A stretch of DNA of 43,890 nt from a virus. Positions 1 to 43,890 of this stretch are shown here, piece after piece; position 1 is the first letter of the stretch; each line of letters opens with the position of its first letter. The stretch lies in IMG/VR virus record IMGVR_UViG_3300022934_000044, positions 1 through 43,890 of that record. One strand, written 5' to 3'. The notes under the pieces were generated by a model. The model did not search any database, was not told the origin of the DNA, and was given only the letters and a program-made list of their open reading frames with translations. Position numbers and translations under genes: made by a program.

Positions 1-490
1 ATTGTAGATCACAGTTAATACCTTTGTAGTCTACATCAAGAATTAGATCGCCACCTTCAAACTCACTCGGATCGTTCAATAGCAAACTAAAACTTAGTTT
101 TCGTGTATCACCATTTTGTCCTTTAAGGGCACCATCGCAATGTGTTACATAATGACCTTTCTTTTCTGCGGTATATACACTATACTGGCAAGGTTCTAAA
201 TAGGTAATAGCAAATTTGTATAATGTATTATTTGCATAATGCACAGCATCGCCTAACCTTGCATAAATTTCTGGAAAACGGTTTGTGTCAATCCAACTAA
301 TATCAGTTGATCGAACAGTATCGTTTGAGCCTACTGCATTGTCATCCTCGATAAATCCAGCGGGTTCTAATGGGTTCTCTTTGTTCACATAGTCAGCCAA
401 TTCTTGTATTTGTTCTGGTATTAGAACATTGTCTAACTTAAAATGCGGAAATGGATTGCTGTTAATTAATGGTGGAACTAAATTATACAT
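1..490 (-). CDS. 2OG-Fe(II) oxygenase, partial (C-terminus off the left edge)
   Basis: The reading frame starts at ATG 490 and runs off the window after about 163 residues. It has the jelly-roll core of an iron- and 2-oxoglutarate-dependent dioxygenase of the prolyl-hydroxylase type: an H117-x-D119 iron-binding pair (THCDG), then a strand KLSFSLLLND and the turn EFEGGDL (143-149) seen in this family. The distal His and the Arg that binds 2-oxoglutarate would lie beyond the window. The start overlaps the stop of the upstream oxygenase gene by 8 nt, so the two are probably translated together. The substrate is not known. Confidence 0.8.
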   Translation of the reverse strand, partial: MYNLVPPLINSNPFPHFKLDNVLIPEQIQELADYVNKENPLEPAGFIEDDNAVGSNDTVRSTDISWIDTNRFPEIYARLGDAVHYANNTLYKFAITYLEPCQYSVYTAEKKGHYVTHCDGALKGQNGDTRKLSFSLLLNDPSEFEGGDLILDVDYKGINCDLQ

Positions 491-1004
491 TTGTTGCTCT
501 AATCTGTAGTGTTACTCTTGTCTGTTTTGCCCACGGAGTAATACTAGTAACCGAGTGCATAACAGGCTTTTCCATTCTATTAATCAAGATCATTTTGTTG
601 TAATTTGGTTCTTCGGCAATAATTTTTCCTAGTGTGCTATCTCTATATAAAAACAATCCACCATCGTTAAAATCCCAATCATGATTAAGATAAACTGTTG
701 CACTAGCACCATACCCCATATCATCGTGCCAATCTAGCATACTGTTTCTATTCCAAAGGTACACGTATGATTTAAAATCGTAATCTTTTAATCTTGGATC
801 TACTTCAACAATAAGTTTTTTAAGTTCTTCGTTAAACTCGTCAATTAAAGTCATATTAAAACTAGTTGAGCCTTCGTGAACAATGTTATCAACACTATGG
901 CTTGTCATCCAAGCAAATGAATTGCTTTGAATTTTTTCTTTGATATGAAGAGCAATATCTTCAATCATTTTTTGAGGTAGAAAGTTTTCTTTAATTGTAA
1001 TCAT
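483..1004 (-). CDS. 2OG-Fe(II) oxygenase
   Basis: A 173-residue protein with the full dioxygenase signature: H93-x-D95 (WHDD), a central strand ASATVYLNHDW followed by DGGLFLY, a distal His in KPVMHSV near residue 150, and the C-terminal Arg in TRVTLQI that should bind 2-oxoglutarate. Such enzymes hydroxylate protein, nucleic-acid or small-molecule substrates; the sequence does not show which. It lies between a small membrane protein upstream (4-nt overlap) and another 2OG oxygenase downstream (8-nt overlap), so three consecutive genes are coupled. Confidence 0.85.
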   Translation of the reverse strand: MITIKENFLPQKMIEDIALHIKEKIQSNSFAWMTSHSVDNIVHEGSTSFNMTLIDEFNEELKKLIVEVDPRLKDYDFKSYVYLWNRNSMLDWHDDMGYGASATVYLNHDWDFNDGGLFLYRDSTLGKIIAEEPNYNKMILINRMEKPVMHSVTSITPWAKQTRVTLQIRATNV

Positions 1005-1291
1005 ATTATTGTTTTTATAAACCCTATTCCATCTATTCCTAAGTATATAACATACATTAGTGTGAAGCCGAACGATTTCCGGCTATATGCGGCGGTCATT
1101 AACAATACACTAGCCAGTATAAAAAACAAGTAGGCCCAAAACATAGGTGGGTTTGGTGAGTACCACATTAAGATTAAACTAGCAATTAAATTGCTAACCA
1201 TACCTACAACTTCGTAGGCAAATCGTTTTGGGTTTGATCTAAAGTCTTTCTTGATCCAGTTTAATGTATCCTTACGACCTATACGACTCAC
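1001..1291 (-). CDS. Small membrane protein
   Basis: A 96-residue protein with a basic N-terminus (residues 1-30) and about three hydrophobic segments: near 31-45 (VSNLIASLILMWY), 50-67 (FWAYLFFILASVLLMTAAY) and 74-95. The basic N-terminus would sit in the cytoplasm by the positive-inside rule. I do not recognise the family. It overlaps the upstream gene (start GTG/ATG region 1288-1291) and the downstream oxygenase by 4 nt each, so it belongs to the same operon. Confidence 0.65.
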   Translation of the reverse strand: MSRIGRKDTLNWIKKDFRSNPKRFAYEVVGMVSNLIASLILMWYSPNPPMFWAYLFFILASVLLMTAAYSRKSFGFTLMYVIYLGIDGIGFIKTII

Positions 1292-2010
1292 ACCTGCCTT
1301 TCTGCAATGTACTTGTTAGAGTTTACTTGAACAAAGTAACTTCTAGCAATCATATCGCAAAAACGTTGGAATTCTAATCCAAGACGAGCAGTAGCAGTCA
1401 TGTATCCTGCTCTTGTTGTTTTACTTTCGTTAATAATTTGATATTTGTATCGAGGATTGATTAGATACACACCACCCTCAATCATTGGCATTGATCCGCA
1501 GTTTTCAACAACTAGTTTACAATCTTTGCCAGGCATTCTAACAGCACAAAGAATTGGTAATGCATCATCAAGAAAATCAAATGCATTGTTAATATTATAT
1601 TCTTTATCCTGTCTTGGCTCTATTGAACTTTCAGCATCCAAAAATTCATATTTAATCCAACCAAATCTTTCAGATGGGAAACGTGTTTCCCACCATTCTC
1701 TTGTGTATGGAACTTCGTATGTTGTTGCAGGTCTATACTGTCCATTGGTTGCTAAGAACACTTCGTTTCGTCCTGGAAACTTTTGCTCAATCTTTTCTAG
1801 TTCAATACGTCCTCGGTAGTCTTGTCCTAATGGAATGAATTCTGGACTGTTAACAGATCGAACAGCAAGATTAATCCATCCAATGTCCTGCTTTATCATT
1901 TGTTCCAAATACCATTTAGCAACGTGAAATCCTTGATGTGGGTCAACGTCCTCAGGTAAAGGCGGAAAGATTATTTCTTTATCTTTATGTTCGTTATAAA
2001 AGTCTGTCAT
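1288..2010 (-). CDS. Conserved phage protein of unknown function
   Basis: The protein is 240 residues long from the ATG at 2010. A GTG at 2022 would add four residues (MLEK) and cannot be excluded. It is soluble and rich in aromatic residues, with no signal peptide or membrane segment. The C-terminal half (VENCGSMPMIEGGVYLINPR, then a strand and a conserved-looking Arg-rich end) suggests a beta-rich fold, perhaps cupin-like, but I cannot assign it. Its start lies inside the end of the 57-residue ORF upstream. Confidence 0.6.
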   Translation of the reverse strand: MTDFYNEHKDKEIIFPPLPEDVDPHQGFHVAKWYLEQMIKQDIGWINLAVRSVNSPEFIPLGQDYRGRIELEKIEQKFPGRNEVFLATNGQYRPATTYEVPYTREWWETRFPSERFGWIKYEFLDAESSIEPRQDKEYNINNAFDFLDDALPILCAVRMPGKDCKLVVENCGSMPMIEGGVYLINPRYKYQIINESKTTRAGYMTATARLGLEFQRFCDMIARSYFVQVNSNKYIAERQV

Positions 2011-2167
2011 TTTTTCTAGCACTTATAAGTTGCCTTTGCAACCTAAATATTTCTTCCTTAACTAACTGTTGCTTCTGAAACTTAACATTACGCTTTTGCA
2101 TTTTAGTAAGTTCATTAATCTTTTCTTGAATCCTTTTTTCAAGAGCGTTTATTAAGTTCTGATCCAT
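1994..2167 (-). CDS. Small coiled-coil protein (57 aa)
   Basis: An ATG at 2167 opens a 57-codon frame, MDQNLINALEKRIQEKINEL onward, ending in TAA at 1994. It is highly charged (Lys, Arg, Glu, Gln) with leucine/isoleucine heptad spacing, so a single amphipathic helix or coiled coil is likely. It fills the gap between tRNA-Thr and the next gene and overlaps that gene's start. No clear Shine-Dalgarno sequence is visible; translation may follow from the cotranscript. The function is unknown. Confidence 0.55.
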   Translation of the reverse strand: MDQNLINALEKRIQEKINELTKMQKRNVKFQKQQLVKEEIFRLQRQLISARKNDRLL

Positions 2168-2187
2168 ACTATATTTAATACAATGTT

Positions 2188-2261
2188 TGGTGCCCAGTGA
2201 CAGAATCGAACTGCCAATAGATGATTACAAATCAACTGTTATACCATTTAACTAACCGGGC
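2188..2261 (-). tRNA. tRNA-Thr (anticodon UGU)
   Basis: A 74-nt cloverleaf reads GCCCGGT at the 5' end and ACTGGGC-A-CCA at the 3' end; the acceptor stem pairs in all seven positions with one G-U. The anticodon loop is TTTGTAA, giving anticodon TGT (Thr). The T-loop GTTCGATTC is canonical. CCA is encoded. The anticodon stem seems to carry one T-T mismatch. The 5' ten bases overlap the last codons of the upstream DUF2693-like gene. Confidence 0.9.
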
Positions 2262-2620
2262 AAAATTTGAACTGCTGTAATACGATCGTAGCGGAAACTA
2301 CGGAAACCTTTTGATTCAGTGGCCCATACAGCAATTACTTTATCTGAAATTTCTCGGACTTTCTTTTGAGTTAACGGCTCGTCTTTTTTAGCGGGTGGTA
2401 GCATACTAGGAATTAGTGTGCAAGGCATTACACGTTTATCGCCGTCTAGTTTAGTAAAGGTTACTTCAACTACGTTTTCCCTTAGCATTTTCAGAAGATC
2501 GTCCTTTGTCGGAATCCCCTTCATTTCTGCGATCTTTTTTTCCAAAGATTCTGTCGTATCCTTCTGCGTATTTTGCATCGTCTGCACCTTTTCTTCTTCC
2601 ACTACCTTTGCCTCCGTCAC
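2252..2620 (-). CDS. DUF2693-like phage protein
   Basis: A 122-residue protein (GTG start, directly after the TGA of the upstream gene). The core LRENVVEVTFTKLDG, then MPCTLIP and the end SKGFRSFRYDRITAVQ, matches the small domain widespread in T4-like phages (DUF2693), whose C-terminal W/FRSFR-D pattern is a hallmark. Residues 1-40 are acidic and probably a flexible extension. The function of the family is not known. The last ten bases lie inside the tRNA-Thr gene. An internal ATG near residue 15 is an alternative start. Confidence 0.7.
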   Translation of the reverse strand: MTEAKVVEEEKVQTMQNTQKDTTESLEKKIAEMKGIPTKDDLLKMLRENVVEVTFTKLDGDKRVMPCTLIPSMLPPAKKDEPLTQKKVREISDKVIAVWATESKGFRSFRYDRITAVQILPG

Positions 2621-2881
2621 TCAATTCAACGTCCTCTTATTTTTAAGTTTATCTTCTTCTGGAATATCCCATGCCATCTGTTCTTCAATAGCATAACGAG
2701 CACCTTCGATATAATCTCGATCTTCGTCGTCTAACGCACTCCAAAACTTACTTACTGTTTGAATGTGTTCTTCAACAACTTCAGGACGTTTTAAATGATA
2801 ATTATCCTCCATCCACATTTGGAGAATATCCATACGTTGTTTAATTTTTTCTCTTACACTCAAATCAAAATCCTCGACCAT
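2621..2881 (-). CDS. Conserved T4-like phage protein
   Basis: An 86-residue, acidic, helical protein. I chose the ATG at 2881 because it lies inside the last codons of the upstream gene, the usual coupling in this genome; the longer open frame up to 3016 only overlaps that gene. The segment FWSALDDEDRDYIEGARYAI is a familiar motif of small proteins shared by marine T4-like phages, of unknown function. Confidence 0.75.
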   Translation of the reverse strand: MVEDFDLSVREKIKQRMDILQMWMEDNYHLKRPEVVEEHIQTVSKFWSALDDEDRDYIEGARYAIEEQMAWDIPEEDKLKNKRTLN

Positions 2882-3098
2882 TTGTGATCTTGTATTCCTG
2901 TGGTCCAGGTGTTGTAAACTCCATGCCCATTTTATTTCCGACATAAACTTTACCATTCCATTGCATCTTGATTTGATTTTGCACCATGAATACTTCGACA
3001 AACTTTCCTTTTTCAAATCTGTCTACATCTGCTGTAATAGTCTTGTCATTATCTGTACAAGTTACTACACACGTTTTATCATGTTCTGTTCTAATCAT
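2865..3098 (-). CDS. Conserved T4-like phage protein
   Basis: A 77-residue protein with a strong ribosome-binding site (AAGGAG, 6 nt before ATG 3098) just downstream of a near-perfect sigma-70 promoter. The pattern CVVTCTDNDKTITADVDRFE followed by VQNQIKMQWNGKVYVG and GMEFTTPGP is a small beta-rich protein conserved in marine T4-like phages. It is the first gene of an early operon that continues with the 86-residue protein, the DUF2693-like protein and tRNA-Thr. The function is unknown. Confidence 0.8.
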   Translation of the reverse strand: MIRTEHDKTCVVTCTDNDKTITADVDRFEKGKFVEVFMVQNQIKMQWNGKVYVGNKMGMEFTTPGPQEYKITNGRGF

Positions 3099-3099
3099 G

Positions 3100-3285
3100 T
3101 TATCTCCTTTTTAAATTATTATATTGTAAGTAGATCAAAAAGTCAACTATTAAAAAATTAAAAAACAATCCTGTAGTAGTAAGCATCACTCCAAAAAGCA
3201 TAGGGATAATAATTAGGAACAATCCTAGTTTAATAAGATAATCAAAGGCTAATTCAACCGGAACTGTCCAAAACAACCAAGTCAT
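3100..3285 (-). CDS. Small membrane protein
   Basis: A 61-residue hydrophobic protein with two probable membrane helices (about residues 15-33 and 36-54) and a basic C-terminus (NNLKRR). Its ATG overlaps the upstream GNAT-like gene's TGA (ATGA), so it is translated after that gene. No family is recognised. The downstream promoter at 3118-3146 lies inside its 3' end. Confidence 0.6.
   Translation of the reverse strand: MTWLFWTVPVELAFDYLIKLGLFLIIIPMLFGVMLTTTGLFFNFLIVDFLIYLQYNNLKRR
3118..3146 (-). promoter_or_regulatory. Sigma-70-type early promoter
   Basis: TTGACT, 17 nt, TATAAT, followed by an AAGGAG ribosome-binding site and the ATG at 3098. Confidence 0.85.
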
Positions 3286-3716
3286 ACAGTATACTCGAAA
3301 TTATTTGATTCAGTGTTTTCACTGACCCATTCAGCACCATTGCGTAGATGAAACTTCATTGCCATTTCAGTCTTAGGACTAAGAGTAACATATCGTTTAA
3401 CATTCTTAGTGTTCTTAATATGATCCGCGGCACGTAATACCATGTCACGCCCTGCACCTTTTGCATAACTCCATACTGTATAGAATATTGCAATATCACC
3501 ATCAACTGTACTAAACTCTGTTAGTTCTTGTTCATTAGTTGGAACTTTGTTTGCATAGGCAACACAAATAACCGCTTGTATTACACTATCTTCGTTTTCG
3601 AGTGCATAAACTTCTCTACCATTACTAATTCGATATGCTAACGGTAAGTGGCCTCGAACAGGATCGTCGGAACAGTGACCAATGTTCCAGTCATCTTGAA
3701 TTTGAATTAATTCCAT
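3282..3716 (-). CDS. GNAT-like acetyltransferase fold protein
   Basis: A 144-residue protein with the order of elements of a GNAT N-acetyltransferase: strands VYALENEDSVIQAVICVAYA, then IAIFYTVWSY, the acetyl-CoA pyrophosphate loop and helix KGAGRDMVLRAADHI (family pattern Q/RxxGxG/A), and a late helix KTEMAMKFHLRNGAEWV. The substrate cannot be read from the sequence. It overlaps the upstream GIY-YIG gene (TAATG) and the downstream membrane protein. Confidence 0.7.
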   Translation of the reverse strand: MELIQIQDDWNIGHCSDDPVRGHLPLAYRISNGREVYALENEDSVIQAVICVAYANKVPTNEQELTEFSTVDGDIAIFYTVWSYAKGAGRDMVLRAADHIKNTKNVKRYVTLSPKTEMAMKFHLRNGAEWVSENTESNNFEYTV

Positions 3717-4360
3717 TATTTGATTCCTAATATCAGTTTGACCCTGCGTAAATCACTTTCTGGATTGCACACAGGAATTCTATTGTACTTTTCGTAGTAC
3801 TTAACCATCAAAGCCATCTCATGATCTTTGACCTGACTGCTATGCATTGGCAAGTATGCTTGATAGCAATGATCGATATCTGCTTTATCAAAGTTTTCTT
3901 TAAATGCTGTACCACAACCGTAAGGCGAAAGCCTTTCGTTTCGTACTGTGCCTTTAAAGTCTGTACGGCGACCGAGCATACAATTACGTGTTACTGCTCT
4001 ACTTTCGCCAATATAAATTACACCTTCATGTAGGAAGTCTGCAGGACCAGTTGGAGGACCGTCCTTATATAATCCGTAAACATAACAACCAGCATCTTTT
4101 TTATCAAAACCCCAATTAGCACTCCAAGATTCGTCGATGTGATGCCATTTAGTAAACTCTAAACTCCAAGGGTCAACAAGTGTCATTTCTTGGGTACTAA
4201 ATGCATCTAGGCCACTAGTTGTGAAAACTTTCTTGAACGTATAACATAGTTCTTCAAGTTTATCTTCGTGTTGTGTAAAAATAGACTCTAGTACTTCTTG
4301 TTTGAGTCCATGTCCTCCACTAGCCTTTGCAATGTTTTCTGCGAGTATCTTCGCTTTCAT
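3716..4360 (-). CDS. GIY-YIG nuclease-like protein
   Basis: A 214-residue protein. The middle holds a GIY-YIG-type core: GCYVYGLY, about 20 residues later VIYIGES, then an Arg-rich segment (RNCMLGRRTDFKG) and, further on, an acidic helix (DHEMALMVKYYEKYN) followed by PVCN. This is the order of the tyrosines, Arg and metal-binding Glu in the GIY-YIG nuclease family. The N-terminal 80 residues are helical and unassigned. It may be a free-standing endonuclease or a DNA-processing enzyme; activity is an inference. Confidence 0.65.
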   Translation of the reverse strand: MKAKILAENIAKASGGHGLKQEVLESIFTQHEDKLEELCYTFKKVFTTSGLDAFSTQEMTLVDPWSLEFTKWHHIDESWSANWGFDKKDAGCYVYGLYKDGPPTGPADFLHEGVIYIGESRAVTRNCMLGRRTDFKGTVRNERLSPYGCGTAFKENFDKADIDHCYQAYLPMHSSQVKDHEMALMVKYYEKYNRIPVCNPESDLRRVKLILGIK

Positions 4361-4368
4361 GTTACACC

Positions 4369-4566
4369 TTACATCTTTGCTTCGCGTTCTTTACGAGCCT
4401 TGTTTGCTCTAGCAATACCACGCTTCTTGTCAAGTCTTTTTTGCTCACTTGGCTTAGTATAGTATTGACGTTCTTTAAGTTCAACTAGTAATCCGCTTTT
4501 TTTAATTTTACGTTTAAGTTGTCTTAATGCTTTTTCAACGTTATTATTTTTTACTATTACTTGCAT
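4369..4566 (-). CDS. rpsU: Ribosomal protein bS21 (copy 1)
   Basis: A 65-residue basic protein with the whole bS21 pattern: VIVKNNNVEKALRQLKRKIK, then GLLVELKERQYYTKPSEQKR and a Lys/Arg-rich tail. bS21 sits on the small subunit near the anti-Shine-Dalgarno region and helps initiation, so a phage copy could bias host ribosomes to phage mRNAs. It has a strong ribosome-binding site (AGGAGG just before ATG). It follows a small gene that has its own consensus early promoter, so it should be expressed early. A second, different bS21 is at 16694-16939. Confidence 0.93.
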   Translation of the reverse strand: MQVIVKNNNVEKALRQLKRKIKKSGLLVELKERQYYTKPSEQKRLDKKRGIARANKARKEREAKM

Positions 4567-4582
4567 ACTCCTCCTTTCCGTG

Positions 4583-4792
4583 TTAATGGAGCGTTCTCAT
4601 TGCTCCTTCATCATTTAAATCAATTCCAAAGTATTCTTCACAAATTGTAACGATACTTTCTGGAACTAAATCTTCTTCTTTACCTGCTGGTATATACAAG
4701 CCTTTCAAATCTCCATCAGCACTAATAATTAGTGCCCAGTCATCATCTTCCATGGCTTCACCAAGTTCAAAATATTCTTGGTTGTCTTGCAT
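4583..4792 (-). CDS. Small acidic phage protein
   Basis: A 69-residue acidic protein from ATG 4792. An upstream in-frame ATG at 4804 falls on the predicted transcription start of the promoter at 4811-4838, whereas the ATG at 4792 has GGAG 8 nt before it, so I prefer the latter. The sequence WALIISADGDLKGLYIPAG followed by VPESIVTICEEYFGIDL resembles a small protein of marine T4-like phages. The function is unknown. It heads the operon with bS21. Confidence 0.65.
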   Translation of the reverse strand: MQDNQEYFELGEAMEDDDWALIISADGDLKGLYIPAGKEEDLVPESIVTICEEYFGIDLNDEGAMRTLH

Positions 4793-4810
4793 TGTACACT
4801 CCATAACTAA

Positions 4811-4838
4811 ATTATATACTATTACTATTTAATGTCAA
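4811..4838 (-). promoter_or_regulatory. Sigma-70-type early promoter
   Basis: TTGACA and TATAAT, both perfect, with 16 nt between them, reading toward the small acidic protein and bS21 copy 1. Confidence 0.85.
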
Positions 4839-5617
4839 CCTATTTTTACATAATTGATCATTGTTTCGGGGTATTTGGTAATAAAGTTTTTACCGTGGCC
4901 TTTTACTTTGCCTTTTATTTTGAACGTAGTATCTACTTTTGGCAGTTGCTTAGTTTGATCAAAGTTTTTAAAGAAACTGACAAGGTTACCATCAAGTGAT
5001 CCATTTAATACATGGCAACCGAAACGTTCTACAAAACGAATTTCATTAAGTGTAAACATACCAAACACTTGTTCACCAATACGCCCAATGTGTTTACTTT
5101 CACTAAAGTCGTTTTTAATCTTTTTCTTTAGTTCTTTCTTTTCGAAACTATCAAAATATACTTTTGGAAGAACTGCTACAACACCAAAGTCGGAACGTTT
5201 CAAAGTACTTTTAGTAATAGATTCAAGTAGTGACTTCATAAAGTCGTTTAACGAATCAGCAATTACGGCAAATGCGTTTTCTTTGTGCAAATACTCTACA
5301 CTTTTACGAGCATTCTCACGGTCTTCATCAATTACTGTAATAGGCTGGAAGTCCGGAGGGTTCATACCGTACGGTGCTAATTGGCATAACATTGATTCTT
5401 TATTAGAGAAAAGTGTAGGATTGTCTTCTGAAAACCTACGTGTATCTCTATAATAGCCACCGTTGTGTCGATGTGTTGCAAATGCAACAGACAATACTTC
5501 TAGAGTATCGTATTCTTTTTTCTTTGTATTCGCCACGGGTTTTACCTTGCCTTCGTTTCTAAGTTCAAATGCTAGTTCTTGTGTTTTGAACTCTTTCTTT
5601 GTCATATCGCCTATCAT
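4835..5617 (-). CDS. Conserved phage protein of unknown function
   Basis: About 260 residues from ATG 5617, which has GAGG 6 nt upstream; ATGs at 5629 and 5605 are alternatives. Soluble and lysine-rich. The C-terminal 70 residues (TFKIKGKVKGHGK and around it) look like a small beta-barrel, perhaps OB-fold and nucleic-acid binding, but this is only an impression. It has its own early promoter (5650-5678) and is the only gene between that promoter and the next promoter downstream. Confidence 0.6.
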   Translation of the reverse strand: MIGDMTKKEFKTQELAFELRNEGKVKPVANTKKKEYDTLEVLSVAFATHRHNGGYYRDTRRFSEDNPTLFSNKESMLCQLAPYGMNPPDFQPITVIDEDRENARKSVEYLHKENAFAVIADSLNDFMKSLLESITKSTLKRSDFGVVAVLPKVYFDSFEKKELKKKIKNDFSESKHIGRIGEQVFGMFTLNEIRFVERFGCHVLNGSLDGNLVSFFKNFDQTKQLPKVDTTFKIKGKVKGHGKNFITKYPETMINYVKIG

Positions 5618-5649
5618 TAGAAGCCTCATTACCTAAGTGTTATAGTGTT

Positions 5650-5678
5650 ATAATAACACAAAGTATTATATTTGTCAA
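5650..5678 (-). promoter_or_regulatory. Sigma-70-type early promoter with overlapping palindrome
   Basis: TTGACA, 17 nt, TATTAT. The 15-nt palindrome GTGTTATTATAACAC (5645-5659) covers the -10 box, the place where an operator would block RNA polymerase. Confidence 0.75.
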
Positions 5679-5689
5679 CCAAAAAAATA

Positions 5690-6256
5690 TTAAAATATGT
5701 GATCTGCAATACCTAAATCAACCATTTGTTTGGCTGTGTAATATTGATCACTTGGGTTCTTAATAAATTTGTTACGTACTTCTTGGATTGTCATTCCGCT
5801 GGCATCTTTTAATATTTGTAAACAACGCATTTCACAGTTTTGGTTTTCTTTCATCTGTGCTTTCATGTCGTGTACTTTGGCTTCCATTGAGTCGGAATGT
5901 TGATGATTCATTGAACCTGCATTTTTACCAACATAACGCTCACCCTGTTTGCCACTAGCAAAAATTAAAAAGCCAGCACTCATAACAGCACCAATACCGA
6001 TAGTGCTAATGTTATGATAACTGTTCTTCATTACATCAATCAAAGCAAATGCTTCGTATAGGTCTCCGCCATATGTGTTAATGTAAAGTTTAAGGGTACG
6101 TTTTGGTTTCTTGTTTAAGTTTGCAGAAAGAATCCATTTGATTGCTTCACCTACATTTTCACTAGCAATGTCGCCGTGCAGATAATGGATATCACTGTCC
6201 AACAGACTTTTATCAATGGCGTCACTTGCAGTCCAATTATCGTATTTTGTAGGCAT
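5690..6256 (-). CDS. clpP: ClpP-like serine protease subunit
   Basis: A 188-residue protein, the usual ClpP core length. It has the oxyanion segment TYGGDLYEAFALID, the catalytic Ser93 in GAVMSAGFLIFASG, His118 in the MNHQH segment (bacterial MIHQP) and Asp170 in NPSDQYYTA, followed by GIADHIF. ClpP forms a tetradecameric chamber fed by ClpA or ClpX; no unfoldase is in this window, so it should use the host's. It may also mix with host subunits or act in capsid maturation. The phage also encodes ClpS (11484-11792) and a tmRNA whose tag ends in ALAA, both linked to Clp proteolysis. Confidence 0.92.
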   Translation of the reverse strand: MPTKYDNWTASDAIDKSLLDSDIHYLHGDIASENVGEAIKWILSANLNKKPKRTLKLYINTYGGDLYEAFALIDVMKNSYHNISTIGIGAVMSAGFLIFASGKQGERYVGKNAGSMNHQHSDSMEAKVHDMKAQMKENQNCEMRCLQILKDASGMTIQEVRNKFIKNPSDQYYTAKQMVDLGIADHIF

Positions 6257-6285
6257 ATTTTATTCTATTAGTTATGTACGTATAT

Positions 6286-6762
6286 TTATTCGATTGCCCA
6301 GGCTTTGTGACCAAGATCGTTTTGCTCGGCCCATCTAACAAATAGGCCTATTTCACGACCCATTGCTTCAATTTCCCATGGATAATCCCAGTAACTCATT
6401 TTGTCACGGTTGTATTCTACTCCGTCAAATTTAACATATTGACGTCCTTTCATCAGATCCTTCATTTGACCTGTTGCGAACTGTTTGACGTGTACCATTT
6501 CGTGACACACTGATTCTAGTGCTTTACGTAGTGGTTGTGATTTGTCAATTTCTATAGTAAATTCCTTAGGACGAGTATTATCATCTTCCCACATACAAGT
6601 ACCGCACTCGTTGTGTTTTTCATACATATCTTTTGTGTATCGTACTGTAACTTCTAGTGAGTTTGTCATTCGCTTAGACATAAGCATATATGCACAGAAA
6701 TGAACTAGGCTTTCTGTGTATTTCTTTTGACTGCGATTAGCATTTACTACGGTAACTTGCAC
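6286..6762 (-). CDS. SprT-like zinc metallopeptidase
   Basis: A 158-residue protein with a zinc-binding HExxH helix, SVCHEMVHVKQF (HEMVH at 87-91), preceded by an amphipathic strand (PKEFTIEID) and followed by a third-ligand region near WEIEAMGRE, where a Glu could complete the site. This is the layout of small SprT/WSS1-type peptidases. The start is GTG 6762, with GAGG upstream in the end of the previous gene. The role in infection is unknown. Confidence 0.75.
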   Translation of the reverse strand: MQVTVVNANRSQKKYTESLVHFCAYMLMSKRMTNSLEVTVRYTKDMYEKHNECGTCMWEDDNTRPKEFTIEIDKSQPLRKALESVCHEMVHVKQFATGQMKDLMKGRQYVKFDGVEYNRDKMSYWDYPWEIEAMGREIGLFVRWAEQNDLGHKAWAIE

Positions 6763-6764
6763 TA

Positions 6765-6959
6765 TTACTTTTCCTCTTGTTTAGTGTATGCACTTCTGTC
6801 TTGTGAAACCAGATAACAATCGGCTTGTATCTGTGCAATTAGATTATCAATTTCTAAATTTGAACCCTTGACTGCACCATATTTTAGTTCTCTTAATCTG
6901 TCGGCATCTTTTTTAATACCATCAATCTTGTCGCACATTTGGCTAATTTTATGAAGCAT
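6765..6959 (-). CDS. Small helical phage protein
   Basis: A 64-residue charged helical protein, MLHKISQMCDKIDGIKKDAD and on, with heptad-like spacing. It has a very strong ribosome-binding site (AAGGAGGG) and its own early promoter (6989-7017), and is followed 2 nt later by the metallopeptidase gene, so it leads that operon. The function is unknown. Confidence 0.65.
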   Translation of the reverse strand: MLHKISQMCDKIDGIKKDADRLRELKYGAVKGSNLEIDNLIAQIQADCYLVSQDRSAYTKQEEK

Positions 6960-6988
6960 TGATCCCTCCTTATTTTTAAACTATAAAT

Positions 6989-7017
6989 AGTTTAACAGAA
7001 CGAAAGGCAAAAGTCAA
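6989..7017 (-). promoter_or_regulatory. Sigma-70-type early promoter with overlapping palindrome
   Basis: TTGACT, 17 nt, TAAACT. A perfect inverted repeat AAACTAT-AA-ATAGTTT (6978-6993) overlaps the -10 box. The upstream flank ATTTCCAC is shared with the promoter at 20442. Confidence 0.75.
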
Positions 7018-7038
7018 GTGGAAATTTTCCTATTTTTA

Positions 7039-7380
7039 ATGATAAAACACGCTATTGTTGACCTTGGTTTTCAACCATTTGGTCTCGGTAGTTCCAAAAA
7101 ATATTATTTTGGTTGGCCCGCTCACAAACAACATTATGTCCCACACGGACTCTTAACCGTGCTTGTAATGGCGTCTTACACGCACATAAACGTCGCTGTA
7201 GCGTTGGGAATACTAGATTATATACTACACTGGCATACAGACTTTACTAAGACTAAAATACGTAATTATTTTGAATGGACTAGCAAAGACAGACAGTTTT
7301 GGATTTTGAATGCTGTAGATCAAATACTACACTTTACTGGATACTATATAATTGTGTTGATTGCTACTTCACAAATTTAA
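7039..7380 (+). CDS. DUF3307-like membrane protein
   Basis: A plus-strand protein of 113 residues from ATG 7039 (a GTG at 7018 would add seven). It is hydrophobic with about three or four membrane segments and conserved-looking His/Asp positions: KHAIVDLG, VPHGLLTVL, GILDYILHWHTD and LNAVDQILHFTGYYIIV. The ordered H...HG...D..LH....DQ..H pattern resembles the DUF3307 membrane family. It is alone on this strand here, and its 3' end overlaps the convergent late gene by 17 nt. Confidence 0.65.
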   Translation: MIKHAIVDLGFQPFGLGSSKKYYFGWPAHKQHYVPHGLLTVLVMASYTHINVAVALGILDYILHWHTDFTKTKIRNYFEWTSKDRQFWILNAVDQILHFTGYYIIVLIATSQI

Positions 7381-8731
7381 ACGCAAACTTACCGCCAATA
7401 CGTGAACTATAATAATTCTTAGAACCATCTAGTGCAACAGTACCTTGGAAGTTTGGAGGGTAAACAGCCTGGAAGCCAGTTACACGAATGTCGTCACCCT
7501 TCTTACCAACTTTGGTATAAAGTTGTATAATACTTGCTGTGTTTAATAATGAAATTGCTTCTGTAGAAAATTTTGGATTTTCGTTTACCTTGAGTGCAAC
7601 CTTTTTAGCCAACGCACTTGTGATAGCATATCCGGTATTAAACCCTTGAACAGTCATATCAAAGTTAACACCTTCAACCATTTTAGTTGCTTCGTCACTC
7701 ATGTTTTCAAAGTCTTGTTTACCTTGCTTCATATACTCGTCTGCTTCTTTTCTTAGTGCAGGAGTTGATAACTGAAACTTTTCGCCTAAATCAAAAGGTG
7801 CTTCTTTTGCACTCTTAGTTGCAATAGTTGTAACTATGTCTGCAACAAACTTTGTATTTGACATTAGTTCGGCATTGTCTTTGTTCTTTTGTAAAGAGTC
7901 ATACAAGTTCTTTGCACTAGCAGATGCACCAGCGCCACCTTTAGAACTAATACCAATCTCTTTGCCGTCTGGAGCAAGGAACACGCTATCGACTAAGTTG
8001 TAGTTCATTGCCATAGGCCAAAAGATATTAAGGTCTTTCCAGTTAGCGCCACCGGCTAACTCTTGTCTTGCCTGTTCGGCGTCACCTTGTACAAGGCCAC
8101 CCATCATAGCAACCGGACCCATAATTTCACCAAAGTAATCTCTAATAGATTCTAGTTTTTCAATCTGCCCTGGGAACTCAGGCATTTGTCCATTAGATGC
8201 TGATTCAAGTGCAGTTACAAGAACTTCACCTTCCTGGCCAGCATTAGTTCTTACAGTTTGAATAATCTGTTCTGGACCTTTAAATTTGTTTTGAGATTTA
8301 ATTAGTGTTTGTGGATCTAAACCAGTATCAATCTTTAACGCACCCTTGGTACCTAATTTCCAACCTGATGGAATTTGACTGTTACCCCAAACACCCATTA
8401 GGTCTGCACCTACTTGTCTAAGATATCTACCCCAGTAAATGTCTTTACCATCGCTAGTTCTAATCTGTGCAATACCAAATGCTAGTGTTCCTGCGTTAGC
8501 AGTATTAACCCATTCAATTTTAGCATTGTTATTTTTTTCAAACTCTGCAATGGCTTCGTCACGTTCTTCTGCTGTAGCAAATTTACCACCTTGTGAAAGA
8601 TCTGGAATTGCAATCGCTTGTACGAACTCTGCCTTTTCGCCATTGTCGTGGATATATGGCTCTCCAGGTTTACGCCCGAAAATGCCTTTAGACTCTATTA
8701 CTTGTGTTTGTTTAAATTCGAAAAACCTCAT
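7364..8731 (-). CDS. Large late phage protein, probably virion-associated
   Basis: A 455-residue soluble protein, MRFFEFKQTQ and on. A T4-type late promoter (ATAAATAC) lies three bases before the predicted message start, so the mRNA has almost no leader. Late timing and the MR/K-x-x-E-x-K type N-terminus, shared with other late proteins here (39576-41126, 34510-35409), suggest a virion or assembly role. No catalytic motif is clear. It is Ala/Gly/Lys-rich with many helical stretches. Confidence 0.6.
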   Translation of the reverse strand: MRFFEFKQTQVIESKGIFGRKPGEPYIHDNGEKAEFVQAIAIPDLSQGGKFATAEERDEAIAEFEKNNNAKIEWVNTANAGTLAFGIAQIRTSDGKDIYWGRYLRQVGADLMGVWGNSQIPSGWKLGTKGALKIDTGLDPQTLIKSQNKFKGPEQIIQTVRTNAGQEGEVLVTALESASNGQMPEFPGQIEKLESIRDYFGEIMGPVAMMGGLVQGDAEQARQELAGGANWKDLNIFWPMAMNYNLVDSVFLAPDGKEIGISSKGGAGASASAKNLYDSLQKNKDNAELMSNTKFVADIVTTIATKSAKEAPFDLGEKFQLSTPALRKEADEYMKQGKQDFENMSDEATKMVEGVNFDMTVQGFNTGYAITSALAKKVALKVNENPKFSTEAISLLNTASIIQLYTKVGKKGDDIRVTGFQAVYPPNFQGTVALDGSKNYYSSRIGGKFAFKFVK

Positions 8732-8733
8732 AG

Positions 8734-8747
8734 CACTAGTATTTATG
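8734..8747 (-). promoter_or_regulatory. T4-type late promoter
   Basis: GCATAAATACTAG on the minus strand (ATAAATA at 8740-8746). The expected start is about 8734, only 3 nt before the ATG at 8731. Confidence 0.75.
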
Positions 8748-9438
8748 CTATTTTTGGAAATAATGCGTTAGTGCAGAATTCGTCAACATCTGCTTCATTA
8801 AGTCCTAATGACTTCATAACTCTAGGTGTATGTGGATTTTGTTGCTGGTTATGGCAGTAGTAGTTTTGAGCACCTGCTGTAATATCTACACTAGCATTGC
8901 CTGTATACTCAGGAACACTATCAAACCATACACGCAGGTTTTCTAAAGCAAGATCTACAATAGCAGTTGCTTCTTCTTCTGTGCGAACATTACCTGCGGC
9001 AACCATTCCTGGTGAAAAGATGTTCTGTGCCCATTCGGGTAGTTCACGTTGTTTACTAGGAATAAAATCTTTAACAGCATCTAAGTACCATTCTACAAGA
9101 GGATGTTCTTCACCGCCTGAACTTGCTGAAAAATCATGAAATGCACCTGTCATTTTATTCTTACCTGCAATAACATCAAAGCCGTAAATAGGACCATCAT
9201 TTGATAACACAGGAAAACAACATACGTGCATCATCCACAGTCCGTGCGAGTCTCTTGCGTCTACAACATCAATGTGTGCTCTGCGTACATGATCATTTGC
9301 CCATACTCTGTTGATCCAACCGTTCTCAGGCTGATTAAATTTGTTTAATCCTTTTTCTTCTATTTCAGTGGCTTTCTCATCAAAGATGTTTAATATTTCA
9401 TTTTGGCATTCAATTAGTTTATCCCAAATGACACTCAT
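8743..9438 (-). CDS. pcyX: PcyX-like ferredoxin-dependent bilin reductase
   Basis: A 231-residue protein of the ferredoxin-dependent bilin reductase family (PcyA/PebS/PcyX). Visible family features are RRAHIDVVDA, a strand LWMMHVCCFPV, IYGFDVIAGKNKMTGAFHDF with its two aspartates, and a C-terminus ending FCTNALFPKIA. These enzymes reduce biliverdin IXa using ferredoxin; the phage branch PcyX is known to make phycoerythrobilin, but this one's product is inferred. The ATG at 9438 overlaps the halogenase stop (ATGA); the longer TTG start only adds five codons. Heme oxygenase, which makes biliverdin, is two genes upstream in the same operon. Confidence 0.82.
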   Translation of the reverse strand: MSVIWDKLIECQNEILNIFDEKATEIEEKGLNKFNQPENGWINRVWANDHVRRAHIDVVDARDSHGLWMMHVCCFPVLSNDGPIYGFDVIAGKNKMTGAFHDFSASSGGEEHPLVEWYLDAVKDFIPSKQRELPEWAQNIFSPGMVAAGNVRTEEEATAIVDLALENLRVWFDSVPEYTGNASVDITAGAQNYYCHNQQQNPHTPRVMKSLGLNEADVDEFCTNALFPKIA

Positions 9439-10955
9439 GATCTGTTTCCCCAATCTCTATTATACATACCAGGTGTTGTCCAATCAACATCGTCTTTGTT
9501 CATCTTTTCTAAAAGTTCCATGGCTTTGTCTTTTTCTAATCCTGGTGATGCTGTTTTAATTCCTGTTGTGTTAAGCCATAGTTTCCAATTCATCTCAGCA
9601 AAGATTTCTGTATTACGGGGGAAAAACTGATAGTCATCGTCCCACATAACTGTAGGTGTATAGTTATGTTTAAAGTTTGTTGCAATCTCTGTAAGTTTAT
9701 CTGTTTCCTTAAAGTTTTTATAAACGTGTTCCCAAAACTTACCTTTACGTGGATTATTAAAATAATGTAGTGCTACAAAGTTCATAGTATCTTCATAGAC
9801 TGCTGTCATATCTTCGTTAAACTTTAATCTATCTTCTTCAGTATAACTTAGTTTTTCTAAAACTTTTAGGCCACTAGCACCAATTGTAAGTAATGCAAGT
9901 CCTGTTGATTCTAACGGTTCAATAAATCCACTAGCAAGTCCTACACTAAAACAGTTGCCTCTCCAGTTGTTTGCATTATATTCTGGCTTGAAAGGAACAT
10001 GATTAAACTGTCCTGTTCTTAGTCTGTGTTCACCCCAATGCTGTACAAAGAAATCTTCTGCTTCTTGTTTAGTGGTAAGTTCACTGTTGTAACATAGTCC
10101 ACTACCAATACGATCTTTAACAGGTGTTTTCCAAATCCAACCTAGGTCACACGCCTGTGCAGTAACGTATGGAAGTTGTACTTCATCTTCTGTTTCGTAA
10201 TCTATTTGACTTGCTACTGCGGCATTAGTAAACAGCATATGACTTCTGTCAATCCATTTACTGTCGGGCAATGCATTTGAAAGTAAACGTTTAAAGCCAG
10301 TACAGTCTACAAAAAAATCTGCTGTAACTTTTGTACCGTCATCTAATGTTACATATTCAATAACACCATCAGTAACCTTTGGAGCATCAATGTGTTTTTG
10401 AATATGTGTTAGTCTTGGATACTTCTTATTAAGATAATCAGATAAGAAGTTTGCTAGTTTAACAGCATCTAAATGATATCCTACATGAGCAGTACCACCG
10501 CAAGGTGTTGTGTTATTTGGAATCTTTTTATCTACAACAGAAACTTTATGCCAAGCAATATATTTTTCTAATTCAACCTCATTAATGCCGCCGTCACGAG
10601 CAAGGTCAATGCTATCAAGTGTTCCGTGTTCTGTATGTGTTACAGGAAAAAAGAATGGTTGCCAAATGTTAATGCCGTCGCCCTTCCAGTTTGGAAAGTA
10701 AGTCCCTGTTTTAATAGTTGCGTCACAAGCCTTTGTCCATAGTTCTCTAGGAATATTACAATCGTCTAAAAAATGATCAAACCCTAAAATAGTTGCTTCA
10801 CCTACGCCAACAATAGGAACATTAGGACTTTCAATAAGTGTGATTTGTGTTTCGGGTAAGTTTGATAATGCATAAGCGGCCGTAAGCCAACCAGCACTTC
10901 CTCCACCTACAATACAAATGGACCTAGCACGGCTACGACCTACTACTTCAGTCAT
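9435..10955 (-). CDS. Flavin-dependent (tryptophan-type) halogenase
   Basis: A 506-residue protein of the PrnA-like halogenase family. It has the FAD-binding GGGSAGW (17-23), GVGEAT (50-55), a Lys at 82 (IKTG) at the place of the catalytic Lys that forms the lysyl-haloamine, and WIWKTP (273-278) matching the WxWxIP motif except for T in place of I. Later segments GLASGFIEPLESTGL are typical. Related phage halogenases (VirX1 from a cyanophage) accept many aromatic compounds. It overlaps heme oxygenase upstream by 8 nt and the bilin reductase downstream by 4 nt, so its substrate could be a tetrapyrrole; that is inference. Confidence 0.9.
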   Translation of the reverse strand: MTEVVGRSRARSICIVGGGSAGWLTAAYALSNLPETQITLIESPNVPIVGVGEATILGFDHFLDDCNIPRELWTKACDATIKTGTYFPNWKGDGINIWQPFFFPVTHTEHGTLDSIDLARDGGINEVELEKYIAWHKVSVVDKKIPNNTTPCGGTAHVGYHLDAVKLANFLSDYLNKKYPRLTHIQKHIDAPKVTDGVIEYVTLDDGTKVTADFFVDCTGFKRLLSNALPDSKWIDRSHMLFTNAAVASQIDYETEDEVQLPYVTAQACDLGWIWKTPVKDRIGSGLCYNSELTTKQEAEDFFVQHWGEHRLRTGQFNHVPFKPEYNANNWRGNCFSVGLASGFIEPLESTGLALLTIGASGLKVLEKLSYTEEDRLKFNEDMTAVYEDTMNFVALHYFNNPRKGKFWEHVYKNFKETDKLTEIATNFKHNYTPTVMWDDDYQFFPRNTEIFAEMNWKLWLNTTGIKTASPGLEKDKAMELLEKMNKDDVDWTTPGMYNRDWGNRS

Positions 10956-11487
10956 TATCGACCTCCATCATTTCTTTGAATGTTTCTGTAGCAAAGTCAA
11001 AACATATCTTTGCTTCTTCAGCCATATCATCGTTCAACTGTTCTCTTATGGCTGTTTTCAGTTCGTCAACAGGAGCATCAAATTGATACAATCTTCCTTC
11101 TCCTGGAATTTTCTTTTTAATCATTTGTCCACCGCTTAGGTCACCCATGTGTCTAACATATACGTGAGCCATGACTTTATCTGGATCTCCCATAATTGTT
11201 CTCATATGTTCTAGATACTTTTCTGTTACTTTTAAAGTTTTAGGCATTTCTTGTTTAGGCCATAACTCTTTAAAATCATCTAGTATGCTCGGGGAACGTC
11301 TAATAGCAGGATGAGGCAATAAGCCATGTGTCATTGCTATTGCTTCTAAAATATTGTATTGAATATGTTGATTATATAAAAATGTTGCATAAAGTTCTTT
11401 GTCAATTTTACCTGACATTAAAACTTTTACAAATGCTTGGCGTTCTGCGTTCTTATGGTGTTCCCACGTTGCTTCTTTTAAGTTCAT
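10948..11487 (-). CDS. ho1: Heme oxygenase
   Basis: A 179-residue protein. The proximal His11 lies in ATWEHHKNAE with the family T-x3-H-x3-E spacing, and the distal helix is VRHMGDLSGGQMI (GDLSGG 115-120), the strongest signature. It cleaves heme to biliverdin, CO and iron using reduced ferredoxin or another electron donor. At 179 residues it is shorter than cyanobacterial enzymes (about 240), lacking mainly the C-terminal tail. The start overlaps the clpS stop (ATGA) and the halogenase start lies in its last codons. It supplies biliverdin to the bilin reductase at 8743-9438. Confidence 0.93.
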   Translation of the reverse strand: MNLKEATWEHHKNAERQAFVKVLMSGKIDKELYATFLYNQHIQYNILEAIAMTHGLLPHPAIRRSPSILDDFKELWPKQEMPKTLKVTEKYLEHMRTIMGDPDKVMAHVYVRHMGDLSGGQMIKKKIPGEGRLYQFDAPVDELKTAIREQLNDDMAEEAKICFDFATETFKEMMEVDND

Positions 11488-11792
11488 TCTTTTTCCACTT
11501 TGATCTGCAATGGGAATCCGTTTGCTCTGCTCAAAGTGGTTGCTTCTACGCTTTTTTGTTCTGCAATTTCAAATGCGTAAACGCCAACTACTGCACTTCC
11601 ATCTTCATGAATTTGTAGAGTTAGATTTTTTGCTGTGTCAACAGAATGCTTAAAAGTAGTTACTAGCACATCGATCACGAAATCCATTGGTGTTTGGTCA
11701 TCATTAATAAAAATAACTGAGTACCTTTCGGGCTCAGCAATTTTTATCTTAATCTTTTCGTCAATTTGTACATCCATATTATTACTTATCAT
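11484..11792 (-). CDS. clpS: ClpS N-end-rule adaptor
   Basis: A 102-residue protein with the ClpS core: SVIFINDDQTPMDFVIDVL (substrate-pocket N30-D31-D32), TLQIHEDGSAVVGVYAFEIAE with His62 at the second pocket position, and a final strand PLQIKVE. ClpS hands N-degron substrates to ClpA and so to ClpP. I chose ATG 11792, with AGGAG 8 nt before it; the longer open frame to 11933 just runs back into hsp20. It follows hsp20 after a hairpin (11822-11841) and overlaps heme oxygenase downstream. Confidence 0.9.
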   Translation of the reverse strand: MISNNMDVQIDEKIKIKIAEPERYSVIFINDDQTPMDFVIDVLVTTFKHSVDTAKNLTLQIHEDGSAVVGVYAFEIAEQKSVEATTLSRANGFPLQIKVEKE

Positions 11793-11820
11793 TGTATGAT
11801 CTCCTACCAGTAAATAATGA

Positions 11821-11842
11821 TAGTGGGGATTGCTCCCCACTA
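11821..11842 (-). terminator. Hairpin between hsp20 and clpS
   Basis: AGTGGGG and CCCCACT pair across a 6-nt loop. No strong T-run follows on the minus strand, so it may be a partial terminator or an mRNA-processing or stabilising element. Confidence 0.5.
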
Positions 11843-11859
11843 CCGACCTTTTAAGTGTA

Positions 11860-12309
11860 TTACTTAACTTCGATTGATCTTGCTTTTTTAGCCTCTGGAA
11901 TAATTCTTTCCAAAGCAATTCTAAGCAAGCCATCTTTTAGTTCAGCACCTTGTACTACTACATCGTCTGCAATAGTAAATGATTTAGTAAAGTGCCTTTT
12001 ACTAATACCTCTGTATTGTACACCATCCGCTTCATCGTCAGTTTTTGACTCTTGGATTGATTTAACAGTTACCACACCGTCTTCGTATGATACGTCAATA
12101 TCCTTTTTGCCAAAACCAGCAAGTGCTAATTCAATATCGTAAGTATAGTCGCCTGTTTTTACAATATTGTATGGCGGATAGTTAGTGTTAAAAGTAGGTG
12201 CATTGAAGAAGTCGTCTTCAATCATTCTTTCGAATCTATCAAAGATAGGATCGAACCCTACTGATACGGGTCTTAGTTGGTTAAAGATTGATAGTGATTT
12301 GTTTGTCAT
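11860..12309 (-). CDS. hsp20: Small heat-shock protein Hsp20/IbpA family
   Basis: A 149-residue alpha-crystallin-type chaperone. The N-terminal arm (1-45, with FDPIFDRFERMIEDDF) is followed by the crystallin beta-sandwich YDIELALAGFGKKDIDVSYE, VTVKS, YRGISKRHFTKSF and GAELKDGLLRIALERIIPE, and a C-terminal S-I-E-V that fits the IxI/V dimer-joining motif. It holds unfolded proteins for DnaK. It lies just downstream of dnaK and has its own late promoter and a 5' hairpin of the same design as dnaK's. The ribosome-binding site is AAGGAG. Confidence 0.93.
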   Translation of the reverse strand: MTNKSLSIFNQLRPVSVGFDPIFDRFERMIEDDFFNAPTFNTNYPPYNIVKTGDYTYDIELALAGFGKKDIDVSYEDGVVTVKSIQESKTDDEADGVQYRGISKRHFTKSFTIADDVVVQGAELKDGLLRIALERIIPEAKKARSIEVK

Positions 12310-12342
12310 TTGTTTTCTCCTTATTAAGCAAGTTGTTTGTCA

Positions 12343-12367
12343 TGTAAGACCTATCAAGCATCTTACA
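12343..12367 (-). promoter_or_regulatory. 5'-leader hairpin of hsp20, paired with the dnaK leader
   Basis: TGTAAGA and TCTTACA form a perfect 7-bp stem around the 11-nt loop TGCTTGATAGG (minus strand). It is followed 15 nt later by TTGCTTAATAAGGAG, which holds the ribosome-binding site. The dnaK leader (14292-14318) has the same loop length and nearly the same loop, with a different but fully paired stem. Confidence 0.75.
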
Positions 12368-12380
12368 ATCTTATTTATCT
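12366..12380 (-). promoter_or_regulatory. T4-type late promoter of hsp20
   Basis: GATAAATAAG (ATAAATA at 12372-12378) overlaps the dnaK stop codon. The expected start near 12366 puts the hairpin at the very 5' end of the message. Confidence 0.6.
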
Positions 12381-14263
12381 ACCTCTTCAAACTCGGCGTC
12401 TACAACGTTTTCATCTTTCTTAGATGTTGTTTCTGCTTCTTCTGAAGTGTTAGATTCTTGTTGTGCCTTGTAAACTGCTTCACCTAACTTCATTGCCACT
12501 TGTGATAGTGCTTCTGTTTTAGATTTAATATCTTCAACATTGTCACCTTTAAGTGCTTCTTGTAAGTTAGTCTTAGCATCTTCAATTGATGTTTTAATAT
12601 CTTCCGATACTTTATCACCGTGTTCTTTTAACTGTGATTCAACTGAGTGTACAAGACCGTCAGCATTGTTTCTAGCATCTACGGCTTCTCTCTTTTGTTT
12701 GTCAGCCTCTTTATTTGCTTCTGCATCTTTGACCATTTGTTCAATTTCTGCATCACTCAAACCGCCGTCTGATTTAATAGAGATTGTTTGTTCTTTGCCT
12801 GTGCCTTTATCTTTTGCTGATACGTTAACAATACCGTTTGCGTCAATATCAAATGTTACTTCAATTTGAGGCATACCTTTTGGTGCTGGTGCAATACCTT
12901 CTAGATTAAAGAGACCAAGTTCTTTATTATCTACAGCCATTTCACGCTCACCTTGTAATACCTTAATAGTAACTGCTGATTGATTATCTTCCGCAGTACT
13001 AAACACTTGTGATTGTTTAGTTGGGATTGTTGTATTCTTTTCAATTAGTTTAGTAGTAACACCGCCTAGTGTTTCAATACCCAATGAAAGCGGAGTAACG
13101 TCAAGTAGCAATACATCTTTAACATCACCACTTAATACACCTGCTTGAATTGCGGCACCTAGTGCTACAACTTCATCTGGGTTAACACCTTTGTTTGGAT
13201 CTTTACCAAAGAATGTTTTAACAGTTTCTTGTACCTTAGGCATACGTGTCATACCACCTACTAGTACAACGTCTGTAATATCACCTTTGCTTACACCTGC
13301 GTCTTTAAGAGCAGTTTCACAAGGTTTAATTGAACGTTGGATTAGTTCGTCTACAAGACTTTCAAACTTAGCACGAGTAATTTTTAAATTCAAGTGCTTA
13401 GGTCCAGAAGCATCTGCTGTAATAAATGGTAGACTGATGTCAGTTTGTGTTGTGCTTGACAATTCAATCTTTGTTTTTTCAGCCGCTTCACGTACACGTT
13501 GTAGTGCTAGTTTGTCTGTTGAAATATCTACACCAGACTCTTTCTTAAACTCGTCTACAATGTATTGTGTAAGAACAGCATCAAAGTCTTCACCACCTAA
13601 TGCTGTGTCACCGTTTGTTGAAAGTACTTCAAATACTCCGTCACCGAGGTCAAGTACTGATACGTCAAATGTACCACCACCTAAGTCATACACAACAATC
13701 TTGCCTGACTCTTTTTTATCTAGTCCGTAAGCAAGTGCCGCCGCTGTTGGTTCATTTACAATACGTAAAACTTCTAGTCCTGCAATTTTACCTGCATCTT
13801 TAGTTGCTTGACGTTGTGCATCGTTAAAGTATGCTGGTACTGTAATAACTGCTTGTGTTACAGTTGAGCCTGTATACTTTTCAGCAGTTTCTTTCATCTT
13901 GGTTAATACTTCTGCTGATACTTGTTGTGGGGAAAGTTCTTTACCTTTTGTTTCTACCCACGCATCACCGTTCTTTGCTTCTACAATTTTGTATGGAAGC
14001 GTTTTAGCATCACGTGTGATTTCTTTTGATTTAAACTTACGTCCAATTAGACGCTTTGACGCATAGATTGTGTTCTCTGCGTTAGTAACTGCTTGACGCT
14101 TTGCTGATACACCTACAAGTGTACCATCGTCAGTATAGGCTACAATACTAGGTGTAGTTCTATTACCTTCTACGTTTTCAATTACTTGGGGATCTTTGCC
14201 GCTTAGTATAGCAACACATGAATTTGTGGTACCCAAATCGATACCAATAACTTTATTAGCCAT
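12371..14263 (-). CDS. dnaK: Hsp70 chaperone DnaK
   Basis: A 630-residue, full-length DnaK. The nucleotide-binding domain starts [16 protein letters not shown], with [43 protein letters not shown] and [10 protein letters not shown]; then the linker [13 protein letters not shown], the substrate-binding beta domain, the helical lid and an acidic C-terminus ([11 protein letters not shown]). It folds and holds proteins in the host cytoplasm with DnaJ and GrpE, which are not in this window. The ATG at 14263 has AAGGAG 6 nt upstream; the longer TTG start is not needed. The full-length phage copy is striking, since DnaK is seldom seen in phages. Confidence 0.97.
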
Positions 14264-14291
14264 TTTTTTCTCCTTATTAAGCAAGTTTTAA

Positions 14292-14318
14292 TTACAAAAC
14301 CTATTCAGCATTTTGTAA
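14292..14318 (-). promoter_or_regulatory. 5'-leader hairpin of dnaK
   Basis: TTACAAAA and TTTTGTAA form a perfect 8-bp stem around the 11-nt loop TGCTGAATAGG (minus strand), followed by ACTTGCTTAATAAGGAG with the ribosome-binding site, as in the hsp20 leader. Confidence 0.75.
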
Positions 14319-14320
14319 CA

Positions 14321-14335
14321 TATAAGTATTTATCA
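14321..14335 (-). promoter_or_regulatory. T4-type late promoter of dnaK
   Basis: GATAAATACTTAT (ATAAATA at 14327-14333). The expected start is about 14321, three bases before the leader hairpin. Confidence 0.7.
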
Positions 14336-14346
14336 CTTATATAGTA

Positions 14347-14375
14347 TATATAGTGTTAAATCGACTATTTTTCAA
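14347..14375 (-). promoter_or_regulatory. Sigma-70-type early promoter of dnaK
   Basis: TTGAAA, 17 nt, TATATA. With the late site just downstream, dnaK appears to be transcribed in both phases. Confidence 0.6.
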
Positions 14376-14384
14376 GTCTAAATG

Positions 14385-14945
14385 TTACCGATTTATAAAA
14401 TAAAACTGATTGATACTATATCTACCACTTCCTATACACCTAGATACACTATGTTGTAAAAAACTTGGAAATAATATAGTTGTATTATTTTTTAATGTAG
14501 GCTTATATCCAAAGTCTGTAAACTCTAAATCTCCACCTTCAAATGCTTTTGGTTCTTTCCATAAAACTGTCACGGCAGATAATGTGCCATGATCAGCATG
14601 ATGATCATATACTGCTCCGTTTCCATAATAGTTTACCTGTGTTACATCATGGTTAGTGTAAGGTAAGTATCCTGCAAACGGATTGTCTTTTAGTTGCTCT
14701 TGCAAATAAAATAGTTTCCTATTAAAGTTCAAGACGTAACTTTTTTCTCTGTTATCTTTATAGTGTGTATCCATGTGAATAGCACACATTTTATCATTTG
14801 CTCTAGGGTCGCCAGTTTCTGCTGACGGTCTAAAGTATGCGTCTAGTGAATTAATCTCTACAAGGATTTCTTTTAGTTCCCACGGTTCGTAAAAATCGTA
14901 GATGATACTATGATGAAAAGGTTCATGTAGATTCTTAACAAGCAC
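14385..14945 (-). CDS. 2OG-Fe(II) oxygenase (prolyl-hydroxylase type)
   Basis: A 186-residue protein with YGNGAVYDHHADHG (iron-binding H-A-D), the strand LSAVTVLWKEP, the family turn FEGGDLEFTDF, the distal His in PSFLQHSVSRC and the 2-oxoglutarate-binding Arg in GSGRYSINQF. This is a complete P4H-like active site. It directly follows the GMP reductase gene (1-nt overlap). The substrate is unknown. Confidence 0.87.
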   Translation of the reverse strand: MLVKNLHEPFHHSIIYDFYEPWELKEILVEINSLDAYFRPSAETGDPRANDKMCAIHMDTHYKDNREKSYVLNFNRKLFYLQEQLKDNPFAGYLPYTNHDVTQVNYYGNGAVYDHHADHGTLSAVTVLWKEPKAFEGGDLEFTDFGYKPTLKNNTTILFPSFLQHSVSRCIGSGRYSINQFYFINR

Positions 14946-16096
14946 TAGTTACCTATTGTGTTTTTTTCGTATACAGTATTGTGTGTTTGTGTACAACGTA
15001 CAAATGTAGCACATCTACTTAGATGTTTAAGTCTTATTGCGCCAGCATAAGTACAAGCAGAACGCAACCCACCCAAGATATCTTGAACAGTAGTAGCCAC
15101 TGCTCCTCGGTAAGGCACAAGAATTTCTCTTCCTTCACTGCTTCTATACTCCTTAAGGCCTCCAAAGTGTTTGTCGTTCGCGGCCTTCGAACTCATTCCG
15201 TAGAATTGTACAAACTTTTTTTCTTCAATTTTATTTTGTATACCACCTTGATCAAAAGTAACTTCATCTGTAGTATACATTTTAGTAATTACTTCTCCAC
15301 CACCTTCATCGTGCCCGGCGAGCATTCCTCCAAGCATAACAAAATCTGCTCCTGCGGCAAAAGCCTTTGCAACATCTCCAGGCGATACGCATCCTCCATC
15401 GGCAATAATGTGTCCACCGAGACCGTGTGCGGCGTCGGCACATTCAATGACTGCGGAGAGTTGTGGGAATCCAACCCCAGTTTGAATCCTAGTAGTACAC
15501 ACGCTCCCGGGACCAATACCCACCTTAACAATATCCGCTCCACTTAAAATTAACTCCTCTGTCATTTCTCCGGTAACTACATTACCTGCAATAATTACAA
15601 TATGTGGATATAAACGTCTAAACTCTGCAACAAAGTCACGGAAACGATTTGAATATCCGTTAGCAACATCGATACAAACATAACGTAACTTATCACCTGT
15701 TTGTTCATATACTTGACGAAACTTTTCATGATCGTGATCAGTAATACCAATGCTCATTGCTACATACTGGGTACGTTCATCGTATTCACTATCAAAGTAA
15801 CATACTAGATCATTTACACTATATGTCTTTTTAAGACAGGTAAACATTTTTACTTCAGCAAGTTTGTCTGCAACTTCAAATGTTCCTACACCATCCATGT
15901 TAGCGGCCATAATAGGAATACCCCGCCAGTGTCTATGATCAGGTCGGATTTGCTCCATGCTCATATCTTGTGGCTTCCAGTTACGCCAAGTAAATCCTCT
16001 TTCAAGATCTACTTCTTTACGACTTCCTAAAGTTGAACGTTTAGGACGTAGTAATACATCTTTGTAGTCAAGTTTAATGTCTTGGTCGATTCGCAC
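14945..16096 (-). CDS. guaC: GMP reductase (IMPDH/GuaC family)
   Basis: A 383-residue TIM-barrel enzyme. It has the N-terminal DYKDVLLRPKRS, the GMP-reductase-type substrate region PIMAANMDGVGT, the catalytic loop GIGPGSVCTTR with Cys200, FVMLGGMLAGHDE, FYGMSSKAAN and EGREILVPYRG. There are no CBS domains, which favours GMP reductase over IMP dehydrogenase. It would turn GMP into IMP with NADPH, feeding purine pools during phage DNA synthesis. I chose GTG 16096 because GGAG lies 6 nt upstream; a TTG at 16126 is the longer choice. It overlaps the upstream oxygenase. Confidence 0.88.
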   Translation of the reverse strand: MRIDQDIKLDYKDVLLRPKRSTLGSRKEVDLERGFTWRNWKPQDMSMEQIRPDHRHWRGIPIMAANMDGVGTFEVADKLAEVKMFTCLKKTYSVNDLVCYFDSEYDERTQYVAMSIGITDHDHEKFRQVYEQTGDKLRYVCIDVANGYSNRFRDFVAEFRRLYPHIVIIAGNVVTGEMTEELILSGADIVKVGIGPGSVCTTRIQTGVGFPQLSAVIECADAAHGLGGHIIADGGCVSPGDVAKAFAAGADFVMLGGMLAGHDEGGGEVITKMYTTDEVTFDQGGIQNKIEEKKFVQFYGMSSKAANDKHFGGLKEYRSSEGREILVPYRGAVATTVQDILGGLRSACTYAGAIRLKHLSRCATFVRCTQTHNTVYEKNTIGN

Positions 16097-16694
16097 TTTT
16101 AACTCCGTAGTTAAACGATACTGCAATACGTTCGTTGTTGCTTTTGTTTTGTGTTACTTCATGTTTTGCCCAGCCAGGAAATATTGCTACCATGCCAGGT
16201 TTAGGCGGATATGTTGCCATTGTGCTTGTGATAGTATTATACTGACTTAGATTATCAGGGATATAATACTGTGCATCATCAGGACGATAAAATCTTAAAT
16301 CACCCATATTCTCATCTGGTACATCAATGTAGAATACTCCACTTAGTAATGCATCTTGATGATTGTGTAACGTGTGATATGCTCCCGGTCCATTAATGTT
16401 AATCCAAAAGTTTTGAAATTCAACTTCTGGTAATCCGCAGACTTTAGTTACATACGCCATAGCCTCATCTAATTCTGTTAAAAATTTTCTAAGTACTGGA
16501 ACGTACTGTGGATCTACTAGATCAACATTTTCAATACTACGACTGTGCCACCCACCTTGATTGCTGTTACCATGCAAGTCTGGTTCTTTAGTTCTCCAGT
16601 CATGTGCAATATGTTTCATAGCATTTCTGTCTACCTTTTCTAAATAGCCGGCAAACACAAATTGCGGAAACCATAAGTCTGCTTTAAATTCCAT
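16074..16694 (-). CDS. 2OG-Fe(II) oxygenase, TIGR02466-like
   Basis: A 206-residue protein. The core FWININGPGAYHTLHNHQDA, LLSGVFYIDVP, the late PGMVAIFPGWAKHEVTQN and the final NERIAVSFNYG match the phage-rich family of putative 2OG-Fe(II) oxygenases typified by TIGR02466, with the His pair in HTLHNH, the distal His in WAKHEV and Arg in NERIAV. It sits between bS21 copy 2 and guaC. Confidence 0.85.
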   Translation of the reverse strand: MEFKADLWFPQFVFAGYLEKVDRNAMKHIAHDWRTKEPDLHGNSNQGGWHSRSIENVDLVDPQYVPVLRKFLTELDEAMAYVTKVCGLPEVEFQNFWININGPGAYHTLHNHQDALLSGVFYIDVPDENMGDLRFYRPDDAQYYIPDNLSQYNTITSTMATYPPKPGMVAIFPGWAKHEVTQNKSNNERIAVSFNYGVKSANRPRH

Positions 16695-16939
16695 TAATAA
16701 CCAAATTCCCTTTCTTTACGGCGAACTTCTTTAAGCCAACGGGCACGACCTGCCGCTTTTGCTTTCTTACGTCTTTCACTAGGTTTAATATAGTGTTGAC
16801 GTTCACGTAGTTCTTGGAGTACTCCATCTTGTGAAACTTTTCTTTTGAATGTTCGTAGTGCTTTATTAAAGTCGCCATTTTTTACTTCGACGGTTAACCC
16901 TTTGAAATGGTTATCGTCTTTCTTCCGTTGTCTTGACAA
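16694..16939 (-). CDS. rpsU: Ribosomal protein bS21 (copy 2)
   Basis: An 81-residue bS21: LTVEVKNGDFNKALRTFKRK, then GVLQELRERQHYIKPSERRK and a basic tail. It has a 13-residue N-terminal extension (MSRQRKKDDNHFK) that copy 1 lacks. No ATG is available; the TTG at 16939 has AAGGAG 9 nt upstream and is the likely start. A consensus early promoter lies within the upstream gene (16998-17027). The two copies share the core pattern but differ at many positions, so they are not a recent duplication. Confidence 0.92.
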   Translation of the reverse strand: MSRQRKKDDNHFKGLTVEVKNGDFNKALRTFKRKVSQDGVLQELRERQHYIKPSERRKKAKAAGRARWLKEVRRKEREFGY

Positions 16940-17315
16940 AATACTGTTCTCCTTCTGCTATCTGTCGAAGATCGTAGACTCTATTATTACTAATTAAATT
17001 ATATGGTCTTTCGTTGTTACTTGTCAAGTAAAAAGTTTTAGATAATGGAAGAAGATATCCAATAAGCCAAACACAACTACTAGGCACATTATCTACATCA
17101 ATAATAATGTAATCTACGTAATTAGAAACCTCAATAACCCAATCCTGTTCTTCTTTGCTATCAAAAAGGTACAGATTAATATCCGCTTTAATATTCTTTG
17201 CAACTTCATTAAACTGTTCTTTTATATTGTCGCTAGGATTAACCAAAAGAAAACTTAAATTATTATTCATAAGTTTATCTGGAGGTGTGATCAGATTAAT
17301 AATAGGTTCACTCAT
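16911..17315 (-). CDS. Conserved phage protein, alpha/beta fold
   Basis: A 134-residue soluble protein with alternating strands and helices: LSFLLVNPSD, INLYLFDSKEEQD, YVDYIIIDVDNVP, WLIGYLLPLSKTFYLTSN. The fold looks like a Rossmann-like or TIR/receiver-type sheet, but no catalytic motif is clear. Its 3' end carries the promoter for bS21 copy 2 and overlaps that gene's start. Confidence 0.6.
   Translation of the reverse strand: MSEPIINLITPPDKLMNNNLSFLLVNPSDNIKEQFNEVAKNIKADINLYLFDSKEEQDWVIEVSNYVDYIIIDVDNVPSSCVWLIGYLLPLSKTFYLTSNNERPYNLISNNRVYDLRQIAEGEQYFVKTTEERR
16998..17027 (-). promoter_or_regulatory. Sigma-70-type early promoter for bS21 copy 2
   Basis: TTGACA, 18 nt, TATAAT, inside the upstream gene and 60-90 nt before the bS21 start. 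Confidence 0.8.
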
Positions 17316-17405
17316 AACAAAATTACTTATTTAATTATTTGTGGATCTTGTGCCAAACTGAATTATCAGTTTGTTCGGAATTTTGAACGTATGTGTCTGG
17401 TTCAA

Positions 17406-19106
17406 TTACTGTTGTGAAGTTGGGTCTTGTTCTTCCGGCTGTGTTTTCTTGCGGATTTGTTTGTTTTCTACTTTGGTTATGTACGAGGTTGCGTTCGCTC
17501 TTTTTTTTTGAAACTCTGGTGTTAACTCTTCTGCGTAAAAAATTCTATTCTTAGTATCTGGAATATCACTTTCTTCTGTTTCTTTTTCTGCTTCTTTGTT
17601 TGCGGCGTCAACCCATTCATTCCATTTGTCTAAGTCTGATGTCATATTAACTTCAGGTTCAAGTTCTTTTTGTTCTTCTTCAAAGTTAGGTGGTTCGTTA
17701 ACTGCTATCTTTTCAGCACGAATTTTTTCATACTCGTCAAAGTTTACTTCTTTATTGTCATCATCTTGTACTTCAACTTGTTCCATTCGCTGATCATGTT
17801 CAGTTGTGTTGGAAGTATCATCCTCTGGTACCACAGTTCCGTCATCTGCATCTGCATCATAACTAGGGTCTTGTAAATCTCTATCATCGTCATTATCCTT
17901 GTTTGGACCTTCTGGGTCTGACTTTGGGGGCAAACTACCTCCTTTGTCCTCACGGTACCAATTGAATGTGTACTGTGATGCAATTAGAAGCAATACTGCT
18001 AATGGGTCAAACACAAAGATAATAATAATGATTACCCAACGTACTGCCGCTTCTAATAATGTTTGATCTGCTTGTTCACCGTAGATAAATTCTGCAATAT
18101 ACTTAATAGGTCCTACTTCTGCTTCTAGTTTACGATATTCGCCTTCAATTTTATATTTCTGTTCTACTAGTGTATCTATTTCTGTATTAGCATTTTTAAT
18201 TCTTAATGTTTGTGTATCTATTTCTGCGTCAATGCTATCTGCTTTATCTGTATTACCTAACTGCTTACGTAATCTGTCAATAAGAGCATTTGATTGTTTA
18301 ACTTGATCTTCAGCAGTCTTACGTAGACGTTTAATTTCTTCAGCGGCCGCTTTAGCCTGTGGATTATTTGTTGCTTCTTCAATCTTTTTAATTAGTGCTA
18401 AACGTTCTTTCTGTTTTTCGTCTTGCCAGTCGCCAATTTTATCTGCTGTCTTTTTACCAAAGATGCCATCTGCACTAGCACCAATCATTTGTTGTGCTTT
18501 TTTAGTTTCGCCGTTGTCAATATAACCTTGTAGTGTTTCAATTTCGGCATCTATTTTAGCAAGTTCACTACGCCATAATGATGCTTGGCTATCAATTATA
18601 GCCTGTTGTTCATCGATGGCAGGTTGAATTCTTTTATAAGCATTGTCGATACGTTCTTGTTCTTTGTCAATTTGTGATTGTATGTTAGCGTCAGAACCTG
18701 TACCGCTTGATTCTAGTTTTTTAATTTGATTTTCTGCACGAACAATAATATCTTCGTTTCGTTTAATTTCGTTCTCAATACGTTCTACTTGTGCAATACT
18801 TTCTGTACCTGCACTAGTTTGTTCAATATGTGCTTTAGATAGGAACCCAAAAATACCCATACTTGTAATAAACATTAATACGAGTACTGCTATAGATAGA
18901 TACGTCTTAAGCCACCATGCGGCTCTTTCCCAGTTTCGGTGTAACCATACTGCTGTAACTAGTTTACCTACTTCTAAAGATACACCCATTACAATAATGG
19001 GAATTGCGGCCGCGGCAAATATAGCCACTAAGCCTGCGACACTATAATATATTGCTACTGCTGAAATTGTCAGAGCAGAAAAGAATGTTAAAAAACCTAA
19101 TACCAT
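17406..19106 (-). CDS. Membrane protein with large coiled-coil domain and PG-binding-like motif
   Basis: A 566-residue protein from ATG 19106 (AAGGA upstream). Two or three membrane helices lie in the first 100 residues, including LVAIFAAAAIPIIVMGVSLE and LKTYLSIAVLVLMFITSMG. Residues about 100-355 form a long charged coiled coil, within which SADGIFGKKTADKIGDWQ resembles the DGxFGxxT half of a peptidoglycan-binding repeat. A further helix (RWVIIIIIFVFDPLAVLLLI) is followed by a 170-residue acidic tail. Similar proteins occur in T4-like cyanophages. A role at the inner membrane (superinfection exclusion or lysis timing) is conceivable but not shown. A late promoter lies at 19124-19138. Confidence 0.7.
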   Translation of the reverse strand: MVLGFLTFFSALTISAVAIYYSVAGLVAIFAAAAIPIIVMGVSLEVGKLVTAVWLHRNWERAAWWLKTYLSIAVLVLMFITSMGIFGFLSKAHIEQTSAGTESIAQVERIENEIKRNEDIIVRAENQIKKLESSGTGSDANIQSQIDKEQERIDNAYKRIQPAIDEQQAIIDSQASLWRSELAKIDAEIETLQGYIDNGETKKAQQMIGASADGIFGKKTADKIGDWQDEKQKERLALIKKIEEATNNPQAKAAAEEIKRLRKTAEDQVKQSNALIDRLRKQLGNTDKADSIDAEIDTQTLRIKNANTEIDTLVEQKYKIEGEYRKLEAEVGPIKYIAEFIYGEQADQTLLEAAVRWVIIIIIFVFDPLAVLLLIASQYTFNWYREDKGGSLPPKSDPEGPNKDNDDDRDLQDPSYDADADDGTVVPEDDTSNTTEHDQRMEQVEVQDDDNKEVNFDEYEKIRAEKIAVNEPPNFEEEQKELEPEVNMTSDLDKWNEWVDAANKEAEKETEESDIPDTKNRIFYAEELTPEFQKKRANATSYITKVENKQIRKKTQPEEQDPTSQQ

Positions 19107-19123
19107 GCTGTTCCTTTTTATAT

Positions 19124-19138
19124 ACATTATATTTATCG
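19124..19138 (-). promoter_or_regulatory. T4-type late promoter
   Basis: GATAAATATAATG (ATAAATA at 19130-19136), 18 nt before the expected ribosome-binding site of the membrane coiled-coil gene. Confidence 0.6.
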
Positions 19139-19167
19139 ACGCTTTTGATATTAGATAAGTGCTATTT

Positions 19168-19608
19168 TTATCGAATAAAACGCCAACCCTTATGTCCTGA
19201 CTCTTTACAAGCCGTTTCTTTAAAGTTTCTAGTTTTGCCTTTATATAACAATGTACTTGCTAGGGTACGACAATACCCGCTACCTTGCGGATAAGTGGAT
19301 AGAACTAACACTTTGCCGTTAGTTCCTGTTTGATTATTGTACCATGATGACTCTTCGCCATTCTCTAGTGTGTTAAGAGCAAAAAAGATAGATTGTTCTT
19401 GTTTTAATCTATCTTCTTGTGGAAGTCTATACCAATGCCACTTACCTAGATTAACTAGGATACCTACATACCCGTTGGACGGTTGATATGTTGACTCTAC
19501 ACTAGATAGTGTGCTATCACTTCTATGATATGTATCTTGTGATGTTGTTGAACACGCCCCTAAAAAACTAGTAAGGACTATTAACAATATACCATCGCGA
19601 AGTTTCAT
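19168..19608 (-). CDS. Lipoprotein with 17-kDa surface-antigen-like C-terminus
   Basis: A 146-residue protein with a lipoprotein signal (MKLRDGILLIVLTSFLGAC; lipobox LGAC, Cys19). The C-terminal half (TNGKVLVLSTYPQGSGYCRT, YKGKTRNFKETACKESG, GWRFI) follows the pattern of the Rickettsia 17-kDa antigen/glycine-zipper surface protein family: a C-R pair, then T-A-C, then G-W. It should be anchored in the outer membrane. It overlaps the upstream lipoprotein gene by 41 nt. Confidence 0.78.
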   Translation of the reverse strand: MKLRDGILLIVLTSFLGACSTTSQDTYHRSDSTLSSVESTYQPSNGYVGILVNLGKWHWYRLPQEDRLKQEQSIFFALNTLENGEESSWYNNQTGTNGKVLVLSTYPQGSGYCRTLASTLLYKGKTRNFKETACKESGHKGWRFIR

Positions 19609-19906
19609 AACTGTTACCCTTTACTAGACAAGCATAGCCTTTACGTTCGACCATTTGTCCATTAATGTTAACTTCATACCAATGTTCTCTACAACTTTCT
19701 GCTAGACCCATTTTAGGCGGTAGCATCTTTTTAACTACATTGTCACTACATTGGACAATAGTATTACTAGATACTGTCTTACCATCCTTTATTTGGATTG
19801 TTTCGTCTGTTTGGCAGTATTGTGGTATATGACTTTTTGTTGCCACTTGACCTGTACTGCTACACGCCGACATCAGAATTACAGATAGTAGAAGAACATA
19901 CTTCAT
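19568..19906 (-). CDS. Small lipoprotein
   Basis: A 112-residue protein with the signal MKYVLLLSVILMSAC (lipobox MSAC, Cys15). The mature part has four more cysteines (near 31, 53, 72 and 93), enough for two disulfides in the periplasm. No further domain is recognised. It is the middle one of three consecutive lipoprotein genes. Confidence 0.72.
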   Translation of the reverse strand: MKYVLLLSVILMSACSSTGQVATKSHIPQYCQTDETIQIKDGKTVSSNTIVQCSDNVVKKMLPPKMGLAESCREHWYEVNINGQMVERKGYACLVKGNSYETSRWYIVNSPY

Positions 19907-19907
19907 A

Positions 19908-20399
19908 TTACTGAGCCTGCTTTGATTCTAGAATCAGTCTATCAAATACCTCTAAAGGCATTTTAATACGAACGTATGTATGAACCCTATTAGTACTTGC
20001 TAACTGATAAGAGTACTTCTTAACTTCAAGATGTTCTCTAATAGTTGTGTCCTTAACAAGGTGTTCAACTCTTGTTGAATCGTTTCGTGTGTCGTTTTTA
20101 ATGTCAACAACTGTAGATGAATTTACAGTTCCGTTGATTCTTTCTGCAAAGCCTTTTACTGCGAATGCATAAGCCTGTGATTCACTTGCTTGTTCGTATA
20201 GACTTTCGCCCATACCACACGCATAAGCATAATCAGTTTTCCAGAATAAAAATCCTTCTGCACCAATTTGCTCACAGTCAGCATACCAATTTGGATTTGC
20301 CTTTGTTTCTCTAACTTCGAGTGTCTTCATCGATGTACAAGCACCTAACATAGATGCAACTACACCAATTAGTAACACATTCTTTAATGTGCCTTTCAT
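19908..20399 (-). CDS. LPP20-like lipoprotein
   Basis: A 163-residue protein with the signal MKGTLKNVLLIGVVASMLGAC (lipobox LGAC, Cys21). The mature protein starts with an ANPNWY motif and continues ACGMGESLYEQASESQAYAF, AVKGFAERINGTV and a strand-rich end, the layout of the LPP20/FlgT-N-like lipoprotein family. It has a strong ribosome-binding site (AAGGAGG) and its own early promoter (20442-20470), so the three lipoproteins are probably made early. Confidence 0.75.
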   Translation of the reverse strand: MKGTLKNVLLIGVVASMLGACTSMKTLEVRETKANPNWYADCEQIGAEGFLFWKTDYAYACGMGESLYEQASESQAYAFAVKGFAERINGTVNSSTVVDIKNDTRNDSTRVEHLVKDTTIREHLEVKKYSYQLASTNRVHTYVRIKMPLEVFDRLILESKQAQ

Positions 20400-20441
20400 A
20401 AATTTAAGCCTCCTTAGCCTATTCGTTTAATTTACTATTAC

Positions 20442-20470
20442 AGTATATACAAATATAAATCAAAAGTCAA
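20442..20470 (-). promoter_or_regulatory. Sigma-70-type early promoter of the lipoprotein operon
   Basis: TTGACT, 17 nt, TATACT, with the upstream flank AAATTTCCAC shared with other early promoters here. Confidence 0.85.
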
Positions 20471-20486
20471 GTGGAAATTTGCCAAT

Positions 20487-20945
20487 TTAATTTCGACGCA
20501 TTTGTGCGATTTCTGTGGCTTGTTTCTTACCATTACCGCTATCGTCTTCAAAAATTGGAACCATATTACTTTTGTGCATTGTAGCAATGCCCAAAAGTTT
20601 TCTTTCACCTGTGTACTGCATTGGTTCCTTTTTAGTACAGGGTGAAAAACTTGCTGACGTTTGTAAACTTGGAATGTGTTTTGTTTCACGGGTAACAGTT
20701 GGGCCACTATAGTGCCACGGTGTATTGATAACAGTTTCTGTTTTGGTTTTTGGTTTGTATTCTCCGTGAATGTAATCAATGTACTCGTCCAAAGTCATCA
20801 TTAGTTTATGAAGTCCTTGTTTCTTGTATTCTTTATTTCGAATACGTAAATCTTCTTTCCAACGATCTAACTTTGCCTGTGTAATTTTACGCTTCTTCTT
20901 AGTTGTGTTAAGAGTAGTTAAGCCTCGAGCCAAATGCATTGTCAT
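20487..20945 (-). CDS. Conserved T4-like phage protein
   Basis: A 152-residue protein whose C-terminus (KLLGIATMHKSNMVPIFEDD, later ATEIAQMRR) is a familiar signature of a protein conserved across marine T4-like phages. The N-terminus is basic and helical (KKKRKITQAKLDRWKEDLR, DEYIDYIHG). The ribosome-binding site is AAAGGTG. It has its own early promoter at 20977-21005. The function is unknown. Confidence 0.8.
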   Translation of the reverse strand: MTMHLARGLTTLNTTKKKRKITQAKLDRWKEDLRIRNKEYKKQGLHKLMMTLDEYIDYIHGEYKPKTKTETVINTPWHYSGPTVTRETKHIPSLQTSASFSPCTKKEPMQYTGERKLLGIATMHKSNMVPIFEDDSGNGKKQATEIAQMRRN

Positions 20946-20976
20946 ATTGTCACCTTTATGTTACATTAACACACTT

Positions 20977-21005
20977 ATTGTAGTATATAGATGACAAAAA
21001 GTCAA
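20977..21005 (-). promoter_or_regulatory. Sigma-70-type early promoter
   Basis: TTGACT, 17 nt, TACAAT, upstream of the conserved gene at 20487-20945. Confidence 0.85.
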
Positions 21006-21018
21006 GTGAAATTTAGCC

Positions 21019-21043
21019 AAAAAAATAGGGCCCGAAGGCCCCA
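21019..21043 (-). terminator. Rho-independent terminator after the porin gene
   Basis: GGGCC-TTCG-GGCCC hairpin followed by TATTTTTTT on the minus strand, 16 nt past the porin stop codon. Confidence 0.88.
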
Positions 21044-21058
21044 TCTTTTATTTTAGTA

Positions 21059-22108
21059 TTAGAATTTGTATTTGACGCTTGCCAATACTTGCTGTGTTTC
21101 AGCGTGTTCGGCACCAGTAAATACGGAACGTCCACCTTTATCGTGGTAGTAAAGTCCCATTTCCAACCCGTCCTGTTTGTCAGAACGTTTTGAAGGATCG
21201 TAGTTTGTTGCTAGGTTATATACTACACCGTAGTAGTTACCATCATATCCTAAGTCATCATTTTCAGTTCTGTGTGCTGTAACATAAACGTTTTTGTTTA
21301 CGTTATACATTACACCGTAATCTAAACGATCGTCTTTTGTATATGTGCCTGTATTCTTATCGTCCCACAGTTCAACACCCCAAACTAATGGAACGTTCCA
21401 TCTGTATAAACTACCACCAATTGAATAACCTTCTTGGTCACCTTTGCCTGAATCTTCAGGAGAAGTAATACGCATATAAGATACATCTGCATAACCCATT
21501 AAACTAATTGTACCTGTTGCATAACCTACGTTTCCGTCGTTATCCCAACCAAGTGAAACACCCCAAGGCTGTTCTTTCTTTAGTCTATATGAATCAAAAT
21601 CAAATTCGTTGTCATATTCCCAACCACCAAATGTTAACACAGTTTTTTCTCTGTGATCAATTCTGTAGTTTGTTTCTGTATAGATTAGTGGAACAGAAAT
21701 TTTAGGAGTCTTTGCGAATCCCATTCTTTGTGCGTCAGTTTCACCAATGTACCATCTTGCTACATCATTACCAAAACCTAATTGCTTTTCTTGAACAGTA
21801 TTGTTTAATGTTGTATCTAATGAATAGTGAGTGTCGTACTTCATTGATGCCCCAATCCAATCCACTGAAAGTGTTTCAGGAATGTTTGTTGAAATACCTA
21901 GTTGCAATTCTGCACGTGAGTCCCAACCTGAATCATAGGTTTTGTCATCATAGTAACCTTCTACTTCACCATTTACAAAAAAGCCTTGCGGCAAGTTTGG
22001 AATATTATTTTCTAAAGCCTCTACTCTTTCTTCAAGACTTTTGTCATTAGCCAATGCACCTGTTGCAAATCCAAACAGGATGGCTAACACTAATGTTAGT
22101 TGTTTCAT
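21059..22108 (-). CDS. Outer-membrane porin-like beta-barrel protein
   Basis: A 349-residue protein with a signal peptide (about 20 residues, MKQLTLVLAILFGFATGALA), a short coiled-coil start (LEERVEALENNI) and then a long run of amphipathic strands rich in Tyr, Trp, Gly and Asp. It ends VKYKF; the terminal Phe is the recognition signal for outer-membrane barrel assembly. It should form a pore in the host outer membrane. A phage gene of this kind could alter nutrient uptake or hide a phage receptor. It ends at a strong terminator and lies next to three lipoprotein genes. Confidence 0.82.
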   Translation of the reverse strand: MKQLTLVLAILFGFATGALANDKSLEERVEALENNIPNLPQGFFVNGEVEGYYDDKTYDSGWDSRAELQLGISTNIPETLSVDWIGASMKYDTHYSLDTTLNNTVQEKQLGFGNDVARWYIGETDAQRMGFAKTPKISVPLIYTETNYRIDHREKTVLTFGGWEYDNEFDFDSYRLKKEQPWGVSLGWDNDGNVGYATGTISLMGYADVSYMRITSPEDSGKGDQEGYSIGGSLYRWNVPLVWGVELWDDKNTGTYTKDDRLDYGVMYNVNKNVYVTAHRTENDDLGYDGNYYGVVYNLATNYDPSKRSDKQDGLEMGLYYHDKGGRSVFTGAEHAETQQVLASVKYKF

Positions 22109-22135
22109 TTTATTTGTTTTTCCTTATCTTTATTC

Positions 22136-22162
22136 GAATAAAAAAGACACCTAGAGTGTCTT
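22136..22162 (-). terminator. Rho-independent terminator
   Basis: AGACAC-TCTAG-GTGTCT hairpin followed by a T-run on the minus strand. It ends transcripts of the small-gene cluster 22208-23805 before the porin gene. Confidence 0.82.
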
Positions 22163-22163
22163 C

Positions 22164-22179
22164 TGCTTTTATTTATGCA
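22164..22179 (-). promoter_or_regulatory. Possible T4-type late promoter upstream of the porin
   Basis: GCATAAATAAAAG (ATAAATA at 22170-22176). The terminator at 22136-22162 lies between it and the porin, so either that hairpin is part of the leader or this site is spurious. Confidence 0.4.
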
Positions 22180-22207
22180 CTCAAAGAGTGCAGTTGTTTA
22201 TTTCTGG

Positions 22208-22666
22208 CTAATCCCACAAATTTTCGTAGTACTTGCCAAAAAGTCGGAAGCCATTTGAAATACGTTTCTGTTCTTTATCTATTTCTTTTTTATCTTCAAG
22301 ACGCATCCATACATCGTCTTTGTTTGCTTTACAATCGAACGCATATATCATTTCGTCAAGGACCCAATCCCAACGCTTAAAATGATTGTCATCTGTTTGG
22401 CCTTGATACATTGCACTAATCTGTTCTTTCGGTGGCCACAGTTCTTTTGGAACATCTTTTTCATCTACATAAGGAGCGCCGTGTTTTGTTTCCTTTAATT
22501 GTTTGAGCATAGGTAAGATAATTGGAGCAAGTGTATGATCCATACTCCAAGTATCCCACTTGTCAATATGTACTTTTACTTTTTGTTCTGGACTGTATCC
22601 AAACTTGTCATACAGCCAATTGCTCCACGGCCAATGATCCGGGTACTTTCCAATTTTAACCTTCAT
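22208..22666 (-). CDS. Conserved T4-like phage protein
   Basis: A 152-residue protein, MKVKIGKYPDHWPWSNWLYD and on, containing FKRWDWVLDEMIYAFDCKAN, a pattern common to a protein of unknown function in marine T4-like phages. It is rich in Trp and acidic residues. It overlaps the upstream 62-residue gene by 11 nt and is the last gene before the terminator at 22136. Confidence 0.8.
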   Translation of the reverse strand: MKVKIGKYPDHWPWSNWLYDKFGYSPEQKVKVHIDKWDTWSMDHTLAPIILPMLKQLKETKHGAPYVDEKDVPKELWPPKEQISAMYQGQTDDNHFKRWDWVLDEMIYAFDCKANKDDVWMRLEDKKEIDKEQKRISNGFRLFGKYYENLWD

Positions 22667-22844
22667 AACTTACCACCTTTACGTTTTGTTCTTTGCCGGG
22701 CAAAGTAAATCCTCCTGCATATTCAAATGCTGTTTCTACATCTTCAAATAGAACAGGCTTAAGATTCCAATCGCATTTACCTGTATTCTCTGTTACAAAA
22801 ATCCAATCGTCTTTACCATCAAGGCAAATCATTATAGCGTACAC
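22656..22844 (-). CDS. Small conserved phage protein
   Basis: A 62-residue protein read from GTG 22844 (TAGTG overlap with the upstream stop). The sequence DDWIFVTENTGKCDWNLKPV, then FEDVETAFEYAGGF, is a small alpha/beta protein found in marine T4-like phages. An internal ATG at residue 5 is a possible start. The function is unknown. Confidence 0.65.
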   Translation of the reverse strand: MYAIMICLDGKDDWIFVTENTGKCDWNLKPVLFEDVETAFEYAGGFTLPGKEQNVKVVSYEG

Positions 22845-23035
22845 TAGTAATCTACCTCTTCAAAACTTTCCTTAATATATGCCATATTGTATTTGGAGGG
22901 ATAATGTTTTAACAATCTACTTGCTTCTTCTCTAACTGCTCGTGGCACCCGTGGATACTTCTTAGGATCTCGCAGGTCCATTAGAAATCGTTCTACGTTT
23001 AATACTGCATTTGTTCTTTCAATTGGTAATGTCAT
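22844..23035 (-). CDS. BPSL0761-like small protein
   Basis: A 63-residue protein, MTLPIERTNAVLNVERFLMD, then VPRAVREEASRLLKHYPSKY. The MTLPxERTxAVL start and the VPRxVRxEAxxLLxHYP core match a small family annotated in many Proteobacteria as BPSL0761 family protein, of unknown function. This suggests capture from a bacterial host. ATGA overlap with the upstream gene. Confidence 0.72.
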   Translation of the reverse strand: MTLPIERTNAVLNVERFLMDLRDPKKYPRVPRAVREEASRLLKHYPSKYNMAYIKESFEEVDY

Positions 23036-23346
23036 AGTTCTACAATCTCTACACCGTCGCCAAACTTTTCTTTAAGTTCGTTGTAAACGCCAGCATTGCT
23101 CATACGCAATCCTTGATAATCTTTACGCAGATTATACACACTTCCGCTGTCAGTTTCAACTGTGATGTAGTCTTTTTCAACATCAATGTTCATTGTTTTA
23201 ATAGGACTGCTCATACGCCAACTGTCACCGTATAGATACGAACCACTCCAGCCTGCGAGAATTTTTTGAAACTGTTCGCCGTTGTGTTTGATTTCTAATA
23301 CTACCCAAGTATCTGGGGATATACCTTGTTCTGGTTCTAGTTTCAT
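23032..23346 (-). CDS. Conserved phage protein
   Basis: A 104-residue protein, mostly beta-strand (WVVLEIKHNGEQFQKILAGW, YITVETDSGSVYNLRKDYQG) with a helical end. The shape suggests a small barrel or sandwich. It lies in a chain of six small genes with ATGA-type overlaps. I do not recognise a function. Confidence 0.65.
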   Translation of the reverse strand: MKLEPEQGISPDTWVVLEIKHNGEQFQKILAGWSGSYLYGDSWRMSSPIKTMNIDVEKDYITVETDSGSVYNLRKDYQGLRMSNAGVYNELKEKFGDGVEIVEL

Positions 23347-23618
23347 TCTATCTCTGCTCCAAAGCCATTTTCAGTAGCGTACAACTTCTTAATTTTTCTA
23401 CCATCAATTTCCATTCCTAATGCTACAAATGGTCCACCACTTGGATCAAACATTCCTAAGTCTAAAGTGTCTATACCTTCAACACCTTCTCGTCCACCAT
23501 AACGGCAGTATTTCAAACTATCGCCTTCCATAGTAAATTCATATGTGCTTTCTGATACTTTTGTCCAAGTATAAGAATCACTATATCTATTTGTATATTT
23601 TACATCAGATTTAAACAT
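23343..23618 (-). CDS. Conserved phage protein
   Basis: A 91-residue protein rich in Tyr, Gly and Asp (SESTYEFTMEGDSLKYCRYG, MFDPSGGPFVALGMEIDGRK), probably all-beta. It overlaps its neighbours on both sides. No family function is recognised. Confidence 0.65.
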   Translation of the reverse strand: MFKSDVKYTNRYSDSYTWTKVSESTYEFTMEGDSLKYCRYGGREGVEGIDTLDLGMFDPSGGPFVALGMEIDGRKIKKLYATENGFGAEIE

Positions 23619-23805
23619 CGTCTTTTTTCTTTAGGCTCCAATTACCATTGTCTAATTCTTCCCAGATAAGTGTATCGCCAATGTCCCAACCTACTTGGGC
23701 TAATGCTTCTGGGGGGAGTTCTAAATATAATTCTTTTGTCTTGCCATCTTCTTGAACTTGAACAGTCCAAGAATTTTCACCGGTCTGTATTGGATTTCGT
23801 ATCAT
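23611..23805 (-). CDS. AbrB/MazE-like small protein
   Basis: A 64-residue protein from ATG 23805 (AAAGG 9 nt upstream; a GTG at 23814 is the longer alternative). The C-terminal part LYLELPPEALAQVGWDIGDT followed by a short strand and GNWSLKK has the pattern of a swapped-hairpin AbrB/MazE DNA-binding domain (LP.E.L...GW..GD.L). No toxin partner is adjacent. It is the first gene after the tmRNA and may share its transcript. Confidence 0.6.
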   Translation of the reverse strand: MIRNPIQTGENSWTVQVQEDGKTKELYLELPPEALAQVGWDIGDTLIWEELDNGNWSLKKKDDV

Positions 23806-23832
23806 TGCTGTCACCTTTGATAATTAAAAAGT

Positions 23833-23860
23833 GCAACTTTTCTGTTGCTAGGGAAGTTGC
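23833..23860 (-). terminator. Hairpin at the end of the tmRNA coding piece
   Basis: GCAACTT and AAGTTGC pair across a 14-nt loop, followed by ACTTTTTAATT on the minus strand. It could be a weak terminator or a tmRNA pseudoknot element. Confidence 0.5.
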
Positions 23861-23873
23861 CACCCCCGAGTGA

Positions 23874-23966
23874 TTATGCCGCTAGGGCAAAATCCTCAGA
23901 AAGACGAACGTCTTTTTGCTCACCGAAGTTTACAAAAGAAACGTTGTCCAATGCTTTATCGTTTGC
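23874..23966 (-). other. tmRNA proteolysis-tag reading frame
   Basis: Thirty codons from the resume codon GCA to TAA. The tag begins ANDKALDNVSF, the usual A-N-D start, and ends EDFALAA, the Clp-directed degron. The GCA is set by the match AGAT-GCAAACGATAAA to the E. coli AGTC-GCAAACGACGAA. Confidence 0.85.
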
Positions 23967-24152
23967 ATCTATAACGTTTGCTTGATTTACGGTCATCGCC
24001 TACCGGTAACTCCACGTTCTCTAGTACATCAGTCGATCCCGATCACCCCCTCAAAGCACACTCTGTGAATGTGTTTTAAGTGAATGGTGGAGGTGGGGGG
24101 AATTGAACCCCCGTCCTGCCTGTGTTCGATTGGCTTCATCGTTACAATACTT

Positions 24153-24181
24153 ATTTAACTACATTTTAACGCACTTGTCAA
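24153..24181 (-). promoter_or_regulatory. Sigma-70-type promoter of the tmRNA
   Basis: TTGACA, 17 nt, TTAAAT, giving an expected start near 24146, about 25 nt before the recognisable acceptor piece. Confidence 0.75.
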
Positions 24182-24275
24182 CCGATATGACTTCATTAAG
24201 TGCTACTTTTTTAAATTTTGGATAAGTAAAATATATTTCAAACCATAATTCTAACAATGCGAAAGGATTAATGTT

Positions 24276-24422
24276 ATGGCGAAGTTAGCAAAATCATACG
24301 TAAAACACGTAAGAACTCCAAAGAAAACAAGTCAAAGTTCTAGACGTAAATCATGTAAAATGAGTTCTATGAACAAACACAAAAAACGTAATCATAAGTT
24401 TAATGTGGGACAAGGACGTTAA
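24276..24422 (+). CDS. Small highly basic phage protein (48 aa)
   Basis: A 48-residue frame, MAKLAKSYVKHVRTPKKTSQ and on, ending VGQGR, with GAAAGGAT upstream. About a third of the residues are Lys or Arg, so nucleic-acid binding is likely. Similar small basic proteins occur in marine T4-like phages. Its TAA overlaps the next ATG (TAATG). It is one of few plus-strand genes in the window, divergent from the tmRNA. Confidence 0.65.
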   Translation: MAKLAKSYVKHVRTPKKTSQSSRRKSCKMSSMNKHKKRNHKFNVGQGR

Positions 24423-24616
24423 TGGCGGTTAAAAAAATAAAAGGTGTAAAATCACACAATTACAAAAGATATATTAATGATGTAGAAGTTAAACCAATTA
24501 GGTTTGTATTTACTGGTGGTCGTAATTTACTTGCAGGAGCAGTTGATGGCGAGATAGTTATGGATCAAAATGGAAACCCAGTTCCTTTTCATAATATAGA
24601 TTGTGATTTTAGATAA
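24422..24616 (+). CDS. Small conserved phage protein
   Basis: A 64-residue protein, MAVKKIKGVKSHNYKRYIND, then IRFVFTGGRNLLAGAVDGEI, probably a small beta protein. It is translationally coupled to the basic protein upstream and ends 2 nt from the convergent cold-shock gene. The function is unknown. Confidence 0.65.
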   Translation: MAVKKIKGVKSHNYKRYINDVEVKPIRFVFTGGRNLLAGAVDGEIVMDQNGNPVPFHNIDCDFR

Positions 24617-24618
24617 AA

Positions 24619-24846
24619 TTACTTATTAAAGTTTTCAGGGCGAGTTAAATTGCCTGCAATCATTCTGCCTCTATTGTCAACAAGTTCATACTCAAGCATC
24701 ATCTTATTTTGAATTGCTGTTATATGAGCATCGTTAAAGGCACTGATATGAACAAAAACGTCCTGACCACCTTCGACAGGTGTTATAAAGCCATAACCCT
24801 TCTTCGAGTCAAACCATTTAAGTTTACCAGTATGTCGTTCTGCCAT
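24619..24846 (-). CDS. csp: Cold-shock domain protein
   Basis: A 75-residue CspA-like OB-fold protein: TGKLKWFDSKKGYGFITPVE with RNP1 (KGYGFI), then DVFVHISAF with RNP2 (DVFVHI). It binds single-stranded RNA or DNA and melts mRNA structure. The final strand (GRMIAGNLTRPE) diverges from CspA. A late promoter (ATAAATACTTTG, 24886-24892) and a palindrome GTTAAATAATTTAAC (24867-24881) lie in the leader. Confidence 0.92.
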   Translation of the reverse strand: MAERHTGKLKWFDSKKGYGFITPVEGGQDVFVHISAFNDAHITAIQNKMMLEYELVDNRGRMIAGNLTRPENFNK

Positions 24847-24879
24847 TTATATATTCCTAATTCTCTGTTAAATTATTTA

Positions 24880-24894
24880 ACAAAGTATTTATGC
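24880..24894 (-). promoter_or_regulatory. T4-type late promoter of the cold-shock gene
   Basis: GCATAAATACTTTG on the minus strand, about 40 nt before the ATG; the leader holds a 15-nt palindrome. Confidence 0.65.
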
Positions 24895-24925
24895 TCTATG
24901 CTGGACATTTAAATGCGTAGATACG

Positions 24926-24944
24926 GCACAGGACGAGCCTGTGC
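24926..24944. terminator. GC-rich hairpin between two genes
   Basis: GCACAGG and CCTGTGC pair across a 5-nt loop, 27 nt past the stop of the histone-like gene. No T-run follows, so its role as a terminator is uncertain. Confidence 0.4.
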
Positions 24945-24970
24945 AGTAACTACAATTAATAAAGATTGAA

Positions 24971-25150
24971 TTAAAGTGCGTTCTTACGCTCTTGAATTTC
25001 AGCACGTCTAGACTTCGCAAGTTTACCAATATTACCTAGTGCTTTTCTTGCTCTTGCCGCCGCGGCTTTCACGTTTTTTGAATCAAACGCTTCTGCTTCT
25101 TTTAAGTAAGCCTCATATTCGGCTACGATTTGTTCATGAATTGAAGACAT
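24971..25150 (-). CDS. Histone H1-like (Hc1-type) nucleoid protein
   Basis: A 59-residue protein from ATG 25150, with AAGGAG 6 nt upstream (the longer frame to 25183 lacks a ribosome-binding site). The C-terminal half KNVKAAAARARKALGNIGKL followed by AKSRRAEIQERK fits the Hc1/H1-like pattern K-A-A-x-R-x-R-K-A-L. It should bind DNA or RNA and may condense phage or host DNA. Confidence 0.72.
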   Translation of the reverse strand: MSSIHEQIVAEYEAYLKEAEAFDSKNVKAAAARARKALGNIGKLAKSRRAEIQERKNAL

Positions 25151-25238
25151 AATTTTCTCCTTGTCTATTATAATTATCGCCATATTAAAATCATACTCGC
25201 AGATCTGGCGTTACGATGTCTAAAATGGTGAAATTGTT

Positions 25239-25562
25239 TTATTTGGTTTTTAACATATCGCCTAGTCCTGCTGGTGCAGTTACTAAGCCACTCATCTGCT
25301 GTGAGTATCCGTCAGCAAATTCTTTTTTGGTAATTGTAACTAACGTGATAGCAGATTGTTTAATACGATATGACTTTTCTAGTTCAGCAGTAAACAAGAA
25401 TGGCTGTAAGCCAATGCCTTGCTGACTAGCAACAAGAGTCAACGGTGTTTTAACTTTAATATGCTGATCGTTTTCTTCTTCAAGTTTACCAACTAACTCT
25501 TCTCCAGATACCATTTTAATAGTAATAATATCTCCAACTTTGTATGGTGCTTCGATTAACAT
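25239..25562 (-). CDS. Conserved T4-like phage protein, Sm-like fold
   Basis: A 107-residue protein. The N-terminal VGDIITIKMVSGEELVGKLE followed by IKVKTPLTLV is a strongly bent five-strand pattern like the Sm/LSm fold, and the protein is common in marine T4-like phages. The C-terminal 40 residues are helical and unassigned. RNA binding is an inference. It overlaps glutaredoxin (TAATG). Confidence 0.7.
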   Translation of the reverse strand: MLIEAPYKVGDIITIKMVSGEELVGKLEEENDQHIKVKTPLTLVASQQGIGLQPFLFTAELEKSYRIKQSAITLVTITKKEFADGYSQQMSGLVTAPAGLGDMLKTK

Positions 25563-25834
25563 TATATTGTATGTCCTGTTCCGTTAAATCCTGTATCTTC
25601 GATATATTTGACTAACTCTTGATAGCCGCCAATATATTTTCCTTGTAGAATAATCTGTGGTACTGACCTTGGTTGTGGTAAGCCATTTACTTCAAATTCT
25701 TCTGTAAGTTTCTGTACTGAAATGTCAGTACCAACTTGAATTGTTTCAAATTTTACATCTAAGTTTTTCAATACTGCCTTTGCTTTGTCGCAATAAGGAC
25801 ACATTGGTTTTGAGTATACTACTGTTCTGCTCAT
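25562..25834 (-). CDS. grx: Glutaredoxin
   Basis: A 90-residue glutaredoxin with the active site C12-P-Y-C15, the cis-proline region RSVPQII and GGYQELVKYI, which binds glutathione. It reduces the C-terminal cysteine pair of NrdA. It is encoded in the same operon as nrdB, with 4-nt overlap, an arrangement common in T4-like phages. Confidence 0.95.
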   Translation of the reverse strand: MSRTVVYSKPMCPYCDKAKAVLKNLDVKFETIQVGTDISVQKLTEEFEVNGLPQPRSVPQIILQGKYIGGYQELVKYIEDTGFNGTGHTI

Positions 25835-26934
25835 AGTTTAAATCCTTTAAGTGATTCTTTATTAACGTCTTGCTTGATGCCTCCAACAATATAACTTTCA
25901 ACTTCTGTTTCCTGTGGAGCAACTTGCAATCCACTACTACTTAACCAGTGCTGGGTCCATGGTAGCGGGTTCTGAGTTGATGATGCGTCAAAAATAGGAT
26001 CGTAACCTAAAGCCTTTAATCTTCTATTTGCGATGTACTCGACGTAGTCACCTAACAATCTTTCGTTAAGTCCAATAATTGATCCGTCCTTCATCAAGTG
26101 TTTTGCCCATGCTTTTTCTTCTTCTACACAATTACGCCACATATCATAAACTTCGTCTGTACATGATTTTGCGATCTTTGCCATTTCGGCATCGTCATCA
26201 CCACGTAGCCAGTTTTTAATAACGTGAGAACTAAGTGCTAAATGTTGTGCTTCGTCACGAGCAATAAGTGAAATAATTTTAGCAGAACCTTCCATTAGTT
26301 TCAATTCACCAAACGCAAACGTACAAGCAAATGAAACATAGAAACGTAGTCCTTCTAAAATATTAACATTCATCATAGCAAGGAACATTTGCTTTTTAAC
26401 ATCTTGTAGTGTTCCTTTCTTATGATGGAAGTACTGTTCAGCAGTTTCTGTAAAACTATCATAGTTTTTAGTTACAGAAGTTGCTCTTTTAATAATTTCT
26501 TTATCGTCTAAAATTTTGTCTAATACTTCACTTGGATCTGGATACACGTTTTTCATAATGTGTGTATAAGAACGTGAGTGAATAGTTTCAAAGAAGTCCC
26601 AAGTAACAATACAGCCTTCTAGTTCAGGTAGTGAACAATAAGGCAAGAAAGCCAAACAAGGTCCGCGACCCTGTACACTATCTAATAGTGTTTGATACTT
26701 TAGGTTAGAAGTAAAAATATGTTTTTGCTCTGGACGGAAATTAGCATAATCTGCTCTGTCTTTTTGTAGACTTACTTCTTCTGGTCTCCAGAAATATCCA
26801 AGCATGGTTTGATTTAATTTATCAAACACAGGGAACTTGAATACATCATATCGTTGTGTATTCTGATCTGCTCCAAAAAACATATTCTGTTTTGTGAAGT
26901 CTACTTTATCTTTATTAAAGACAGTTTTTGCCAT
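25831..26934 (-). CDS. nrdB: Ribonucleotide reductase class Ia beta subunit
   Basis: A 367-residue protein with all the di-iron ligands and the radical Tyr: Asp85 (LLDSVQGR), Glu116, His119 and Tyr123 (FETIHSRSYTH), Glu194 (NILEGLRF), and Glu228/His231 (RDEAQH). It builds the tyrosyl radical that NrdA uses to make deoxynucleotides for phage DNA. It has its own perfect early promoter (26979-27006) and leads an operon with glutaredoxin and the Sm-like protein. C-terminal residues end SLKGFKL, the NrdA-docking tail. Confidence 0.96.
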   Translation of the reverse strand: MAKTVFNKDKVDFTKQNMFFGADQNTQRYDVFKFPVFDKLNQTMLGYFWRPEEVSLQKDRADYANFRPEQKHIFTSNLKYQTLLDSVQGRGPCLAFLPYCSLPELEGCIVTWDFFETIHSRSYTHIMKNVYPDPSEVLDKILDDKEIIKRATSVTKNYDSFTETAEQYFHHKKGTLQDVKKQMFLAMMNVNILEGLRFYVSFACTFAFGELKLMEGSAKIISLIARDEAQHLALSSHVIKNWLRGDDDAEMAKIAKSCTDEVYDMWRNCVEEEKAWAKHLMKDGSIIGLNERLLGDYVEYIANRRLKALGYDPIFDASSTQNPLPWTQHWLSSSGLQVAPQETEVESYIVGGIKQDVNKESLKGFKL

Positions 26935-26978
26935 TTTCCTTTATACCTCTTTCATAACCCAAGTATTATAGTTATCTT

Positions 26979-27006
26979 ATTATACTTGAGAATTAATTTT
27001 TGTCAA
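26979..27006 (-). promoter_or_regulatory. Sigma-70-type early promoter of nrdB
   Basis: TTGACA, 16 nt, TATAAT. Confidence 0.85.
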
Positions 27007-27007
27007 C

Positions 27008-29338
27008 CTAAATTGTACAACTTTCGCAATGCTCTTCGTCCAAATCTCCATTAACCTGAAGTTCTGGTTCAAAACCATTTGGTGTACCTTCAACTCTTGG
27101 CTCTTCTTCAATCTCACTTGGATCAGTTTTAAAGTCGTAAGTGTTTTGGTAGTAACTTGTTTTCCAACCTAGTTTATATGTGGTTAGCATATCTTGTAAC
27201 ATAACACTCATAGGAACTTCATTGTTCTCAAAGTGTGTTGGATTGTATGACCAATTACCACTAATTGCTTGATCAAAGAACTTTTGCATAACAGCAACAA
27301 CATTAATATAACCTTCGTTGCTTGGCATATCCCAAAGCAATGTGTAATAGTTTTTTAGAGTTTGGTACTGCGGAACAATCTGCTTAAGAGGCCCTTTCTT
27401 TGACTTCTTAACGGACAAGTAACCTCTAGGTGGCTCGATGCCATTTGTTGCGTTCGACACAATGGAACTGCTCTCTGAAGGCATCTGTGCGGACAACGTT
27501 GAGTGCCGTAATCCGTGCTCCTTAATATATCTTCTAAGATCTTCCCAATCATATTTTAATGTAATATTACATACCTCGTCTAAATCTTTCTTATAATGAT
27601 CAATTGGAAGTAAGCCGTCTGCATACTTTGTTCTTTCAAAATACTCACACTGACCTTTTTCTTTAGCAAGTGTTGCCGAAGCATGAAGCAAGTAATATTG
27701 AAATGCTTCTGTTAACTCGTGTACTTTAGTTAGTGCTTTTTTGTCACTATATTTAACTTGATTCTTTGCAAGGTAATGTGCTAATCCAATGTATCCAATA
27801 CCTAATGAACGTCTTGCTTTAGTAGACTTTTCAGCCGCTTCTACTGGATAACGTTGATAGTCAATAATTTCATCTAGTGAACGTACAGCAAGATCACATA
27901 GGTCTTCTAAGTCATCTAAATTTTTCAATACACCAACGTTAATAGCACTAAGAATACATAATGCAATTTCACCTTCCTTGTCATCAATATGCTGTAAAGG
28001 TTTGGTTGGTAGTGTAATTTCTTGACATAGGTTACTCATGTAAACTGTGTCTTTAAATGAACTATGTGTGTTAGCATGGTCGACATTCATGATGTAGATA
28101 CGTCCTGTTTCTGCACGTTCTTTAATCAATGCAGAAAATAAATCCATTGCTGAAATCTTCTTTTTGCGAAGTGATGTTTTACGCTCATACTTTTCGTATA
28201 GTTCTTTAAACTTGTCTTGGTCTGCAAAAAATGCTTCGTACAAATCAGGTACTTCATGTGGCGAGAAAAGAGTAATATCGCCGTCGGACAATAACCTTTC
28301 GTACATTAATTTGTTAAGTTGAATCGAATAATCTAATCTACGTACACGGTTATCTTCTGTACCTTTGTTATTTTTTAGCACTAGAATATCTTCAATTTCA
28401 TAATGCCAAATAGGGAAGTGGGTAGTTGCATTACCGCCACGCACTCCGTTCTGTGTACAACATCTTACAGTTGATTCAAACTTCTTTAGGAACGGAACTA
28501 CTCCCGTATGTGCAACTTCGCCTCCTCTGATCTTCGAATTGATCGCTCTAATTCTTCCTGCGTTGATTCCAATACCTGCTCTTTGGGCAGTATAACGTCC
28601 AATAGCCATATCACTGCTAAAAATGGAATTGAGAGTATCATCGCTGTCAACAAGAACACAAGAAGCAAACTGACGAAGAGGAGTTCGTACACCTGCCATA
28701 ACAGGGGTGGGGATGTTGATTTTAAAAAGTGAGGTCGCATCGTAATATCTCCTTACATATGATAGTCGTGTTTCCTTAGGGTATTCAGCAAATAGTGTTG
28801 CCGCAATCATCATATACATCATTTGTGGAGATTCAAAAATTTCACCACTACTTCTATCTTGTACTAGATACTTGTCAACTACTTGACGCAAACCTGCATA
28901 GGTAAAGTTTTCATCACGTTTGTGTTTGATGTATTTGTTAAGTTGTTTAATTTCATCTTCAGAATACTTTTCAAGGATAGCAGGATCATACACACCTCTT
29001 TCAATATTTTTGTTAATCATTTCTTGTAAAGTGATTGCATTGTATTGACCAAAAGATTCTTTATAGATAGGATATAATAAAAGTCTTGCCGCCGCAAATT
29101 GATAGTTAGGTGCGTCTAACGAAATAAGATCGTTAGCACTCTTGATTAAAATTTCTTGAATTTCCGCAGTACTCATACCATCGTAAAACTGAATATTTGC
29201 ATTCATTTCAATTTGTGAACTACTTACATGAGCAAGTCCTTCACAAGCCTCTTCCACTACAAAATGAATTTTATTCACGTCGAGTGGCATTAACGATCCA
29301 TCACGCTTACGAATGTGGATACCTGCGCCGTTTGACAT
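27008..29338 (-). CDS. nrdA: Ribonucleotide reductase class Ia alpha subunit
   Basis: A 776-residue protein. An N-terminal ATP-cone-like segment (IHIRKRDGSLMPLDVNKIHF) precedes the barrel. The redox pair and thiyl radical cysteines are present in FASCVLVDSDD, SNLCQEITLPT and IALCILSAINV, and the C-terminal shuttle pair is CESC near the end. It reduces all four ribonucleoside diphosphates. It is complete, without the split seen in some phages. The upstream leader has AAGGAG and a late-type ATAAATAC (29388-29394), while nrdB has an early promoter. Confidence 0.97.
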   Translation of the reverse strand: MSNGAGIHIRKRDGSLMPLDVNKIHFVVEEACEGLAHVSSSQIEMNANIQFYDGMSTAEIQEILIKSANDLISLDAPNYQFAAARLLLYPIYKESFGQYNAITLQEMINKNIERGVYDPAILEKYSEDEIKQLNKYIKHKRDENFTYAGLRQVVDKYLVQDRSSGEIFESPQMMYMMIAATLFAEYPKETRLSYVRRYYDATSLFKINIPTPVMAGVRTPLRQFASCVLVDSDDTLNSIFSSDMAIGRYTAQRAGIGINAGRIRAINSKIRGGEVAHTGVVPFLKKFESTVRCCTQNGVRGGNATTHFPIWHYEIEDILVLKNNKGTEDNRVRRLDYSIQLNKLMYERLLSDGDITLFSPHEVPDLYEAFFADQDKFKELYEKYERKTSLRKKKISAMDLFSALIKERAETGRIYIMNVDHANTHSSFKDTVYMSNLCQEITLPTKPLQHIDDKEGEIALCILSAINVGVLKNLDDLEDLCDLAVRSLDEIIDYQRYPVEAAEKSTKARRSLGIGYIGLAHYLAKNQVKYSDKKALTKVHELTEAFQYYLLHASATLAKEKGQCEYFERTKYADGLLPIDHYKKDLDEVCNITLKYDWEDLRRYIKEHGLRHSTLSAQMPSESSSIVSNATNGIEPPRGYLSVKKSKKGPLKQIVPQYQTLKNYYTLLWDMPSNEGYINVVAVMQKFFDQAISGNWSYNPTHFENNEVPMSVMLQDMLTTYKLGWKTSYYQNTYDFKTDPSEIEEEPRVEGTPNGFEPELQVNGDLDEEHCESCTI

Positions 29339-29381
29339 CTATCTTCTCCTTAAATTTAATCCTGTTAATCTTTATGATGTT

Positions 29382-29396
29382 GTAGTGTATTTATTG
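29382..29396 (-). promoter_or_regulatory. Possible T4-type late promoter upstream of nrdA
   Basis: CAATAAATACACTAC (ATAAATA at 29388-29394), about 50 nt before the nrdA ATG; it overlaps the 3' end of the upstream gene. Confidence 0.5.
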
Positions 29397-29819
29397 TAGT
29401 GGTATCATTGGATATATGCGTTGTGAAACAATATTAGAGGGTAAATCCGTCTTTTGGCAAACCTCATTTAGTTTGTAACATAATACATATTGATCGTCAA
29501 TAATGACCGGGTACATTACCTCATCGTTTATTGTATCTGTACAGATATGTATCTCAAATTTGCTTTGAGAAAACCTATCAGTTAATTGTAAACTATAACA
29601 CACTCCAAGGCTATTTGTAAAGTCACAAATTTTATTTTGGCAAAGTAGTTCCCAAGGATCAGGCCAAGTCTTTTGATCCCAAGGATCAACACTTAATTTA
29701 CACTTATTAAGTGTGTTATAATGTTTTATCACATCTTCAAAGGGAGTCGCACTTGTTTCTAAACGTTTTCTAAAGTTTATCCAACTGGAGAGTTTGGTTT
29801 CGAAATTTTCTTCTTGCAT
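29391..29819 (-). CDS. Conserved phage protein
   Basis: A 142-residue soluble protein directly after the fibre gene. The central QKTWPDPWELLCQNKICDFT, then GVCYSLQLTDRF, is a pattern I associate with an unassigned protein of marine T4-like phages. It has several cysteines. The function is not known; the position suggests a structural or assembly partner of the fibre. Confidence 0.65.
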   Translation of the reverse strand: MQEENFETKLSSWINFRKRLETSATPFEDVIKHYNTLNKCKLSVDPWDQKTWPDPWELLCQNKICDFTNSLGVCYSLQLTDRFSQSKFEIHICTDTINDEVMYPVIIDDQYVLCYKLNEVCQKTDLPSNIVSQRIYPMIPLQ

Positions 29820-31448
29820 TTACGACTTATATTTTACTTTAAAAAGGATTGAACCAGTATCACTAGTTGTAGTGTTAATCATTTCGATAACGATTGTATC
29901 AGTATTACCATCGCCATCTTCATCCGAAAGAACAGATCTAAACTGTAGATTATTTCGAACTGTATCATCACCTAAGAAAGTAAAGTCGTCGCTTGTAGTT
30001 GTTGTTCCGTCTGCTCTGTTAACCAAAATGTCCAAGACACCTTCACGTAGTGCATTCACGTGTGTTGATTTATAAATGTATTCAACTTCAATATTTTTAG
30101 ATACTTCACCGGATGCTCTTAAAATTCTTACATAACTGTTCTGTTGTGTAATAGGAATTCTATAAGAAAATCCGTTTTCAAACACCCCTGGACCTTCAAT
30201 GTCTGGAGTATATTTGTAACCTGAAATTAATGTTTGGTTAAATGACAAGTCACTTGTTCTATCAAAGAAGTCATTGTTACTGCTGTTCGAAAGAGCAGTA
30301 CCTTCTGTAAACTTGATAGTTGAATGAATAGCGTTTGCATTAGCGCCACCTAAGTTACCAACATTTACAAAACTATTGTTTGAACTAGTATTGTAATTAC
30401 CAATATTAACTAGGATACCGTGTTGGTCAATATCTCTAAATTTACTATTTGTTATAAGGTTACGTTGTGGACCATGTAGTTGTCCTTGTGATCCAATAAT
30501 TGTATTCAAGCCAAGTACAACACCGTGACCTAATGTAACAAAGTCGACATTTGAAAATGTATTGTCTACAACATCAAAGTCGGAAAACACACCATAAGCA
30601 AAACCTTCGATTAAAACATTATTAATATAGTTGTCGTTAGTGCTTACACTTGTCGATAAACTGTTTAACCTAATGCCAATTTGGTCTGCGCCAAGAGCAT
30701 TGTTTGCTTCCCAGATACCTTTAATTGCTAAATCTTCAAAATGACTGCTACGACAACTTTGCAATTTTAATCCTGTGTTAGTCGTTTGTTGTAGTAGTGT
30801 TAATCCTTTAATTGTAATCTTTTTTGCTTGATTATTAAATGTACTTGTTGCATCAAGAGCATAACTGTTTGGACTACTTGCTTCATTAACTGTTTCCATG
30901 ATAGGAGCATTTGCTGTTTGTACAATAACAGTCTTTTCACTACCTTCACCAATAATGTTTGCATTAGGTGGAATTCTTAATGGAGAAGAAAGGTTATATG
31001 TTCCTGCTGGAATCACTAACGCAATTCTACTAGGTACACTACCTTTACTTGCTGGGTTTAAATATAATTCATCAATTGCTCTTTGAAGAAATACTGTTTG
31101 ATCTGACCCGTCGCCTGTTGCGCCAAAACTTTTAACACTAACTGACTCGTCTAATCTTTCTTGTAAGGAACGTGTAACAGGATTTGTAATCGTTGGTCCT
31201 GTTTGGATAGTATCAATTTCTGCTTTATATTCATAAGTGTCTGCAAAGTTAAAAAGATTGTCATGTTCAGTAATAACTTTAGTATTACCAACTGCTGGCG
31301 ATCCTTCTGAAACAGAGCCATTACCAATGTAAAGTTCTCTTGTGTCTACTGCCCAACCAAACTCGCCACCTGCTAATTGCGGTACTCCCGAGCCTTGGTT
31401 CTTTTGTCCTCTACGGACTTGAATACGTGATATTTGTACTATTGCCAC
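29820..31448 (-). CDS. Tail-fibre/tailspike-like protein with right-handed beta-helix
   Basis: A 542-residue protein. The N-terminus RIQVRRGQKNQGSGVPQLAG followed by GEFGWAVDTRELYIGNG is the short attachment module seen at the start of many phage fibre proteins. Residues from about 100 (VKSFGATGDGSDQTVFLQRA) begin a pectate-lyase-type beta-helix, with repeated N-x-F/N-N turns, and a final beta-domain ends LFKVKYKS. It probably binds or cuts host surface glycans. The start is GTG 31448, with AAGGAG 9 nt upstream and a late promoter just before. Confidence 0.82.
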   Translation of the reverse strand: MAIVQISRIQVRRGQKNQGSGVPQLAGGEFGWAVDTRELYIGNGSVSEGSPAVGNTKVITEHDNLFNFADTYEYKAEIDTIQTGPTITNPVTRSLQERLDESVSVKSFGATGDGSDQTVFLQRAIDELYLNPASKGSVPSRIALVIPAGTYNLSSPLRIPPNANIIGEGSEKTVIVQTANAPIMETVNEASSPNSYALDATSTFNNQAKKITIKGLTLLQQTTNTGLKLQSCRSSHFEDLAIKGIWEANNALGADQIGIRLNSLSTSVSTNDNYINNVLIEGFAYGVFSDFDVVDNTFSNVDFVTLGHGVVLGLNTIIGSQGQLHGPQRNLITNSKFRDIDQHGILVNIGNYNTSSNNSFVNVGNLGGANANAIHSTIKFTEGTALSNSSNNDFFDRTSDLSFNQTLISGYKYTPDIEGPGVFENGFSYRIPITQQNSYVRILRASGEVSKNIEVEYIYKSTHVNALREGVLDILVNRADGTTTTSDDFTFLGDDTVRNNLQFRSVLSDEDGDGNTDTIVIEMINTTTSDTGSILFKVKYKS

Positions 31449-31457
31449 TTTGCTATA

Positions 31458-31478
31458 CTCCTTACATAGTATTTATGC
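31458..31478 (-). promoter_or_regulatory. T4-type late promoter and ribosome-binding site of the fibre gene
   Basis: CATAAATACTATGTAAGGAG: the expected start near 31464 falls right before AAGGAG (31458-31463), so the leader is only about 16 nt and decides the GTG start. Confidence 0.75.
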
Positions 31479-32153
31479 AAAACGGTCATAGTACATATAT
31501 ACCCTATCCCACCATTTTGATTCCCAGTGTTTAAATTCGTCTGGTGTTAGATCAAACTGCTGGTATTGTAGGTCTCTACTGCACATAAACACATGGCCTT
31601 CTTTAATGTCGGTGCCATACACTTCGTTGTGTGCAAGAGCATAGGCTACAAGTTGTAGGTAATAATCTTCAACCCATTCTTTTTTCTTGGGTTTGTTAGT
31701 TTGTTTAAAGTCCATGATAGCCGGCTGGCCTTTGTATGTTCCTACAAGATCAGTCGTTCCTGCGTAAATTTGAGGGTGATACAGGTTGATTTCACTACCC
31801 CATATTTCGTCTACATCTACCATAGCATTTTCTTTAACTTGCTCAGCCATCTTATGTGCTTGTTGCGAATAAGGATTACTTCCTGGGTGTCCCCATTCAC
31901 CTGTGTCAATATAATCTTCTAAAAATTTGTGCATACGTGTTCCAACACTTGCGGCTTCAGTAACAATCTCTTGTGCTTTTTGTTCGCCTACACGTTTCTT
32001 CCAAGCAATTAGATGTGTCTTGTCTTTTGTTTTATCAAGTATAGTTGTAACACTTGCAACAGCATTGCCGTCTGGACAAGCATACAATCGTTTGCCGTCT
32101 ACTTGCTGTCGTTTGATTTCTTGGTAATCGTATCTATTAGTAATTAAACTCAT
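31473..32153 (-). CDS. PD-(D/E)XK exonuclease-like protein
   Basis: A 226-residue protein of the RecB/Cas4-type nuclease fold. His75 (GTRMHKF), Asp135 (GTTDLVG), Asp148-x-Lys150 (IMDFKQT) and Gln167-x3-Tyr171 (YLQLVAYALAH) give the full order of catalytic and metal-binding residues. It may process phage DNA ends or degrade host DNA. No iron-sulfur cysteine cluster is visible, unlike Cas4. It follows the oxygenase at 32162 after 8 nt. Confidence 0.85.
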   Translation of the reverse strand: MSLITNRYDYQEIKRQQVDGKRLYACPDGNAVASVTTILDKTKDKTHLIAWKKRVGEQKAQEIVTEAASVGTRMHKFLEDYIDTGEWGHPGSNPYSQQAHKMAEQVKENAMVDVDEIWGSEINLYHPQIYAGTTDLVGTYKGQPAIMDFKQTNKPKKKEWVEDYYLQLVAYALAHNEVYGTDIKEGHVFMCSRDLQYQQFDLTPDEFKHWESKWWDRVYMYYDRFA

Positions 32154-32161
32154 AATTTATC

Positions 32162-32695
32162 CTATTGGGCAGGTTTCCACTTTGCTTCAAAATTAATAAC
32201 CAAACAACGCCTCTTGTGTTTATAAGGATAAGTTCCGTGATTAACATTACCATTCATGATAATTGTTTTGCCAGGTGCTGGTGGAAATTCGTGGAATTCT
32301 ATTTGTGTATTCGGGTGTGCCATCATGGTATATAGACACCCATCTTGTTTGAACATTTCATCCTGTTCTTTATGATCAAAGTACATAACTGTACTAATTA
32401 GATTTTCTTTGCCTGTATGATTATGAATGCCTTGGTAGCCATAAGGTTTGTATTCAATATACCAAGATTGATCTGGTTTAATTGATTCTATTGGAATATT
32501 TAGGTTTTGTACTTTGTCTAACACCCAGGAAATATATTCAGATGATATCGAATTAAGATCAATGTCGTGCTGTATTCTATCTGGGTATGTTACAGTTTCT
32601 TTAAAACTATCAATCATAATCCTATGCATAATTTCATAGTTATGATATTCAGTTTCAATTAAAAACTGTCCTTCAGCAAAGTAGTTATTATCCAT
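32162..32695 (-). CDS. 2OG-Fe(II) oxygenase-like, paralogue A
   Basis: A 177-residue protein with WYIEYKPYGYQGIHNHTGKE, STVMYFDHKE, APGKTIIMNGNVNHGTYPY and RRCLVINFEAKW. The two His-containing segments and final Arg fit a 2OG-Fe(II) dioxygenase, though the usual H-x-D is H-x-H here (HNH), so the iron site differs from the norm. It is clearly paralogous to the next gene (32688-33509), which has the same order YGYQ-IHxH, LYTMMxHP, PGxTIxMxG, HGxYP. It overlaps that gene by 8 nt. Confidence 0.75.
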   Translation of the reverse strand: MDNNYFAEGQFLIETEYHNYEIMHRIMIDSFKETVTYPDRIQHDIDLNSISSEYISWVLDKVQNLNIPIESIKPDQSWYIEYKPYGYQGIHNHTGKENLISTVMYFDHKEQDEMFKQDGCLYTMMAHPNTQIEFHEFPPAPGKTIIMNGNVNHGTYPYKHKRRCLVINFEAKWKPAQ

Positions 32696-33509
32696 TCGGA
32701 GTGTCCGGATTTAGTTGAGTTTGCATTCCTGGAATTGCTTCGTCTGGTTTGTAGTATTCAAAATCAAAATCAACAACAAAACTTCTTCTAGGTGCTTTAC
32801 ATGGATATACTCCATGCCATACTCTGCCATCCATTAAGATAGTACGTCCTGGATACGGACCAAATTGATTGTATAACATAGTACCATCTGGATGTGGCAT
32901 TAGTGTATAAAGCATTCCGTTCTGAGGAGTCATGCCGTTCTGTGTGCCTGACACTTCTTGTTGGTCATCCATAAACATAACCATACTAATACATAACGGT
33001 CCATGATGATGTATTGCTTGATATCCGTAATCATAATAATCAACACACCAAGTCTTACTTACTTTAATACTTTTAATAGGTAGCATATATTTACGGATAT
33101 TTTTCATAACCCATTCACCTAGTTTATTCCAATTAATATCGTCAAACTTTTCTTTATCAATTGGCGGAAAGTTAGATGCTACTGAAGGTTCAAATTTTGT
33201 TTCTTTAAGTGTTTCACTGCTAGGAAAGCCTGCAACCTCTGGACTGTCAGGATTTAGTTTGTCTGAGCGTACTACTGAACCGCCAAACTGTGGAAGTATA
33301 GCAGGTGTAATATCGTATTGGTAACCATTAAACGTTGTTTTGATTTCACTTTCATCTTCGCCTCTAAACTTTTCATTTTCAAACAACGGCAAAAACTCTT
33401 CGTAGAAAGGACACTTTGCATCAATAATCCACTGATTATTTGCACTATGGAAATTAGGATCAATACTAAAATCTCTTTGTATATTCTGTCCAACTTTTTT
33501 AAATGTCAT
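32688..33509 (-). CDS. 2OG-Fe(II) oxygenase-like, paralogue B
   Basis: A 273-residue protein. Residues from about 150 (DYYDYGYQAIHHHGPLCISM) onward match paralogue A, with MLYTLMPHPDGTM, YPGRTILMDGRVWHGVYPC and RRSFVVDFDF. It also has H-x-H in place of H-x-D (HHH). An N-terminal 145-residue extension rich in Pro, Asp and Ser is absent from paralogue A. It has AAGGAG 8 nt before the ATG. Substrate unknown. Confidence 0.75.
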   Translation of the reverse strand: MTFKKVGQNIQRDFSIDPNFHSANNQWIIDAKCPFYEEFLPLFENEKFRGEDESEIKTTFNGYQYDITPAILPQFGGSVVRSDKLNPDSPEVAGFPSSETLKETKFEPSVASNFPPIDKEKFDDINWNKLGEWVMKNIRKYMLPIKSIKVSKTWCVDYYDYGYQAIHHHGPLCISMVMFMDDQQEVSGTQNGMTPQNGMLYTLMPHPDGTMLYNQFGPYPGRTILMDGRVWHGVYPCKAPRRSFVVDFDFEYYKPDEAIPGMQTQLNPDTPNG

Positions 33510-33521
33510 TAACTTAACTCC

Positions 33522-34115
33522 TTAAATGCGGAAATAACTTCTGTTCCGTCCTTCTAGATTAATAGTAAACACAATTCTATCTTCATCTGTTTCATTCTTT
33601 TGGGTTTGGTGTGTAAGCCATCCAGGGAAGATTAAAACGTCATTTGTTTTTACACTAACTTCTCGCCAGTAGTCGTGTATAGTGCTTTTAGGAATACGAC
33701 TGTATGCTACCCACTTATCTCTTAATAGTTGTTCAAACTCAATATTACCACCATTAGGAGGATTAACAACGTATGTGCTTACTACCAAACTTGACGATCC
33801 ATGATCGTGTGGCATAGTCCATGCACCTTGTTTATGTAGGTTAGTCCAACTACCTGTAATAACAATGTCTGAAAAATCAACGTCCCATTCACGTAGAGCA
33901 ATTTCTAACTTTGGATATAACCATCTAATAAAGTCTTGGTTACATTCCCATTCGTGTGGAGGGTTTAGATGTCCTGCTGATGAACGTCCGCCATCTGCTT
34001 CAGTCTGATGTAGTTCTGCTTCTTTATCAATATAGGATTTGAACTGTTCGATATCGAATCCTGGTTCATAATGATATTTGTATACCAAATTTGGTACTAT
34101 TGAAACTTCTGACAT
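33522..34115 (-). CDS. 2OG-Fe(II) oxygenase, TIGR02466-like
   Basis: A 197-residue protein with SWTNLHKQGAWTMPHDHGSS (His-x-Asp-type site HDH within MPHDHG), VVSTYVVNPP, GGNIEFEQL, NDVLIFPGWLTHQTQKN and DRIVFTINLEG. The late FPGWLxHxxxxN and R-x-x-x-T-x-N pattern is the same as in the oxygenase at 16074-16694. It has AAGGAG and its own early promoter (34135-34163), and leads an operon of three oxygenases and the PD-(D/E)XK nuclease. Confidence 0.83.
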   Translation of the reverse strand: MSEVSIVPNLVYKYHYEPGFDIEQFKSYIDKEAELHQTEADGGRSSAGHLNPPHEWECNQDFIRWLYPKLEIALREWDVDFSDIVITGSWTNLHKQGAWTMPHDHGSSSLVVSTYVVNPPNGGNIEFEQLLRDKWVAYSRIPKSTIHDYWREVSVKTNDVLIFPGWLTHQTQKNETDEDRIVFTINLEGRNRSYFRI

Positions 34116-34134
34116 TCTTTACTCCTTGTGCTAT

Positions 34135-34163
34135 AGTATATAACAAAAGTTACAAGTTGTCAA
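34135..34163 (-). promoter_or_regulatory. Sigma-70-type early promoter of the oxygenase operon
   Basis: TTGACA, 17 nt, TATACT. Confidence 0.85.
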
Positions 34164-34168
34164 GTAAA

Positions 34169-34516
34169 TTATGAGAGTGCGTTATCTGTTGCTCTTTGAG
34201 CCATTTGGTCAACTTCGCCGTCTGCAGGCTCTTCACCACCTGTCATTGGTTCTTCGGAGTCTGTTTTAGTTGCAAGTGTTAATCCCTTATCGTCAAAGTT
34301 TTTGATAAGTGGTTGAATATCTGGATTAGCATCATAAATCATTTTGAAACCATCAAAGTCAAACTGTGGTGCTTTCATATTACGCATGATTTGGTTTAGT
34401 GCGTCCCAAGATAGATAGGCAGGCTGATCTTGATTGTCAGCACTACCTATCATGTTTCTTAAAACTTTAATGAGAATGTTTTTGGAAGGTTCTTCTTCCT
34501 CAGATAACGTTAGGCC
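34169..34516 (-). CDS. C-terminal extension reached by -1 frameshift
   Basis: This frame continues directly from the gene at 34510-35409 if the ribosome slips back one base at the run of nine A's and G (34516-34525). It adds 115 residues, GLTLSEEEEPSKNILIKVLR and on, ending RATDNALS. The whole stretch up to its first ATG (34453) is open and protein-like, which argues that it is read through from upstream and not started at that ATG. The joint product would be 413 residues. A sequencing or assembly error in the A-run would look the same. Confidence 0.65.
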   Translation of the reverse strand, partial: GLTLSEEEEPSKNILIKVLRNMIGSADNQDQPAYLSWDALNQIMRNMKAPQFDFDGFKMIYDANPDIQPLIKNFDDKGLTLATKTDSEEPMTGGEEPADGEVDQMAQRATDNALS

Positions 34517-35409
34517 TTTTTTTTTGAATCAGTTAATAACTGACCTAATCTTCTGCTTCTTAGTACGCTTTCTCGTTTGGCCCTGTCTGCCGTTTCTTCT
34601 CCGCCTGTTGCTGGTTCACTTGCGGCAAATTCGTCTGCTACTGGTTCTTCAGCACCGGCTTCTTGATCAACTGTAGGTTCCATTGCTGGTTCCTCTGCTG
34701 GAGCCTCACCTTCTGCTCCTGGCATAGTTTCTGGTCCGCCTTCGCCTGTTACAATGGCTACGCCACTTGTTAGTGCATCACGAGTTGTTTCGAATGTTGT
34801 GTAAAGAGATTCAAGTGCTGGTTTTACAGTATTAACAAATTGCTCACTTACTTCTGAACCTAGTTCGTCTCTAATCTTGTCGCCTAGTTCTAGCATTGAT
34901 TCTGTTTGCATTTCTGCTGTATCTTCCATCCAGCCTGTAATTCTGTCAACCATGTCCTTAGCGGCCATGACCAAAGTTGCTTCTTCTTCAGCACCTTCTT
35001 TTACTACAGACTCATCTTTCTTGCCAAAGTATTTCTTTTGCTTGTCTGACATACCTGAGTCTTTGCCTGATTCTTTATCTTTGATAGCCTTCTTCATAGG
35101 CTCTTTTTTGTCACCATCTTTGTCCATATCAAGGAAGTCTGGTTTTGCTTCATTAGTTTCACGTTCAGAAATTTCAGCGTTAATAACATCAAGGAACATT
35201 TTTGCTTTCTGATAAGTGTCGCTAGTGTTTACAGATTCAAACTTTTCACTCATTTCAACTTGACTAAGTTGTGTACGTAATCTATTACGTGCATCTTCGA
35301 GTTGTTCATTAGTAAACTTCTCTATTGCAATACGTTGTCCAAAGGTCTTAGCAAGGCTCTCATTTAGCGCCTTTGCTGTTAATGGTTTTCTAAGTTCTTT
35401 TAATTTCAT
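34510..35409 (-). CDS. Late protein with slippery C-terminus, probably scaffold or virion-associated
   Basis: A 299-residue protein. The N-terminus MKLKELRKPLTAKALNESLA, the helical LEDARNRLRTQLSQVEM and the basic block KKEPMKKAIKDKESGKDSGM are patterns of a late protein in marine T4-like phages. The C-terminal third is very rich in Glu, Ala, Pro and Gly and likely disordered. The 0-frame ends LTDSKKKA at a TAA just after the slippery run. A late promoter (ATAAATAAC, 35435-35441) and AAGGAA lie upstream. Confidence 0.72.
   Translation of the reverse strand: MKLKELRKPLTAKALNESLAKTFGQRIAIEKFTNEQLEDARNRLRTQLSQVEMSEKFESVNTSDTYQKAKMFLDVINAEISERETNEAKPDFLDMDKDGDKKEPMKKAIKDKESGKDSGMSDKQKKYFGKKDESVVKEGAEEEATLVMAAKDMVDRITGWMEDTAEMQTESMLELGDKIRDELGSEVSEQFVNTVKPALESLYTTFETTRDALTSGVAIVTGEGGPETMPGAEGEAPAEEPAMEPTVDQEAGAEEPVADEFAASEPATGGEETADRAKRESVLRSRRLGQLLTDSKKKA
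34516..34525 (-). promoter_or_regulatory. Candidate -1 ribosomal frameshift site
   Basis: Nine A's then G on the minus strand read TCA AAA AAA AAG in the 0 frame, containing the A-AAA-AAG heptamer used in E. coli dnaX. A weak 5-bp hairpin (GGAAG/CTTCC) lies about 20 nt downstream. Confidence 0.6.
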
Positions 35410-35428
35410 AGTTTTTGTTCCTTACGCT

Positions 35429-35443
35429 TAATGTTATTTATCA
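35429..35443 (-). promoter_or_regulatory. T4-type late promoter
   Basis: GATAAATAACATT (ATAAATA at 35435-35441), about 26 nt before the ATG at 35409. Confidence 0.6.
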
Positions 35444-35869
35444 TTATTCATCAAATATATAGTGATCAATCTGGTCCATAGTATCGAACGTTTTGTCCTT
35501 AGCAATCTCAAATCGTGTAATAATTGCTTCTTTACGCCATTCATCTTCTGTTTTTTCGATAACATTCTTATGAAACAGGCTATCCATATAGTGTTTACAT
35601 AGCAAATTATCCAAACTTAATATGTGATCGCAGTCGTGATCACGGTTCTTTTCACGTGCTTTTGCGTATGCTATAGCACCCCTTTTACTAAAGGTTTCTG
35701 CTACCCTTTGATGTGTTTTAACATCAAATACTAAAAAGCCATCTCTCGACTTGCGTATAACAGTATTACGTATTCTAATGCTTTTACCTTTTGCATAAGG
35801 CAAATGTACTTCTTGCAATCCTTTTTCCATGATTGCATTAAGTTCTTTAATTATTTCGTGGTTTTTCAT
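35444..35869 (-). CDS. Conserved late phage protein
   Basis: A 141-residue protein, MKNHEIIKELNAIMEKGLQE, then VFDVKTHQRVAETFSKRGAI and AREKNRDHDCDHIL. It is mixed alpha/beta with a charged end and is conserved in marine T4-like phages, without a known role. It overlaps the upstream 71-residue gene by 23 nt. Its neighbours are virion-type genes, so an assembly role is likely. Confidence 0.65.
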   Translation of the reverse strand: MKNHEIIKELNAIMEKGLQEVHLPYAKGKSIRIRNTVIRKSRDGFLVFDVKTHQRVAETFSKRGAIAYAKAREKNRDHDCDHILSLDNLLCKHYMDSLFHKNVIEKTEDEWRKEAIITRFEIAKDKTFDTMDQIDHYIFDE

Positions 35870-36062
35870 TTGCGATCACCATAGTCATACCGTTATTGCG
35901 TATTTTAGTTACCAAAGCCTTGCGGATAAGGTTTTCAATAATGAACTGTTCATTCTCTGGAAATGCTATTAAAGGAGTAACGTTTTGTAGTCTTTCTAAT
36001 ATTCGAAATTCATCGTTACTCATTTGCATAGTAAAACCTTTAAAGATTTCTTTAATCTTCAT
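35847..36062 (-). CDS. Small conserved late protein
   Basis: A 71-residue protein whose central part (SNDEFRILERLQNVTPLIAF, ENLIRKALVTKIRNNGMTMV) has the helix-helix-wing order of a small winged-helix domain. DNA binding is possible. TAATG overlap with the upstream gene. No function is recognised. Confidence 0.6.
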   Translation of the reverse strand: MKIKEIFKGFTMQMSNDEFRILERLQNVTPLIAFPENEQFIIENLIRKALVTKIRNNGMTMVIANEKPRNN

Positions 36063-36517
36063 TATACTACCTTCTTTGCCGCTGGTGTACCAACTGCCTG
36101 ATCTGCTTTTTGTTTTACTACACTATCTAAATCTTTTTTAGTGTATACAAATGCATTAGGCTCGCCTGGTCCTGGTTTTGGATTCTTCAATATAACTTGA
36201 TCGCCCTTGACATCATCAATGTCGAATTCTTCTTCGCCTGCCCCTCCTTGTTTAGGCAAAGATAATTTATTTCCTTTTTTGAGAACACTTTGAGCAATAT
36301 TATTTTGTGATTTTTGTATTGCTTTAACTGCTTGTTTTCCTAAGCCTTGTGCAACATTGGCCGCTTTGCCCATTGCTTTAGTACCTAACTTAGCACCTGC
36401 TTTAGCCGCCGCACTTCCCATTGAAGCACCAACACGACCAACAGCCGCCGCAATAGCAGGAACCACTTCTACTACTACTTCTTCTTCTACTGGCTTAGTA
36501 AAGTCTTTTGCTCTCAT
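36062..36517 (-). CDS. Ala-rich late protein, probably virion-associated
   Basis: A 151-residue protein with an alanine/glycine/lysine-rich middle (residues 25-85, GASMGSAAAKAGAKLGTKAM and on) and a compact beta end (DVKGDQVILKNPKPGPGEPN, then FVYTKKDLDSV). The composition suggests an amphipathic membrane- or DNA-contacting helix. It overlaps both neighbours (TAATGA). The role is unknown. Confidence 0.6.
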   Translation of the reverse strand: MRAKDFTKPVEEEVVVEVVPAIAAAVGRVGASMGSAAAKAGAKLGTKAMGKAANVAQGLGKQAVKAIQKSQNNIAQSVLKKGNKLSLPKQGGAGEEEFDIDDVKGDQVILKNPKPGPGEPNAFVYTKKDLDSVVKQKADQAVGTPAAKKVV

Positions 36518-36855
36518 TATTTTTTAGTCCTTTTTCCAGATCTAAAGTTTTTCTTTAAGTGAGACTTTTTATAACGTCTCTGTGTTAATGGCTTATTCGC
36601 TTTAGTCAAACGTTTTGTTAAACCGCCTGCTCTCTTAGTACGAGCAGTTTTAACTTTCATTACACTACTGCGTCTTGCTTTTGCTCTCTTAATATTTAAC
36701 GAACTTCCAACTTTTTTAGTTGCTGAACAAGTGCTAGGTTTTGCAACAATACGTCCTTTACGTGTACCAGAGGTGCAACGATACTTACGAGTAAGTTTAC
36801 CTTTGTCTCTCCCCCAAATTTGAACAACACCTTCTGTAAGTTCAGCAAATCTCAT
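36517..36855 (-). CDS. Highly basic late protein, paralogue 1
   Basis: A 112-residue, very Lys/Arg-rich protein. The core TRKYRCTSGTRKGRIVAKPS followed by TC is shared with the gene at 37038-37325 (VRKFRCTTGRRKGRIV), so the two are paralogues flanking a zinc-ribbon gene. The N-terminus (MRFAELTEGVVQIW) matches the short targeting-like start of other late proteins here. DNA binding or packaging inside the head is likely. Confidence 0.72.
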   Translation of the reverse strand: MRFAELTEGVVQIWGRDKGKLTRKYRCTSGTRKGRIVAKPSTCSATKKVGSSLNIKRAKARRSSVMKVKTARTKRAGGLTKRLTKANKPLTQRRYKKSHLKKNFRSGKRTKK

Positions 36856-36856
36856 T

Positions 36857-37036
36857 TTACATCTTCACACAATTATCAACGGTCTTGCCGTTTTTCTTTT
36901 TGGTGCCCATTCTTTTGTAGCCTTTCCAGCATACTTTGCCGTCAACACCTTTTTGCTTTTCTTCTGAAACAAAACGCCAATTTGGATTTCCGCATTCGGA
37001 ACAAACATAGTTGCTATCTACTTCATAAATTTTCAT
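36857..37036 (-). CDS. Small zinc-ribbon-like protein (59 aa)
   Basis: A 59-residue frame from ATG 37036 to TAA 36857. It has CSECGNPNW, a C-x2-C half, then VCWKGYKRMGTKKKNGKTVD followed by NC, a motif common at the ends of proteins in marine T4-like phages. The four cysteines (12, 15, 36, 56) could bind zinc. It fits exactly between two basic paralogues (1 nt from each), so it belongs to the same operon. Confidence 0.72.
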   Translation of the reverse strand: MKIYEVDSNYVCSECGNPNWRFVSEEKQKGVDGKVCWKGYKRMGTKKKNGKTVDNCVKM

Positions 37037-37037
37037 A

Positions 37038-37325
37038 CTATCTTCCTCTTGATGCTTTATTTAATGCTTGTACTCTGCGTGAAGCAGGGTTAATACGTTT
37101 TGTTCTACGTGCTTTACGCATCATCTTACCGCCTATTCTTGCACGAGTCTTTTTCATAGTAATACGTGCTTTCATATTAGGTGCGGCAAAACACTGAGCC
37201 ATGCTTTTAACAATACGACCTTTGCGTCTTCCAGTTGTACAACGAAACTTGCGTACAACCTTCTTGCCAGATCTTGCCCAAATCTGCTTTTCTGATAATG
37301 ATTCTGTGATTTCTCGTACTAGCAT
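37038..37325 (-). CDS. Highly basic late protein, paralogue 2
   Basis: A 95-residue protein: MLVREITESLSEKQIWARSG, then VVRKFRCTTGRRKGRIVKSM and a tail in which nearly every third residue is Arg or Lys. It shares its core with the protein at 36517-36855. A late promoter (ATAAATACTG) places the expected message start on the A of the ATG, so the message should be leaderless. A DNA-condensing virion protein is the best guess. Confidence 0.72.
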   Translation of the reverse strand: MLVREITESLSEKQIWARSGKKVVRKFRCTTGRRKGRIVKSMAQCFAAPNMKARITMKKTRARIGGKMMRKARRTKRINPASRRVQALNKASRGR

Positions 37326-37339
37326 AACAGTATTTATGC
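37325..37339 (-). promoter_or_regulatory. T4-type late promoter (leaderless gene)
   Basis: GCATAAATACTGTTATG (ATAAATA at 37331-37337); +1 is expected at 37325, the first base of the start codon. Confidence 0.75.
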
Positions 37340-37349
37340 CAGTTAAACG

Positions 37350-37586
37350 TTAGTTTGCGTTCATTAGGATGACAACAATAGTGGAAAGTAGTCCTGCTAC
37401 GATAGTGCCAGTTGCACCAATTAGTACTTTAATCATGGACTTGTTGCCGTGTGTAATATCTTCGTGGAGATGCTCGACCTTTTCTTCGATCTTCGCTAAA
37501 CGTCCTTCTAGGACTTCATATCTTTGAGCACATAAATCAACGTGTGCTTCTAAGTTTTCTTTTTCTAAGTCAGTGGCTCTTGCCAT
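37350..37586 (-). CDS. Holin-like protein (coiled coil plus one membrane helix)
   Basis: A 78-residue protein: a charged coiled coil (DLEKENLEAHVDLCAQRYEV, LAKIEEKVEHLHEDIT) followed by a single C-terminal membrane helix (KVLIGATGTIVAGLLSTIVV). This is the layout of XhlA/hemolysin-type phage lysis proteins and of similar proteins in cyanophages. It may act in lysis timing. No endolysin is visible in this window. Confidence 0.65.
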   Translation of the reverse strand: MARATDLEKENLEAHVDLCAQRYEVLEGRLAKIEEKVEHLHEDITHGNKSMIKVLIGATGTIVAGLLSTIVVILMNAN

Positions 37587-37677
37587 CTTTATCTCTCCGT
37601 TCCTTAGTTTATCGTGGAAGGGGCCTAATAATTGTAACCTATGTTAAGATGTAATGTTTGCCTTATACTATTATTTA

Positions 37678-38094
37678 TTATACATCCAGGCTAATATTAT
37701 CTGCTAACATAAAAACTATGTTAGTTGCTTCACTATCTTTAGTTCTGAATGCACTATTATTTATCGTGATTGTCTCTGTTAACCCAGCAATTACAGGTAT
37801 TAAATTGAAATCCTCTTTTAGAGCATCAACACTTGTAGCACCTTCTTGTTCAACAGTAAACTCAAAAGTCCAAATACGTTGCTTACCTGTAAAGTTTGTA
37901 CCAAACCCTAGTCCGTCTATATCTGCGTCTACTGAAACAGGATCATTTTGAAAGTATGGGTTTGCTCTCATACCTAACACTTGTAGAAATGTATTCCAAT
38001 TTGCCTGTTGATTAATTGCTTGTCTATCCTCAGACTTAAATTTGGTTAGGCCAGTTTTGGTAATGTCAATTAATGTAATAACTTTGAAGTTCAT
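37678..38094 (-). CDS. Conserved late protein
   Basis: A 138-residue protein, MNFKVITLIDITKTGLTKFK and on, with strands WTFEFTVEQE and ETITINNSAF. I chose ATG 38094; the ATG at 38112 sits in the T-run of the terminator upstream. The protein resembles one common in marine T4-like phages and found near virion genes, without a known function. Confidence 0.65.
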   Translation of the reverse strand: MNFKVITLIDITKTGLTKFKSEDRQAINQQANWNTFLQVLGMRANPYFQNDPVSVDADIDGLGFGTNFTGKQRIWTFEFTVEQEGATSVDALKEDFNLIPVIAGLTETITINNSAFRTKDSEATNIVFMLADNISLDV

Positions 38095-38112
38095 ACACTT
38101 ACTTATAGTCAT

Positions 38113-38146
38113 AAAAAAAGGGCCCGAATAAATCCGAGCCCTTTTC
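38113..38146 (-). terminator. Rho-independent terminator (possibly bidirectional)
   Basis: AAGGGCTCG and CGGGCCCTT pair (one T·G) across an 8-nt loop, followed by TTTTTTT on the minus strand and a T-run-like TTTTC on the plus side. It separates the virion protein at 38170 from the next gene. Confidence 0.85.
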
Positions 38147-38169
38147 GATAGTTTCTTCTAAACTATTAA

Positions 38170-38511
38170 TTAAGCAACAGTTACTGAAGAAGCCGCTGTT
38201 ACAGTAGCCGCTGAAAGGTCAAAGTTATTTGGACCAACTGCGTCACCTAATGCACGGATTCTAGCCTGTAAAGAAGCCGCGTCATCTTTGTGACCGTCTA
38301 CGATTACAGAAACTGTTTGTGCTGAACCTGCTGAGTAGTACATTAAAGGTGCTACTTCGCGGATGATTGCTTCCATTGCTTCGTTAGCGCCATCGTCTTC
38401 AGTTGTTAATGCCGCTTGTGCGTCGATTACGAACGCCGCAATTTGTGCTGTTGAATACACAGTACCCTGTGCATATTGGCCGAAGCCATTTACTCTTGTT
38501 ACGCCTGCCAT
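38170..38511 (-). CDS. Virion structural protein, conserved in marine T4-like phages
   Basis: A 113-residue protein, MAGVTRVNGFGQYAQGTVYS, then NEAMEAIIREVAPLMYYSAG and VIVDGHKDDAASLQARIRAL, ending in a Val/Ser/Thr-rich strand. I recognise this pattern as a small abundant protein of marine T4-like virions. It stands alone between a 120-nt leader and a strong terminator, with AGGAG before the ATG, as expected for a highly made protein. Confidence 0.72.
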   Translation of the reverse strand: MAGVTRVNGFGQYAQGTVYSTAQIAAFVIDAQAALTTEDDGANEAMEAIIREVAPLMYYSAGSAQTVSVIVDGHKDDAASLQARIRALGDAVGPNNFDLSAATVTAASSVTVA

Positions 38512-38530
38512 TTTATTTCTCCTATAAATG

Positions 38531-38557
38531 TGAGTAAAAATAAACGTTATTCTTACT
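38531..38557 (-). promoter_or_regulatory. 5'-leader hairpin of the virion protein gene
   Basis: GAGTAAGAATAA and TTATTTTTACTC pair at 11 of 12 positions around a 3-nt loop, about 20 nt before the ATG at 38511. It may stabilise this message. Confidence 0.55.
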
Positions 38558-38634
38558 CGGCTCTAATGGCCACGCATCGTTCTCTTGATGCTTTGTGGTT
38601 ACTATTATTTAGTCTTTTTTGGAAAAATATAGGA

Positions 38635-39576
38635 TTAACGGCTCTTTTTGGCTCGATTATGTAATGCTCTTAGCATTTGAACAAATCCCGGTCCTGCTTT
38701 AACAATATCATCTACCATTTTAACTACAGGTGCGTATGCTTGAACGTAAGGTGCTGGTACAGCCTTGCCGTCTTTTGCTTGGTCTAAAAACTTCTTAGTT
38801 CCTACTAGACCTTTTGCACCAACTAGGTATCTATAATATTGTAACTCAGGACCGGTTGGAGTAGCCAAGTCAGGTAAACTTACAGTTGGCTCGTTGTCTT
38901 TAATTCTTGCATTTTCTAAATCTTTAGTACGAGCAAGTTCTTCAATGTAAACAATAATATCACTGCTTCTTAGTTTTGCTCTAACAGCAAGTAACAATCG
39001 TGTAACTGTATTTTGTTTTTCTTGTGTGCTAAGGGAGTTGTAGTTAAACAAATTACGTCTAATTGCTTTGTAGTCAGTGTTAGTAATGTTTAGTCCGCCT
39101 TCTAAACGGATAAGTGTTTCAGTAGGTCTTATTGCTGTGTTGTTACCTACTGCACTCAAATATCTATTTAAACCCATTGTAGGCAAGTTAGTTCTCATAC
39201 GTACTGCTTTTGCACTTTCAGGGTCTTTAAGTTTTGCTAAGGCTTTGTCGTCACCTATAACAAAATAGATAAAGTTATATAGATCTGTACCAACCATTCT
39301 AAACTGTTGGTATGGACCATATGATGTTGTTTTCTTTGCGTAGCCTGCCGCATAACCTCTAGTGCTAGGAAATAGTCTTAGAAGTTCTAAACTTAATACA
39401 ATTAAGTATAGTCGTTCACAACAATCTGTATAAGACAACTTGGCCTGATCAGATGAGTTGCGAGTCATTCTCGCTTCTGCTAGGTCATTAAGGAATGAAA
39501 ACTTTTCTTCCGTAACTGGAAGTTCGTGTCCACCTTCCATGGTTGCCCACTCCATTGCTGTAAACTTTTCTGCCAT
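38635..39576 (-). CDS. Conserved late phage protein
   Basis: A 313-residue, largely helical protein: KLSYTDCCERLYLIVLSLEL, YGPYQQFRMVGTDLYNFIYF, then a C-terminus rich in Pro and Ala. It is not a membrane protein. I do not recognise the family. It overlaps the ligase-like gene upstream (TAATG), and belongs to a coupled group of four genes (38635-42075) expressed late. Confidence 0.6.
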   Translation of the reverse strand: MAEKFTAMEWATMEGGHELPVTEEKFSFLNDLAEARMTRNSSDQAKLSYTDCCERLYLIVLSLELLRLFPSTRGYAAGYAKKTTSYGPYQQFRMVGTDLYNFIYFVIGDDKALAKLKDPESAKAVRMRTNLPTMGLNRYLSAVGNNTAIRPTETLIRLEGGLNITNTDYKAIRRNLFNYNSLSTQEKQNTVTRLLLAVRAKLRSSDIIVYIEELARTKDLENARIKDNEPTVSLPDLATPTGPELQYYRYLVGAKGLVGTKKFLDQAKDGKAVPAPYVQAYAPVVKMVDDIVKAGPGFVQMLRALHNRAKKSR

Positions 39577-41126
39577 TATGCGTAGTTACTCTTTTCAACA
39601 CTTTGTGGTTGATACTTTTTCAAAAATGCGGCGACCATTTCTTTTTGTCCGCCTGCACCTAGTAGCATACCTAGTGTATCTGCGTTTTGTACATCTTTAG
39701 TAAACTGACGTTTAATATCAGGCTTAACTCTGTCTGTAGTTAATAGCATTTTAATAACAGTGGCTTGTTCAGCATTAATTTCATGCTGTTTGCCATCGTC
39801 TGTTGTTACAGCCTTAACTGGATTTGGATTGCCTCTTGAGTCAAGTACTTTACCTACTTGTACAATCATAGGTGTTTGTTTGAAGTCTGGATCAAGACCA
39901 GCGTCATCGCTGTCTGCTGGATCCATTTGTTTCTTCATATCTGCAAAATCATCGTCCATATCTGAATCAATGATAAAGTCTGTTGCTTTCATAGTATTCT
40001 CCCTTTTTACTGCTCTGTTTGCTTTACTAAAACCTGAGCGATTTACTAGTTTAATATCACCACCAGGGTGTGCCAACACATAACCTTCACCACCTGGGGT
40101 ATCACCAATACTTGCTTTAATGTCTGTGTCTTGCTGTTCTAGTTGATTAATAATATCATCTTTAACTGACATTATACTTGAAACAGTTTCCCACATAACT
40201 GAAAACGCTTTAATGTTTTCTTTAACGTATTGAGTAATCTTTTCTTGTTTAGGCTTACTAACTTTACTACTGCTTAACCATTGAATAAAGTCTTTACCTA
40301 AATTAGTTAATCCCGAGTCAACTTTGCTGTTCATATACGTATAAAGTATTTTGTCAAAGTCTGACACTTTCATTGCTGTTAGTTTATTTCTATCTAATAA
40401 ACTATCAATAGCACCTGCATTTTGAGTTACAAGATTTTTAAGTTTATCAATTCTTGTAGTATCAATCTGTGGTGATTCTTGTGGTGTTATTGGAGGAAAC
40501 ACTAACAAGTTATTTCCTTCAAACATACCGTAATCTTTTAATGGTGTTTCACTACCATCTTCGTCTACTTCTCTATGAATAACTACACCAACTTTACTTG
40601 CACCAATACGCTTACCAATGTCGCTCTTAGCGTCAACTGTATAAGTTACAAGTTGTGGTTTAAAAACGTAACGTCCGTCTTTAACAGGCGGTGTGTCAAA
40701 ATATAACATATCACCTTTAAAGTATCCTTTGTGTGATAAAGGAACAGCCTTCTCAGCAACAGTATAAGCATTTTTCATATTAGCCGCTAACTGAGCAAAG
40801 CCTTCTGGATTCTTTTGTGCGCCTGGACGATTTAAAAACATTTTTTCAACATCATCTGCTGATTTAGTTTTGCCGTCATATCCTTTTGCACTAAAGCCTG
40901 ACTTGTCGGTAAACACAAAGTCGCCATCTTCATTGCGTCCAAAGATAACTGCTGGCGAGCCGTCCCACTTAATAGTAGTAGCACCACGTCCTTCGTCATT
41001 AGCCATACTAGCCAATGCATCAACAACACGTAGAGCACCTTTACTACCATTAAAGAATATTTCATCTTCTGCGTGTTGAATACGTGCTGGCGCTTCTGTA
41101 ACTATTTTTATTTCGTCAAATCTCAT
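39576..41126 (-). CDS. ATP-grasp/ligase-like nucleotidyltransferase-fold protein
   Basis: A 516-residue protein. The N-terminal half has a possible covalent-nucleotidyltransferase layout: motif I KWDGSPA (53-59, K-x-D-G), then FVFTDKSGFSAKGYDGK, YFKGDMLYFDTPP (motif III-like), YVFKPQLVTYTV and KVGVVIHREV (motif IV/V-like). Such K-x-D-G proteins adenylate a lysine and join nucleic-acid ends. The C-terminal 250 residues are helical with an acidic linker. Similar proteins occur in marine T4-like phages without known function. The next gene upstream encodes a Pol-beta-type nucleotidyltransferase, coupled by ATGA. Confidence 0.6.
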   Translation of the reverse strand: MRFDEIKIVTEAPARIQHAEDEIFFNGSKGALRVVDALASMANDEGRGATTIKWDGSPAVIFGRNEDGDFVFTDKSGFSAKGYDGKTKSADDVEKMFLNRPGAQKNPEGFAQLAANMKNAYTVAEKAVPLSHKGYFKGDMLYFDTPPVKDGRYVFKPQLVTYTVDAKSDIGKRIGASKVGVVIHREVDEDGSETPLKDYGMFEGNNLLVFPPITPQESPQIDTTRIDKLKNLVTQNAGAIDSLLDRNKLTAMKVSDFDKILYTYMNSKVDSGLTNLGKDFIQWLSSSKVSKPKQEKITQYVKENIKAFSVMWETVSSIMSVKDDIINQLEQQDTDIKASIGDTPGGEGYVLAHPGGDIKLVNRSGFSKANRAVKRENTMKATDFIIDSDMDDDFADMKKQMDPADSDDAGLDPDFKQTPMIVQVGKVLDSRGNPNPVKAVTTDDGKQHEINAEQATVIKMLLTTDRVKPDIKRQFTKDVQNADTLGMLLGAGGQKEMVAAFLKKYQPQSVEKSNYA

Positions 41127-41821
41127 TGTGGTAGTACCAATCCTTCTTTTTCAAAAAAGTCTTTAGCATCTTTTACAAGTGCTTCATAGTTTGGATCGCT
41201 TTTAATTTTTGCATTGATAGTTTCAACACTTTTTAAATCACCAGCGTTTGAACCATCACCTAATAAAATCTTAGCAACTTCATCAGGGTCTTTAGTAACT
41301 TCTTTGTTTGTTAATCTATCAACTAGTCCATTAGTCGGAGACCATTTGTAACCTAATGCTTTTGCAATAGATGCCATCATGATCATTCTATGTTGTCCTT
41401 TAAATTCGCTCTTCTCATCACCTCTTAAAGCAAACTGCATAAACTTAGGATCACCAAACATTAAATCAGTTTGTACAAACCCAAGTTTCTCATTGCCGTT
41501 AATAGGAGTTTTAAAATGTACACTTATACCACTCTTTGCAATCCATTGTTTAGTATCATCGTCTGGGTGATTCTTTTGTACCCATGCACTTAATTTTGAT
41601 ACAAGTCCGTCTTTGTCAACACTTGCTTTATCAACAGCAACATCAAGGTCACCACTAGTTGGTTTAAGTCCTGTACTACCGAGCATATTGTTTACATGAT
41701 CAAGACCTGTAATTTTTTCAAGCCATTTAAGTGTAGGCTCAACATCTGCTTTGTTAATACGTTGTGTTGCTGGTTCACCTTCTGGTGACTTAAAAACGTT
41801 TCCACCCTCGTTTAAGATCAT
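41123..41821 (-). CDS. Pol-beta-type nucleotidyltransferase
   Basis: A 232-residue protein with MLGSTGLKPTSGDLDVAVDK: a G-S pair (48-49) then D58-x-D60, the metal-binding signature of the Pol-beta nucleotidyltransferase superfamily, and a third Asp in LGFVQTDLMFGD. The C-terminal part (AKALGYKWSPTNGLVDR) resembles the helical substrate-binding end of such enzymes. It may add nucleotides to RNA, protein or a small molecule. It overlaps its neighbours by ATGA on both sides. Confidence 0.75.
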   Translation of the reverse strand: MILNEGGNVFKSPEGEPATQRINKADVEPTLKWLEKITGLDHVNNMLGSTGLKPTSGDLDVAVDKASVDKDGLVSKLSAWVQKNHPDDDTKQWIAKSGISVHFKTPINGNEKLGFVQTDLMFGDPKFMQFALRGDEKSEFKGQHRMIMMASIAKALGYKWSPTNGLVDRLTNKEVTKDPDEVAKILLGDGSNAGDLKSVETINAKIKSDPNYEALVKDAKDFFEKEGLVLPQ

Positions 41822-42075
41822 TTCTTTTCCTTGGATTCAATTATTTTATCAACGCCACGTTTGAATTTACGAGGATCGCCACTTCGGATACTATTAATAA
41901 ACCTGCGTTCAAGTTCATTAGCCGTTTCGGTATCATAACTTTCAGCAATACGATTAAGCAAATTAATACTGCTTTCAATAAGATTATTACCAGTGGTCTG
42001 GATCAGATGGTCGTTGTTACCAGTCTGCCTAAAACTACTAAGTTCCTCTAGGATTGATCGTGTACGTTTTCTCAT
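41818..42075 (-). CDS. Small helical late protein
   Basis: An 85-residue protein, MRKRTRSILEELSSFRQTGN, then SSINLLNRIAESYDTETANE and LERRFINSIRSGDPRKFKRG. It is helical and basic and matches a small protein of marine T4-like phages. It has AAGGAA upstream and a late-type site (CTAAATACAAC, 42092-42102), and leads the coupled group with the nucleotidyltransferase and ligase-like genes. Confidence 0.65.
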   Translation of the reverse strand: MRKRTRSILEELSSFRQTGNNDHLIQTTGNNLIESSINLLNRIAESYDTETANELERRFINSIRSGDPRKFKRGVDKIIESKEKK

Positions 42076-42091
42076 TTTCTTTTCCTTATGT

Positions 42092-42102
42092 TGTATTTAG
42101 TG
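42092..42102 (-). promoter_or_regulatory. Possible T4-type late promoter
   Basis: CTAAATACAAC on the minus strand, just before AAGGAA and the ATG at 42075. Confidence 0.5.
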
Positions 42103-42132
42103 TATTAAATAACTTTGTTGTCGTCAAATAGG

Positions 42133-42161
42133 TTGACAGCCATTATAATAGGTTGTATACT
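42133..42161 (+). promoter_or_regulatory. Sigma-70-type early promoter of the tRNA pair
   Basis: TTGACA, 17 nt, TATACT; expected start near 42168, 12 nt before tRNA-Gly. Confidence 0.85.
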
Positions 42162-42179
42162 AAGCAAACAATATAAAAA

Positions 42180-42253
42180 GCGGGTGTAGCATAATGGTAA
42201 TGCACTGGCCTTCCAAGCCATGTATGGGAGTTCGATTCTCCTCACCCGCTCCA
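42180..42253 (+). tRNA. tRNA-Gly (anticodon UCC)
   Basis: A 74-nt cloverleaf with acceptor GCGGGTG/CACCCGC, anticodon loop CTTCCAA (anticodon TCC) and T-loop GTTCGATTC; CCA is encoded. Confidence 0.95.
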
Positions 42254-42259
42254 AACAAT

Positions 42260-42333
42260 GCAGGAATGGTGTAGTGGTAACACGACAGTCTCCAAAACTG
42301 TAAACTGAGGTTCGATTCCTTGTTCCTGTGCCA
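42260..42333 (+). tRNA. tRNA-Trp (anticodon CCA)
   Basis: A 74-nt cloverleaf with acceptor GCAGGAA/TTCCTGT (G·U at 1:72), anticodon stem ACAGT/ACTGT around CTCCAAA (anticodon CCA), T-loop GTTCGATTC, discriminator G and encoded CCA. The G·U end pair is unusual for tRNA-Trp. It lies 6 nt after tRNA-Gly on the same transcript. Confidence 0.92.
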
Positions 42334-42340
42334 ACCCTCT

Positions 42341-42387
42341 TTTTGCCTCCATAATATAATAAATACACATATTATAGGAGGGCAAAA
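42341..42387 (+). promoter_or_regulatory. SD-sequestering hairpin with late promoter in its loop (lipase leader)
   Basis: TTTTGCCTCC-ATAATAT (42341-42357) pairs with ATATTAT-AGGAGGGCAAAA (42369-42387), leaving two single-base bulges. The 11-nt loop AATAAATACAC is itself a T4-type late promoter core, with +1 expected near 42371. Transcripts reading through from the tRNA promoter would hide GGAGG; late transcripts lack the 5' arm and expose it. Confidence 0.7.
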
Positions 42388-43170
42388 ATGGGTATTTCTG
42401 CATTTAATTTTAAAGAGCGTAGTCTTTTATTTGCTAGACTGGCGCAAATAGCATATTCTAATATAGATGTTGCTAAGAAACAAGCAAAGAAGTTAGGGTT
42501 TACTACAGTAGAGTTTTACGAAAAAGACGGAGCACAAGCATATCGCTTTATGAATAAAGAGGATCTTGTTATTGCTTGTAGAGGAACAGAACCAACAGAG
42601 TTTAACGATATTAAAGCAGATGCAAATGCCCTTCCTGTTATTGCTGAAACTATTTCAAGAGTACACAGAGGATTTAAAGCAGAAGTAGATGAACTATGGC
42701 CAATGGTGCTAGAAGATTTACAACGTAAAGCCAATGACAAGAAAAAGATTTGGTTCTGTGGACACTCACTTGGAGCGGCAATGGCTACTATTATGTCAAG
42801 TCGTTGCCACTTATACCCAGACGTAGAACCTGTGCAGGAACTTTACACATACGGATCACCAAGAGTAGGCTGGCCTGGATATGTAAAGAGTCTTGGTGTA
42901 ACACACCATCGTTGGGTTAACAATAACGACATTGTAACAAGAGTTCCACTTGCTATTATGGGTTACAAGCATCACGGTGAACAACACTATCTAAATGCAT
43001 ACGGCAATGTTCGTAAACCTACAGGGTGGCAACTTGTTAAAGATCGATTCCGTGGAATGTGGATGGGGTTAAAGCAAGGCAAGATTGATAACTTTTCAGA
43101 TCACAGTATGGTAAACTATTGTAACTATCTTGAAATGTACGTTTCAGGAAAAGAAAACAGTCAAAGTTAA
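42388..43170 (+). CDS. Class 3 lipase-like protein
   Basis: A 260-residue alpha/beta-hydrolase. It has the oxyanion-side motif ACRGTEPTEF (RGTE at 65-68), the nucleophile elbow WFCGHSLGAAMA (Ser127 in GHSLG), YGSPRVGWPG, the catalytic Asp in NNNDIVTRVP and His in FSDHSMVNY. This is the full triad of the lipase class 3 family, which cuts lipid esters. No signal peptide is present, so it would act in the cytoplasm or at lysis. Similar lipases occur in marine T4-like phages. The leader carries a late promoter and an SD-hiding hairpin. Confidence 0.92.
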   Translation: MGISAFNFKERSLLFARLAQIAYSNIDVAKKQAKKLGFTTVEFYEKDGAQAYRFMNKEDLVIACRGTEPTEFNDIKADANALPVIAETISRVHRGFKAEVDELWPMVLEDLQRKANDKKKIWFCGHSLGAAMATIMSSRCHLYPDVEPVQELYTYGSPRVGWPGYVKSLGVTHHRWVNNNDIVTRVPLAIMGYKHHGEQHYLNAYGNVRKPTGWQLVKDRFRGMWMGLKQGKIDNFSDHSMVNYCNYLEMYVSGKENSQS

Positions 43171-43890
43171 TCTTTACGAATACGTTTATTATATTCAACT
43201 GCTTCTTTTAAAATAGACAGGTCAACATCATCACGTTGGCCTGTTTTTATGAGTGCATTTATATCTTTAGGAAAACAATGTCCACCAAAGCCACGTTCTT
43301 CTGTGATGAAACTATGACTATCTCCTATACGTTCGTCCATTGTTGTATAGTGTGCTACAGCGTCATATTCGATGTCTAATGCATCACATAGATCATACAT
43401 CTGATTAAAGAAACTAACCTTTAGTGCAAGGAAACTATTGCGAACATACTTAGCAAGTATAAGTTCTCTAGGTTCTGCAATTTCGATGCCTACTCCAAAC
43501 ACATTTCCCCAGAAGCAGGTACTGGTACCACCGATTAACATTAGATCCATTTTTGCTAGATCTTCTACTGCTGTTTTTGCCCTAAGAAACTCTGGAGAGA
43601 AGTTTAACATACGATTAGGAAATGTGTCTACCAACATATCCCAACCTTCTACCGAGATTGTGCTTTTGATTAGAATAGGTACATCAGGAGATGATTCAAT
43701 TACTTCGTAAACATTTTCCATTTCACAACTGCCATCAGGTCTTTCAGGCGTTGAAACACAAATAATAACTGCATCTGTGTCTTGCGGAATTGGTTTATTG
43801 TATTCTGGCCAAGCAGGATCTACAATAGTAATGTCATGCTTGTCTTTTAATACTTCTCGATGTGCTTTGCCTACAAAGCCATACCCTGCA
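43167..43890 (-). CDS. UDP-glucose/GDP-mannose 6-dehydrogenase-like, partial (N-terminus off the right edge)
   Basis: The open frame covers about 241 residues and continues beyond the window. Rossmann start AGYGFVGKA, later DTDAVIICVSTPERPDGSCE, LIKSTISVEGWD, FSPEFLRAKTAVEDLAKMD, and the catalytic Cys in RGFGGHCFPKDINAL are all family hallmarks. The enzyme oxidises a nucleotide sugar to the uronic acid with NAD. It ends DVDLSILKEAVEYNKRIRKD, earlier than the usual 430-450 residues, so the C-terminal domain seems to be missing. It converges on the lipase with a 4-nt overlap (TTAA). Confidence 0.88.
   Translation of the reverse strand, partial: AGYGFVGKAHREVLKDKHDITIVDPAWPEYNKPIPQDTDAVIICVSTPERPDGSCEMENVYEVIESSPDVPILIKSTISVEGWDMLVDTFPNRMLNFSPEFLRAKTAVEDLAKMDLMLIGGTSTCFWGNVFGVGIEIAEPRELILAKYVRNSFLALKVSFFNQMYDLCDALDIEYDAVAHYTTMDERIGDSHSFITEERGFGGHCFPKDINALIKTGQRDDVDLSILKEAVEYNKRIRKD

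Follow-up and report, generated by a model that had tools for sequence, protein, structure and literature searches.

A lineage of viral flavin-dependent halogenases (FDHs) is dedicated to the phage operon that encodes a heme oxygenase (HO) and a PcyX-type bilin reductase, and in the same operon the HO is paired almost invariably with ClpS. The hemO-pcyX cassette and phage halogenases were already known separately; no earlier report of a halogenase clade dedicated to this operon, or of ClpS paired with HO, was found in the open literature. The stretch of DNA analyzed, referred to as the window, is a virus record of 43,890 bases with a GC content of about 36-38%. On its minus strand HO (11487-10948), FDH (10955-9435), and the bilin reductase (9438-8743) follow each other. 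HO and FDH overlap by 8 nt, while FDH and PcyX overlap by 4 nt when the reductase is counted from the ATG at 9438. The TTG start at 9453 suggested by the ORF caller is unnecessary, and the reductases of several relatives begin 4 nt before the FDH stop. ClpS overlaps HO by 4 nt as well, so the coupled run comprises at least four genes. The features of the region are:

12371..14284, minus strand: DnaK (Hsp70) (PF00012, 2.2e-271)
11860..12309, minus strand: Hsp20 small heat-shock protein (PF00011, 8.7e-16)
11819..11844, minus strand: GC-rich hairpin of 11 bp with a 4-nt loop, terminator/processing-like, between Hsp20 and ClpS
11484..11789, minus strand: ClpS, N-degron adaptor of ClpAP (PF02617, 5.2e-27); start ATG at 11789 placed from relatives
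10948..11487, minus strand: HO, heme oxygenase, predicted to convert heme to biliverdin (PF01126, E=1.2e-22)
9435..10955, minus strand: FDH, flavin-dependent halogenase, 506 aa (PF04820, 1.7e-89; phrog_2928, 3.5e-99)
8743..9438, minus strand: PcyX-type ferredoxin-dependent bilin reductase, predicted phycoerythrobilin synthase, ATG at 9438 (PF05996, 2.9e-17)
7364..8731, minus strand: 455-aa protein of unassigned function, starting 11 nt past the end of PcyX

The first-pass annotation had named the three central genes as a heme oxygenase, a halogenase, and a PcyX-like reductase overlapping by 8 and 4 nt. The overlaps are confirmed, and the three assignments are borne out by the profile matches PF01126, PF04820, and PF05996 and by the similarity of the reductase to the structure 5owg. 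The HO has an invariant histidine, H11, at the heme-ligand position, and the distal helix GDLSGGQ is present in the window protein. The nearest solved structure for the reductase is PcyX_EBK42635 (5owg; 7.2e-82), while PcyA matches at about 1e-11 (9e-12 or weaker). H71, D88, and D57 are invariant across 11 aligned rows; in the row of PcyX_EBK42635 the first residues are approximate, and only aligned core positions were used. D57 is found in 11/11 rows where PcyA has a Glu, and going by the chain offset it may correspond to Asp55, the PcyX-specific catalytic Asp (PMC11480375). The route formed by HO and PcyX has been characterized for relatives (PMC11480375), as the first-pass annotation had held when it described the pair as a known way from heme to phycoerythrobilin. 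By analogy with these relatives, the HO of the window would produce biliverdin and its PcyX phycoerythrobilin. An AetD-like nitrile synthase, where a heme-oxygenase-like fold is combined with a halogenase (PMC10654658), was also considered since a nitrilase-type gene occupies the same place as the FDH in some relatives. It was excluded as this HO resembles true heme oxygenases, carrying GDLSGGQ as well as the His, and PcyX comes after it in the operon.

Viral scans using the three proteins of the window returned 4 FDH, 258 PcyX, and 112 HO relatives, and further viral scans were performed with a cassette-FDH profile and, in two cases, with FDHs of relatives, in addition to one scan of bacterial genomes. 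An FDH 52-100% identical to that of the window is encoded by 24 other IMG/VR contigs, three of which are identical to the window in the cassette genes while the rest represent about a dozen distinct sequences. HO is located directly upstream of FDH in all 24, and PcyX is found downstream in each of the 23 contigs that run on; the remaining one stops inside FDH. A nitrilase-type gene separates FDH and PcyX in three of the 24. That the order recurs in 24 viral contigs, with FDHs down to 52% identity, rules out that the genes are neighbors by chance. The overlaps between the three genes have persisted across this divergence, with 8-20 nt shared by FDH and HO and 4 nt by FDH and the next gene where an ATG could be placed. 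The 455-aa protein is encoded next after PcyX in most of the HO-FDH-PcyX contigs, and searches of Pfam, PHROGs, and NCBIfam gave zero matches for it.

The next FDHs share at most 37% identity with those of the cassette, and among the matches listed from the scan with the cassette-FDH profile they comprise at least 64 viral and 79 bacterial loci. None of these 143 listed loci has an HO, PcyX, or nitrilase gene within the fetched flanks of at most 5-6 kb. The first-pass annotation had tied the halogenase to the bilin genes, and among the matches listed from the viral and bacterial scans no halogenase of the cassette clade was found in relatives lacking those genes. One phage (the record of L024) lacks FDH in the slot between HO and PcyX and encodes three other FDHs elsewhere; the one compared, a member of a tandem, is about 29% identical to the window FDH.

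The conserved block extends beyond the three genes of the earlier annotation, as it also includes ClpS, Hsp20, and DnaK. Of the 86 distinct contigs with enough sequence, 85 have ClpS as the gene immediately before HO, in 40 cases with a 4-nt overlap (loci L001-L165, L334-L376). Searching in the other direction, from ClpS, yielded 43 loci, all with Hsp20 upstream and 37 with HO downstream, and in many relatives DnaK/Hsp20 are found ahead of ClpS-HO. These adjacencies define Hsp20 (often with DnaK)-ClpS-HO-PcyX as the constant unit, to which FDH is a clade-specific addition. In the alignment ClpS displays INDDQTPMDFV and QIHEDG, corresponding to NDD-TPM and the histidine of the N-degron pocket; the row of E. 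coli ClpS is included as a guide to the eye only. The hairpin in the Hsp20-ClpS gap is found in 69/71 relatives where Hsp20 is the gene immediately before ClpS and in 1/9 with DnaK in between, and its sequence differs among them, raising the question of whether it may be a terminator, an attenuator, or an RNA-processing site. A few genes downstream the window also encodes a ClpP-family protease (PF00574; 5690-6256, minus strand), which together with ClpS, Hsp20, and DnaK makes up a proteostasis set.

Since ClpS and Hsp20, and not FDH, are the most constant partners of HO-PcyX, the halogenase might share nothing but its expression with the bilin genes. It would then belong to a phage stress or takeover operon, being required when its neighbors are and at a matching level, and act on an unrelated substrate, for instance an aromatic residue of a phage or host protein, free tryptophan or indole, or a host metabolite. 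We consider such plain co-expression a serious contender that follows closely on the explanation favored below. Against it counts that among the matches listed the cassette clade is never found apart from HO-PcyX, and that its members always lie between these two genes and not elsewhere in the block. The nearest other viral FDHs add to the case for it. They very often form tandem pairs next to gp3/neck homologues and a gene for a product of 149 aa, or keep company with 2OG-Fe(II) oxygenases and EndoV (L183-L247), hinting at modification of virion proteins by the other tandem viral halogenases and suggesting that the ancestral role was virion- or protein-related.

When FDH is absent, the HO-PcyX junction is either empty or occupied by a coiled-coil gene, a nitrilase-type hydrolase, or 2OG-Fe(II) oxygenases. 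The nitrilase-type gene encodes a CN-hydrolase (PF00795) with the catalytic Glu-Lys-Cys conserved. It has entered the slot several times (L028:5102-5884, L033:3989-4753, L048:3990-4760, L100, L123, and L135), yet only about 13 of its best 80 loci are associated with HO/PcyX, the rest lying elsewhere in marine phages. Position in the slot is on its own weak evidence for a shared function, because the slot takes other genes and the nitrilase is mostly found elsewhere. This wandering phage gene and the other occupants could mean that the junction is a hot spot for insertions and FDH a passenger with no functional link to its neighbors. We find this rather unlikely. In contrast to the nitrilase, every member of the FDH clade among the matches listed belongs to the cassette, and FDH has been retained down to 52% identity with the gene overlaps kept and under purifying selection. 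The slot does admit passengers, but the behavior of FDH is different.

The cassette FDHs are monophyletic (support 100) and join other viral, not bacterial, FDHs in the tree. On the PcyX tree the presence of FDH requires two changes, either one gain and one loss or two gains, and all carriers are found inside one clade of 19 rows. Five close relatives have kept HO-PcyX with no FDH in the slot. Pairwise dN/dS values are 0.08-0.29 for FDH and 0.05-0.12 for PcyX; those of FDH are comparable to, or slightly higher than, those of its neighbors, and they indicate that the cassette FDHs are under purifying selection.

The window FDH scores 301 bits against PF04820, where the cut-off is 21. K82 and E349, which we take to be the equivalents of K79 and E346 of PrnA, are invariant in an alignment of 58 FDHs, and the motifs GGGSAGW and FIEPLESTG (FxxPxxSxG) are intact. 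An AlphaFold2 model (pLDDT 93), made from an alignment that left out three rows from a phage collection, superimposes over its full length on the tryptophan halogenases Thal, PrnA, and RebH with TM-scores of 0.84-0.88 (0.87 for Thal/PrnA). The window FDH shares the fold and the catalytic Lys and Glu with these three enzymes, but it is only 24-27% identical to them, its C-terminal substrate segment is not recognizably conserved, and its residue at the position of the pocket histidine, His99, is replaced. Located beside a conserved Pro-Phe, this position holds His in 47/49 other FDHs and Q, S, A, or E in 9/9 cassette FDHs. It is presumably the indole-contacting histidine of the pocket (H-P-F motif), which stacks on the indole in PrnA. 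In the cassette FDHs Trp119, Tyr158, and Ile277, the last belonging to WxWxIP, have likewise given way to other residues. Loss of the indole-pocket histidine disfavors plain tryptophan as the substrate and names no alternative. Most solved relatives of the FDH are tryptophan halogenases, which speaks for co-expression with an unrelated substrate, while the replacement of this histidine in every cassette member speaks against it. The idea of the first-pass annotation that an indole made in parallel could be halogenated found no support either, as no indole gene was noticed and the cassette FDHs lack the His of the indole pocket.

WxWxIP, a motif considered to keep the enzyme from mono-oxygenation (PMC8407142), reads WIWKTP in the window, and its Ile is changed to Thr in 9/9 cassette FDHs and kept in 45/49 others. 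This substitution could point to an FDH-like enzyme that takes the bilin as its substrate but degrades it or acts as a flavin mono-oxygenase instead of halogenating it. Such an activity appears quite improbable to us given that all cassette members retain K82, E349, both tryptophans of WxWxIP, and FxxPxxSxG, a tunnel motif reported for active FDHs.

Both the hemO-pcyX cassette and a three-gene hemO-pcyA/X-valaS cassette have been described in marine phages, including the pelagiphage Mosig EXVC030M (Nat Commun 2024, PMC11480375). The window resembles the published hemO-pcyX cassette in that HO is followed by PcyX in a pelagiphage-like virus. The published genes are, however, directly adjacent, while in the window they are separated by a halogenase gene of 1.5 kb, and ClpS, Hsp20, and DnaK are found directly upstream. 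Mosig has no halogenase and carries 2OG oxygenases upstream instead, and neither a halogenase nor ClpS is mentioned in the main text of PMC11480375. 5-aminolevulinate synthase (AlaS) is located elsewhere in 5/18 halogenase-bearing records. As for phage halogenases, VirX1 of cyanophage Syn10 (PDB 6qgm; PMC8407142) has the catalytic Lys, GGGxxGW, and FxxPxxSxG in common with the window FDH (profile E=1.8e-70). The Syn10 FDHs differ in forming a tandem pair among uncharacterized genes and in falling outside the cassette clade, where the pocket His is replaced. The halogenase of Pelagibacter phage HTVC008M likewise belongs to a virus of SAR11, but it is only 27-29% identical and lies between a 2OG oxygenase and the terminase with no HO/PcyX annotated nearby. 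A search of the open literature found no report linking an FDH to hemO-pcyX or pairing ClpS with HO, and it turned up neither a halogenated bilin from nature nor an FDH acting on a bilin.

Contigs with hemO-pcyX have been assigned to pelagiphage-like viruses (PMC11480375), and the HO and PcyX of Mosig are the nearest ones from an isolate. The window NrdA shares about 70% identity with its Mosig counterpart, and equally so with those of T4-like cyanophages. A permuted, two-piece tmRNA of alphaproteobacterial type (23783-24179, minus strand) has the long predicted tag ANDKALDNVSFVNFGEQKDVRLSEDFALAA; it fits a SAR11-like host but is not proof of one. From these sequence features the host is likely alphaproteobacterial and possibly SAR11. 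No direct DNA match to isolates was obtained for positions 1-20000 of the window, and neither gp23, terminase (phrog_2), nor Mosig TerL had a match in the halogenase-bearing records, possibly because these are fragments. The window further encodes a pectate-lyase-like tail protein (29820-31448, minus strand) with an Mtd_N domain match slightly under the cut-off, and a class 3 lipase (42388-43170, plus strand), which is read from the opposite strand to most genes and adjoins two tRNAs.

The explanation that we place first, tentatively and with less than even confidence, is that the FDH halogenates a linear tetrapyrrole. A clade confined between two enzymes of one pathway would most simply share their substrate, and VirX1 is a known example of a phage FDH whose active site is large and open and takes bulky substrates (PMC8407142). 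The conserved phage operon Hsp20/DnaK-ClpS-HO-[FDH]-PcyX would be expressed while infecting a probably alphaproteobacterial host. HO would open heme to biliverdin, iron, and CO, and PcyX would reduce biliverdin to phycoerythrobilin. A phage halogenase would have been inserted between the two genes once or twice, had its pocket changed, and then been co-inherited with them. This enzyme would halogenate biliverdin or the product of PcyX, giving a halogenated bilin as the end product. Going by what is known of the family, it would require FADH2, O2, and a halide, the latter taken from seawater. The 18 records gave no match to the flavin reductase family PF01613, so FADH2 would be supplied by a reductase of the host. 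5-aminolevulinate synthase (TIGR01821) is encoded in 7/20 records (those of L003, L016, L017, L018, L024, L025, and L051), five of them FDH carriers, and these phages may thus both promote the making of heme and cleave the heme made. The fuller proposal, that HO, the halogenase, and PcyX constitute a single pathway by which marine phages, in a heterotrophic host that lacks phycobilisomes, convert heme to a chlorinated or brominated bilin, is more doubtful than the choice of substrate. The benefit to the phage can be guessed at as light or redox protection, signaling, or chemical trapping of the bilin.

The reason why phages carry HO and a bilin reductase beside heme-synthesis genes has been described as still enigmatic (PMC11480375), and a halogenase lineage locked into the HO-PcyX cassette is a concrete clue to the purpose of these genes. 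If the FDH does act on a bilin, natural halogenated tetrapyrroles of a new class would result, and the cassette could not be explained in full by a role in phycobilisomes or by iron release alone. The near-invariant pairing of ClpS and HO furthermore ties viral heme breakdown to directed proteolysis, a link that can be tested.

Follow-up and report, generated by a model that had tools for sequence, protein, structure and literature searches.

The window analysed here (G000) is an IMG/VR virus fragment of 43,890 bases, and the same virus is also represented by a record of 117,515 bases. The nearest isolates by NrdB were the Pelagibacter phages Mosig and HTVC008M and cyanomyoviruses, at approximately 64%, on the basis of which the window was assigned to a T4-like virus of aquatic bacteria. 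A SAR11 host, as implied by the original prediction, was not borne out; pelagiphages and cyanophages were both among these nearest isolates. The following features of the window were considered:

8743–9453, minus strand: ferredoxin-dependent bilin reductase (FDBR), PcyA/PcyX-like (PF05996, E 2.9e-17; PRK02816, E 8e-23, under the cut-off)
9435–10955, minus strand: tryptophan halogenase, between the heme oxygenase and the bilin reductase (PF04820, E 1.7e-89)
10948–11487, minus strand: heme oxygenase (PF01126, E 1.2e-22)
17406–19127, minus strand: TMcc, 573 aa, fourth gene of the lipoprotein unit, with hydrophobic segments and a coiled coil
19168–19608, minus strand: lip3, 17-kDa-antigen-like lipoprotein by lipobox and profile, 146 aa, lipobox LGA/C
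19568–19906, minus strand: lip2, small lipoprotein by lipobox, 112 aa, lipobox MSA/C
19908–20399, minus strand: lip1, LPP20-like putative outer-membrane lipoprotein, 163 aa, lipobox LGA/C
20442–20470, minus strand: sigma-70-like promoter of the lipoprotein unit, TTGACT-17-TATACT, by motif and conservation
20487–20945, minus strand: orf152, ORF for a small conserved protein without an apparent signal peptide (PHROG 27048)
20977–21005, minus strand: sigma-70-like promoter of orf152, TTGACT-17-TACAAT, by motif and conservation
21020–21058, minus strand: terminator-like GGGCC-TTCG-GGCCC hairpin and T-run, directly 3′ of the porin stop codon
21059–22108, minus strand: porin, 349 aa, with an N-terminal hydrophobic signal peptide (ORF, model, 36-locus viral scan and purifying selection)
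22109–22207, minus strand: porin leader, with two hairpins (22176–22192 and 22144–22162) and a TTCGAATAA element

Flanks and expression signals of the porin and lipoprotein genes

The original prediction had placed an envelope module of a porin and three lipoproteins at 20,399–21,059 bp. This interval encoded neither a porin nor a lipoprotein and contained only the lip1 promoter, orf152 and the hairpin and T-run behind the porin. The predicted genes themselves were confirmed. The porin is the 349 aa ORF at 21,059–22,108 bp, with a signal peptide (cleavage site judged by eye) and a C-terminal Phe in the ending KYKF, and F349 was nearly invariant in an alignment of family members. Three consecutive genes, lip1, lip2 and lip3 (19,168–20,399 bp), carried lipoboxes. 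In the window the porin stood alone after NrdAB-Grx, approximately 10 kb from the heme oxygenase and bilin reductase genes, both of which were also found in the 117 kb record.

The 70 nt past the porin stop codon had a predicted fold of -21.3 kcal/mol, and the leader of the porin resembled those of loci L009, L010, L011 and L012. Neither a sigma-70-like nor a T4-late-like (TATAAATA) promoter was found 5′ of the porin in 23 upstream regions, some of which began too early because ORF starts were set at the first start codon. At least 10 of the 12 sigma-70 consensus bases were present in 26/28 distinct upstream regions of lip1, 21/30 of orf152 and 12/15 of NrdB; no such promoter was seen upstream of lip2, lip3, TMcc, IMPDH or gp13. 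The late motif TATAAATA was found upstream of gp13 in all 11 cases and upstream of lip1 in none of 28. By analogy with the NrdB promoter, the sigma-70-like promoter suggests that the lipoprotein unit is expressed early.

Between 17,000 bp and 24,500 bp, promoter-like matches showed no excess over shuffled sequences (27 versus 24.8 ± 5.7), whereas terminator-like sites did (11 versus 3.9 ± 2.1). The lip1 and orf152 promoters are convincing only through their conservation. The porin is followed by a terminator-like hairpin of its own and separate promoters precede orf152 and lip1, so the porin and the lipoproteins do not make up one transcription unit.

Fold, selection and distribution of the porin

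An AlphaFold2 model of the porin, built on an alignment (A3) of 24 sequences picked by hand from porin loci, was a 16-strand barrel (mean pLDDT 74.4, pTM 0.69). Modelling of the barrel was a check proposed in the original prediction, which had named its failure as a refutation; the barrel passed this check. A Foldseek search of the PDB with this model returned a Rhodobacter-type porin, OmpU and OmpF (E 1e-8 to 4e-10). VIA-align gave Z scores of 21.1 for Vibrio OmpT, 20.3 for OmpU and approximately 20 for OmpF, OmpC and DcaP, over 250–275 residues at 8–14% identity. The phage porin thus has in common with the general trimeric porins (OmpF/OmpC, Vibrio OmpU/OmpT and the Rhodobacter type) a predicted 16-strand barrel, a signal peptide and a C-terminal Phe, as well as a long loop at the L3 position. 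It differs from them in sequence: besides the low identity, it matched none of the Pfam and NCBIfam profiles, no PDB sequence, no PHROG and nothing in the annotated phage collection. One of 24 family members matched the OMP_b-brl profile (E 7.9e-5). Matches of the model in BFVD were mostly poor, with two proteins labelled OmpC and one labelled OprO/P in uncultured phages.

The long loop of the model, residues 125–153, joins strands 5 and 6, the L3 position of porins. This was the most invariant part of the protein, in contrast to the outer loops: 22/36 columns were invariant in the block 122–157 compared to 52/277 elsewhere in residues 37–349 (Fisher p 3e-7). The loop would sit inside the pore, although model confidence was low there (pLDDT below 50 at 138–151). 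Fifteen porin pairs were tested for selection, and whole-gene dN was well below dS in all 14 that gave a dS, the other being dS-saturated; the porin evolves under purifying selection.

Among 2.9 million viral contigs scanned at the protein level, 36 porin loci were found, which by identity and neighbourhood were assigned to group A (16 loci, including the window) and group B (20 loci, counting L037, which has just 61 porin residues at a contig end). Group A porins, at 73–100% by best segment, lay approximately 3 to 6 kb after NrdA-NrdB-Grx in the loci that reached far enough upstream, and L006, L008 and L014 had other neighbours. The porin was not beside tetrapyrrole genes at any of these 16 of the 36 loci. 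In group B the bilin reductase was followed by the porin at all 19 loci L016–L034, at a distance of 1 nt (15 loci), 0 nt (three) or -4 nt (one). A heme oxygenase was encoded upstream wherever the contig was long enough, and gp13 came next after the porin in 18/19 loci, the contig of L022 ending first; on its other side the group B porin has tail-fibre-like genes.

When the scan was repeated with a divergent porin as the query, 16 loci came up, four of group C and the rest of group B. The bilin reductase preceded the porin in 7/7 of L083–L089, three of which repeat earlier contigs, and this adjacency was kept between L018 and L085 despite saturated synonymous sites. Group C (6 loci) showed the order 5-aminolevulinate synthase, DUF454, porin in 5/5 of L077–L081 and also in L173, and L082 starts within DUF454. 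The synthase matched TIGR01821 (E 2e-166, above the curated cut-off) and DUF454 was above the PF04304 cut-off; neither heme oxygenase nor bilin reductase was found in the 81.6 kb group C record. Between the window and group B, the porins shared 55–62% identity and the bilin reductases 55–58%, which is compatible with a shared history.

Beyond viral contigs, a scan of GTDB, which used two peptide patterns only, returned just two loci, and a single Rhodobacteraceae bin (G029) held both. Their contigs encode NrdA, NrdB, thymidylate-synthase-like and reductase-like genes and look to us like those of a T4-like phage. No porin relative was found in 384 further genomes of the same class as this bin, so that a host-type origin of the porin is not supported, and the family is so far confined to phages.

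The lip1-lip2-lip3-TMcc unit

The lipobox was kept in all 31 distinct lip1 proteins, all 24 of lip2 and 20/27 of lip3, the other seven lip3 proteins having none. The LPP20-like label given to lip1 in the original prediction was weakly supported, as the window protein had no match to Pfam LPP20 (PF02169) and this profile matched 9/18 family members, with a best E of 0.0014. The LPP20 fold is akin to the Tip-alpha/dodecin-like fold. A model of lip1 (pLDDT 63) aligned with Tip-alpha (Z 5.0), HP1454 (Z 4.9) and dodecin (Z 4.2), scores that unrelated folds reached as well; a Foldseek search with it gave nothing below 1e-3, and lip1 had no match in annotated phages. The 17-kDa-antigen-like label of lip3 fared similarly: 17kDa_Anti_2 (PF16998) matched the window protein at E 0.01, under the cut-off, and 4/17 members with a best E of 2.9e-5.

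TMcc, for which relatives were found in 13 annotated phage records, had hydrophobic segments at approximately residues 6–62, 69–99 and 354–388 around a coiled coil, the topology being drawn from hydropathy only. Its DGIFGKKT motif resembles PG_binding_1, a Pfam match to which was seen in only one of 16 members (E 0.17). A weak Tetraspanin match in 15 of the 16 probably reflects just shared membrane topology.

No porin relative was found at 34 further lip1 loci (L042–L075), some on contigs that end early. At nearly all of these reaching far enough, lip1 was followed by lip2, lip3 and TMcc; L058 showed neither lip2 nor lip3. A cell-wall hydrolase gene (Hydrolase_2, PF07486) was present upstream of lip1 in 34/34, and in those printed it was placed between orf152 and lip1. 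Additionally, in the pelagiphage Mosig a glucosaminidase directly precedes the TMcc homologue. In the window clade Hydrolase_2 was, as judged by clustering, absent from this place at all 13 lip1 loci, several of which are copies of one contig, and PF07486 was missing from 12/13 porin records searched, including the 117 kb record.

One planned envelope module, as originally proposed, is not supported by these distributions, since the lipoprotein unit occurs at 34/34 lip1 loci at which no porin was found and the porin has other surroundings at the 20 loci of group B and the 6 of group C, not every record of which was checked for lipoproteins elsewhere. The porin and lipoproteins were rejected as one operon or co-inherited module on this separate occurrence and on their separate promoters and terminator.

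The linkage of the lipoprotein unit to peptidoglycan hydrolase genes in related viruses makes a role in envelope remodelling or the timing of lysis the likeliest one. Its products would form a complex between the inner membrane, the peptidoglycan and the outer membrane. Two more specific readings of the unit can be set beside this role, and we regard both as doubtful. In the first, the lipoproteins and TMcc work together with a nearby peptidoglycan hydrolase as a spanin-like lysis complex. Like the two-component spanins (Rz/Rz1), the unit combines putative outer-membrane lipoproteins with a putative inner-membrane protein whose periplasmic coiled coil carries a peptidoglycan-binding-like motif, and in relatives it lies near a wall hydrolase, as the Hydrolase_2 genes and the Mosig glucosaminidase illustrate. 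Weak Rz-like spanin matches may be signal-peptide artefacts. The unit differs from Rz/Rz1 in having three lipoproteins, several transmembrane segments and an early-type promoter of the sigma-70 kind, where the late motif was not seen, and the window clade is without Hydrolase_2. A standard i-spanin is single-pass and N-in, whereas the hydrophobic segments of TMcc flank its coiled coil on both sides.

The second reading, to which we give the same weight, is an early superinfection-exclusion or envelope-stabilising complex. The conserved promoter of lip1, early by analogy with that of NrdB, and a complex predicted to reach from one membrane to the other agree with it; the linkage to peptidoglycan hydrolases points instead to lysis or wall turnover. 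The unit can also be compared with the curli-related (CsgF/CsgG) cluster of pelagimyophages, described by Zaragoza-Solas et al. 2020 (PMC7029224) as lying in a variable region. Both are conserved outer-membrane-directed genes; lip1-3 and TMcc had no curli match in Pfam scans, and neither 'porin' nor 'lipoprotein' occurs in the text of that paper.

The porin and the tetrapyrrole genes

Most probably the infecting phage places the porin as a channel in the outer membrane of its host. The protein would be exported by Sec and would assemble there into a 16-strand barrel that is probably trimeric. The original suggestion that a phage porin and outer-membrane lipoproteins would change the host envelope is supported. 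We tentatively interpret the locus, at slightly less than an even chance, as two unrelated envelope units side by side, lip1-lip2-lip3-TMcc and a porin that provides an outer-membrane channel for a phage heme/bilin programme. As to what is transported, heme, bilin, iron or a precursor is our leading guess, because the porin is repeatedly found tightly linked to tetrapyrrole genes. A small solute tied to the programme, from heme to bilin, would pass through the pore, either inwards (heme, iron or precursors) or outwards (bilin); we infer insertion into the membrane, direction and substrate alike. In the window lineage the porin would have lost its place with the heme oxygenase and bilin reductase genes, and it now stands alone upstream of the lipoprotein unit.

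This linkage has to be read against several controls. The bilin reductase was encoded by 22/37 porin records, which are contig fragments and leave out 10 of the further porin loci, and by 19/34 control records with lip1 and no porin. As the reductase is about equally common with or without the porin, co-presence is uninformative, and genome-level co-occurrence was dropped as evidence. No porin was found near the bilin reductase in the available flanks of the 77 loci L094–L170, a top-80 list outside which the group B loci lie. It follows from these two results that the bilin pathway does not need the porin, and an outer-membrane channel serving the programme would be an optional one. In the isolate Mosig, heme oxygenase, bilin reductase and gp13 follow one another with no porin between, so either the porin was inserted between the reductase and gp13 in group B or Mosig has lost it. 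Many auxiliary genes sit in the region before gp13, which raises the chance of a coincidental adjacency. All group B loci may go back to a single insertion and those of group C to a second one, which leaves two independent tetrapyrrole linkages. That there are only these two, and that the porin of the window is alone, weighs against the transport guess.

A coincidence of this kind is part of the alternative that the porin is a general nutrient channel, non-specific or for another substrate, carried as island cargo, its neighbours in groups B and C being those of an insertion hotspot. tRNA genes, a usual mark of such hotspots, lie a short way 5′ of the porin in L007, L009, L012, L013, L015 and L035. 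The three gene settings are unrelated, and the fold is that of general porins. We nevertheless consider this alternative doubtful: two separate settings each adjoin a tetrapyrrole gene, the adjacency of bilin reductase and porin survives saturated synonymous divergence, and the loop at the L3 position is unusually invariant.

Lambdoid phages are known to encode porins that take the place of those of the host, and with the OmpC-labelled proteins of uncultured phages these make phage porins as such not new. Replacement of a host receptor or a block to superinfection by other phages, the latter raised in the original prediction, could by this precedent apply here also, and the group B porin does lie between tail-fibre-like genes and gp13. 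We found no specific support for superinfection exclusion by the porin and judge this role improbable, as conservation is centred on the pore loop rather than on the surface and the outer loops were under purifying selection in the pairs tested. That the protein is a virion component, as the embedding of the group B copy among structural genes might suggest, is highly improbable given its signal peptide and C-terminal Phe, its unrelated locations in the other groups and the lack of a match in the annotated phage collection.

A channel for the heme/bilin programme can be related to the hemO-pcyA/X-valaS phage cassette (Wegner et al. 2024, PMC11480375). The same enzyme set occurs here in aquatic T4-like phages, heme oxygenase and bilin reductase in group B and 5-aminolevulinate synthase in group C. 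The window encodes hemO and the bilin reductase; valaS had no match in the 117,515-base record, which may be incomplete. Here, as distinct from the cassette described, a porin is the downstream partner of the enzymes, and neither 'porin' nor 'outer membrane' occurs in the main text of PMC11480375. 'Viral porin' occurs once in PMC8115048 and 'phage porin' once in PMC12197685. No paper linking a phage porin to hemO/pcyX was found in the literature searched, in which subscription journals are thinly covered.

PMC11480375 terms the purpose of hemO and the bilin reductase in phages, and the reason for their presence in phages of non-photosynthetic bacteria, still enigmatic. A porin translated right behind the heme/bilin enzymes is a hint that the pathway involves outer-membrane transport. 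In the stronger form of this idea, which we rate as rather unlikely, the porins of this phage-specific family supply the transport step that the phage heme/bilin pathway has so far lacked, as outer-membrane pores by which the virus moves heme, a bilin or a precursor across the envelope of a non-photosynthetic host. If this were true, hemO and the bilin reductase would serve trade with the outside, through gain of iron or heme or through release of bilin, rather than light harvesting. Among the genes by which T4-like viruses of aquatic bacteria may change the envelope of their hosts, the locus brings in two additions, a porin family specific to phages and a conserved phage unit of lipoproteins and a coiled-coil protein.

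Genes around the lipoprotein unit and the porin operon

Downstream of the lipoprotein unit lies a homologue of IMP dehydrogenase/GMP reductase (14945-16126, minus strand), which was also found in most relatives whose sequence extends that far. L033, a locus of another viral contig in which the porin directly follows a bilin reductase gene, carries a repeated gene pair (families f66 and f85) upstream of its porin operon, with three pairs between positions 92 and 4688.

Halogenase, proteostasis and tmRNA-like genes

A tryptophan halogenase gene (9435-10955, minus strand) overlaps the ends of the heme oxygenase and ferredoxin-dependent bilin reductase genes, and this order of heme oxygenase, halogenase and bilin reductase recurs in many of the viral loci L091-L124. 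The window also encodes a proteostasis set:

5690-6256, 11484-11933, 11860-12309 and 12371-14284, minus strand, ClpP, ClpS, Hsp20 and Hsp70 homologues

The predicted tag peptide of a tmRNA-like gene (23783-24179, minus strand) was unusually long; the tmRNA of the relatives L009, L015 and L036 has the tag ANENFALAA.

Lipase and candidate receptor-binding protein

A class 3 lipase gene on the opposite strand (42388-43170, plus strand) adjoins genes for tRNA-Gly and tRNA-Trp. The pectate-lyase-like protein encoded at 29820-31448 (minus strand), the start of which is Mtd_N-like, is possibly a receptor-binding protein.
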